Positions 1-40,236 of a stretch of 40,236 bases of DNA are shown one piece after another. A program made the translations under genes and the position numbers. The stretch is from Clostridiales bacterium (lineage in GTDB: Bacteria > Bacillota > Clostridia > Oscillospirales > Acutalibacteraceae), in contig DUMT01000108.1 of NCBI GenBank assembly GCA_012839705.1, forward strand, positions 1-40,236, read 5' to 3'. Within the stretch, counting starts at the first letter, position 1; each line of letters opens with the position of its first letter. Under the pieces are notes generated by a model, which saw only the letters and a list, made by a program, of their open reading frames with translations, made no database searches and was not told the DNA's origin.

Positions 1-707
1 AGTATGCTGAAAATTTTGCAGACGGCATAAGGAAACTGTCCGATGGCGGCGCTTCTATCGGGTTGTCCTATGGTACAGCAGGGCTGTACCTGGGAGGCGA
101 TTATGCTCCGAAGCGCGGTGTGGACAGGATAAACAGCGCAGCATACCTGGTGTCCGCTGTCAAATCCTCGTCCCAGGCGGCAGGGGATATCGTTTTTGAT
201 AATGGCAATGCCTATATTATTCCTTATGCGGACCATATTCTTAACGCTCCGTTTACATCCTCCCAAAGCGATATGGAAGCAAAGGGTGTTCCATTCTATC
301 AAATGGTATTGCATGGTTTGGTATCATATGCGGGGACTCCTTACAATCTGACTGGTAATTTGCTTAATGCACATCTTAAATCCCTGGCCTATGGCGGACT
401 GCCGTATTATGCGCTGATAACCGCAGATGACGACTTGCTCAGCAATACCGCTTATGAATCTATGTGGTATTCCTTAAGCCAAAACGGGCGGTTGGAAACC
501 CTGATTGAACAGTGCAAGGCATCAAAAGAATACTTTGACTCTGTCCGTTACGCCCAAATGACCGGGTTTGAGGAAATAACGCCTGATGTCACCTGTACCA
601 GGTTTAACAATGGGGTCAGGATTTATGTAAACTACGGTGAGAGCAATACTTCAGCAGATGGCATAGATATTGAAGCTAAAGGGTTTGCGGTTATCCGTGC
701 AGAATAG
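1..707 (+). CDS. DUF5696-family protein, 3' part (5' end outside window)
   Basis: The reading frame is open from base 3, so this is the C-terminal ~234 residues of a longer protein. It aligns by eye with the C-terminus of the DUF5696 lipoprotein at 24069-26384. Shared features are a NAPF/DAPF element, VPFYQ, HG-V-Y-G-P-NL, a YGG-PYY block and a final NNG-R-YVNY / ENGYKVYVNY segment followed by SADG. The family is uncharacterised; its fold looks like a secreted beta-sandwich plus TIM barrel resembling glycosidases (inference). It sits 22 bp upstream of two permeases, the same order as in the complete paralogous set at 24069-28295. An internal TTG at 63 could be mistaken for a start but has no ribosome binding site. 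Confidence 0.85.
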   Translation, partial: YAENFADGIRKLSDGGASIGLSYGTAGLYLGGDYAPKRGVDRINSAAYLVSAVKSSSQAAGDIVFDNGNAYIIPYADHILNAPFTSSQSDMEAKGVPFYQMVLHGLVSYAGTPYNLTGNLLNAHLKSLAYGGLPYYALITADDDLLSNTAYESMWYSLSQNGRLETLIEQCKASKEYFDSVRYAQMTGFEEITPDVTCTRFNNGVRIYVNYGESNTSADGIDIEAKGFAVIRAE

Positions 708-729
708 ATTAAGGAGGGTAGAGGCTGAA

Positions 730-1644
730 ATGCAAAAATGCCATACATCCCGCATACGGGAAGACGCTTTAATGAGGCGCAGAAACCGGTTTGGATATTT
801 GTTTATTTTTCCGCTAATAATTGGCGTGCTTTTTATCTTTATTCCAAACCTTATACAAACAATTCGCTTCTCTTTAAACGATATAAACATCACCGGTTCC
901 GGATACACCCTTAAATTCAAGGGGTTGGTTTACTATCACGAAGCACTATTTGTTAACAGCGAGTTTATTCCCAAACTCGTTGACAACATCAGGTCGCTGA
1001 TAATAACCCTTCCGGTGCTGTTGATATACAGCTTGTTCATCTCGACAATTTTAAACCAGAAGTTTGCCGGTCGGGGAATTGCACGTGTATTGTTCTTTAT
1101 TCCTGTAATCCTGGCTGCCGGCATTATGTCGGATATGAACGGTGAGGTAATGAGCATAGTTGGAGCGGGCCAGGCCATAGATGTCGGCCTGCCTGCAAGC
1201 GCCAGCTTTACGGACTTCAACAAATTGCTCTCATCATTGAATTTTCCTTCAGTCTTAATTAAGATTATTACCGATTCTATTTCCGGTATCTATGAAATAA
1301 CCGCTCGAAGCGGTTTGCAGATATTCATATTCTTAGCAGGATTGCAGGAAATCCCCCAGCCCTTTTATGAAGCGGCATCCATTGAAGGCTGCAACAAATG
1401 GGAGCTTTTCTGGAAAATAACTTTTCCGATGATCAGCCCTCAGTTTGCGGTAAATATGGTTTATACCATTGCAGATTTTTGTGCATCAAAAAATGCGTTG
1501 ATGGACTTTACCAGAAACCTCGCTTTCAATCAGAATCAATACGCATTGTCTACATCCATGAACTTTTTGTACCTGTTGTGCCTTGGAATAGTAATCGCAT
1601 TGGCTTTAGGTCTGGTCCGTAAATTATCACCTCAAATGGCATAA
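730..1644 (+). CDS. ABC transporter permease, MalF/LplB type
   Basis: Inner-membrane subunit of a CUT1-type carbohydrate importer, 304 aa. The permease cytoplasmic loop (EAA motif) is clear at EAASIEGCNKWELFWKITFP, preceded by a conserved RSGLQIFIFLAGL helix. Several hydrophobic segments are visible, the first just after RRRNRFGYLFIFPL. I chose ATG at 730 because AAGGAGG lies at 711-717; upstream in-frame starts overlap the preceding gene. A polar loop of ~60 residues between the middle helices (around GEVMSIVGAG) is shared with the permease at 26381 but absent from the one at 20048, so this protein belongs to the DUF5696-linked permease type. Substrate unknown. Confidence 0.9.
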   Translation: MQKCHTSRIREDALMRRRNRFGYLFIFPLIIGVLFIFIPNLIQTIRFSLNDINITGSGYTLKFKGLVYYHEALFVNSEFIPKLVDNIRSLIITLPVLLIYSLFISTILNQKFAGRGIARVLFFIPVILAAGIMSDMNGEVMSIVGAGQAIDVGLPASASFTDFNKLLSSLNFPSVLIKIITDSISGIYEITARSGLQIFIFLAGLQEIPQPFYEAASIEGCNKWELFWKITFPMISPQFAVNMVYTIADFCASKNALMDFTRNLAFNQNQYALSTSMNFLYLLCLGIVIALALGLVRKLSPQMA

Positions 1645-1656
1645 GGAAGTTTTACT

Positions 1657-2586
1657 ATGATTGCTAAAGTTGGAAAATTGGAAATAGTCCGCTCATCCCA
1701 CGTAAAATTTAAGATTGCCTCTGCCCTGTGGTGGATTGTACGGTTTATAATCATTTTCGGGCTGGGATTTATTATTCTCAAGCCGATAATCGGTAAAATC
1801 CTGTTGTCATTTATGAATCCTGACGATTTGCTGGATAATACCGTAAAGCTTTACCCGAAGACACCGTCCACCTACTACTGGCGTTTTGCGCTTAATAATC
1901 TGTATTTGCCAAAAAGCTTTATTAATACCCTGGTACTGTCCCTGAGCATTGGTTTGATACAGGTTGCTTCGAGCACTTCTATCGGTTATGGTTTGGCCCG
2001 TTTTAAATTCAGAGGCAGGGGAATTGCCTTCATTTTCGTAATTATTATTATGCTTGTACCTTACCAGGTAATAAGTATTGCACAGTATTTGGGATTTGTA
2101 TATTTCGGAATTGGCCCGTTCAAGGTTAATTTGTCAGATACTTTTATTCCGCTGTATATATTGGCGTTTACCGGTTTAGGGGTTAAGGAAGGGCTGTATA
2201 TTTACCTGATGAGGGAAAACTTCCGTTCCCTTCCCGCTGACCTGGAAGATGCCTCGTACATTGATGGCGCCGGCGTGATTAGGACATTTTTCCAAATTAT
2301 GATCCCCAACGCCCGTACGATGATGATAACGGTATTCCTGTTTTCGTTCTGCTGGCAGTGGACTGATACAACTTATTCATCGTTGTATCTGATGGATGTA
2401 AAGATTCTATCAAATGTTGTGCAAGAGCTTTATGTTCGACACGGCGTATTCTATGACACCATGGGGACGATAATTGCACGAAGCGCCGCAAGCATTTTTG
2501 TTATGCTGCCTTTGCTGGGGTTGTTCGGAGTCTGCCAGAGGACATTTGTTAAAAGCATTGCCCGGGCCGGCTTGTCCAATGTTTAA
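1657..2586 (+). CDS. ABC transporter permease, MalG/AraQ type
   Basis: Second membrane subunit, 309 aa, 12 bp after its partner and preceded by AGGAAG. The EAA loop reads EDASYIDGAGVIRTFFQIMIP, with multiple transmembrane helices before and after it. It matches the permease at 27315-28295 in distinctive positions: YGLARF-F--RG, GLGVKEGL/GMGVKNGL, IDGAG and a C-terminal CQR-FV-SI-R-G. It therefore forms, with the two genes upstream, a diverged copy of the 24069-28295 set. It is the last gene of its operon; a strong terminator follows at 2662. No ATPase gene accompanies it in the window, so a shared MsmX-like ATPase is likely (inference). Confidence 0.9.
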   Translation: MIAKVGKLEIVRSSHVKFKIASALWWIVRFIIIFGLGFIILKPIIGKILLSFMNPDDLLDNTVKLYPKTPSTYYWRFALNNLYLPKSFINTLVLSLSIGLIQVASSTSIGYGLARFKFRGRGIAFIFVIIIMLVPYQVISIAQYLGFVYFGIGPFKVNLSDTFIPLYILAFTGLGVKEGLYIYLMRENFRSLPADLEDASYIDGAGVIRTFFQIMIPNARTMMITVFLFSFCWQWTDTTYSSLYLMDVKILSNVVQELYVRHGVFYDTMGTIIARSAASIFVMLPLLGLFGVCQRTFVKSIARAGLSNV

Positions 2587-2661
2587 GAGTTGGCGAGGCG
2601 AAAATATAACGGAGTAATACAGAAAGCTGGTTAGTTTGTTTCTCTTTCTTAAACTATAGAT

Positions 2662-2706
2662 AAAAAGTCCTGAAACCCTTGCGTATGCGGGTTTCGGGAC
2701 TTTTTT
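2662..2706 (+). terminator. Intrinsic terminator after the first permease operon
   Basis: Inverted repeat with arms 2662-2678 and 2689-2705 (17 bp, one G-U pair), a 10-nt loop and a run of T at 2701-2706. The stem base is A/T, so it could also work for the minus-strand pseudogene that converges on it. A degenerate copy of the same stem occurs at 37303-37344. Confidence 0.92.
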
Positions 2707-2764
2707 CTTGCTTTGATAAGTATTATTGATATGTTTTTGATATTGTAATGTAGATATACTGATG

Positions 2765-3314
2765 CTAATCTTGCTTTGATTCCAATTTTACAACAATGAT
2801 TTCGGGCCTGTTGAAAATCCTGAACGGGATTATGCTGTTGCCAAGCCCGCGGCTGATTATCATTGTTGTTTCATTAAGTTTATGACTGCCTGCTGTATAT
2901 TTAGGGAAAAATCCCTGCCCCGGAGCCACCAAACCGCCGACGAAAGGCAGCCTGAACTGGCCTCCGTGAGCGTGACCGGTTAACACAAGCCGGGCTTTGC
3001 ATTTTGCATAGTCATCTATAAATTCCGGACGGTGTGACAATACGATTGAAAAGGTATTCGTTGAATCCAACAGGAAAGATAGATTGTTTCTCAACTCGGC
3101 TTTATAATCATCGTATGGATTGGCATAATCCGACATCAGTTAATCCTATTATTTGTATTGATTCCCCGTTTCGCGTGGCGGTTGCAATCTCGTTGTCCAA
3201 TACAACTGCGCCTGCCTCGGTTAACTGGGATTTTAATATATCATATTTTCCTGAAATCTTTTCATGATTGCCGGAAACGTAGTATGCTTTTTGTTCATAA
3301 TCACACCGGTGTTT
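2765..3314 (-). pseudogene. Metallophosphoesterase (calcineurin-like) remnant, frameshifted
   Basis: Minus-strand reading gives two pieces in different frames. The upstream piece (about 3314 to 3120) contains the metal-binding GNHE element within AYYVSGNHEK and runs on to IIGLTDVG before a stop. The downstream piece (3136 to 2765) continues with YANPYDDYKAEL, LSHRPEF, the GHAHGGQFRLP metal-binding signature and a normal C-terminus. One indel near 3120-3145 joins them. The N-terminal third with the first metal-binding aspartate and histidine is missing: an in-frame stop lies at 3315-3317 and nothing recognisable precedes it. The family normally hydrolyses phosphoesters, often YkuE-like with a membrane anchor. 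It is almost certainly non-functional unless the frameshift is a sequencing error. Confidence 0.85.
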
Positions 3315-3353
3315 TTAGTAATCAATTGGCTTGTTATACAGCAGAGAAGTAAA

Positions 3354-4211
3354 TTAAGCCCGGAAGTTGCGGGTTGTATATCCGGTGATTTTCTTAAAAT
3401 ATTTGAGAAAATGGTTGTAATCCTTAAACCCTACCATTTCGGCAATTTCTGAAACGGGCATATCGGAGGTTTGAAGAAGGTCGATTGCACGGTTGATGCG
3501 ATAATTCAACAGATATTTGTGAAGGGGTAGCCCGGTATGCGCCAGTATTAGCCGGCTTAAGTAGTTTGGGTGAAAATTAAATAGCTTTCCAAGCTGCTGG
3601 TTGCTTAAGTTTTCATTATAATGCTCGTTTATAAACTGCAAAATTTCCTCAATCCTGCTGTCAAAACCAATTTTGCTGCCTTTAAGCAGAAAAGAGCGGG
3701 CGACATCTGTAAGGATGAGCAGGAACATAGCCGACAAACGTCCTGAAGAGAGTATGATCTGACGGTCATATTCTTTTTTCATAGATATCAGCGTATGTTC
3801 GATATGCTGCATATTTTCAAGATAAATGGTACTATTGAACATATCCATATCTAATTGGCTTGTATCCAGAATATTATAATCATCAAATTGTTCATCCTTG
3901 CCGGGCGGGACAGGCGCGGTTTTAAAACTGTTTGCCTGGGTAAAGTCAAAGTTGACTCCGAACATAGTGCAATTCTCACCGGCGTCACAGGTTATATCAT
4001 AGGAGACCCCGGCCCTCCAGAGCATCAAAACACCGCTTTTTACAGAATAAACAGTATCCCCGGCTCTGATAATGCCGCTTCCGTCGGTTATATAAAAAAG
4101 CCGGTTATCATATGCCCTGTTGTTAATAAACCTGATGGAGTCATTTACGGTTAAATGCTGAACATATCTTACAAAAGGGCGGATTTCGTTGAATGATACC
4201 ACATTGCCCAT
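3354..4211 (-). CDS. AraC-family transcriptional regulator
   Basis: 285 aa. The N-terminal ~150 residues look like a cupin-type ligand-binding domain (GSGIIRAGDTVYSVKSGVLML). The C-terminal ~100 residues are a double helix-turn-helix of the AraC/XylS type: LSNQQLGKLFNFHPNYLSRL, then MPVSEIAEMVGFKDYNHFLK and a final FKKITGYTTRNF. Such proteins usually activate sugar genes on binding a sugar. It is divergent from the isomerase-like gene at 4347, its most likely target. I prefer ATG at 4211 over TTG at 4223 because AAAGGA at 4230-4225 is too close to the TTG. It ends about 40 bp from the phosphoesterase pseudogene. Confidence 0.92.
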   Translation of the reverse strand: MGNVVSFNEIRPFVRYVQHLTVNDSIRFINNRAYDNRLFYITDGSGIIRAGDTVYSVKSGVLMLWRAGVSYDITCDAGENCTMFGVNFDFTQANSFKTAPVPPGKDEQFDDYNILDTSQLDMDMFNSTIYLENMQHIEHTLISMKKEYDRQIILSSGRLSAMFLLILTDVARSFLLKGSKIGFDSRIEEILQFINEHYNENLSNQQLGKLFNFHPNYLSRLILAHTGLPLHKYLLNYRINRAIDLLQTSDMPVSEIAEMVGFKDYNHFLKYFKKITGYTTRNFRA

Positions 4212-4346
4212 AGCGGCAGCCAATCCTTTCGGTTTTGATTTGAAATGTTTAATTTAGACAGTTATTGGTTTAATTTTAACCTGTATTATACACCGGATTC
4301 AAGTATAATTAAAGTCAATACAATTAGAATTCCGGAGGTCAATGAA
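4212..4346. promoter_or_regulatory. Divergent intergenic region between AraC regulator and isomerase-like gene
   Basis: AT-rich. A consensus -10 (TATAAT) stands at 4304-4309 on the plus strand, without a recognisable -35 at the right spacing. That is what an activator-dependent promoter would look like, fitting the AraC-type neighbour (inference). GGAGG at 4334-4338 is the ribosome binding site that fixes the ATG at 4347. I could not pick out a confident operator repeat. Confidence 0.4.
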
Positions 4347-5795
4347 ATGATTGAAAGAAAAAAACAAAGAACAGCCAGAATAGGATTCTTTTCTGTCGGG
4401 CATTCCACCTATTGGCATCAGTTTGAAGGTTTGCTGGACAACCTGATGGGATATCACAGCGATACAATAAAGCTTATCAAATCCAACGATGTTCAGATTG
4501 TGGATTACGGTATGATAGACTCAAGCGAGAAGGCTTTTGAAGCTGCCGCAAAAATGCAGGGGGATCGGCTTGATTTAATTTTCTGCAACATGATAACCTA
4601 TGCCACTTCTTCGGTTTTCGGGCCGATAATCCGAAATGTAAATCTGCCAATCGTGCTGCTGGCCCTTCAGCCTTTAAAGCGCCTGGATTACAGCAGGGCA
4701 AGCACTTTTATGCAGCTTGAAAACGACAATGTGTGTTCGGTGCCGGAATTCACCGGTGTTGCTATCCGCTTTGGTAAAAAGGTAGCGGATGTTATATTGG
4801 GTACACTGTATGACGATAAAAAGGCTGAGGAGCAAATATCCGAATGGTGTGATATTGCAAAGGTTCTGCATGACCTGAAGGGAGCCAGGATAGGGCTGAT
4901 GGGGCACGTCCTTGAAGCCATGTATGATATGCACGCCGACCCAACCGCTGTGTCTGCCGCTTTCGGTGTCCATGTTCCTTTGCTGGAAGTTGAAGATGCT
5001 GTTCGTATGTATAAGCAGGTAACCCATGAGGAAATAGAGAAAAAGAAGGAATTAATATGCAGGGAGTTTGACATGCCCGATCCAAAGAGCGACCCCATTA
5101 CCCGCAAGCTGACCGACGAAGACCTTATTCAGGCGGCGCACACGGCTGTGGCGCTTGACAAACTGATTGAGGAATACAATCTGACGGGTCTGGCGTATTA
5201 TTACGAAGGCGAACCGGGGAGTATCCAGCGGCAGGTTGTGACATCCTTTATTGTGGGAAATTCCATGCTTATTGCCCAGGGAATACCAATGTGCGGTGAG
5301 TATGACATCAAAACCTGCATTGCAATGCTAATTATGGACCGTTTGAATATCGGCGGCAGTTTTGCCGAATTTCACCCGTTTGACTTTGAGGAAGACTTCA
5401 TTCTTATAGGGCATGACGGACCCCACCATATTGCGATTGCTGAGGATAAGCCAATTCTTCGCAGCCTGATAAAATACCACGGGAAGCCGGGAAGCGGGGC
5501 GTCCGTTGAATTTAAGATCAAGGAAGGGCCGATTACCATGCTGGGTATTACCCAGAAAGCTGACGGTTCATTCAAGTTTGTCATCGGTGAAGGATTCTCC
5601 AGAAAAGGCCCGATCCCGCCGACAGGAAACACCAACACCAGAGGATTCTTCGAACCGAACACACGGGATTTTGTAAAAGCATGGGTCATGGAGGGACCCA
5701 CCCATCACTACGCTCTTGGGGTAGGGCATAGGGCTGAAACAATTAAAAAGATTGCAGATGTGCTCGGCATTGAAGCAGTCATAGTCAAAGCATAG
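4347..5795 (+). CDS. L-fucose/L-arabinose isomerase-family protein
   Basis: 482 aa, cytoplasmic. The fold resembles the FucI/AraA sugar isomerases, which interconvert aldoses and ketoses using a divalent metal. An N-terminal Rossmann-like part starts at RIGFFSVGHSTYW. The C-terminal active-site part carries EPGSIQRQV, CGEYDIKT, FAEFHPFDFEEDF (residues ~340) and LIGHDGPHH (~355), with a late GPTHHYALGVGH. These Glu and His clusters are placed like the metal ligands of AraA, but the exact substrate cannot be read. The start is chosen from GGAGG nine bases upstream; an earlier in-frame ATG at 4245 lies inside the promoter region. The next gene follows after 11 bp. Confidence 0.8.
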   Translation: MIERKKQRTARIGFFSVGHSTYWHQFEGLLDNLMGYHSDTIKLIKSNDVQIVDYGMIDSSEKAFEAAAKMQGDRLDLIFCNMITYATSSVFGPIIRNVNLPIVLLALQPLKRLDYSRASTFMQLENDNVCSVPEFTGVAIRFGKKVADVILGTLYDDKKAEEQISEWCDIAKVLHDLKGARIGLMGHVLEAMYDMHADPTAVSAAFGVHVPLLEVEDAVRMYKQVTHEEIEKKKELICREFDMPDPKSDPITRKLTDEDLIQAAHTAVALDKLIEEYNLTGLAYYYEGEPGSIQRQVVTSFIVGNSMLIAQGIPMCGEYDIKTCIAMLIMDRLNIGGSFAEFHPFDFEEDFILIGHDGPHHIAIAEDKPILRSLIKYHGKPGSGASVEFKIKEGPITMLGITQKADGSFKFVIGEGFSRKGPIPPTGNTNTRGFFEPNTRDFVKAWVMEGPTHHYALGVGHRAETIKKIADVLGIEAVIVKA

Positions 5796-5806
5796 AAGGT
5801 GTGAAA

Positions 5807-8245
5807 ATGTTCGAAACTGTTACTTTGGAAATGAGCCTTAAGCCTTTTAAAAAGACGGATGATGAATCCATTAAAAAAGTGTGCGAAAAGCTTTTTTCCC
5901 AGTGGCTTAACCTTATTAAAGGCGCCGAAGTTGTTAAAGTAATGCTTTGGAGTTCGGACGGTTCAGAGATTCTCAGTTACAAAGGGAATCTGGACGATGA
6001 ATTTGAATGGGCGAAATATCTCGGTGGGGCAAACATACGAGAAAAATGGAACAAAAAAGCCGACCCGGAGCGCATAGGGCTTCATTCCACCCATTATTTG
6101 TATATGGATAATCCCCCTGTATTCACCTACCGGAAGCTTGCTCAGATTATCCGTACCTTAAAAGAGGTGGGTAATGCCGTAACCGGTAAAAAAGTTATGG
6201 TGGGGGCAACCTTCGACCCGGGCCCGGAATTCGCAAAATCCGATTTTAAATATCGCAGGCACCCGGAAATCTGCCACGGAAATGCAATGGGAGAAAAAAG
6301 TTTTGTCTGCTGCTATGGGGTTTTGCATGGGGATAACTACCGTTATGCCGGTTTTCCGGAGGGAATTCCGGAAGGCACAAAGTTTGGCACCTTTTTTGGC
6401 AGGCAGTGCCGGCATTTCCTAACCGACCTGGGGTTTGACTATATTTGGTTTTCCAACGGGCTGGGTTTTGGAAGTGAAACCTGGGGGGTTACCGGGGAGA
6501 TTTTTGACGGGGAAAGGTTCTATCCGGAAAAAATCAGCAAGACAAGGGAGCAGATACTGGAATTCTGGAGACTGTTCAGGCAGGAATGCCCCGATTTCCC
6601 CGTTGAAACCAGGGGAACCAACCTGTCAGCGGCAATCGACCTTGCCACCGACGGAGTGCCTTTGTATGAGATTTATAAAAACGATTTTGGGATACTGCCT
6701 CCGCCCAATTCCCCCTGGGCTGCAATGGACGGGGATTTCGGGCTTGAAATTGCAGGGTATATGTCCCGCATTTCCAAATTGCCTCCCGATGGCAAATACC
6801 TTTTCCGCTTTTATGCCCATGACCCGTGGTGGATGAACAGCCCGTGGCTGGACCGCTACGAGGGGCAGCCCCATGATATATACCTTCCGCTGTCCATTGC
6901 CCGGATTGACGGCGAAGGGAAAATCAATAAACCTGGCCAGATAAATTTCTTGACCGTGGACAACAGTCTTGGTGATATGCCGGATAAAGTTCCGAACGAG
7001 ATAATTCCGCATATCCTGAAAGCTGCCCAGCATGCGCCGGATGATGTATCGCCGCTTGTTTGGGTTTATCCCATGGATGAATACAACAATCGGGCGGGCA
7101 AGAGTGAGCAGAGCATTAAGGAGATTTTTTTTGGTGACTGGTTTATCCGCGGTGCCATCAACAACGGCTTGCCTTTAAGCTCGGTTATTTCCACGGATAA
7201 TTTTGTATCGGTGCTGGATAAAAACCCGGGATTTTTTGATGGTTCTGTTATCGTGACAATTCCGCCTGTAGAAGGTACTGAGATTTACGGGCCGCTTATG
7301 GAGTTTATAAACCGCGGCGGCAGGGTTATCCTGTACGGCACTGTTTCGGACGTTAATCTCCGTAGCCTGCTGGGTCTGAAAACCGCAGAGGAACTTACCG
7401 GGGAATTCAGCGTAAAATTAAACCTGCCTTCCGACCTGCTGCAAAACGGTAATTCTGCCACAACACTAGCCCACCGCAGCCTTACTTCCATGGGAGGTCT
7501 GGGTGATGTTCCGGCAGAGAATGCAGCTAACAAAGTAAGTGTTCTGGCAGTGGCACGGCAGGGAGACAATGAGCGGGTTATTGCGGTTCACCGTAAAGGC
7601 AGACAGGGGGGCGGGCTAGTCTGGATAAGGGGTACCTGTTCCTGTTCATACAAAAAGGGGCAGTATCTTTTGCAGGCAGATTCGCCTGAAAAATACTTCA
7701 TCGGCGAAAGCCTGATGCGTTACGCTTTGTCGGTTTTTGGATACAATATCATATTTGACAAGCCATTTGCTGATTCCAAAGGCCCGGTGATAATGCTGTC
7801 AAGGAATAACAACGCATTTTATTTCTCGGGCTATCATCCGGATACCACCGTCGGTGTGAAAATGAGATTTCCCTTAGGCGCGCCTTTGCTGATGGGCAGC
7901 GAAGCTCTGATTAAGGATGGGTATGCTAATTATTTCATGCCCAGGGCGTGGCACCACGAATGCCGGGTATTCATAGAGCAGGAAGGCGGAACCGTTTCCT
8001 GCCGGGAATATCCTCCGGTCAGCGCCTTTAAAAGAAGGAGGATATCGGTGACCGGGCTTAAAAACGCAGTGCTCAGGATTTTACCTGAAAAGGGGCAGGA
8101 GGAAACCATGGAAGTGCTGCTTAACTCCGAATACCCATTTGTTTTGAGTGAGGAATACAGCGGCAGGTGGATAGATACTCCCTATGGCAGGTGTTATGAA
8201 GCTGAAAACCTGACAGGCACTGCGCTGATATCTTTTTCATTTTAA
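5807..8245 (+). CDS. Uncharacterised 812-aa protein, putative TIM-barrel glycosidase-like
   Basis: I do not recognise a named family. The N-terminal ~430 residues read like a TIM barrel: VTLEMSLKPF at the start, GATFDPGPEF, FDYIWFSNGLGFG-ETWG, FPVETRGTNL and FYAHDPWW, rich in the aromatic and acidic residues typical of sugar active sites. Residues ~450-530 (VSVLDKNPGFFDGSVIVTIP, then GGRVILYG) resemble the class I glutaminase-like domain found after the barrel in GH42 beta-galactosidases. The C-terminus is beta-rich. There is no signal peptide, so it is probably cytoplasmic. GAAGG at 5795-5799 favours ATG 5807 over GTG 5801. It is translationally close to the isomerase-like gene, suggesting a two-step pathway on one sugar (inference). 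Confidence 0.7.
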   Translation: MFETVTLEMSLKPFKKTDDESIKKVCEKLFSQWLNLIKGAEVVKVMLWSSDGSEILSYKGNLDDEFEWAKYLGGANIREKWNKKADPERIGLHSTHYLYMDNPPVFTYRKLAQIIRTLKEVGNAVTGKKVMVGATFDPGPEFAKSDFKYRRHPEICHGNAMGEKSFVCCYGVLHGDNYRYAGFPEGIPEGTKFGTFFGRQCRHFLTDLGFDYIWFSNGLGFGSETWGVTGEIFDGERFYPEKISKTREQILEFWRLFRQECPDFPVETRGTNLSAAIDLATDGVPLYEIYKNDFGILPPPNSPWAAMDGDFGLEIAGYMSRISKLPPDGKYLFRFYAHDPWWMNSPWLDRYEGQPHDIYLPLSIARIDGEGKINKPGQINFLTVDNSLGDMPDKVPNEIIPHILKAAQHAPDDVSPLVWVYPMDEYNNRAGKSEQSIKEIFFGDWFIRGAINNGLPLSSVISTDNFVSVLDKNPGFFDGSVIVTIPPVEGTEIYGPLMEFINRGGRVILYGTVSDVNLRSLLGLKTAEELTGEFSVKLNLPSDLLQNGNSATTLAHRSLTSMGGLGDVPAENAANKVSVLAVARQGDNERVIAVHRKGRQGGGLVWIRGTCSCSYKKGQYLLQADSPEKYFIGESLMRYALSVFGYNIIFDKPFADSKGPVIMLSRNNNAFYFSGYHPDTTVGVKMRFPLGAPLLMGSEALIKDGYANYFMPRAWHHECRVFIEQEGGTVSCREYPPVSAFKRRRISVTGLKNAVLRILPEKGQEETMEVLLNSEYPFVLSEEYSGRWIDTPYGRCYEAENLTGTALISFSF

Positions 8246-8264
8246 ATAATCGGATTAAAAGCAA

Positions 8265-8296
8265 ACGCCGGAAACGGGCTTAACCGTATCCGGCGT
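8265..8296. terminator. Bidirectional terminator between convergent genes
   Basis: Inverted repeat with arms 8265-8277 and 8284-8296, one mismatch in 13 pairs, a 6-nt loop, then ATTTTAT. It lies between the plus-strand gene ending at 8245 and the minus-strand oxidoreductase ending at 8306, so it can serve both. Confidence 0.85.
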
Positions 8297-8305
8297 ATTT
8301 TATGC

Positions 8306-9592
8306 TTAGTTTTCAGGGACTATGGCGTTGTTTTTAACAAGGGCATCTTTGACATCATCCAACTTGACTTTACAAATCGGCAGAGATTTAAGGCTTGCTA
8401 ATGCGGCGGCGGCGCCTGCTGCCTGGCCCATTGCCATGCAGCTTGCCTTCACCCTGTAAGCGCTGTGCGCCAGCCGGTCGCCGCCGACACAGCGGCCTGC
8501 AACCATTAAATTCTCAAAGCCTTTAACCTGCAGCGCGCTAAACGGGATAGTCGGCAGGCAGCCTTTTTCAAGAAAAATATTGTGCAATGTATCGTCTCCG
8601 TTTTTGTGAAGGTCAATGGGGTAGTAGGAATAACAAATGCTGTCAGGATATTTTTTTCCGGAGACGTAATCCTCAACGGTAATGTACGTATTTCCGATAA
8701 TCCTGCGGGATTCCCGGGCGGCGACGTTTGGCGCACAGCTTAAGATTTCAAGGGACTGGGCGCCCTCCTGGGATTTCATCCATTTATAAAGCCTGGCAAT
8801 GGACCTGCGCCCTTCAATTTCAGCCGCCGAACGGCTCTCGCTGTCGGCGTTGTTTATATCTACATGGTTTATGTTGTTTCCGTATTTGGAAAAAGCGCTG
8901 TGAGCCTGGTCAACTCCGGACCAGAAATCTTCCCTCTTAACTTCTCCTTTTTGTATAGCCTGGCGAAGGCTTTCAATTACGGATTCCCTTTTGATATCCT
9001 TAACGTCATACCCCGTGGGGTAAAAACGCAGGGTTCCGGGTTGCAGCTCATCCCCGATTTCATATTCCGCACCGCTGAAATAAGCAACATCGCCGTCACC
9101 GGTGCAGTCGACAAACTGGCGGCCTTTTATCACCTTTAACCCCTGTTTGGTGGACACCACCACGCCGGTAACTTTGTTGTTTTGGGTGATACTGTCTGCA
9201 ATCCGGTGGTTGTAAAGGATTTTTACACCGGCTTCCAGCAGCATCTCATCCATTAAATGGGCCGCCATGGGTATGTTAACATGGACGCCCTGAAGCGAGT
9301 GGTGAATCCCATCATTCATTTCGGGGATATTGGCATATCCAGCTTCATTCAAACGCTGGACAAACTCCCATCCGATTCCCCGAATAACCGGTTTGGAGCC
9401 GGCGTTGAAAAGGGCTATCTCGTTATTGCCTCCGAAGGTCAGTATTCCTCCAGGCATACCGGTATCTTCAATCAGGCATACATCAGCCCCAAGCCTGCCC
9501 GCCTGTACCGCGGCAGTAAACCCTGCTACGCCGCATCCGCAGACCACCACATCATAAACCTTTGATTCCGCTAATTCTTTAGAATATATCAT
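8306..9592 (-). CDS. FAD-dependent oxidoreductase
   Basis: 428 aa. The N-terminal dinucleotide-binding fold is clear: YDVVVCGCGVAGFTAA (GxGxxG at residues 19-24), ending in the acidic LIED, then MPGGILTFGG. A second FAD-binding region is FVDCTGDGDVAYFSG. The C-terminal block LMVAGRCVGGDRLAHSAYR followed by AMGQAAGAAAALA is typical of the FAD_oxidored group (PF12831-like). Such proteins are frequent in clusters for plant or host polysaccharides, but their substrates are mostly unknown. I chose ATG at 9592 because GGAGG sits just upstream of it. The longer frame to 9652 overlaps the HAD gene. It is the last gene of the minus-strand operon. Confidence 0.9.
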   Translation of the reverse strand: MIYSKELAESKVYDVVVCGCGVAGFTAAVQAGRLGADVCLIEDTGMPGGILTFGGNNEIALFNAGSKPVIRGIGWEFVQRLNEAGYANIPEMNDGIHHSLQGVHVNIPMAAHLMDEMLLEAGVKILYNHRIADSITQNNKVTGVVVSTKQGLKVIKGRQFVDCTGDGDVAYFSGAEYEIGDELQPGTLRFYPTGYDVKDIKRESVIESLRQAIQKGEVKREDFWSGVDQAHSAFSKYGNNINHVDINNADSESRSAAEIEGRRSIARLYKWMKSQEGAQSLEILSCAPNVAARESRRIIGNTYITVEDYVSGKKYPDSICYSYYPIDLHKNGDDTLHNIFLEKGCLPTIPFSALQVKGFENLMVAGRCVGGDRLAHSAYRVKASCMAMGQAAGAAAALASLKSLPICKVKLDDVKDALVKNNAIVPEN

Positions 9593-9623
9593 ATTTTCCT
9601 CCAATGATCCGGTGTATCTGATA

Positions 9624-10592
9624 TTATCTGCCCAAAATGATTGGCAGCGCATCCATCAGGTTGGAAACCATGTTGCAGCACAAAGATGTGACACCGCTTT
9701 GCCGGATATTTCCGCCTTCAACTCCTATGCACGGAAAACCTGCCAACCTTGCTGAAACCACGCCGGCTGATGAGTCCTCCAACGCGATTACGCAGCCGTC
9801 ATTTGACGAGAAACCTAAGCCCACCCTTGCCGTTTCCGCATAAAGCCAGGGATGGGGTTTTGGAGCAAGTTCGCCTAAAGTGCCCACCTGTCCTTTAACA
9901 ATGGCAGTACCGGCAGAAATAACGGCATCGTAAAACTCTAAGGGGTCGCCAAGCCCCAAAGTGCGGAACGCAGAAACAATCTCAGGCAGAGCTTTTTCGG
10001 TAAGCCCGCTTGTTACCAGACCTATTTTTATATTATTTTCCTTTAAGGTTAATAAAAACTCCTTCAAATTGGGGGCAGGGCTGAAAGCGTCTGTTTTTCC
10101 CCTGCCTTCCATTATCTCATTCATTTCGTACCGGGTGATTGAAAAATATATATTCCTTGCTTCTTCCACAGTTTTGCCGGGGCAGTATTTATCAATGCAG
10201 TATTGCAGGTGTTCGGATACCGAATGGCCTGAAACAAAGGGGATATCCTCCTGCTTTAACCCAAAGGAGGGGTTATTCATTAAGGTTGCAACAGTTCTTT
10301 CGATTATGTAAATCCAAAAATTTTCGGAATGGACAGAAGTCCCGTCCAAATCCATCAATACACCCTTTGCAGAAGGGCTAAACACCGGCGGATTAAATGG
10401 GTAAAAAGCAGGATAACCCATGGCTGATTTGACGTAGCACAAAGCCTTTTTGTCAAGGTAGATGAACTCCACTTTTTTATCCTTGGGCGTATATATCCCG
10501 GTTACTCCGTTTTCCCCGGTTTTGAACAGCCCGCTGCTGGATTCCTGTAATGAATAAAACTCGTGCTTGTTTCTGATTATGTTTTCCGGCAT
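9624..10592 (-). CDS. HAD-superfamily hydrolase (phosphatase / beta-phosphoglucomutase-like)
   Basis: 322 aa. HAD motifs appear in order: I, LMDLDGTSVHSE (nucleophile Asp in DLDGT, residues 81-85); II, IGLVTSG; III, the lysine of APKPHPW; IV, VIALEDSSAGV. A helical cap lies between I and II, the layout of the beta-phosphoglucomutase/phosphatase subgroup. An unusual ~75-residue N-terminal extension precedes motif I; it is beta-rich (VTGIYTPKDKKVEFIYLD) and unassigned. The ATG at 10592 is preceded by GGGAG inside the end of the regulator gene, whose stop is two bases away, so the two are translationally coupled. Confidence 0.9.
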   Translation of the reverse strand: MPENIIRNKHEFYSLQESSSGLFKTGENGVTGIYTPKDKKVEFIYLDKKALCYVKSAMGYPAFYPFNPPVFSPSAKGVLMDLDGTSVHSENFWIYIIERTVATLMNNPSFGLKQEDIPFVSGHSVSEHLQYCIDKYCPGKTVEEARNIYFSITRYEMNEIMEGRGKTDAFSPAPNLKEFLLTLKENNIKIGLVTSGLTEKALPEIVSAFRTLGLGDPLEFYDAVISAGTAIVKGQVGTLGELAPKPHPWLYAETARVGLGFSSNDGCVIALEDSSAGVVSARLAGFPCIGVEGGNIRQSGVTSLCCNMVSNLMDALPIILGR

Positions 10593-10594
10593 TT

Positions 10595-11722
10595 TTATTC
10601 TCCCTGTGCAGTTTGTTTGAAATCGCAGGTTGTTGTGCCAACCACCAGTTTAACATCTACCACAACGTCAATGTCGCTTGGCGGCAGGTTGGACAACCGT
10701 TGCAGCATTACATCGGAGGCACGCTTTCCTATTTTGTAAAAATCCTGAGCAACGGTGGTTAGCTCTTTGCCGTTGGACAACGATATTCCTAATCCGTCAA
10801 AGCCAACAATTCCAACCTGTTTAGGCACATCTATGTTAAGAGCAGCACATGAGTTAAAGATACGCTGGGCAAAATAGTCGTTTGTGCAAAACAGGCCGAT
10901 GGTTTTGCCCTGATGCTTCTCGATGATTTGCTTTATGCTGCTCTGAAGCACGTCCGGGTCCTCTGAACCCTGGGTGATAAATAAATGGTTGAATTTTGTG
11001 TCTGATTTATTGTCCTGCACAGCCTTGCAGAAACCAATGTATCTTTGCCGGATAGACTCGTTGAAGTTGAGGTTTATATCTGTAATAAAGTAAACGACAT
11101 CGTATCCGCAATCCACCAGGTGTTCTGTTGCGTGATATCCCCCTTGTTCATTATTTGCATGTATGCAGGGTAGGTCTAAACCGATAATCGGCTGGTCTAT
11201 CAAAACAAAGGGCTTATCATCTGAAATCAGGCTGTAAATATCGCCGCAACTCATCAGGTCCTTTGAAACATAGGCAATAATTCCTGCGCTGGCGGTTGTC
11301 TTTATTGAATTAATCGCATTTACAAAGTCTACACCGTTATCATTGCAATAATGGATCATGGTGTAATATCCGCATTGCGCCAGACGGGTTTGTATACCTT
11401 TTAAAATATTTGTTTCATCCAGCCTTGCAACATTACGGTATTCGGCAAATGGCAATACAACTGAAACAATTTTCGGGCTTAAACCACTCAGGGATTTGCT
11501 GCCTGATAATTCGCTGACAAAGGTACCCTTGCCCTGAATACGGTACACATACCCCAAATCCTTCAGGCGGTCAAGGGCCTTTACAACAGTCGGCCGGCTT
11601 GTTTCAAACTCATCCGCAAGCTCCTGTTCGGTAGGGAGCTGGCTGTTTGGAGAATATAGCCCGCTTTCAATATTTTTTTGAAGAGTTTCAAATATTAATC
11701 GATGTTTTGGAACAGCTTTCAT
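10595..11722 (-). CDS. GntR/LacI hybrid transcriptional regulator
   Basis: 375 aa. Residues 1-68 are a GntR-type winged helix: LPTEQELADEFETSRPTVVK is the recognition region and GYVYRIQGKGTFV the wing. Residues ~85-365 form a LacI-type periplasmic-binding-like sugar sensor with VSVVLPFAEYRN, VLIDQPIIG, QGGYHATEHLVDCGYD, GLFCTNDYFAQR and VGIVGFDGLG. This architecture is that of AraR of Bacillus, normally a repressor released by sugar. ATG at 11722 is preceded by GAGGGG. It heads the minus-strand operon and is divergent from the large plus-strand series, so it is the best candidate for controlling both through the 11723-12090 region. Confidence 0.93.
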   Translation of the reverse strand: MKAVPKHRLIFETLQKNIESGLYSPNSQLPTEQELADEFETSRPTVVKALDRLKDLGYVYRIQGKGTFVSELSGSKSLSGLSPKIVSVVLPFAEYRNVARLDETNILKGIQTRLAQCGYYTMIHYCNDNGVDFVNAINSIKTTASAGIIAYVSKDLMSCGDIYSLISDDKPFVLIDQPIIGLDLPCIHANNEQGGYHATEHLVDCGYDVVYFITDINLNFNESIRQRYIGFCKAVQDNKSDTKFNHLFITQGSEDPDVLQSSIKQIIEKHQGKTIGLFCTNDYFAQRIFNSCAALNIDVPKQVGIVGFDGLGISLSNGKELTTVAQDFYKIGKRASDVMLQRLSNLPPSDIDVVVDVKLVVGTTTCDFKQTAQGE

Positions 11723-11765
11723 ATATATACCCCTCTAAAATTGTATTATCAACTTTATTAGTATC

Positions 11766-11794
11766 AGTATAAAATTATTATGTTGTAATGTCAA
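11766..11794 (-). promoter_or_regulatory. Sigma-A promoter for the regulator operon
   Basis: Read on the minus strand: -35 TTGACA (11794-11789), a 17-bp spacer and -10 TATACT (11771-11766). The start codon at 11722 is ~45 bp downstream of the -10. A near-consensus promoter. Confidence 0.8.
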
Positions 11795-11828
11795 TGCTTT
11801 TGTCGAAATCTTAAAATATTGGTTAAAA

Positions 11829-11857
11829 TTGACTATATATACTGGAAAATTTAGTAT
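11829..11857 (+). promoter_or_regulatory. Possible upstream plus-strand promoter
   Basis: TTGACT (11829-11834), a 17-bp spacer and TAGTAT (11852-11857). If used, it would start ~75 bp upstream of the stronger promoter at 11905 and give the operon a long leader. Weaker match, AT-rich context. Confidence 0.4.
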
Positions 11858-11883
11858 TCTTTTAGAATTTAGTAACATCGGGC

Positions 11884-11896
11884 ACAAATTATTTGT
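11884..11896. promoter_or_regulatory. Candidate operator palindrome
   Basis: ACAAAT-T-ATTTGT is a perfect 6-bp inverted repeat with one central base, 8 bp upstream of the -35 of the 11905 promoter. ATTTGT/ACAAAT half-sites resemble those bound by AraR-like GntR/LacI hybrids (family knowledge), and such a regulator is encoded next door. A further ATTTGT half-site lies at 11912-11917, inside the promoter spacer. Confidence 0.5.
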
Positions 11897-11904
11897 ATAC
11901 GCTA

Positions 11905-11933
11905 TTGATTTATTTGTAGAGTATGTGTATAAT
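11905..11933 (+). promoter_or_regulatory. Main sigma-A promoter of the large glycan operon
   Basis: TTGATT (11905-11910), a 17-bp spacer and TATAAT (11928-11933). Transcription should begin near 11940, giving a ~150-nt leader before the ATG at 12091. The leader holds an extra strong Shine-Dalgarno-like sequence at 11999-12008 with no ATG after it. The real ribosome binding site is AGGAGG at 12077-12082. Confidence 0.8.
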
Positions 11934-12090
11934 AGTTGTAAAGTCAATACCTAAACGCATTACCAATTAAATTCCAATTGATAAGATATTTAATTTCAGG
12001 GAAGGAGGTACATATTTACCATAATAATACAACATTGCTGCTCGGTTTTAAAGAGCGTATTGAAAATTAATTAAACAGGAGGATTCAGGC

Positions 12091-15000
12091 ATGAAGAAAA
12101 AGCACATTGGAATCTTTGCGGCACTGATGATTCTGCTGAACCTTGTTGTCCCGGTTTCTCTTCTGGGTTCATCTGAATCAGAAATCCCCGAAGGCTACAG
12201 TGCCACCGCCCCTGCCGGGGTAATCCTCAAGGCTGGGGAATATTACAGGCAACTGACCAGCTTTGAAGGCAATGGAGTAAAACCGGAACACATCGACACA
12301 AAACGCAAATATTCTGATCAGAATGCTGTTACCGGCGAAAAGAGCTTTGAAATTACCTTTAATGACGGCTCGTCTAACGCAATTCAGATAACCGAGTTCA
12401 GGTTCGGAGAAGACTCAAGCGTACAAACCAAGGTTGATTTTACAGCCGCCAAATATCTGCAGTTCTATGTAAAGAATACAATGGCAACCGAACTGCACAT
12501 GGATGTTATTGAGTTGGGCAACGGCGGTACATATGCCAAAATCAAGCGCGATGTTCAGGTGGACTTCTATAATACTGAAACCAATACCTGGACCAAAATC
12601 ACCACTAAACCCGCCGGCAACAGTAATTATACCTGCATACCCATTGATGGGGGAACTGCCGGATTTGTGAGGATCCCGATTTCAGAGAACATATTTGAAA
12701 ACCTGACGGCGATTTCCTTAAGCAAAGTTGACAACTTCCGCATTTGGTTCCAGGCTCCGGGATGTGTGGGCGGCTCCAAAGCCTACCTCGACGAAATAGG
12801 ATTGGTTCATGTACCTGGCACAGTGCAGGAAGATATTTACGAGCCATATCCCGCAGCCAGGCTCCAGAGCGGCCAGGCATTCAAGCTGATTACCAGCTTT
12901 GAAGGAAATACCGGCGTAGGAAATTCCACAAGCTATACAAACAATAACGACCGCTGGAAATATGTAAATTCAAATGCGGCCACCGGAAATACCGCAGTTG
13001 AACTTGCATACAACAACGGAAATGTTAACGGTCATATCAACTTGTCCATTCCCCTTTCCGGCAGCGCTGCCAACTGGTCAAAAGCCAGTTACCTGCAGTT
13101 CTACGTGGAAAACACAGACGTCCTTCCGATGGATGTTTTCTACTTTAAGATTATTTCCGGTACTACCGAGATGGAAATCAAGAACGGCGCAAAGGGGATA
13201 CTTTACTACGATATCAGACAGAATGTATGGATGGAGCTGCCGGTAACGGCTACTGCAAAATATAATAATGTCCATGGTATAAAGGTGCCCAGCAGCGCCA
13301 AAGGCGTTGTCCGCATCCCCCTGACAGCAGAAGTGTTCAGTAACTTTAATGCTAATTTGCTGTCTTCGATGACTCGTATCAGCATTTACACTCATATCGG
13401 CGGCCACAATGCCGGTGCCAAGGCTTACTTCGATGACTTCGGCCTGGTAAGCGGACCCGCAACTACCAATACAACCGATGCTCCCTGGGGATATACAAGG
13501 AATCCTTCCCAGAACGTTCAGCTGCTGGCTGACCAGTACTTCAAGCTGCTGACAGGCTTCGAAGGAGTTGGTATCCGTGCTTCTGACATCAACACCACCG
13601 ATTCAAAGGTAAAGCTTGAGTATTCGGCTGATCACGCCGGCAGCGGCAGCAAATCCGCAAAGTTCACTTTCCATGACGGCGGCAACAACACAGTAAAAAT
13701 TATCAGCTATGATTTCGAGTCAAAACCTGTTTCAAACAACTGGTCCGAGGCAAAATACCTCCAGTTCTATGTAAACAACCCAAATTCCAGTCCGTTGCAG
13801 CTTGGAAATATCCAGTACTACTACGCTGGTTCGGAGCGCCCGCTGAAGGAAGGCGTTGAGGTTTCCTTCTGCAACGCCGATACACGTATGTGGTCCACAC
13901 TTGTAACCAAGAAAATGGCTAACACCAACTACACAGGCGTTGAGATTCCCGCAAACACCCGCGGCGTGGTACGTATTCCTCTGAATGCTGACACCTACAA
14001 TAAGTACAACCAAAATGAAATGAGCGCAATTGAGCGCGTGGTTATGTTCGTCCAGATGCCCGGATGCTCAAATCCGTCATATGCATACATTGATGATTTG
14101 GGTCTGATCGCAGGTGCGGACAACAAATTCCCCGAATTGACCGATTATGAAGAAACCGATGAGGTTCAGCTCAACCCCGGCGAGAAATTCAAGAGAATTA
14201 CCGGATTTGAAGACGATTCAGTGCCCTATGTTTCAGATGCTCCTGCCGGAACAATCTGGAAAGATACTGAGAATGTGAATAGCGGAAACTACTCTCTGGC
14301 TATTAAATACACTGATGGTTCAGCAGCAGGACACCGCAACTTCTCTCTCGATACTTCCGGCGTCAACTTCAGCGACTGGAGCAAAGCAAAATACCTGCAG
14401 TTCTATGTAAAGAACACATCCACAAGGCCTGACCTCCAGCTGTTCTACATCCAGGTCAACCGCGGCAACAAGATGGTCAACTACGGCGCTACAGGCATTA
14501 AGCTCTTCAATAAAGCCACAGGCCGCTGGTCTGATTTGGAAGTTGTACCGAACAGCGACCACTACCTGGGCAATACCGATCCCAAGGTCTATGTTCCCAC
14601 CATCTGCATCCCCGCAGGGTTTGAAGGATATGTAAGAATTCCTCTTACAAATGAAAACTTTACCAACTGCACTTTGTCCGATGAGTTGCCCAACATCACC
14701 CGCTTTGCTATGTACTCGCTGCTCAAAGGGTTTGCTTCCCCTGTTACCGTTTATTACGACGATTTCGGTCTGGTAACATACGAGGGCGACGAAGCACCTG
14801 AATATGTAGATTATCCCGTAAATCCCGGTGATGACGAAGAACCCGGCGATGACCTGGACGATGGCCAGGACGATCCCTATCTTGACCGTGAAACCGTATT
14901 TGATTTAAGCGGCGTAATCCTCGGCCTTGACGGCAAGCCTTTGGCAAATGCAAAGGTAACTTTGAACGATGAAGTAACAGTTACTACAGACAGCAAAGGT

Positions 15001-15399
15001 CAATACCTGTTCAAGTCGGTAAAAACCGGCCTGCATGAAATAAAAGTAGAAGGTTCCGATGGAACTGATTACAGCTACATTACGTTTGAAGTTTTGACCG
15101 GTTTTGAAACACGATATGCTGGAACCAATATTCGCATTGGATACCAGGAAAGCGCTCTCATGATTAATTTCCAGATTGGAGAATTGGGCCCTGAAATCTT
15201 ATCAGTATCCAACGGAAAAGTAACACCGGATAATAACGGCGGAGACCAGCCCGGTGACTCTGACGATAAGGATGAAGATAATAACGGCGGACCCAAAACA
15301 GGTGTTAAACTGCCCTTTATTTCTATTGTGATTTTCGCAGTTTCAATTATAGCTGTTGCTATATCCCTGAAAAAATCCAAATTCCGTTATGTAGCGTGA
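12091..15399 (+). CDS. Secreted surface protein with four ~215-aa repeats and cell-wall anchor
   Basis: 1102 aa. A signal peptide (residues ~1-27, core FAALMILLNLVVPVSLLG) is followed by four repeats starting near residues 44, 255, 474 and 691. Each opens with a FK-/YR-LT-FEG-like phrase, has a central YLQFYVKN element and ends with YLDEIGLV / YFDDFGLV. The pattern suggests jelly-roll carbohydrate-binding modules (inference). Next come an Asp/Pro-rich linker (~905-925) and a carboxypeptidase-regulatory-like domain (~930-1010: SGVILGLDGKPLANAKVTL). The end is acidic linker, GPKTG, a hydrophobic helix and KKSK, like a sortase substrate with a variant LPXTG. First gene of the operon; likely a surface receptor that concentrates the glycan. 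Confidence 0.85.
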   Translation: MKKKHIGIFAALMILLNLVVPVSLLGSSESEIPEGYSATAPAGVILKAGEYYRQLTSFEGNGVKPEHIDTKRKYSDQNAVTGEKSFEITFNDGSSNAIQITEFRFGEDSSVQTKVDFTAAKYLQFYVKNTMATELHMDVIELGNGGTYAKIKRDVQVDFYNTETNTWTKITTKPAGNSNYTCIPIDGGTAGFVRIPISENIFENLTAISLSKVDNFRIWFQAPGCVGGSKAYLDEIGLVHVPGTVQEDIYEPYPAARLQSGQAFKLITSFEGNTGVGNSTSYTNNNDRWKYVNSNAATGNTAVELAYNNGNVNGHINLSIPLSGSAANWSKASYLQFYVENTDVLPMDVFYFKIISGTTEMEIKNGAKGILYYDIRQNVWMELPVTATAKYNNVHGIKVPSSAKGVVRIPLTAEVFSNFNANLLSSMTRISIYTHIGGHNAGAKAYFDDFGLVSGPATTNTTDAPWGYTRNPSQNVQLLADQYFKLLTGFEGVGIRASDINTTDSKVKLEYSADHAGSGSKSAKFTFHDGGNNTVKIISYDFESKPVSNNWSEAKYLQFYVNNPNSSPLQLGNIQYYYAGSERPLKEGVEVSFCNADTRMWSTLVTKKMANTNYTGVEIPANTRGVVRIPLNADTYNKYNQNEMSAIERVVMFVQMPGCSNPSYAYIDDLGLIAGADNKFPELTDYEETDEVQLNPGEKFKRITGFEDDSVPYVSDAPAGTIWKDTENVNSGNYSLAIKYTDGSAAGHRNFSLDTSGVNFSDWSKAKYLQFYVKNTSTRPDLQLFYIQVNRGNKMVNYGATGIKLFNKATGRWSDLEVVPNSDHYLGNTDPKVYVPTICIPAGFEGYVRIPLTNENFTNCTLSDELPNITRFAMYSLLKGFASPVTVYYDDFGLVTYEGDEAPEYVDYPVNPGDDEEPGDDLDDGQDDPYLDRETVFDLSGVILGLDGKPLANAKVTLNDEVTVTTDSKGQYLFKSVKTGLHEIKVEGSDGTDYSYITFEVLTGFETRYAGTNIRIGYQESALMINFQIGELGPEILSVSNGKVTPDNNGGDQPGDSDDKDEDNNGGPKTGVKLPFISIVIFAVSIIAVAISLKKSKFRYVA
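12220..14790 (+). repeat. Four in-frame domain repeats, ~640-660 bp each
   Basis: Protein-level repeats inside the surface protein, starting near 12220, 12855, 13511 and 14161. Common landmarks are the LT-FEG opening, YLQFYVKN/VEN/VNN, GVVRIPL/GFVRIPI and a final aspartate-rich D-GLV. The DNA copies have clearly diverged, so the duplications are old. Confidence 0.85.
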
Positions 15400-15435
15400 G
15401 AGCATCCGGCAGACTCTTAGAAAGGAGAGCGTCGT

Positions 15436-17049
15436 ATGAATCATAAGAATCATATGAATAAAACTCTAAGCAGACTTACTGTTGCAGCACTGTTGTTAGC
15501 ACTTTTGCTAACAACAGTTGGCTGCGGCGTTAAGGTAAATCCTGATGATAAAAATACCGATTCAACATCTTCTACCGGTACTGAGAGTACCATTGCAGAT
15601 GAAAACTCGGAGCCGTCGGATACCGAGGATACTACTACTCCGGGAGATGGCCAAAGCAACACCGATAACACATCATCGAATACCGGCGACAACAAAACCG
15701 ACGGCAAAAATAACGGGACAACCAAGAATAATAACAATAACAGCAAAACCACAACGACTTCCAAATCCGGCTTTAAAGAGCCTGTTTATGATTTGAAAGG
15801 CAGAGAAATCGTAATTGCCTGGGAACATGCTGTCCCGAATATGTCCAAAAACACCATTTTCAATGAAAGCATCAAGCTTACCGAGAAAAAGTACAACGTT
15901 AAATTCAAATTCGTACAGCAATCCGATTACTTCAAGCTTTACATGACACTTATCAACGACCATGCGGCAGGCAAAGCCACTTATGACGCAGTCAATCTGC
16001 GCGGTTATGATGTTTTCCCCAGCGCAGCCAATTCGGGTGCCATCCTTGAAGTAAACAAGTATTATGATTTTGCCAATGACCCCACATGGAACATAGACTT
16101 TTTCAAGGATCTGGGTGTGTTCAAGAAGAACAGATACGGAATCCCCTATTCACCCAACGACATGGGCAACGGCATTTGGTACAACCGTCAGCTCCTGAGG
16201 AAATTCAATGTTCCTGACCTGTGGACATATGTCAACAACGATACATGGAACTGGACAACATTCCGTGCAGTGTGCAAAAAGCTGACACAGGACACCAACG
16301 GAGACGGAAAGCCTGATTACTGGGCATTCACATCCTCCGACCCGTGGCTGGATTTCATCTTCGCAAACGGCGCTACCCTGATTTCTTCCGGCGTCAACGG
16401 TGCTCCCAAAGTATCTTTGGACAGCAAAGCGGCTCTGGAAGCCATCCAGTTTATTGCAGACCTCCACATGATTGACAACACAATCCCGGATGGCAAAGAA
16501 CTGGGTGCAATTACCGACAAGCCCTTTAACGCGATGTTCACCGGCAAAGTTGCCATGGCGACCTACCATGCCCGTTACGGTGCCGTTCTGGAGCAGATGG
16601 GTATTCCGTCATCAGACATCGGCTGGATTTATCTGCCGAAGGGCCCGTCAGCAAAGACTTACATAACAGCAACCGGAACCATGCCGGATATGTTTGTTAT
16701 CCCGCGCAATGTAAATGCTCCGAAGGAAGTTACAGCAGTAATTCAGGACCTCGCTGCATACTGGGATACATCCCGCGAAGTGAAACGCAATGTCAATGAC
16801 AAGATTGACGAGCTGTATAATGCGTTAAAAACTTCTCTTGATGCCAATGCCAAGAAGGTTCTGTATTATCAGGCTCAAAACCCGGTATTCACATTAACCA
16901 ATAACTATACCTTGTCAAATACATTGCAAAATGATTTGTGGCCATCAATTCTTAAAGGAAAATCAGTTAAATCAGCTGTTGATTCCGTTAAATCAACACT
17001 TCAAAAAGAAGTAACAGACAAATATAACGGTACTTCTGTCTCCAAATAA
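15436..17049 (+). CDS. Extracellular solute-binding lipoprotein (CUT1 type)
   Basis: 537 aa. A lipoprotein signal ends at LLTTVGC (Cys ~30). A very long, low-complexity Ser/Thr/Asn/Asp tether (residues ~31-110) holds the binding domain away from the membrane. The binding domain (~118-537) has the SBP_bac_1 look: EIVIAWEHAVPN, RYGIPYSPNDMGNGIWYNRQ, DLWTYVNNDTWNWTTF and FTGKVAMATYHARYG. Role: capture of an oligosaccharide for ABC import. ATG 15436 is preceded by AAAGGAG. It is followed by a second, different SBP, so two receptors may feed the permeases downstream. Confidence 0.9.
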   Translation: MNHKNHMNKTLSRLTVAALLLALLLTTVGCGVKVNPDDKNTDSTSSTGTESTIADENSEPSDTEDTTTPGDGQSNTDNTSSNTGDNKTDGKNNGTTKNNNNNSKTTTTSKSGFKEPVYDLKGREIVIAWEHAVPNMSKNTIFNESIKLTEKKYNVKFKFVQQSDYFKLYMTLINDHAAGKATYDAVNLRGYDVFPSAANSGAILEVNKYYDFANDPTWNIDFFKDLGVFKKNRYGIPYSPNDMGNGIWYNRQLLRKFNVPDLWTYVNNDTWNWTTFRAVCKKLTQDTNGDGKPDYWAFTSSDPWLDFIFANGATLISSGVNGAPKVSLDSKAALEAIQFIADLHMIDNTIPDGKELGAITDKPFNAMFTGKVAMATYHARYGAVLEQMGIPSSDIGWIYLPKGPSAKTYITATGTMPDMFVIPRNVNAPKEVTAVIQDLAAYWDTSREVKRNVNDKIDELYNALKTSLDANAKKVLYYQAQNPVFTLTNNYTLSNTLQNDLWPSILKGKSVKSAVDSVKSTLQKEVTDKYNGTSVSK

Positions 17050-17063
17050 CGTCCAAAACTTGG

Positions 17064-17123
17064 AAAGGATGAAGGGTTGTATGGGTTATTCTAAAGGCAT
17101 AACAGGGCAACTCTTCATCCTTT
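17064..17123 (+). other. Intergenic long stem-loop between two SBP genes
   Basis: Arms 17064-17079 and 17108-17123 pair over 16 bp with one G-U pair; the loop is 28 nt. No T-run follows, so it is not a classical terminator. Such stems behind binding-protein genes can stabilise the upstream mRNA segment and raise SBP over permease levels, as in malE-malF (known precedent; here inference). Confidence 0.55.
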
Positions 17124-17145
17124 GCCAATAGTTCAGGAGGAACGT

Positions 17146-19956
17146 ATGAATTCTAAGATAAGGTTTTGTGCCATCGCCTGCGTGATGGGTATGTTGTTAT
17201 CGCCGATGACTGCGTTGGCGCAGGATTCCGGTCTTTCAACTGACTATATCTCCTTTAAACAAGCCAATTCCGATAAAAGTTATACAGATGAAGTTATCAC
17301 ACTTTATGGGAAGCAGTTTACTTCTGAAAACAATGCAAACGCCAAAATATTAGCCGAACTCGACGGTAGGAGAGATATATTATCTACCGGTAACGAAGGA
17401 TATGTTGAATGGGAATTCTCTGTCCAGAAAGCTGGACTTTACAATATAGAGATCAGCTATTATCCCCTTGAGGGTAAAGGCAACACCATTGAAAGAAGAA
17501 TGTATATCAATGGCAAAGTGCCTTACGATGAATTAAACAGCATAACATTGCACCGTACATATAAGGATTTGTATGAAACTTTTCAAGTGGATGAAAACGG
17601 CAACCAGCTTCGCCCCGTGCAAACCGAAGCTCCCCGCTTTGAGCAGGTTGTGCTGACCGGTTCGCTGTATAATTCCAGTGAATTATTAAGTGTTCATCTT
17701 AACGAAGGTGTTAACCGTGTCCGTCTGGAGGCTGTCCGGGAACCGGTAGCGATTGAATATATCCGTTTCTTTCAAAAACAGCCTGTCAAATCCTACGATG
17801 AGGTAAGCAAAGGGTATAAATCAAAGGATGGGGCAAAGATTATCCGCATTGAGGGCGAATCAGCCACCATCAAATCGGATAATACCTTATATGCCAGCAA
17901 CGACCGTTCAAGTGTCAACAATTCCCCGAACGATATTAAGTCAATTGTTATGAATATGATCGGGGGCTATAACTGGAGAAACCCAAAACAATATATCGAA
18001 TGGGAAATTGATGTCCCTGAAACAGGGCTTTATAAGCTGGTTATCAGGGCAAAGCAGGATTATACTCCCGGAAAAAACAGCACCCGCCGGCTGCTGATTG
18101 ACGGCAATGTTCCGTTCCTTGAGGCTGAAGAAATTAATTTTCCCTATGCAGCGGGATTTCAGACAATTGAAATAGGGAAGGATAAAACCCCTTATCTGTT
18201 TGAACTGGAAAAAGGAAAGCATACAATTCGCCTTGAAGTTGTTATAGGGCAGATGGGGGATGTTTTGCAGCAGGTTTCGGAACTGATTGCCGAAATGAAC
18301 AAATTGTACCGCAGGGTTTTCATGATAACCGGTGCCTACCCGGACCCTGACCGCGACTATAACATTGAAGCCAGCATACCCGAAGCTTTGCCCACGGTAA
18401 CAGAGCTTGAAAAAAAGCTGGATAAAATCAAAAACGACTATCTAAAAATAACCGGTTCAAAAGGCACCGGTTACGCCACTTTGGAAAAAATGCAGGTACA
18501 GCTCCAAAGCTTCATTGAGGATATTGAAACCATTCCAAAGAGGCTTGAAACTTTCCGACTGAATATCAGCAATATATCCGACTGGGCTTTATCCGCTGTT
18601 GAGCAGCCTCTCCTGATTGATTATATGGAATTAGTGCCGCCGTCTGAAAATGTCGGAGCAGGAAAGGATAGCCTGTTTACAAAGTTCTGGTATTCGGTGC
18701 GTTCATTCTTTATTTCATTTGTTCTGGATTATGACACCATCAGCGAAATTAATTCCGATGAAATAAAAGAGTCCATAACACTTTGGCTCGGTTCCGGAAG
18801 GGATCAGGCACAGGCAATTAAATCAATTGTTGCAAATGATTTTACACCTAAAACCGGAATCGGCGTTAACATTCGTCTTGTAGACTTAAGTGTTCTTTTG
18901 CCGGCGGTAGCCGCGAACCGCGGACCGGATATCGCGATTACACTGGACAGCTCACTGCCGATGAACTATGCCTACCGCGGAGCGGTAAAGGCCATGAGCG
19001 ATTTTGAGGATTTTGACAAGGTTTCACAACGGTTCCTGCCTCAGATGCTCAACCAGTTCCAGTATAACGGAAAATACTATGCCCTGCCTGATAAATATAC
19101 ATTCTATTTGATGTTCTACCGCAAGGATATATTAAACGAATTCAATATATCCGTACCTAAAACCTGGGATGATATTTATACCCTGCTCCCAAAGCTGCAG
19201 AACAATTACATGAGCATCGGGCTTCCAAATATTGAGGAGAACAATATTGACCTGTTCCTGACCCTTTTGTACCAAAACAACGGCAGCGTTTATAACAAAG
19301 AAATGAACCGCAGCATGCTGGATTCCGAAGAGGCATTAGGTGCATTCAAAAAGTTTACGGATTTCTATACCAAATATAAGGTAAGCAAAAAGATTAACCA
19401 CCTGAATTGCTTCAGAACAGGTGAAACCCCCATAGTTATCATGCCGTACACCTTTTATGCACAGCTTCAGGCTGCAGCCCCTGAGATAAAGGGATTGTGG
19501 GGCTTTGGAGCGGTGCCCGGCACGTTAGCCGAGGACGGCAGCGTCAATAATACTGTTTCCGGCTCAGCTACCGGCTGTGTAATCTTCAGCAACAGCAAAA
19601 AAGAAAAAACCGCCTGGGAATTTTTGAAATGGTGGACAGATACCAATGCCCAGGTGAATTTCGGACGGGAGATTGAAAGCATCCAGGGTGCCTCAGGACG
19701 GTATCCGACTTCTAATTCCGAGGCGCTGCAAATGCTTCCGTGGTCAAATGAGGAACTCGCTGTGATTTTAAATCAGAGCAAAATTTCAAAGTCCATGCCT
19801 GAAGTACCCGGTGGATATATGACCAGCCGATACATTGTCAGCAGTTCCATGCTGGTAATCAACAACGGAATGCCGTCAAGGGAAACCATGATGGACTACA
19901 ACAAGATGATCAACGACGAAATAGCCACCATGCGCAGAAAATTCGGATTGTCTTGA
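17146..19956 (+). CDS. CBM-like / solute-binding protein fusion
   Basis: 936 aa. The signal peptide ends near MTALAQ and has no lipobox. Two beta-sandwich domains resembling CBM6/CBM35 follow: ~60-215 (GYVEWEFSVQKAGLYNIEI, then VNRVRLEAVREPVAIEYIRF) and one beginning ~235 (YIEWEIDVPETGLYKLVIR). The second domain is interrupted by a helical stretch (~375-485) before its closing strand LLIDYMEL. Residues ~541-936 are an SBP_bac_1 domain (ITLWLGSGRDQAQ, NGKYYALPDKY, YRKDILNEF, VPKTWDD, GSATGCVIFS). AGGAGG before 17146 decides the start. Probably a receptor that grips a polymer and hands a piece to permease pair A just downstream. How it is retained at the surface is not visible. Confidence 0.85.
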   Translation: MNSKIRFCAIACVMGMLLSPMTALAQDSGLSTDYISFKQANSDKSYTDEVITLYGKQFTSENNANAKILAELDGRRDILSTGNEGYVEWEFSVQKAGLYNIEISYYPLEGKGNTIERRMYINGKVPYDELNSITLHRTYKDLYETFQVDENGNQLRPVQTEAPRFEQVVLTGSLYNSSELLSVHLNEGVNRVRLEAVREPVAIEYIRFFQKQPVKSYDEVSKGYKSKDGAKIIRIEGESATIKSDNTLYASNDRSSVNNSPNDIKSIVMNMIGGYNWRNPKQYIEWEIDVPETGLYKLVIRAKQDYTPGKNSTRRLLIDGNVPFLEAEEINFPYAAGFQTIEIGKDKTPYLFELEKGKHTIRLEVVIGQMGDVLQQVSELIAEMNKLYRRVFMITGAYPDPDRDYNIEASIPEALPTVTELEKKLDKIKNDYLKITGSKGTGYATLEKMQVQLQSFIEDIETIPKRLETFRLNISNISDWALSAVEQPLLIDYMELVPPSENVGAGKDSLFTKFWYSVRSFFISFVLDYDTISEINSDEIKESITLWLGSGRDQAQAIKSIVANDFTPKTGIGVNIRLVDLSVLLPAVAANRGPDIAITLDSSLPMNYAYRGAVKAMSDFEDFDKVSQRFLPQMLNQFQYNGKYYALPDKYTFYLMFYRKDILNEFNISVPKTWDDIYTLLPKLQNNYMSIGLPNIEENNIDLFLTLLYQNNGSVYNKEMNRSMLDSEEALGAFKKFTDFYTKYKVSKKINHLNCFRTGETPIVIMPYTFYAQLQAAAPEIKGLWGFGAVPGTLAEDGSVNNTVSGSATGCVIFSNSKKEKTAWEFLKWWTDTNAQVNFGREIESIQGASGRYPTSNSEALQMLPWSNEELAVILNQSKISKSMPEVPGGYMTSRYIVSSSMLVINNGMPSRETMMDYNKMINDEIATMRRKFGLS

Positions 19957-20047
19957 ATCCAGGTTTAAACGGGATGCTTATATGAATCAATATCTTGTAT
20001 AACCATCTAGTCTGGGCAAATTTAAGCCCGAAAGGATGAACTAAAAG

Positions 20048-20953
20048 ATGAAGTCTTCAAGCAATAATCAGATACGCTACCTGAAAAGGAATTATCAGGG
20101 CTATCTGCTTATGATTCCTTACTTAGCTGTTTTCATTATTTTCACTGTGTACCCTGTTATAACGTCGGTGGTGCTCAGCTTTACTACATACAATGTTTTT
20201 CAGAGCCCGATATTTATCGGTTTTGATAATTATGTTCAGCTGTTTTTCACCGACTCGATTTTTCCCACAGCAATGCAGAATACCTTCCTTATCGCCATTG
20301 TGGTGGGCCCGTTAAGCTACTTTTTAAGCTTGTTTCTGGCCTGGATGGTAAATGAGTTTGAAAATCCGTGGCGCACACTTCTTACAGTAATATTTTATGC
20401 CCCGACCCTGTCCAACTCGGTTTTTACCATTTGGATGATTGTGTTTGACGGCGATATCTACGGATTTTTAAACAGCTTTTTGCTGAAACTCGGTTTTATC
20501 GAAGACCCAATCCAATGGCGGACGAACCCACAATATATGATGATGGTTGTTATAGTGGTTCAGTTATGGGTAAGCCTTGGAACCTCGTTTTTGACCCTGC
20601 GGGCCGGATTTAATACGGTTGACAGGCAGTATTACGAGGCGGCCGCAATTGACGGGATAAAGAACCGTTTTCAGGAGCTTTGGTTTATAACCCTTCCAAT
20701 GATGGCGCCCCACCTTATGCTCTCCGCCGTACTCGCCATCACTAACACATTTACTTCCGCAAACGTCGCAACGGTTATGACAGGTTTCCCCTCGGTAAAC
20801 TATGCAACCCACACCATCATGCACCATTTGCAGGATTACGGTACAATCCGTTATGAAAGGGGCTATGCCTCAGCGATTGCGACCGTATTGTTCCTGTTCT
20901 CGCTGCTGTTCAACAAGTTTGCGCAGAAACTAATCAGCCGCATTGGTAAGTAA
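20048..20953 (+). CDS. ABC transporter permease A1, MalF/LplB type
   Basis: 301 aa with about six membrane helices, the first at LLMIPYLAVFIIFTVYPVIT. The EAA loop is YYEAAAIDGIKNRFQELWFI followed by TLPMMAP. It lacks the extra ~60-residue loop of the DUF5696-linked permeases at 730 and 26381, so it belongs to a different permease line. Preceded by AAAGGATGA. Its gene overlaps or abuts its partner, and both follow the fusion SBP, the expected order for a CUT1 importer. Confidence 0.93.
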   Translation: MKSSSNNQIRYLKRNYQGYLLMIPYLAVFIIFTVYPVITSVVLSFTTYNVFQSPIFIGFDNYVQLFFTDSIFPTAMQNTFLIAIVVGPLSYFLSLFLAWMVNEFENPWRTLLTVIFYAPTLSNSVFTIWMIVFDGDIYGFLNSFLLKLGFIEDPIQWRTNPQYMMMVVIVVQLWVSLGTSFLTLRAGFNTVDRQYYEAAAIDGIKNRFQELWFITLPMMAPHLMLSAVLAITNTFTSANVATVMTGFPSVNYATHTIMHHLQDYGTIRYERGYASAIATVLFLFSLLFNKFAQKLISRIGK

Positions 20954-20975
20954 ATTTGCAAGAGGAATGAAGCAA

Positions 20976-21863
20976 ATGCAAAAAACAAAAACTTTAAAAG
21001 CATTGCGGCGCGTGAAGAAATCAAGAAAACTAAACCGCAGCCGTGCCGGAAATATCTTAATGTTTCTTTTTCTTATAGGCTTTGCCGTATACAGCGCCCT
21101 GCCGCTGGTGCTGATTGTACTTCAATCTATAAAGCCTATCAATGAGTTGTTTGTCTATCCGCCTAAATTCTATGTAATTAACCCCACGCTGAATAATTTC
21201 AAGCAATTGTCGTCCCTTATGTCCACAACATGGATACCGTTTTCACGCTACGTATTCAACAGCCTGTTTATTTCTGTGATTGGTACGGTTGGACATATTG
21301 TTGTGGCTTCAATGTGCGCGTTTCCTTTGGCAAAACTGAATTTAAAAGGCGGAAACTTCATATTTCAGGTGATTGTTCTGTCCCTAATGTTCGCGCCTTC
21401 CGTATCTGATATTGTAAACTATCAGACGATGTCAAACCTTGGTTTGCTGGACACTTATCTGGCGATACTGGTACCCGCTTTGGGGTCAAGCCTGGGACTT
21501 TACATTATGAAGCAGTTTATGTCCCAAATCCCTGATTCGCTGATAGAATCTGCGAGCATTGACGGTGCAAGTACATTCCGTATTTTCTGGAAGATTATTA
21601 TGCCAAACGTAAAACCTGCATGGCTTACTTTGGCTATCTTCTCATTCCAGAACCTGTGGAACAACGCCAACACTACATACATTTACAGCGAACCTCTTAA
21701 ATCCCTCCCGTATGCGTTGAATCAGATTGTCAGCGGCGGAATAATCCGTGCAGGTGCTGGTGCCGCTGTCAGCGTAATTTTGTTGATAGTTCCCATGGCA
21801 CTGTTTATTTTGACACAAAGCAGGATTATTGAAACAATGTCAACTTCGGGTATGAAAGAGTGA
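20976..21863 (+). CDS. ABC transporter permease A2, MalG type
   Basis: 295 aa. A basic N-terminus (KALRRVKKSRKLNRS) precedes helix 1. The EAA loop is ESASIDGASTFRIFWKIIMP. The frame extends back to TTG 20943 inside the previous gene, and ATG 20967 is also possible. AGAGGA at 20961-20966 has the best spacing to ATG 20976, which I use. It pairs with the permease at 20048 to form the membrane channel of importer A. The NHL/TPR membrane protein follows within 26 bp, suggesting one functional unit. Confidence 0.92.
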   Translation: MQKTKTLKALRRVKKSRKLNRSRAGNILMFLFLIGFAVYSALPLVLIVLQSIKPINELFVYPPKFYVINPTLNNFKQLSSLMSTTWIPFSRYVFNSLFISVIGTVGHIVVASMCAFPLAKLNLKGGNFIFQVIVLSLMFAPSVSDIVNYQTMSNLGLLDTYLAILVPALGSSLGLYIMKQFMSQIPDSLIESASIDGASTFRIFWKIIMPNVKPAWLTLAIFSFQNLWNNANTTYIYSEPLKSLPYALNQIVSGGIIRAGAGAAVSVILLIVPMALFILTQSRIIETMSTSGMKE

Positions 21864-21888
21864 GTTTTGTGTGAAAAGGAAAAAGCTT

Positions 21889-23367
21889 ATGAAAAAGATT
21901 TTAGCGTCGGCTGTGTTATGCCTGCTATTTTGCAGCTGGGCTTTCGGTGTATCGGCATTTGTTCCATACGATACATATACATACTCCACCAGAACCGGAA
22001 GTGTGGAAGCCCTGTATTCTCCAACAGCATATTATCCTGACTTTGTCATTGACAAATCTCTGATAGGGATACCGCTTGTTACCCCGACTTGCATCTGCTT
22101 TGACAAAGAGGGGAATATGTATATCACCGATAACTCCGCCAACCGGCTGATAGTGTTGAATCCTGATTTTTCATTGAAGGCAAATCTGGATACGTTTGAA
22201 ACCGAAGATGGAATGTTTGAATTTCTCGGTGGTCCGGAAGGTGTTTTTGTTACCGATGATATGGAAATATACCTCTGCGATACTAAGCAAAAGCGGATTC
22301 TGGTTTTGGATCAGAAGTACAACATTATCCGCAAATACGAAAACATTAAACCCGTAGGGGTTGAAAATGATGAGGATTATTCGTTCATGCCCACCAGGAT
22401 TGTGGTGGACAGCTCCAAAAATATGTATGTACTGGTTCAGAACGAATATCAGGGCATCATGCAGATTGATCAGAACGGAAAGTTTATATCCTTTCTTGGA
22501 AGCAATAAGGTTACCTATGACCCTATAACCAAGCTGTGGAAAAAAATCATGACCAAGGAACAGAAAAAGCAGCTGATACAGTTCCTTCCGGTAGAATACA
22601 CAAATTTAACCATGGACCATGAAGGTTTCATCTACACCGCATCAAAGGCGGATAACAGCTCCCCGATTAAACGACTGAACCTTGCCGGTAAGGATGTTTT
22701 AATCCGCAACGGTTATGTGGACATGGTAGGCGATGTTAAGACAAGCAAAACCACAGAAAAAGTTGAATCCCTGATTGCAGGTGTAGATAGTGACGAGAAC
22801 GGGCAGGTATATGCCCTGGATTCAAACGGGGGGCGGATATTCGTTTACAACAGCGAAGGTTTCCTGCTTTATGCTTTCGGAAGTATAGGCAATCAAATTG
22901 GAAGTTTCATCACCCCCTCGGATATAAAGGTAAATAACGGCCTGATTTTTGTGGCTGACCAGGGTACTGCAAGGATTACGGTTTTCCGCAGAACCGAGTA
23001 TGCAGATTTGGTGACAAAGGCAAACGACCTTTATTATAAAGGTCAGTACGAAGAAAGTGTAAATCTTTGGAAACAGGTAATCGAGCGCAATGCCAATTTC
23101 GAGCTGGCTTATGCTCAGATCGGCAAGGTTTATTTGAGGGAAAACCGATATAAGGAAGCCATGGAATATTTCAAACTTGGAAATTTCCGCGGAGATAAAA
23201 TAACCAACACCACCGGTTACAACAAGGCTTTTATTGAATACCGCCGGATTCAGGCATCCAAACTGCTCGGCCCCTTTGTAATTGTTATTGTAGTTCTTTA
23301 CATAGGATACTCCTTTTACAAATCCAGAAGAAAGCGAACCGGTAAGGCTGCCAATTTGCAAAGATAG
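21889..23367 (+). CDS. NHL-repeat / TPR protein with C-terminal membrane anchor
   Basis: 492 aa. A signal peptide or N-terminal helix (ILASAVLCLLFCSWAFG) precedes a beta-propeller of NHL-like repeats, seen as GNMYITDNSANRLIVLNPD, MEIYLCDTKQKRILVLDQK, GQVYALDSNGGRIFVYN and LIFVADQGTARITVFRR. A TPR pair (~372-435: ANDLYYKGQYEESVNLWKQV, then LAYAQIGKVYLRENRYKEAM) follows. The end is a transmembrane helix (FVIVIVVLYIGYSFY) and KSRRKR. Propeller and TPR should face outward and act as a binding or assembly scaffold (inference). AAGGA favours ATG 21889 over GTG 21871. It sits between importer A and the DUF5696/importer B genes. Confidence 0.85.
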   Translation: MKKILASAVLCLLFCSWAFGVSAFVPYDTYTYSTRTGSVEALYSPTAYYPDFVIDKSLIGIPLVTPTCICFDKEGNMYITDNSANRLIVLNPDFSLKANLDTFETEDGMFEFLGGPEGVFVTDDMEIYLCDTKQKRILVLDQKYNIIRKYENIKPVGVENDEDYSFMPTRIVVDSSKNMYVLVQNEYQGIMQIDQNGKFISFLGSNKVTYDPITKLWKKIMTKEQKKQLIQFLPVEYTNLTMDHEGFIYTASKADNSSPIKRLNLAGKDVLIRNGYVDMVGDVKTSKTTEKVESLIAGVDSDENGQVYALDSNGGRIFVYNSEGFLLYAFGSIGNQIGSFITPSDIKVNNGLIFVADQGTARITVFRRTEYADLVTKANDLYYKGQYEESVNLWKQVIERNANFELAYAQIGKVYLRENRYKEAMEYFKLGNFRGDKITNTTGYNKAFIEYRRIQASKLLGPFVIVIVVLYIGYSFYKSRRKRTGKAANLQR

Positions 23368-23395
23368 GGTCAGCGTTTTTGAGAGGTTTGAGGTT

Positions 23396-24013
23396 ATGAA
23401 ACAAAAAATTAAATTTGCATTTCATATTTTATTCCATCCCTTTGACGGGTTTTGGGACATGAAGCATGAACGAAAAGGCGATTTGTATGTATCCCTTGGG
23501 ATTATGCTGATGGTAATTGTATCCAATATATTTTCCCGTCAGGCTACCGCCTTCCTTTTCAATCCCCAGAAATACGCAAACCTTGATGTTGTATTTGAAA
23601 TCAACAAGGTATTGATACTGTTCTTATTGTTCTGCGTATCCAACTGGTCAATCACCACTCTAATGGGGGGAGAAGGAACTTTTAAAGATATTGTAATGAC
23701 TACAGGATATGCCTGCCTGCCGCTTGTAATTATTCCTATCCCTGTTGCCATTATTTCGAATCTGTCTTCATATTACGAACAGGTGTATCTGACAACGGCA
23801 AATTCGGTTGCAACCCTGTGGTTTTTCGCCCTGCTTTTTGCAGGAATTATGACCATCCATAATTATTCCATCGGGAAGATGCTTGGTACCATTGTAATTA
23901 CACTTGTTGCTATGGCGGCACTGCTGTTTATCTGCCTGCTGTTTTTCAACCTTTTCAGCCAGCTCATCGGCTTTGTTTATTCCATATATAAAGAGATAGC
24001 ATTAAGGACCTAG
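23396..24013 (+). CDS. Yip1-family membrane protein
   Basis: 205 aa. The N-terminus AFHILFHPFDGFWDMKHERKG is the usual start of bacterial Yip1-domain proteins. About five hydrophobic helices follow (SLGIMLMVIVSNI, VLILFLLFCVSNWSITTLMGG, LVIIPIPVAIIS, LWFFALLFAGIM, IVITLVAMAALLFICLLFF). The helix 2-3 phrase GGEGTFKDIVMTTGYACLP is characteristic. Bacterial members have no settled function. It lies 28 bp after the NHL/TPR gene and just before the DUF5696 gene. Its TAG stop lies in an 18-bp tandem duplication. Confidence 0.85.
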   Translation: MKQKIKFAFHILFHPFDGFWDMKHERKGDLYVSLGIMLMVIVSNIFSRQATAFLFNPQKYANLDVVFEINKVLILFLLFCVSNWSITTLMGGEGTFKDIVMTTGYACLPLVIIPIPVAIISNLSSYYEQVYLTTANSVATLWFFALLFAGIMTIHNYSIGKMLGTIVITLVAMAALLFICLLFFNLFSQLIGFVYSIYKEIALRT

Positions 24014-24041
24014 TCCTTATTACGGACCTAGTCCTTATTAC
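24006..24041 (+). repeat. 18-bp perfect tandem duplication over a stop codon
   Basis: GGACCTAGTCCTTATTAC occurs at 24006-24023 and again at 24024-24041. The first copy contains the TAG stop of the Yip1-like gene. Each unit holds a GGAC-CTA-GTCC mini-hairpin, extended to AAGGAC/GTCCTT around the first copy (24004-24018). Confidence 0.95.
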
Positions 24042-24068
24042 GTATTTTCCGGAAAGGCAGGAGATTTT

Positions 24069-26384
24069 ATGAAGCATATAAGAGCAGTGCTCTGTTGCTT
24101 TTTGTGTGGAATCATAATTCTGTCAATGTCCAGCTGCGGCATTAGCGCGCCGGAGATTGACACAAAACATTATAAAACAAATACTTCGGTGAACTTTACA
24201 AAATATAAGGACGCAAATTTTGAACCTGTACCTGTCAACGAGGTTGACCAGCAGTATTTGAATGATTACGAATTCGTCTGCGAAAATAAATTCCTTGCCC
24301 TTTATCTTCAGCGGGAAACCGCTGCGGTGGCAGTAGCGGACAAAAGAACCGGCGATGTTTGGTATACCAACCATCCCGAAATTAAGGATGACAGTGAAAT
24401 AAGCGAGGATACAAAACAGCTGTTTTATTCGCAGCTTTATGTAGAATACCTCGATAATCCGAACTTCAAGCAGATAGACAGCTATTCCACAAGCGTAAAG
24501 GATAATATGTTTTCAATCGAAACATCTGATAAAGGAATTACTGTTACCTATCGCTTCAAGGATACAAGAACAGCCAACATTCGCAAAAATCGCGAATATC
24601 TGTTTGAAATCACCCTGCAGTATACCCTGCAGAATGAATCCATGATTGTTACCCTGCCCAGTAAAGGGATGTCTTATGACAGCGATATGCCGCCGCTGGC
24701 TATCCATGTATTGCCCCACTTCGGCGGAGCACCCTCAAAGGAGGACGGATACCTGTTTATCCCCGACGGCAGCGGTGCTTTGATTGAATTCAACAGCGAT
24801 ACTTACTCCGTTTCCAGCTATACAGGCTCTGTCTACGGGCCTGACGAAACCAACGAGGTTAAAACCAAGTCCTCATATGCCTTGCCGGTATATATGCCGG
24901 TCTTTGGCGTGAAACAGGCATCCAAAAGCTTTCTTGCCATTATCGAGGATAGTGCGGCATTTGCAAACATAAGGGCAAACCGTGCAGGTCCATACAGCTC
25001 GTATAACGAGGTATATTCCAGCTTCAATGTCCATGCATACCAGAATATTTCAATCGGTGGAATGTCCACAGCCACCAAACTGATTGGCATACAGGATTCC
25101 CCATACCAGGGTGATATACAAATCCGGTACGCTTTCCTGGAACCCGACAGTACCTATGTCGATATGGCGGATTACTACCGCAGCTATATGCTGGATAAGA
25201 ATAATGCAGAAAAAATCAAAACTGCTGAATCAGTACCAATGCATGTGGAATTTATCGGCGCAATTGACAAGACAAAATCAACCCTGGGCTTCCAGTATAA
25301 CGGAATTGAAACCCTTACTACTGCAACCCAGGCTTCAGAAATCCTTCAGGATTTGAAAAATTCAGGCATCAAAAACATCTCAGCAAACTACTCTGGTTGG
25401 TTTAATGGTGGTCTGAAACAGCAGCTTGCCACCAGAATAAAAGTTGAAAAGGCCATCGGTGGGAAAAAGGGCCTTACAACCCTTATGGATTTCGCCAATA
25501 AATCCGACATTCCGCTTTACTTTTCAATCAACCTGCTGACCACTCCGCCGCGTTCCAAAGGTTTCAACAAGTTCACAATGTCAGTCAGGCAGATTGACCA
25601 GAGGGACGCAAAGAAGTATACATACGACTATGTTACAAAAGAAGGAATCAGTTACTCCAGCATCCTGAATCCGGGTGTGCTGCAGCCCATACTCGACCGG
25701 TTCGGGAAAAAGGCATCAAAAATGGGTATAACAAGGCTGGATATTCAGGATATTGGAAGCAATGTATTTGCGGATTATACCGAGGGAAAGATAATTGACC
25801 GTGAAACCACCGTCAACATTTACAGGGAACTTTTAAAGAAGCAAAGCGGCGAATATCAGTCGCTTATGACACATGGCGGCTTTGCATATACCTTTCCTTA
25901 TGTGGATATTGTGGTAGACGCTCCTTTTTCGGACAGCGGTTTTGATATGGTAGACAGGCCCGTACCGTTTTATCAGATTGTCTATCATGGTTATGTGCAG
26001 TATTCGGGTTCTCCTTTGAATCTTTCCTATGATTTTACCGCCGATATGTTAAGGCTGATTGAATACGGCGGCTCGCCATACTATCAGGTAATGGCAGGCA
26101 AAAGCTCATCCATAATGGGCACCGATTACAGCTACCTGTGCAGCAATACCTACGATAACTGGAAGGATAAGATAAAAGAAACGTATTCAAAAATCAACCA
26201 GGTTCTGGCTCCTTCCATCGGTCAGACAATCGTTGATCATAAAAAGATTCAAGACGATGTGTTTATGACCAAATACGAAAACGGATACAAGGTATATGTA
26301 AATTATTCGGATAAAGATGTTTCTGCAGATGGACAGACCATCCCTGCCCGTAATTTTTCAGCCAGTTGGGAGGTGCAACCTTGA
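24069..26384 (+). CDS. DUF5696 lipoprotein, putative extracellular glycosidase-like
   Basis: 771 aa. Lipoprotein signal with lipobox LSMSSC (Cys ~23). Residues ~60-370 look like a large beta-sandwich (YLFIPDGSGALIEFNSD, YALPVYMPVFGVK). Residues ~385-680 look like a TIM barrel (GIKNISANYSGWFNGG, IPLYFSINLL, GITRLDIQDIGSN, YVDIVVDAPFSDSGF). This sandwich-plus-barrel order recalls secreted glycoside hydrolases, but no activity is established for DUF5696. The acidic residues DIQDIG and VVDAPFSD are candidates for function. The stop overlaps the start of the next permease (TTGA), so production is coupled. A second copy ends at 707. Confidence 0.85.
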   Translation: MKHIRAVLCCFLCGIIILSMSSCGISAPEIDTKHYKTNTSVNFTKYKDANFEPVPVNEVDQQYLNDYEFVCENKFLALYLQRETAAVAVADKRTGDVWYTNHPEIKDDSEISEDTKQLFYSQLYVEYLDNPNFKQIDSYSTSVKDNMFSIETSDKGITVTYRFKDTRTANIRKNREYLFEITLQYTLQNESMIVTLPSKGMSYDSDMPPLAIHVLPHFGGAPSKEDGYLFIPDGSGALIEFNSDTYSVSSYTGSVYGPDETNEVKTKSSYALPVYMPVFGVKQASKSFLAIIEDSAAFANIRANRAGPYSSYNEVYSSFNVHAYQNISIGGMSTATKLIGIQDSPYQGDIQIRYAFLEPDSTYVDMADYYRSYMLDKNNAEKIKTAESVPMHVEFIGAIDKTKSTLGFQYNGIETLTTATQASEILQDLKNSGIKNISANYSGWFNGGLKQQLATRIKVEKAIGGKKGLTTLMDFANKSDIPLYFSINLLTTPPRSKGFNKFTMSVRQIDQRDAKKYTYDYVTKEGISYSSILNPGVLQPILDRFGKKASKMGITRLDIQDIGSNVFADYTEGKIIDRETTVNIYRELLKKQSGEYQSLMTHGGFAYTFPYVDIVVDAPFSDSGFDMVDRPVPFYQIVYHGYVQYSGSPLNLSYDFTADMLRLIEYGGSPYYQVMAGKSSSIMGTDYSYLCSNTYDNWKDKIKETYSKINQVLAPSIGQTIVDHKKIQDDVFMTKYENGYKVYVNYSDKDVSADGQTIPARNFSASWEVQP

Positions 26385-27280
26385 AACGCAGACTAACCCT
26401 TACGCAAAAAAAGGCATTGTTGGGATATGTCTATACGGCGCCATGGATTATCGGATTTATTTTCCTTTTCATTTCGCCGATTATCAAAACTGCTATTTAC
26501 AGTTTTCACTCCTTTGACAAAGTAACCCTCGAACCAACCTTTATCGGATGGACGAATTTCCGCTATGCCTTTACGGGCGACGCCAAGTTTCCGCAGGTGC
26601 TGGTGGAATCCCTTTCAAATCTGACTGAGGTTCCCCTTATCCTGATATTCTCTTATTTCGTAGCTATTCTGCTCCGGAAAGATTTTCCAGGCAGCGCCTT
26701 TGTCAAGATGATATTCTTCCTGACTGTAATTTTGTCATCAGACCTGTTTTTGCGGATGCAGTCCTCGGTTGCATCGGTTAACAACGCACAGATTAATGCA
26801 TCCATGCAGGAAACCCAGGAGCTTTTTACAGCCTTGCAGGCGGTGGATTTGAGCAAGTACTTTTATTCCATTGGCGTACCCAATGAATGGTTTGATTTTA
26901 TCAACAATGCCATCAGCAATATATTCTTCATAATGATCAGATCCGGTGTTCAGATTTTTATTTTCCTTGCTGCCCTTCATAATATCCCGTCATCAATGTA
27001 TGAGGCGGCCAGCATGGAAGGCTCAACGGCCTGGGAAACTTTTTGGCTTATTACATTCCCCATGACAAGCCCGATAATACTCATCAACTGCATTTATACA
27101 ATCATTGACTCCTTCGGGTCGTATTTGAATCCTGTGGTTACTTACATCAATTCAATCGCCTTCAAGCAGTTTGAATTCGGATATTCATCGGCTATGTCCT
27201 GGATTTATTTCTTATGTATCGCAGTAATTATTGCAATTATTTATCTGTTATTCCGGAAAAAGATTTTCTACCAGACCTAA
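26381..27280 (+). CDS. ABC transporter permease B1, MalF/LplB type with extra loop
   Basis: 299 aa. The start is TTG at 26381, four bases overlapping the DUF5696 stop, with GGGAGGTG at 26368-26375; an upstream TTG at 26366 lacks a site. EAA loop: YEAASMEGSTAWETFWLITF. Between the middle helices is a polar insertion of ~60 residues (SSVASVNNAQINASMQETQE), also in the permease at 730 but not at 20048. RSGVQIFIFLAAL precedes the EAA loop in both. The insertion could face outside and contact the DUF5696 partner (inference). Confidence 0.92.
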   Translation: MKRRLTLTQKKALLGYVYTAPWIIGFIFLFISPIIKTAIYSFHSFDKVTLEPTFIGWTNFRYAFTGDAKFPQVLVESLSNLTEVPLILIFSYFVAILLRKDFPGSAFVKMIFFLTVILSSDLFLRMQSSVASVNNAQINASMQETQELFTALQAVDLSKYFYSIGVPNEWFDFINNAISNIFFIMIRSGVQIFIFLAALHNIPSSMYEAASMEGSTAWETFWLITFPMTSPIILINCIYTIIDSFGSYLNPVVTYINSIAFKQFEFGYSSAMSWIYFLCIAVIIAIIYLLFRKKIFYQT

Positions 27281-27314
27281 TGGAATAAACGGATAAACGC
27301 AGGAGGGATAACAG

Positions 27315-28295
27315 ATGCCTAGCATATCAACCCAATTAAATGACAGAACAAAATCCAAAATTAAAAAAACTGCGAAAAAAGCTGCGATGGGTACCATCAA
27401 AGCGGTTTTCCTCATCGGTTTTTGTTTTGTAATAATCTATCCGGTGCTCATGATGATTTCCAAAGCGTTTATGGAGCGCAGGGATATATTTGACAATACT
27501 GTCATTTTGGTTTTGAAGCATTTTACTCTTCAAAACTTTGAAATTGCAATAATGCTGACAGATTTTTGGAATACCCTTGTAAATACTTTAACCCTGTCCG
27601 CTATTGTAACAGTACTTGAAACCGTATCCTGCCTGGTTATAGCCTATGGCCTGGCACGGTTTGAGTTTAAACTCAGGGGTTTAATCCTGGGACTTGTGGT
27701 TTTTACAATCATCGTTCCACCCCAGTTGATTTTGACACCAATGTATGTTCAGTTCAGCAATTATAACCCCTTTGGAATTATGAAACTGATTTTTGGGGGT
27801 TCCCTGAATCTGATTGACACATATATTCCTTTTGGACTTCTTGCGGCTACAGGCATGGGAGTAAAAAACGGGTTGTTCATACTGATTTTTTTCCAGTTGT
27901 TCAGGAATATGCCTAAGGAACTGGAGGAGGCAGCCCATATTGACGGCGCCGGTTCCTTTGCCACATTTATCAAAATCATGGTGCCCAACGCGGTTACATC
28001 CATTGTTACTGTAGTGCTGTTCGGGTTCATGTGGCAGTACAACGATATAAATTACTCATCTTCATTCCTGAGAAACAAAAACGTTTTTTCAAGCGTGTAC
28101 TACAATCTGGAACGCTTTACGCTGGAAGTATATGATTTGTTAGGCGTCTCTCAATATGACATGACGATGACAATGTATATACCTTTGGTCAAAAGCGCAG
28201 GCGTGCTCCTGTTTTTAGCGCCGTTGCTTCTTGTGTTCCTGTTCTGTCAGCGCTACTTTGTGGAAAGCATTGAGCGCGTGGGTATAGTTGGATAA
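27315..28295 (+). CDS. ABC transporter permease B2, MalG type
   Basis: 326 aa, starting behind GCAGGAGGG. A Lys-rich N-terminus (NDRTKSKIKKTAKKAA) precedes the first helix. EAA loop: EEAAHIDGAGSFATFIKIMV. It is closest in the window to the permease at 1657, sharing IAYGLARFEFKLRG-like, GMGVKNGL and the terminal CQRYFVESIERVG. It completes the DUF5696-permease-permease set. No ATP-binding subunit is found next to it or elsewhere in the window. Confidence 0.93.
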   Translation: MPSISTQLNDRTKSKIKKTAKKAAMGTIKAVFLIGFCFVIIYPVLMMISKAFMERRDIFDNTVILVLKHFTLQNFEIAIMLTDFWNTLVNTLTLSAIVTVLETVSCLVIAYGLARFEFKLRGLILGLVVFTIIVPPQLILTPMYVQFSNYNPFGIMKLIFGGSLNLIDTYIPFGLLAATGMGVKNGLFILIFFQLFRNMPKELEEAAHIDGAGSFATFIKIMVPNAVTSIVTVVLFGFMWQYNDINYSSSFLRNKNVFSSVYYNLERFTLEVYDLLGVSQYDMTMTMYIPLVKSAGVLLFLAPLLLVFLFCQRYFVESIERVGIVG

Positions 28296-28319
28296 ATCTA
28301 AAGTTGAAGGAAGGTAACA

Positions 28320-29783
28320 ATGCAACCGAAAGAATTTTTTATCAAGGATTTTGGAGCGCTGGGTGACGGCGTTACCAACGATGGATTCGCAATATGCGAG
28401 GCAGTCCGTGCAGCTATTGAATATGGCAAACCTGCTGTTATTAATTTTGACAAGGCGGTTTACCGTATTGCGGATATTCCTCAGGAAAACAACCGGCGCT
28501 GCCTGTTTTCCCTTAACAATGTCAGGGATTTATCTATCAAAGGAAACGGCGCTACCCTGTTGTTCAAAGGGGCTATCAAGCTGATGTCCATGGAAAACTG
28601 CACAAACTGCAGCCTGGACGGTTTTATAATCGACTATTCGCCGAAGCCTTTTGTTCTGGGAATAGTAACCGATTTTAGCGTTGAGGATTGCTATATCGAT
28701 TTTGATACCAACGGCGATTTGGGGTTTGAATCTGATGTATATTTGCCAAAGCCGCCATGTTTCGGCTTCCCGAACAGGAGTGATATCCGATACCACTACT
28801 CCTTTGTGCGTTTTGAGCGGGTTGCTGAAAACAAATACAGGCTTAATATCCACGAAAAGTCCAGGGACCGCATTGAAAAGGTGAAAGTAGGGGATGAGTT
28901 CATCCTGCCCTATATCCCCTGCAGCCATTACGCCGGCGGAGCCTGCACCATTTATAACAACGATGGTTTTACCATCTCAAATCTCCGGTTCTACAGCCAT
29001 CCGGAATTCGGGTTTGATGTCCGCTGCAACCGCGGCAATATGCTGTTCGACAGGATTGTCCTAAAGCAGGAAGAGGGCAGCCCGTTCCATCTGATTTCCT
29101 GGCGCGACTGCTTCCATGTAAAGGATAATGTATCCCCGGTTATCTGGGACAACTGCTATATTGGGCCTATCGGTGATGACGCATATAACTTGTCCTGTGT
29201 ACATTTGGATGTAACAAATGTATCGGGCGACGGAAAAACAATTGAATGTCTGCCGGCGGAAAAAGGCAAAACACGGGATATTGAAATCGGCGACGAATTT
29301 ATAGCCTACGATTTGCAAACCGGCAAGTATATCGGGGAGGGCCATGTCGCCCGCGTTTATGACCGGGATGATTGCGTACAGTTTGATTCTGATGTCGAAC
29401 TTGAGAAATTGGGTAAAGGGATGCAGATATCATTCTACAAATACGCAAATCCGGGGTTTGTAGTTAAAAACTCCTACATTGAAGGTACGGTTCGCGCCCG
29501 CAGCATGGGAACCTTTGAAAACTGCGAATTCAATGTTTTCTGGGTGTATGTGGAAAATGAGCATTTTGTAGAGGGGCCTATCCCGAAAAACCTTACCTTC
29601 AAAAACTGCACATTTACCACACCGTATGATGATTCAGCAAAAATATTCCGTGTAGGAACCATTGGCAAGAACGGGTTAAAGAACTGTGAATATAAATGCA
29701 GAAACATCCGCCTTGAAAACTGCAAATTCCTCAAAGGCCAGATTGAGTTGGAAGACGGAAACGAGCTAATCATAACAGATTGA
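28320..29783 (+). CDS. Cytoplasmic right-handed beta-helix protein, GH110-like motif
   Basis: 487 aa, no signal peptide, so probably intracellular. It starts with the pectate-lyase-3-type capping motif DFGALGDGVTNDG. Beta-helix coils are seen as -NC-F- turns (LENCKF, FKNCTF, FENCEF). Two beta-barrel-like inserts interrupt the helix (~105-200 around VKVGDEFILPY; ~295-360 around EIGDEFIAYDLQTGKYIGEG). The conserved core SWRDCFHVKDN and CYIGPIGDDAYNLS (GDDA at 285-288) resembles the GDDA-N active-site element of GH110 alpha-galactosidases, which also carry two barrels on a beta-helix (family knowledge; not proven here). It is a tandem paralogue of the next gene, which is secreted. Confidence 0.75.
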   Translation: MQPKEFFIKDFGALGDGVTNDGFAICEAVRAAIEYGKPAVINFDKAVYRIADIPQENNRRCLFSLNNVRDLSIKGNGATLLFKGAIKLMSMENCTNCSLDGFIIDYSPKPFVLGIVTDFSVEDCYIDFDTNGDLGFESDVYLPKPPCFGFPNRSDIRYHYSFVRFERVAENKYRLNIHEKSRDRIEKVKVGDEFILPYIPCSHYAGGACTIYNNDGFTISNLRFYSHPEFGFDVRCNRGNMLFDRIVLKQEEGSPFHLISWRDCFHVKDNVSPVIWDNCYIGPIGDDAYNLSCVHLDVTNVSGDGKTIECLPAEKGKTRDIEIGDEFIAYDLQTGKYIGEGHVARVYDRDDCVQFDSDVELEKLGKGMQISFYKYANPGFVVKNSYIEGTVRARSMGTFENCEFNVFWVYVENEHFVEGPIPKNLTFKNCTFTTPYDDSAKIFRVGTIGKNGLKNCEYKCRNIRLENCKFLKGQIELEDGNELIITD

Positions 29784-29800
29784 AAGAAGGTTTGAATTAT

Positions 29801-31582
29801 ATGAATAAGCTCTCTTTAAAAATGAGAATACTCCCGCTGATTTGCGCTTTTCTGTTGATCTTTAGTGTGGCAGGCTGCACGGGCAAAACAACCGATTCAT
29901 CCGCTGATGAAAACAGCAGCACCACTACAAATGATGAGAGTGAGCAGACAACGGGTTCAGAGGAGGAAACCACCTCCGGCTCTGAAGGCAGCACAAGCCC
30001 TGTGTCTGACGGCACGACTTCAGCTCCCGGGAAAACACAGGCCGGAACCACGAAAAAACCCGGCTCTGCAACAACCGGCAAAAATACAACCACTTCCGGA
30101 AAAAACAACTCCACGCCAACGGTTACCAAAACAAAGACATTCCGTGTAGAGGATTTCGGCGCAAAAGGTGACGGGGTTCATGACGATGGCCCTGCCATCT
30201 CAAAGGCAATCATAGAGGCAGGCAAGGACAAAAGCGCTGAAAAGATTGTCCAGTTCAAAGCAAATGCTACATACCGCATAGCTTCGGCGCCTGAAACCAA
30301 CAGCTTTAAGCGTGTTATGAATGTTATCGGTGCGGAAAATGTAAAAATCCGCGGCAACAATACCAAACTGCTGATGAAAGCTCCATACCGTGTGGCTTAC
30401 ATCTATGAAAGCAAGAATATCGAATTCTCCGGCTTTATTATTGACTATGACCCCAAACCCTTTGTTTCTGCAACCGTCAAAGAGGTAAATGTAAGCAAGT
30501 CATATATAGATTTTGAATGCAAGCATGATTTGGGCTTTACCGGAACAGTAAATCCTCCTTCACCTTACTTTGCTTTCCGCAACAGGAAAGATGAAAGGCT
30601 GCATTTCAATATCACCAGCATGACCAAAATGTCAAACAATACTTACCGCTTTTACATGGCTGACCCGGCACGTGTGCAAAGAGCGGTGGTAGGCGAAAGC
30701 TTTATTCTGCCGGTATACGGTTCATCGCATAATATTGGCGGTATCTTCACATTGGAGCAAACCGAAAACTGCGAAGTTAAAAATGTTACTGTCTATTCCA
30801 TGCCGGACTTCGGTTTCGGGCTTCGTGAAAACTCCGGTACCATCAGGTTTACCAACGTTCAAATCAAGCCTGAACCGGGTTCTGATGTCTATCTTGCTTC
30901 ATGGCGCGATGGTTTCCATATTAAAGATAACTACGGCAAGCTTATCTGGGATAACTGTTACATAGGCCCCCTTGGAGACGATGCTTTCAACCTTTCTTCG
31001 GTTATTTGCAACGTTGACTTCTATAACGCTGATACCAGAGTGGTTAATATGACCCCTGCCGAGGGCAGTACAGTAAGAAACGGCATTAAAGTAGGGGATG
31101 AACTGGTAGCGTATAACATGACTACCGGAGATTATTATGGCATAGCCAAAGTTGAGAAGGTATTGTCCAACACCAATTCAATCAATATCCGGATTGACCG
31201 CAGTCTGCCAATTGTAAAAGGCTGCCAAATTGGCCTATACAGCTTTAACAAGGATTTTGTGGTTAAAAACAGCTACATTGAAGGGACAGTAAGGGTGCGT
31301 TCAACCGGTACTTTTGAAAACTGTGAATTTAACGTTTTCTGGGTGCGTGTTGAGAATGAAAGCTATGTTGAAGGCCCGGTGCCGAAAGACATTTTATTCA
31401 AAAACTGCACATTCAAAACTCCCTACACAAACAACCCCGTTATCTTCCATGTCGGAACATTGCTGAAGACCGGACTTGGAGGAATGCCGAAATATAAATG
31501 TAAAAATATAGTTCTTCAGAACTGTAATTTTGTAAACGGCCGCTATAATGCTGATAGTGGTAACGAACTGATTATTAAATGA
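29801..31582 (+). CDS. Lipoprotein right-handed beta-helix protein, GH110-like motif
   Basis: 593 aa. The lipoprotein signal ends at LIFSVAGC, followed by a Ser/Thr/Glu-rich tether (~27-105) and the same beta-helix as its upstream neighbour. Matching blocks are DFGAKGDGVHDDGP, IIDYDPKPFV, SWRDGFHIKDN, CYIGPLGDDAFNLSS (GDDA 392-395), FVVKNSYIEGTVR and GTFENCEFNVFWVRVENE. Probably a surface glycosidase or binding protein acting on the same linkage as its cytoplasmic twin (inference). AAAGAAGG at 29783-29790 supports ATG 29801; earlier TTG codons are in frame but badly spaced. The stop overlaps a possible ATG of the next gene. Confidence 0.78.
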   Translation: MNKLSLKMRILPLICAFLLIFSVAGCTGKTTDSSADENSSTTTNDESEQTTGSEEETTSGSEGSTSPVSDGTTSAPGKTQAGTTKKPGSATTGKNTTTSGKNNSTPTVTKTKTFRVEDFGAKGDGVHDDGPAISKAIIEAGKDKSAEKIVQFKANATYRIASAPETNSFKRVMNVIGAENVKIRGNNTKLLMKAPYRVAYIYESKNIEFSGFIIDYDPKPFVSATVKEVNVSKSYIDFECKHDLGFTGTVNPPSPYFAFRNRKDERLHFNITSMTKMSNNTYRFYMADPARVQRAVVGESFILPVYGSSHNIGGIFTLEQTENCEVKNVTVYSMPDFGFGLRENSGTIRFTNVQIKPEPGSDVYLASWRDGFHIKDNYGKLIWDNCYIGPLGDDAFNLSSVICNVDFYNADTRVVNMTPAEGSTVRNGIKVGDELVAYNMTTGDYYGIAKVEKVLSNTNSINIRIDRSLPIVKGCQIGLYSFNKDFVVKNSYIEGTVRVRSTGTFENCEFNVFWVRVENESYVEGPVPKDILFKNCTFKTPYTNNPVIFHVGTLLKTGLGGMPKYKCKNIVLQNCNFVNGRYNADSGNELIIK

Positions 31583-31608
31583 CTTTAGGTGAAAGGCGGA
31601 TTTTATAC

Positions 31609-32904
31609 ATGGCCTTTAGCGGCAATTGTTATTATATTGACTTGAAAGGGGATGATGCAAACATTGGAACCAGCCCTGATGCCCCTTTCCGTTCCTTTGC
31701 ACCTCTGAAGAACATAAAACTTGGACCAAATGACAAGGTGTTTTTAAAACGAGGTTGCACATGGAATGAGGAGCTTTTCCTCGAAGGTCAGGGTACACCC
31801 GATGGTTTTATCGAGGTAACAGCCTATGGAGAAGGGGACAGGCCGAAAATCCAGCGCAGTGGTCATATATCCGAACGTTGCATCCGCATTAATAATGCAT
31901 CCTACTTTAAAATGAGCAGTATTGAGGTATGCAATGCGGGAGCGGGTATAGTCCTGTTCTATGACCACAGCTATCACAATAAATCTGTTTATCTCGATGA
32001 TATAGTAGCACACGACTTTTTTGGGATTTATCGTGCAAGCGGAGAGAGCAGCTCAATCGAGGAATGGAAAAGCTACCGGAGCCCTGACCGTGTGGGGTTC
32101 TCTCTGGGGATTTGCGTAACCGGCAACGATTCCACTCCCTACAACGATGAGTGTGTTTTATCGGATTTCAGGGTTACAAATACCACAATTTATAAAACCG
32201 GCGGCGGTATAGGCCTGGATTGGTGCGACCACAGATGCTGCGACGGAAGTATGGCAAACCACAATAAATTCCAGGATGTTTTGTTTGAAAACTTACATCT
32301 GTACGATAACGATGTTCCCGACGTTTCCCTTACCAGCATGTTTTTGCAGTGTGTTACCAACGCTATTGTTAAGAATGTGGTTATTGACAAAGGGGCGGGC
32401 GGCGCTCCCTGGGGAACTGCTGCCATCCACCTGCAGCTTGCTAAGAATGTGCATTTGGAAAATGTGACAATATTAAACATGCCCCATACTGGAGTTAGTG
32501 ACCAGTGTGGCATTGATTTTGAGGCGGATGTGGATAACTGCAGCATCATAAACTGCACCTTCATGAACAACGCAGGGGCTGCCATTGAGTTTTTGGCGAA
32601 CTTCGACTGCAGCCCCGACGCCGTCAGCCGCAACATACTTATCAAAGGCTGCAAGTTTTTCAACAACAATTATATGAAGATGTATACCAACCCCAGCCAA
32701 ATCCTGGTGCAGAACTGGCAGAAGGACAACCGTCCAACCGGATGGATTGTTGACTGCGAATATTTAAATCCGGAAGAAGTAGTATTCCTGGGCGGGGACG
32801 GGTTTACAGACGGATTCGTTACACACAACAACACCGAGATAACGAGGGATATATATGAAGAAAATGCATATCATCTCCAACTCCCATCTAGATCGAGAGC
32901 ATAG
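31609..32904 (+). CDS. Right-handed beta-helix repeat protein, cytoplasmic
   Basis: 431 aa, no signal peptide. It begins with YYIDLKGDDANIGTSPDAPF, the start of many DUF1565/beta-helix polysaccharide-active proteins. Helical coils appear throughout: YFKMSSIEVCNAGAGIVLF, NKFQDVLFENLHLYDN, VHLENVTILNMPHTG, NCSIINCTFMNNAGAAIEF and ILIKGCKFFNNN. The pattern suits a polysaccharide lyase or glycosidase, but I see no diagnostic catalytic set. GAAAGGCGG favours ATG 31609; ATG 31579, overlapping the previous stop, is an alternative. Its last 50 bp overlap the start of the GH38-like gene in another frame. Confidence 0.75.
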   Translation: MAFSGNCYYIDLKGDDANIGTSPDAPFRSFAPLKNIKLGPNDKVFLKRGCTWNEELFLEGQGTPDGFIEVTAYGEGDRPKIQRSGHISERCIRINNASYFKMSSIEVCNAGAGIVLFYDHSYHNKSVYLDDIVAHDFFGIYRASGESSSIEEWKSYRSPDRVGFSLGICVTGNDSTPYNDECVLSDFRVTNTTIYKTGGGIGLDWCDHRCCDGSMANHNKFQDVLFENLHLYDNDVPDVSLTSMFLQCVTNAIVKNVVIDKGAGGAPWGTAAIHLQLAKNVHLENVTILNMPHTGVSDQCGIDFEADVDNCSIINCTFMNNAGAAIEFLANFDCSPDAVSRNILIKGCKFFNNNYMKMYTNPSQILVQNWQKDNRPTGWIVDCEYLNPEEVVFLGGDGFTDGFVTHNNTEITRDIYEENAYHLQLPSRSRA

Positions 32905-35626
32905 GCATGAATTCCAGGAAACACGCCTGATGATGGTGGAAATGCTGGACAGGGTCATAAATATAATGGAAAATGATGATCGCTACCGGTATTTTACCCT
33001 GGACGGGCAGGCGATTGTTTTGGAAGATTACCTGGAACTTCGCCCACATATGCGCGAAAGGTTAAAGAAATTGATAGAAGACGGCCGGATTGTCATTGGC
33101 CCGTGGTACAGCCTGGTGGACTGCTATTCTGTAAATCCTGAAAGCATTGTTCGAAACCTCCTTATCGGAGACCGGGTGTGCAAAGAGTATGGAAAACCCA
33201 TGAAAGTGGGTTATTCCATATTCTCCTTCGGGCAAATGGCGCAGCTGCCCCAGGTTTATGCCGGATTTGGGATAGACAATATCGTTTTCTATAAAGGCGC
33301 AAGCAGCAAGGTATTCCCCAACAGCGAATTTTACTGGACTGCCCCGGACGGCTCCAAAGCTTTTACCACACGCCTTGGCCGGGAAAAGCGCTGGAACTTT
33401 TTCTTCGATTTCGATATCCCGGTAATCCTTGGCGGAAACGCTAAAAAACCGGGATGGCAGAGCAAATTCACCGACCCGGTGAAGCTGTGCCATATGGTGG
33501 ATTCAAGCTTTTCAAAAGAATACGCCACCGAACTGGAACCGGATATCAGAATCCGGGAAGAGGAAATTGACAATGCGCTGAAAACAGTTATCACCCTGTT
33601 GGATGAGACTTTAGCGCCAAACACCCTTGTTGCCTTTGACGGAACGGATTTCACTTCACCGCTGAAAGAAATCCCCGATGTCATTGAAATGATCAATGAG
33701 AGGTACAAGGGCGAAATTGAGCTGATTCACAGCACTCCGGAGATTTATTTTGATGAGGTCAAGAAAGACATTGACCCCGCAAAGCTTGTCGACTATACCG
33801 GAGAAATGCGCTTCGGTCCGGTAAGCCATGTCCACAGCGAGACCATGGGCACCAATACCGAAATCAAGCAAAGCATCTGGCGCGCTGAAAACACAATAAT
33901 AAATATTCTGGAACCCCTGTCGGCGATTGTTGCCGCTAATGGCGGAACGGTTGACAAGGCAACCCATCTGGTTCTCTGGAAATACTTGCTGGCAACCCAT
34001 GCCCACGATTCAATCCACGGTTCCGGTGACCCGAAAATAAAGACCGATAACCTTTTCCGCCTGCAGCAGGTGCAAAGCCTTGCAAACAGTCTTGTGCGCC
34101 GTACTGTAAATCAGTTGTGCAGCCAAATCCGTTTTAAAGACGATCGGGACGACATCCGGTTGGTTGTAATCAATACAACGCCTTATCCGCGCCGTGATGT
34201 TGCAAAAATTGTGCTGGATTTGCCAAAGGACGAATTGGTTGAAGATTTCTGGATTTATGACGATCAGGGGAACGAAGTCCCGTATTATCAACTGTCCAAA
34301 AAATCCTTCAATCTTGCTTCCATCCACAGCACCAACCGCCCGAAATCCGTATACTCTGACCGTTATGAGCTGCAGCTTGATTTGCCCGAAATTCCGGCAA
34401 TGGGTTATACAACATTAACAGTAAAGCGGAAAAAAGGCAGCGATGCCACTTCAACCAATCCTTTCCCGGTTGGCATATTCCCCTTCAACCCGATTGCAAA
34501 ATCTGGCAATGTGCTTGATAACGGGCTGCTTCGCGTAACTCTGAACAGCGGCAGTATTGATGTTTATGACTACCGAACCGGGTTGCATGCAAAGGAACTG
34601 AACGCCTTTACGGATACCGGCTGTTCAGGTGATTTCTGGGTACACAGGGAACCCTATTACAACCGTATAATCACATCCAAAGGCGCCCCGACCCAGATAG
34701 AACTCATCGAAAACAGCAGTTTGAGCGCAACTTACCGCATGACATGCACATTGCAGATTCCTGCAGGGCTTAACGAAGACAAATCCGCCCGGCTGGAGCA
34801 GACATATGAGACAAAGATTATCACCGATATTACATTAAAGAAGGGCAGCACCCGTATAGATTTCAAGACCAGGCTGGAAAACCGATGCAAAGACCATATG
34901 TTAACCGTATCCTTCCCGACTGGAATTAAGGCGGAAAAGTCGGTTTGGGAAGCACCTTTTGAACTTCGGGAGCGGGATGTTGACAAGTTTACCAATGACC
35001 GGCTGAAAAAAGGCCCCGAACTTGAAAGGAACGCAATGCAGGGGTTTGTGGATGTCAGAAATGACAACTGCGGCGTGTCGCTGTTCAGCAAGGGTATCCG
35101 GGAAGTTGGTACCACAAGCGACAATCAGGCAATTATCAACCTCACCCTGTTCAGAGCTGTTTCCAGCACTTTCCCGATTCACAACGACCTGCTCATCAGT
35201 TTTGAAAATGAGCCGAGCCAGTGCCTGGGCAAGCAGGAATTTGAATACTCCGTATACTTCCATGGCGCTGAAGATGACGTATTTATGCTGAGCAGGTTAT
35301 ATCAGACAGATATGCTGATTGCCGAAGTAGGAGCGGGACAGCAGGGCGAGCGCGCGACTACCGACAGCCTGTTTACTCTGACAGATAAGCGGACCGCTGT
35401 AAGCTGTGTCAAATTGGCTCAGGATACAGAACAGCTTTGCATTCGGATTTATAATCCCACCGGGGAAAAATATCCGGAAACAATTCGTTTTGCAAAAGAA
35501 GTGAAATCAGCATATCTTGCCAATATGAATGAAGAGAGGCAATGCAATCTGAACGTGCAGGATAATTCGGTTGTATTGGAGATGCATCCCTTTAAAATCA
35601 CAACCTTAATGATAGAATTGTCCTAG
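32855..35626 (+). CDS. GH38-like protein (alpha-mannosidase family) with altered active site
   Basis: 923 aa, cytoplasmic, the size of MngB-type GH38 enzymes. The N-terminal zinc motif is present (SNSHLDREHRHEF, H11 and D13). Further matches are YFTLDGQAIVLEDYLELRP and GRIVIGPWYS. The late histidine motif THAHDSIHGSG (H384) is also kept. The strand that normally reads GY-PDSFG, with the nucleophile aspartate that is also a zinc ligand, here reads GYSIFSFGQ, placing Phe at residue 123. C-terminal beta domains follow (VVINTTPYPRRDV onward). It may be a pseudoenzyme, a sugar-binding regulator, or use other chemistry. The start codon lies inside the preceding gene behind GAGGGAT. Confidence 0.85.
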   Translation: MKKMHIISNSHLDREHRHEFQETRLMMVEMLDRVINIMENDDRYRYFTLDGQAIVLEDYLELRPHMRERLKKLIEDGRIVIGPWYSLVDCYSVNPESIVRNLLIGDRVCKEYGKPMKVGYSIFSFGQMAQLPQVYAGFGIDNIVFYKGASSKVFPNSEFYWTAPDGSKAFTTRLGREKRWNFFFDFDIPVILGGNAKKPGWQSKFTDPVKLCHMVDSSFSKEYATELEPDIRIREEEIDNALKTVITLLDETLAPNTLVAFDGTDFTSPLKEIPDVIEMINERYKGEIELIHSTPEIYFDEVKKDIDPAKLVDYTGEMRFGPVSHVHSETMGTNTEIKQSIWRAENTIINILEPLSAIVAANGGTVDKATHLVLWKYLLATHAHDSIHGSGDPKIKTDNLFRLQQVQSLANSLVRRTVNQLCSQIRFKDDRDDIRLVVINTTPYPRRDVAKIVLDLPKDELVEDFWIYDDQGNEVPYYQLSKKSFNLASIHSTNRPKSVYSDRYELQLDLPEIPAMGYTTLTVKRKKGSDATSTNPFPVGIFPFNPIAKSGNVLDNGLLRVTLNSGSIDVYDYRTGLHAKELNAFTDTGCSGDFWVHREPYYNRIITSKGAPTQIELIENSSLSATYRMTCTLQIPAGLNEDKSARLEQTYETKIITDITLKKGSTRIDFKTRLENRCKDHMLTVSFPTGIKAEKSVWEAPFELRERDVDKFTNDRLKKGPELERNAMQGFVDVRNDNCGVSLFSKGIREVGTTSDNQAIINLTLFRAVSSTFPIHNDLLISFENEPSQCLGKQEFEYSVYFHGAEDDVFMLSRLYQTDMLIAEVGAGQQGERATTDSLFTLTDKRTAVSCVKLAQDTEQLCIRIYNPTGEKYPETIRFAKEVKSAYLANMNEERQCNLNVQDNSVVLEMHPFKITTLMIELS

Positions 35627-35652
35627 ACAACTAAGACCGGAACTGTTATAAT
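35624..35652 (+). promoter_or_regulatory. Possible internal promoter upstream of the PHP gene
   Basis: TAGACA (35624-35629, overlapping the GH38-like stop), a 17-bp spacer and TATAAT (35647-35652). It would give the PHP and SGNH genes their own transcript, with the stem-loop at 35681-35714 in the leader. Confidence 0.5.
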
Positions 35653-35664
35653 AACTGTTATAAT
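35641..35664 (+). repeat. 12-bp perfect tandem repeat containing TATAAT
   Basis: AACTGTTATAAT at 35641-35652 is repeated exactly at 35653-35664. Each copy contains a full -10 hexamer; only the first has a -35-like hexamer at 17 bp. Confidence 0.95.
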
Positions 35665-35680
35665 AATGGAATATATTACA

Positions 35681-35714
35681 TGTATAAGCGTCAATGAAAA
35701 TTGACGCTTATACA
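35681..35714 (+). other. Perfect 14-bp stem-loop before the PHP gene
   Basis: Arms 35681-35694 and 35701-35714 are perfectly complementary with a 6-nt loop. The sequence after it (ATTTAG) has no proper U-run, and a gene starts 18 bp later. It could be a weak terminator for the upstream operon or a leader structure affecting expression of the PHP gene. Confidence 0.6.
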
Positions 35715-35732
35715 ATTTAGTGGGTGAATTTT

Positions 35733-36584
35733 ATGAGTATTGTAGACTATCACGTGCACTATTATTTGGATAAATGTGCATCTTCCGATATGACCCTTCC
35801 CAATATAGACGATTGTTCGAACAAATTGGGGATTAAAGAGGTTGCAGTTTTAAAGCATTACAGCCATTGCATGCCAAACGGAGAGGATGACTGGGCCAAC
35901 TGGCATAAAATCAAGCCTGAACAGTTTGAACGGTATTTGGATGAAGTCCGCTCGTATAAAAGCCGGTTCGGCATCATTTTCAGGACGGGAGTTGAAACCG
36001 AACTGCTGAATACAAAGGGGGACATCAACATCCCGCCTGAGGCGCAGGATAGAATAGATATGGTTGCCCTTAGCATGCACCATATGATTGATATGCCAAA
36101 ACTGCCCCTTGATGCAACCCATTACCCTCCACATTGTTCAGAAGGAGACCCGTGGATCATGGAATGGGATAAAAAGGTGCGGGATTTAGGGGCCGAATAC
36201 TTTGTTGAATCCATAGTTGAGGCAAACTGCAACGCAATTAAAAGGTTTCCTAAAGTCAAAACCCTTTCCCACCTTAATGATGGTTTGTATATGCTGCGGG
36301 ATTACAGGGTGCCTGTTGAGGAAATCCCGGATGATACGCTTGTTGAACTGATGGAACCTCTCATGAAATGCATGGCTGAAAATGATGTTTTATGGGAAAT
36401 TGGGGGCCAGAAAATCTATCGCTACGCCGTCCTGAACAGGGCAAAGGAATTGGGGGTAAAATTTGTTCCCACCGGCGATGCGCATTTTTTGGGGAACGGG
36501 CCGTGCCTCAACTTTTCAGACCATATATCATTACAAAAGTTAATGGACGAGATGGGCTTGCCAAATGGATTTATAAAATTTTAA
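35733..36584 (+). CDS. PHP-domain phosphoesterase (histidinol-phosphatase-like)
   Basis: 283 aa. PHP metal motifs appear in order: DYHVHYY (HxH) at the N-terminus, VAVLKHYSHC, the Glu of GVETEL, SMHHM, SHLND and PTGDAHFLG at the end. PHP enzymes hydrolyse phosphate esters with two or three metal ions. The family includes histidinol phosphatases, but this gene has no histidine-biosynthesis neighbours, so a sugar-phosphate or related substrate is likelier here (inference). ATG 35733 follows GTGGGTGA; GTG at 35724 is inside that site and less likely. The SGNH gene follows closely. Confidence 0.85.
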   Translation: MSIVDYHVHYYLDKCASSDMTLPNIDDCSNKLGIKEVAVLKHYSHCMPNGEDDWANWHKIKPEQFERYLDEVRSYKSRFGIIFRTGVETELLNTKGDINIPPEAQDRIDMVALSMHHMIDMPKLPLDATHYPPHCSEGDPWIMEWDKKVRDLGAEYFVESIVEANCNAIKRFPKVKTLSHLNDGLYMLRDYRVPVEEIPDDTLVELMEPLMKCMAENDVLWEIGGQKIYRYAVLNRAKELGVKFVPTGDAHFLGNGPCLNFSDHISLQKLMDEMGLPNGFIKF

Positions 36585-36600
36585 CAGAAAGGTGATTTTA

Positions 36601-37275
36601 ATGTCAGAAATCGAGAAAAATACTGTGGAGTCAAAAAATCAGCTTGATGTAAACCGTTATGTTACATATGAAAATGAAAACGGCTCAGGACTTCGGTTCA
36701 TGTTTGTAGGTAACTCAATAACCCTCCATGGCCCCAAAAGCGATATAGGCTGGAGCGGGAATTGGGGAATGGCGGCATCTTCCAAAGAAAAAGATTATGT
36801 CCATATATTAATCAGGAAAATACAAGCTGTTACTCCCGACCCATCCTTTTGCATTTGCCAGGCGGCGGAATGGGAAAGAAATTACATCAATGGCAAGTCT
36901 GTTTATAATTTTTATCAAAAAGCCAGGGATTACAAACCCAATGTAATTATTATGCGCATTGTAGAAAACTGCCCTGCTTTAAAGCCCGGTGATTTTGAAA
37001 TCTTTAAAAAAGAATATGCTGATTTTTTAGATTATTTGAAATCGGATACTGACGCAAAAGTAATTTTAACTACCGGATTTTGGCGCCATTCTGCCGATGA
37101 CGCTATTCGCGAGGTTGCAGGGGATTATAATTTTGAACTTTGCGAACTGGGCGACCTTGGTGAAAAGAGTGAGATGCGCGCAGATGGGCTTTTTGAACAT
37201 AGTGGCGTAGCTCATCATCCCGGCGATAAGGGGATGCAGGCTATAGCAGAGAGGATTTTTGAAAAAATATTTTAA
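36601..37275 (+). CDS. SGNH/GDSL-family hydrolase
   Basis: 224 aa, no signal peptide. Block I is RFMFVGNSITLHGP with the catalytic Ser in GNSIT; the late block is AHHPGDKGMQAIAERI with the catalytic His before Pro. Families of this kind remove acetyl or other acyl groups, often from sugars. The usual Asp three residues before that His is not seen (the segment is GVAHHPG), so the triad may be a dyad or use another acid. GAAAGGTGA before ATG 36601 decides the start. As last gene of the series it would deacylate imported sugars in the cytoplasm (inference). Confidence 0.82.
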   Translation: MSEIEKNTVESKNQLDVNRYVTYENENGSGLRFMFVGNSITLHGPKSDIGWSGNWGMAASSKEKDYVHILIRKIQAVTPDPSFCICQAAEWERNYINGKSVYNFYQKARDYKPNVIIMRIVENCPALKPGDFEIFKKEYADFLDYLKSDTDAKVILTTGFWRHSADDAIREVAGDYNFELCELGDLGEKSEMRADGLFEHSGVAHHPGDKGMQAIAERIFEKIF

Positions 37276-37302
37276 GTTATTTAAAGTGTAAAACCAGAGC
37301 AT

Positions 37303-37344
37303 AAAAGTCCTGAAACCATGCACTATGCAAATTTCATGACTTTT
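37303..37344 (+). terminator. Terminator-like hairpin after the SGNH gene
   Basis: Arms 37303-37315 and 37332-37344 pair with one mismatch, closing on AAAAGTC/GACTTTT, followed by CCTTTG rather than a clean T-run. The 5' arm is the same sequence (AAAAGTCCTGAAACC) as the terminator at 2662-2706. Confidence 0.65.
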
Positions 37345-37435
37345 CCTTTGTCGCTGAAATTCTGAATATAAATGTCAGCCATGGAACACAACTTCCAATT
37401 GCACGAATTTATTTTATGATTTCTAGTGGTTAATA

Positions 37436-37465
37436 TTGCAGCAAACGGGTAATATGGTGTAGACT
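37436..37465 (+). promoter_or_regulatory. Possible promoter for the GH20-like gene
   Basis: TTGCAG (37436-37441), an 18-bp spacer and TAGACT (37460-37465), ~30 bp upstream of ATG 37496; GGAAGGAGAAG lies between. The gap of 220 bp and the hairpin upstream make a separate transcript reasonable. Confidence 0.45.
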
Positions 37466-37495
37466 AGAAATAAATTTTGGAAGGAGAAGTATAGT

Positions 37496-39100
37496 ATGAT
37501 TGGAGAATGTAAATTCAACACTCTGGGACTTATGCTTGACTGTTCCCGCAATGCGGTTATGACTGTTAATGAGCTTAAAAGATTCATCGAACTGTTAAGC
37601 AAACTCGGATATAACCAATTCATGCTTTATACCGAGGACACTTACGAGGTGGACGGAGAAGAGTTTTTCGGATACTTAAGGGGAAGGTATACCCAGAAGG
37701 AACTGAAGGAATTAGACGATTTTGCGTACGAACATGGCGTTGAGCTGGTGCCATGCATACAGACCCTTGCCCATTTTACCGCCCTTGTCCGTTGGCCCAA
37801 ATATGCCGCAATGAAAGATATTGATGATATACTGCTGGTTGGCGACGACAGAACATATCAGCTGATTGAAAGGATGATTTCAAGCCTTCGCAAGTGCTTT
37901 CGCACCGATAAAATACATATCGGTATGGATGAGGCGCATAATCTCGGCAAGGGAAGGTACAGGGAAATCCACGGGGAAGTGGACAGGACTGAGATACTGT
38001 TGTACCATTTGAACCGGGTCTGCGAGATTACCCAAAAATACAACTTCAAGCCCTCGATGTGCAGCGATATGTTTTACCGGCTGGCTTGCGGCGGGGAGTA
38101 TTATTCCCTCTCCTCAGAGTTTGATTCCTCAATTAAAGAAAAAATTCCTGAGAACCTTTCTCTTGTTTACTGGGACTATTATCATCTTGATAAATCCTTC
38201 TATGATGGCATGATAAAAGGTCATAAGCAGTTGACGGATAATATCATCTTTGCCGGCGGGGCTTGGAAGTGGACAAGCTTTGTGCCAAACAATTCGTTTT
38301 CCATTGCCGCAAACAGGGCTGCGCTTGCATCCTGTATTGAAAACGGCGTTAAAGACGTTTTCATAACCCTGTGGGGGGACGATGGCGCAGAGTGTTCAGC
38401 CTATGCCGTGCTGCCGGCTATAGTTTCCGCTGCCTGCCTTGCCCACGGAATTGCTGAAGAAGATGAGATAAAAAGGCGATTTAAGGAGATAATCGGCTGC
38501 GATTATGATGATTTTATGTTGCTGGATTCGCCGGATAAGTATGAAGGCGTAAAGCTGGATTGTATAATAAACCCCTGCAAGTACCATCTATATAACGACT
38601 GTTTCCTGGGGATTTACGATTCTGCGGTGGAACCGGGGGATGGGGAGTTTTACGCTGGGCTGGCAAAGAAAATATCAGAAGCCGCTTTAAGGGCGAACGG
38701 GTATTCCTACATATTTGATACAATATCCAGGCTTTGCAGCGTCCTTGAGCTAAAAGCAGAAATAGGCATCAAAACCCGCAGGGTTTACAAATCAAAGGAC
38801 AAAAATGCCCTGGTAGATTTAATAAAAGATTACGAGCAGATGATTGAGAGGGCCAAAGAGTTTTACAGGGCTTTCAGGAAACAATGGTATGCCGAGAACA
38901 AGGCAAACGGATTTGAAGTGCAGGATATCAGGCTTGGAGGCCTGATAATGCGGATGCAGGACTGCCATGACAGGCTTGTGGATTATTTGGATGGAAAAAT
39001 CGATTCAATCCCTGAGCTTGAAGAAGAAACCCTCCAGCTGATTACCAGGAAGGGCCATGGAGGGGGGTGGGCGAATATGGTCACACCCAATGTCCTGTGA
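37496..39100 (+). CDS. GH20-like beta-N-acetylhexosaminidase
   Basis: 534 aa, cytoplasmic. The GH20 TIM barrel starts directly: TLGLMLDCSRNAVMTV, YNQFMLYTEDTYEV and ELVPCIQTLAHF. The catalytic Asp-Glu pair is in HIGMDEAH (D145, E146); GH20 enzymes use it for substrate-assisted hydrolysis of terminal GlcNAc or GalNAc. Later barrel elements include SLVYWDYYH, IIFAGGAWKWTSF and VFITLWGDDGAE. The C-terminal ~200 residues are helical. It lacks the usual N-terminal GH20b domain, as in the shorter single-barrel intracellular subfamily. Separated from the operon by a hairpin but probably part of the same glycan pathway. Confidence 0.85.
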   Translation: MIGECKFNTLGLMLDCSRNAVMTVNELKRFIELLSKLGYNQFMLYTEDTYEVDGEEFFGYLRGRYTQKELKELDDFAYEHGVELVPCIQTLAHFTALVRWPKYAAMKDIDDILLVGDDRTYQLIERMISSLRKCFRTDKIHIGMDEAHNLGKGRYREIHGEVDRTEILLYHLNRVCEITQKYNFKPSMCSDMFYRLACGGEYYSLSSEFDSSIKEKIPENLSLVYWDYYHLDKSFYDGMIKGHKQLTDNIIFAGGAWKWTSFVPNNSFSIAANRAALASCIENGVKDVFITLWGDDGAECSAYAVLPAIVSAACLAHGIAEEDEIKRRFKEIIGCDYDDFMLLDSPDKYEGVKLDCIINPCKYHLYNDCFLGIYDSAVEPGDGEFYAGLAKKISEAALRANGYSYIFDTISRLCSVLELKAEIGIKTRRVYKSKDKNALVDLIKDYEQMIERAKEFYRAFRKQWYAENKANGFEVQDIRLGGLIMRMQDCHDRLVDYLDGKIDSIPELEEETLQLITRKGHGGGWANMVTPNVL

Positions 39101-39155
39101 TCTCCGGATTTGTTTTCGCATTATTCGCTTGTCTGGGGAGTCTCTAATACGCTTG

Positions 39156-39196
39156 ATAAAACCTGTGTCACCAGTTTGATGACACAGGTTTTATCA
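39156..39196. terminator. Hairpin terminator after the GH20-like gene
   Basis: Perfect 16-bp inverted repeat (39156-39171 and 39181-39196) with a 9-nt loop. The distal arm contains TTTTATC but no long T-run follows. It stands between convergent sequences (plus GH20 gene, minus membrane-protein remnant). Confidence 0.75.
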
Positions 39197-39234
39197 TAAT
39201 CGTTATTTTGTTCCTTGTTTCCAGTTCAGACGAA

Positions 39235-39598
39235 TCATATCCAGAATTCAAATAACCGTTCAAACTTAAAAAAGCTTGCTTTAATAATATCGGAGGTTAA
39301 TTCGTTAGCAAAAAAATAATAGACAAGTGCAAAATTAACTATAAAGGCAAGCAGGCCGCAATAAACGAACAGCTTTTCCGCTATTTTCTTTAAATGCGAG
39401 TTGGTGCCCTTTTGATACAGAAAAAACGCGATTGCATAGGCGCCGATTAACAGCTGCCATGAATATAATCAAAAGCGTTTTGTTGCAAAAAAGTCGGGCA
39501 GGCCTGTTTTTTATAAGCAAATGTGAACCGATTAAGATCAATACGACAATTAATATGTAGTAGATGTTATGGAGTGCCAAGCTTTCACCCCGTTTCAT
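39235..39598 (-). pseudogene. Frameshifted small membrane protein
   Basis: Minus-strand reading from 39598 gives HNIYYILIVVLILIGSHLL, then LLIIFMAA near 39455. From there the hydrophobic, protein-like sequence continues in another frame (LIGAYAIAFFLYQKG, then LFVYCGLLAFIVNFALVYYF) to a stop near 39235. A one-base indel at about 39450-39460 explains both halves. About four transmembrane segments; no family recognised. Either a young pseudogene or a sequencing error. Confidence 0.6.
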
Positions 39599-39796
39599 AA
39601 GTGGATTATTATGTATTATTATTGCTTAGTGCCTGATTTTATTAAATATTCTTAATACCGGATAACGGTTGGAGCACCAAGAGTATTTTCCGCTGGATTT
39701 TGAAAAAGCGATTAAACAGGGCTGGCCAATGTTCTTAAAATAAGCTAAAATGCTATCATGGGGAATGTAATTGTAAATATGGATGGAGGGGCAAAG
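39599..39796. other. Intergenic stretch with a possible C-terminal gene remnant
   Basis: Mostly AT-rich filler. On the plus strand 39672-39743 codes for a short peptide, EYFPLDFEKAIKQGWPMFLK and stop, which resembles the last helix of SRPBCC/AHSA1-type proteins (a GWP-xxL ending). A stop just upstream (39663-39665) shows that the rest is gone. Low certainty because only ~23 residues remain. Confidence 0.25.
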
Positions 39797-40117
39797 ATGG
39801 TAAATATAGCAGATGCAGTTGAGATAATTTCATATGCAGAAGATAACGGAATTGACATTTGGCTGGACGGCGGATGGGGGGTTGATGCGCTTTTAGAAAT
39901 GGAGACAAGGGAGCATAACGATATAGATTTGTTTGTAGAAAAAATTAATGGTGAAAGGTTTATAGAAATTATAAAAGAACAAGGCTTTGTTGAAATTAAA
40001 GAAGGTTATACAACATCATCCCACACAGTTTGGAAAGACGCCAAAGACAGGATAATTGATCTGCATTTGTTTGAATTTAACGAACAGGGAAATCTTGTTT
40101 TTGAGGGAGATATATAA
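39797..40117 (+). pseudogene. Lincosamide-nucleotidyltransferase-like protein, 3'-truncated
   Basis: 106 aa. The N-terminal half of a minimal nucleotidyltransferase is clear: IWLDGGWGVDALL followed by REHNDIDLFV, with the GG and DxD metal-binding pattern of LnuA-like enzymes, then DRIIDLHLFEF. These transfer AMP to lincosamides; related chromosomal proteins have unknown substrates. LnuA-type proteins are ~160-170 aa, so ~55-60 C-terminal residues are missing: the frame stops directly after FEGDI. GGAGGGG before ATG 39797 decides the start over 39758. The sequence beyond 40117 looks unrelated, suggesting truncation by an insertion or rearrangement. Probably inactive. Confidence 0.75.
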
Positions 40118-40236
40118 TGCTCCCCATTGTCAAGACAGTTTTTTAGCTTTTCTAAGTTAGCTCTCCTTTCTTATTTTTGTATAATCTTTACAACTGTGCA
40201 CTCTGTTGGAGGATGTCAAGGGCGAGCGTAAGCGAG
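40118..40236. other. Possible edge of a mobile element, cut by window end
   Basis: It begins abruptly where the nucleotidyltransferase breaks off, with TGCTCCCCATTGTCAAGACA. On the other strand that would end in TTGACAATGGGGAGCA, which reminds me of clostridial IS21-like element ends (from memory, not verified). No transposase coding is visible in these 119 bases. A TATAAT lies near 40180, and GCGAG is directly repeated at the extreme end. Confidence 0.3.

Follow-up and report, generated by a model that had tools for sequence, protein, structure and literature searches.

Gene content of the locus

The window, by which we mean the whole 40,236-nt stretch of DNA that was analysed, is one complete contig (C74); the draft genome to which it belongs measures 1.9 Mb and comprises 160 contigs. 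Positions 15436-28295 hold nine co-directional open reading frames on the + strand, and each gene assignment is backed by Pfam. The series begins with two solute-binding proteins: SBP1 (15436..17049; SBP_bac_1), a lipoprotein sugar-binding protein with lipobox TVGC, and SBP2 (17122..19956; SBP_bac_8 and a weak CBM_35 match), to which an AF2 model and profile search assign two CBM-like β-sandwiches, a four-helix insert and a C-terminal SBP domain. The permeases A1 (20048..20953) and A2 (20943..21863) are followed by a protein with an NHL propeller, TPR and a C-terminal membrane helix (21871..23367; NHL and TPR), a Yip1-domain multi-span membrane protein (23396..24013; PF04893, E 9e-16, 58.6 bits against a gathering score of 28.6) and a DUF5696 lipoprotein (24069..26384; PF18952, E 2e-185). 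The permeases B1 (26381..27280, TTG start) and B2 (27315..28295) close the series. All four permeases carry a BPD_transp_1 domain and an intact EAA loop, and both permease sets have a sugar-type solute-binding protein, as is typical of CUT1 (type I) importers.

The intergenic gaps are, in series order, 72, 91, -11, 7, 28, 55, -4 and 34 nt, and the DUF5696 stop overlaps the B1 start in TTGA at 26381. An earlier note on this DNA had described both the uninterrupted series, with short or overlapping gaps (here -11 to 91 nt), and the TTGA overlap, and we find the two as described; its set of genes also stands, but its count of seven becomes nine once both binding proteins are included. The 3′ end of a second cassette lies at the left window edge (63..2586, + strand) and comprises the C-terminal part of a DUF5696 protein, a B1-like gene (670-1644) and a B2-like gene (1657-2586). 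A promoter and terminator scan of the window returned 57 promoter-like sites, with 41.8 ± 6.6 expected, a result to which we give no weight.

Conservation of gene order and co-occurrence

We used DUF5696 as the anchor of a conservation survey. It had a match in 24 of 40 relatives, with up to 20 matches per genome. The survey covered about 80 whole-genome neighbourhoods and 80 named loci from Paenibacillus, Cohnella, Bacillus, Halalkalibacter, Caldicoprobacter, Mahella and uncultured Clostridia, the latter being the 80 best hits and hence biased towards the window's own sequence. The gene order of the window was found again at more than 100 other loci, the main order being SBP2-A1-A2-NHL-(Yip1)-DUF5696-B1-B2, with SBP1 either before SBP2 or after B2. 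Where the flanks were long enough, NHL, Yip1, B1 and B2 surrounded DUF5696 at 71/71 named and 50/55 other loci, and the full set, including A1, A2 and SBP2, was present at 69/71 and 44/55. A Butyrivibrio plasmid and a Paenibacillus plasmid show the same order annotated gene by gene, the whole being left without a name.

Across 398 Bacillota genomes, a strong DUF5696 hit was obtained in 37, the NHL protein in 38 and SBP2 in 39. All three occurred together in each of the 37 genomes with a strong DUF5696 hit, which belong to 16 families (Fisher test for DUF5696 and SBP2, 4e-50, a statistic that ignores relatedness). Three genomes depart from this pattern, two with SBP2 alone and one with the NHL protein alone, on contigs of 3.8, 4.3 and 8.5 kb; in the SBP2-only pair, the remaining cassette genes may be cut off at the short contig ends. 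Beyond these 398 genomes, a solitary DUF5696 gene was seen in four relatives of the window (L112-L114, L117). Its scanned neighbours are unrelated genes (pyrophosphatase, sigma factor, amidase, acetyltransferase), and these four genomes gave no match to the NHL protein; DUF5696 is thus not confined to the cassette.

Over 118 complete cassettes, correlations among the distance matrices of eight genes are 0.86-0.94, which indicates that these genes are for the most part inherited together. Accidental adjacency of the nine genes is ruled out by the recurring order and by the co-occurrence across genomes. We conclude that the nine genes form one conserved system, in line with the earlier note, which had made co-occurrence and conserved order its own check; the scarcity of such neighbourhoods in other genomes that would have spoken against it is not what we observe.

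Within the literature that we searched, and limited to it, we found no paper on DUF5696 and nothing relevant on combinations of YIP1, NHL, permease and SBP genes. A Paenibacillus xanthan locus has two binding proteins, and the paper on it names no NHL, YIP1 or DUF gene (PMC12827396). The cassette is real, conserved and, within the literature searched, undescribed. Public annotation labels its parts singly (SBP, permease, NHL repeat protein, YIP1 family protein, DUF5696), so that the system as such goes unseen, although a genome may carry up to about 20 copies of it.

The NHL-TPR and Yip1 proteins and the two receptors

The NHL-TPR and Yip1 genes are a single open reading frame at 19/71 named and 30/55 other loci, that is, in 49 of the 123 loci holding both (about 40%). 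The fused products are mostly 670-915 aa long, with the Yip1 part at the C terminus. These natural fusions are the clearest sign that propeller, TPR and Yip1 membrane domain act as one unit, a reading of the sequences that they strongly support. In the window's own genome, all five Yip1 hits sit in cassettes.

The AF2 model of SBP2 (pLDDT 86) contains two β-sandwiches, a helical insert at about 378-493 and the SBP domain, which refines the CBM-SBP fusion of the earlier note. The second sandwich resembles, by profile search, a CBM35-containing enzyme. For the SBP part the resemblance is to sugar binders, among them one for β-1,2-glucooligosaccharides. The window SBP2 has no lipobox; among its relatives an N-terminal hydrophobic stretch is general and a lipobox rare, suggesting that SBP2 is probably anchored by its N terminus or secreted, and not a lipoprotein. 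SBP1 is the most variable gene of the cassette, and its nearest solved sequence is an arabino-oligosaccharide-binding protein.

DUF5696 has a predicted GH129-type fold

The AF2 model of DUF5696 (pLDDT 88, pTM 0.90) shows the three domains of the GH129 fold: a β-sandwich, a TIM barrel and a C-terminal β domain. Over this whole length it matches the GH129 glycosidases NagBb (5wzn; Z 31.0, rmsd 3.9, 573 residues) and ZgGH129/DagB (5opq, 8rzk; Z 30.6 to 5opq), the next structural group lying near Z 20, and the likeness also emerges from profile search. A viral structure library held nothing close to DUF5696. The protein differs from these glycosidases in that identity is 12-15%, the NagBb catalytic pair is not conserved, the gene lies in a transporter cassette and the Pfam match is to PF18952 only, not PF11308. 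A search of the genomes for PF11308 carries no weight in this, since it gave no match anywhere, even in the controls. The earlier note calls DUF5696 a lipoprotein; the window protein does have a lipobox, but only about a third of relatives do (38/118).

ZgGH129 needs D486, E517, E531 and D202 for activity, NagBb uses the catalytic residue D435, and the catalytic acids of the two enzymes differ in part (PMC5698469). In GH129-type proteins of the same phylum as the window, the motifs YLDVF and SEE are retained at a distance of 43-44 residues. D435 and E478, the second catalytic residue of NagBb, have this same spacing. DUF5696 aligns with these same-phylum proteins at an hhalign probability of 99%; in this alignment of 9% identity, in which active sites are not superposed, neither the position of D435 (558, S in 36/63; 560 and 561 mixed) nor that of E478 (602/603 mixed, 63 sequences) holds a conserved acid. 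Acids are conserved elsewhere in the protein, at D233 (61/63), D569 (52/63) and E665 (60/63), as is R578. Because the pair is not conserved at these positions, we favour a glycan-binding pseudo-enzyme, which we hold to be about twice as probable as an active enzyme with other residues. The protein that had been listed as of unknown function is now one of GH129 fold, probably without the GH129 catalytic pair.

The competing view that fares best has DUF5696 act as a glycosidase on the cell surface, cutting the captured glycan at the membrane, with one of the two products going to each importer; the retention of two importers side by side would then be accounted for. It draws on the GH129 fold over the whole protein, on the three conserved acids and on the partial difference between the acids of ZgGH129 and NagBb, such that unusual residues can still work. 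Against it, no acid is conserved at just those aligned positions where the same-phylum proteins retain YLDVF and SEE. We regard a cutting role as rather unlikely, and keep the glycan-binding pseudo-enzyme as the preferred reading.

Cargo and surrounding genes

Glycans are the likely cargo. Of 20 genes sampled downstream of cassettes, 12 belong to carbohydrate-linked families (GH9, GH10, GH26, GH30, GH32, GH38, a melibiase C-terminal domain and ricin lectin); the others encode SecA, an ABC exporter, a transglutaminase, a HEAT protein and a regulator, or have no assigned family. In the window, the cassette is followed by β-helix proteins and by GH38 (32855-35626) and GH20 (37496-39100) genes, and a GntR-type regulator lies at 10595-11722. 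Regulator, ABC importer and glycan-degrading enzymes thus stand together, as in the polysaccharide utilisation loci of Gram-positive bacteria. Such loci, as generally described, have one importer, and a nine-gene plan falls outside their definition; the cassette differs from them in holding two importers within that plan.

The surrounding regulator and glycosidase genes would suit a conventional polysaccharide locus of the Gram-positive type: one long operon, transcribed for a single glycan, that includes both importers and the accessory genes but whose products make no contact. Yet gene order and accessory proteins are nearly invariant while the enzymes change, NHL and Yip1 are often fused, and the parts co-occur even if unlinked. 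This account is accordingly improbable in our view, more so than an active DUF5696, and a shared assembly of the cassette proteins remains our preferred explanation.

Two modules and two probable importers

Two modules emerge from the comparison of loci: a core (NHL-Yip1, DUF5696, B1, B2 and usually SBP1) and an A module (SBP2, A1 and A2). Some cores have no adjoining A1/A2 (e.g. L091, L097 and L254), and at L246 SBP2-A1-A2 is placed after B2. Twelve genomes were picked because they or their kin had shown cores without upstream A genes, and SBP2 was found in all 12. SBP2-A1-A2 also occurs without core genes (L234, L238, L241, L242, L244 and L248); five of these, which come from one family, have SBP2s with 66-85% identity to one another and 53-56% to cassette SBP2s. 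In genome G278 a single core that lacks A genes accompanies a single A module that stands by itself. Judging from presence alone, the A module may act in trans on cores.

Partial correlations, each gene pair being controlled for the other genes, were computed over 87 dereplicated cassettes; the bootstraps resample related loci, which makes the intervals optimistic. Values within the A module were 0.41 (SBP2-A1), 0.45 (SBP2-A2) and 0.24 (A1-A2), and SBP1 and the B permeases gave 0.28 (SBP1-B1), 0.29 (SBP1-B2) and 0.17 (B1-B2). Further positive signals included NHL-DUF 0.33, NHL-Yip1 0.22, SBP2-DUF 0.23 and SBP2-B1 0.20. In the subset with SBP1 next to SBP2, these two neighbours gave -0.26 and SBP1-B2, distant in the cassette, 0.39; the pairing of SBP1 with B is therefore more than an effect of neighbouring position. 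In the same subset SBP1-A2 reached 0.36 and SBP2-B2 0.33, and the receptor-permease signal is thus not clean. These values suggest that SBP2 pairs with A1/A2 and SBP1 mainly with B1/B2.

The earlier note had left open two parallel channels or one hetero-assembly. That A and B permeases pair as a single unusual channel with two receptors would agree with the four permeases staying together in most cassettes and with the strong correlation among all distance matrices, but the A × B permease partial correlations in the pooled set are -0.12 to 0.05, with intervals spanning zero, and SBP2-A1-A2 is found alone. Two importers fit these two observations better, and we give the mixed channel little credence. 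Least probable of all is an A module that transports nothing and instead senses glycan, or acts as a gate, on behalf of the core: A1, A2 and SBP2 do evolve more slowly than SBP1 and the B permeases, and one A module may serve several cores, but the A1/A2 EAA loops are intact and the SBP domain of SBP2 has an ordinary sugar-binding fold.

A proposed glycan-uptake assembly

On balance we consider it fairly likely that the locus is a conserved cassette for glycan uptake, in which two ABC importers of the CUT1 type have in common an assembly that is partly extracytoplasmic and partly in the membrane. Importer A would consist of the CBM-armed receptor SBP2 with A1/A2, and importer B of SBP1 with B1/B2. 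Receptors and incoming glycan would be kept near the permeases by the NHL-TPR protein, with Yip1 as its extension in the membrane, and by DUF5696 with its GH129 fold. DUF5696 would probably bind and present glycan instead of cleaving it as GH129 enzymes do, and one orphan MsmX-like ATPase would drive both importers. In this arrangement we infer the physical assembly, the receptor-permease pairing, the glycan cargo, the ATPase coupling and the role of DUF5696; the conserved order could also come from co-regulation without physical contact.

More tentatively, and with some doubt, a hub-and-spoke machine of Bacillota can be imagined, in which a constant, CBM-armed importer (SBP2-A1-A2) would make physical contact, either in cis or in trans, with cores of variable specificity. 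Each core would combine a second importer with the NHL-TPR-Yip1 scaffold and the pseudo-enzyme of GH129 fold. Such a machine would match SusCD in role, though in single-membrane bacteria and with unrelated parts. SusC/SusD loci of Bacteroidota combine a constant uptake core, many copies per genome and variable enzymes alongside, and the cassette resembles them by analogy, in outline: constant uptake core, many copies, variable neighbouring enzymes. It differs in belonging to single-membrane bacteria and in having ABC permeases in place of the TonB-dependent channel, with no common parts seen; the Pfam matches of the scanned window proteins included no TonB-dependent SusC channel or SusD lipoprotein.

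If the joint machine is real, DUF5696 and one group of bacterial Yip1 proteins would acquire a role, and uptake by one ABC importer is predicted to depend on a second one. In that case the gene set could also serve as a marker in searches for loci of glycan uptake, whether in Paenibacillus, Cohnella and Clostridia or in metagenomes from gut or rumen.

Energy supply

The cassette resembles CUT1 importers that share an ATPase, such as MsmX in B. subtilis and MsmK in S. pneumoniae (PMC7658222), in its SBP, its two EAA-loop permeases, the lack of an ATPase gene for the importers within the window and a lone MsmX-like ATPase elsewhere in the genome. In contrast to them, it has two receptor-permease sets with NHL-TPR, Yip1 and DUF5696 between, and one of its receptors bears CBM-like domains and a helical insert. 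The window's genome encodes one OB_MalK-type ATPase, whose gene adjoins no permease gene, a B2-like gene lying about 4 kb off at the contig end. It carries the multitask residues K43, D77, R104, E110 and K154, of which D77, R104, E110 and K154 are conserved among ATPases able to replace MsmX (PMC7658222). This single orphan MsmX-like ATPase probably powers both importers. On the Paenibacillus plasmid, a ugpC ATPase gene lies directly upstream of SBP2.

Genes neighboring the cassette

Upstream of SBP1, the first sugar-binding protein gene of the cassette, we found a gene for an 1102-aa surface protein (window 12091-15399) with repeated similar domains and a CarboxypepD_reg domain, whose C-terminal end carries a PKTG-like motif followed by a membrane helix. 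The end of this gene lies 36 nt from SBP1, and the two may share an operon. When the two adjoining beta-helix proteins (28320-31582) are aligned, 219 of 489 columns are identical; a lipoprotein-type N-terminus is present in one of them and absent from the other. An arabinose/fucose-isomerase-like gene (4245-5795) adjoins that of an 814-aa protein (5801-8245) with no match in Pfam at E 0.01. The same contig holds the 3' end of another cassette of DUF5696 and the permease pair B1-B2 (63-2586), truncated by the contig edge.

Cassette variants and DUF5696 genes in other genomes

In several relatives (loci L051, L053, L121, L129, L133, and L139), B1 and B2 are separated by two additional genes, encoding proteins of about 330–370 aa and 480–530 aa in most loci and larger ones in L051. 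On a plasmid of Paenibacillus cellulosilyticus (L266), the cassette has a ugpC ATPase gene of its own, along with several LLM-class flavin oxidoreductases, which suggests that its cargo is not an ordinary glycan.

DUF5696 genes also occur alone, adjoining housekeeping genes (L112, L113, L114, and L117), where they possibly retain an ancestral role or serve a different one. GH129-type proteins whose catalytic motif is apparently intact were detected at L267, L268, L269, and L027, in genomes related to that of the window. The reading frame reported around one DUF5696 piece (G079:C5:103998-104681) stays open for 24,576 aa; a stretch of N in that assembly is the probable cause.
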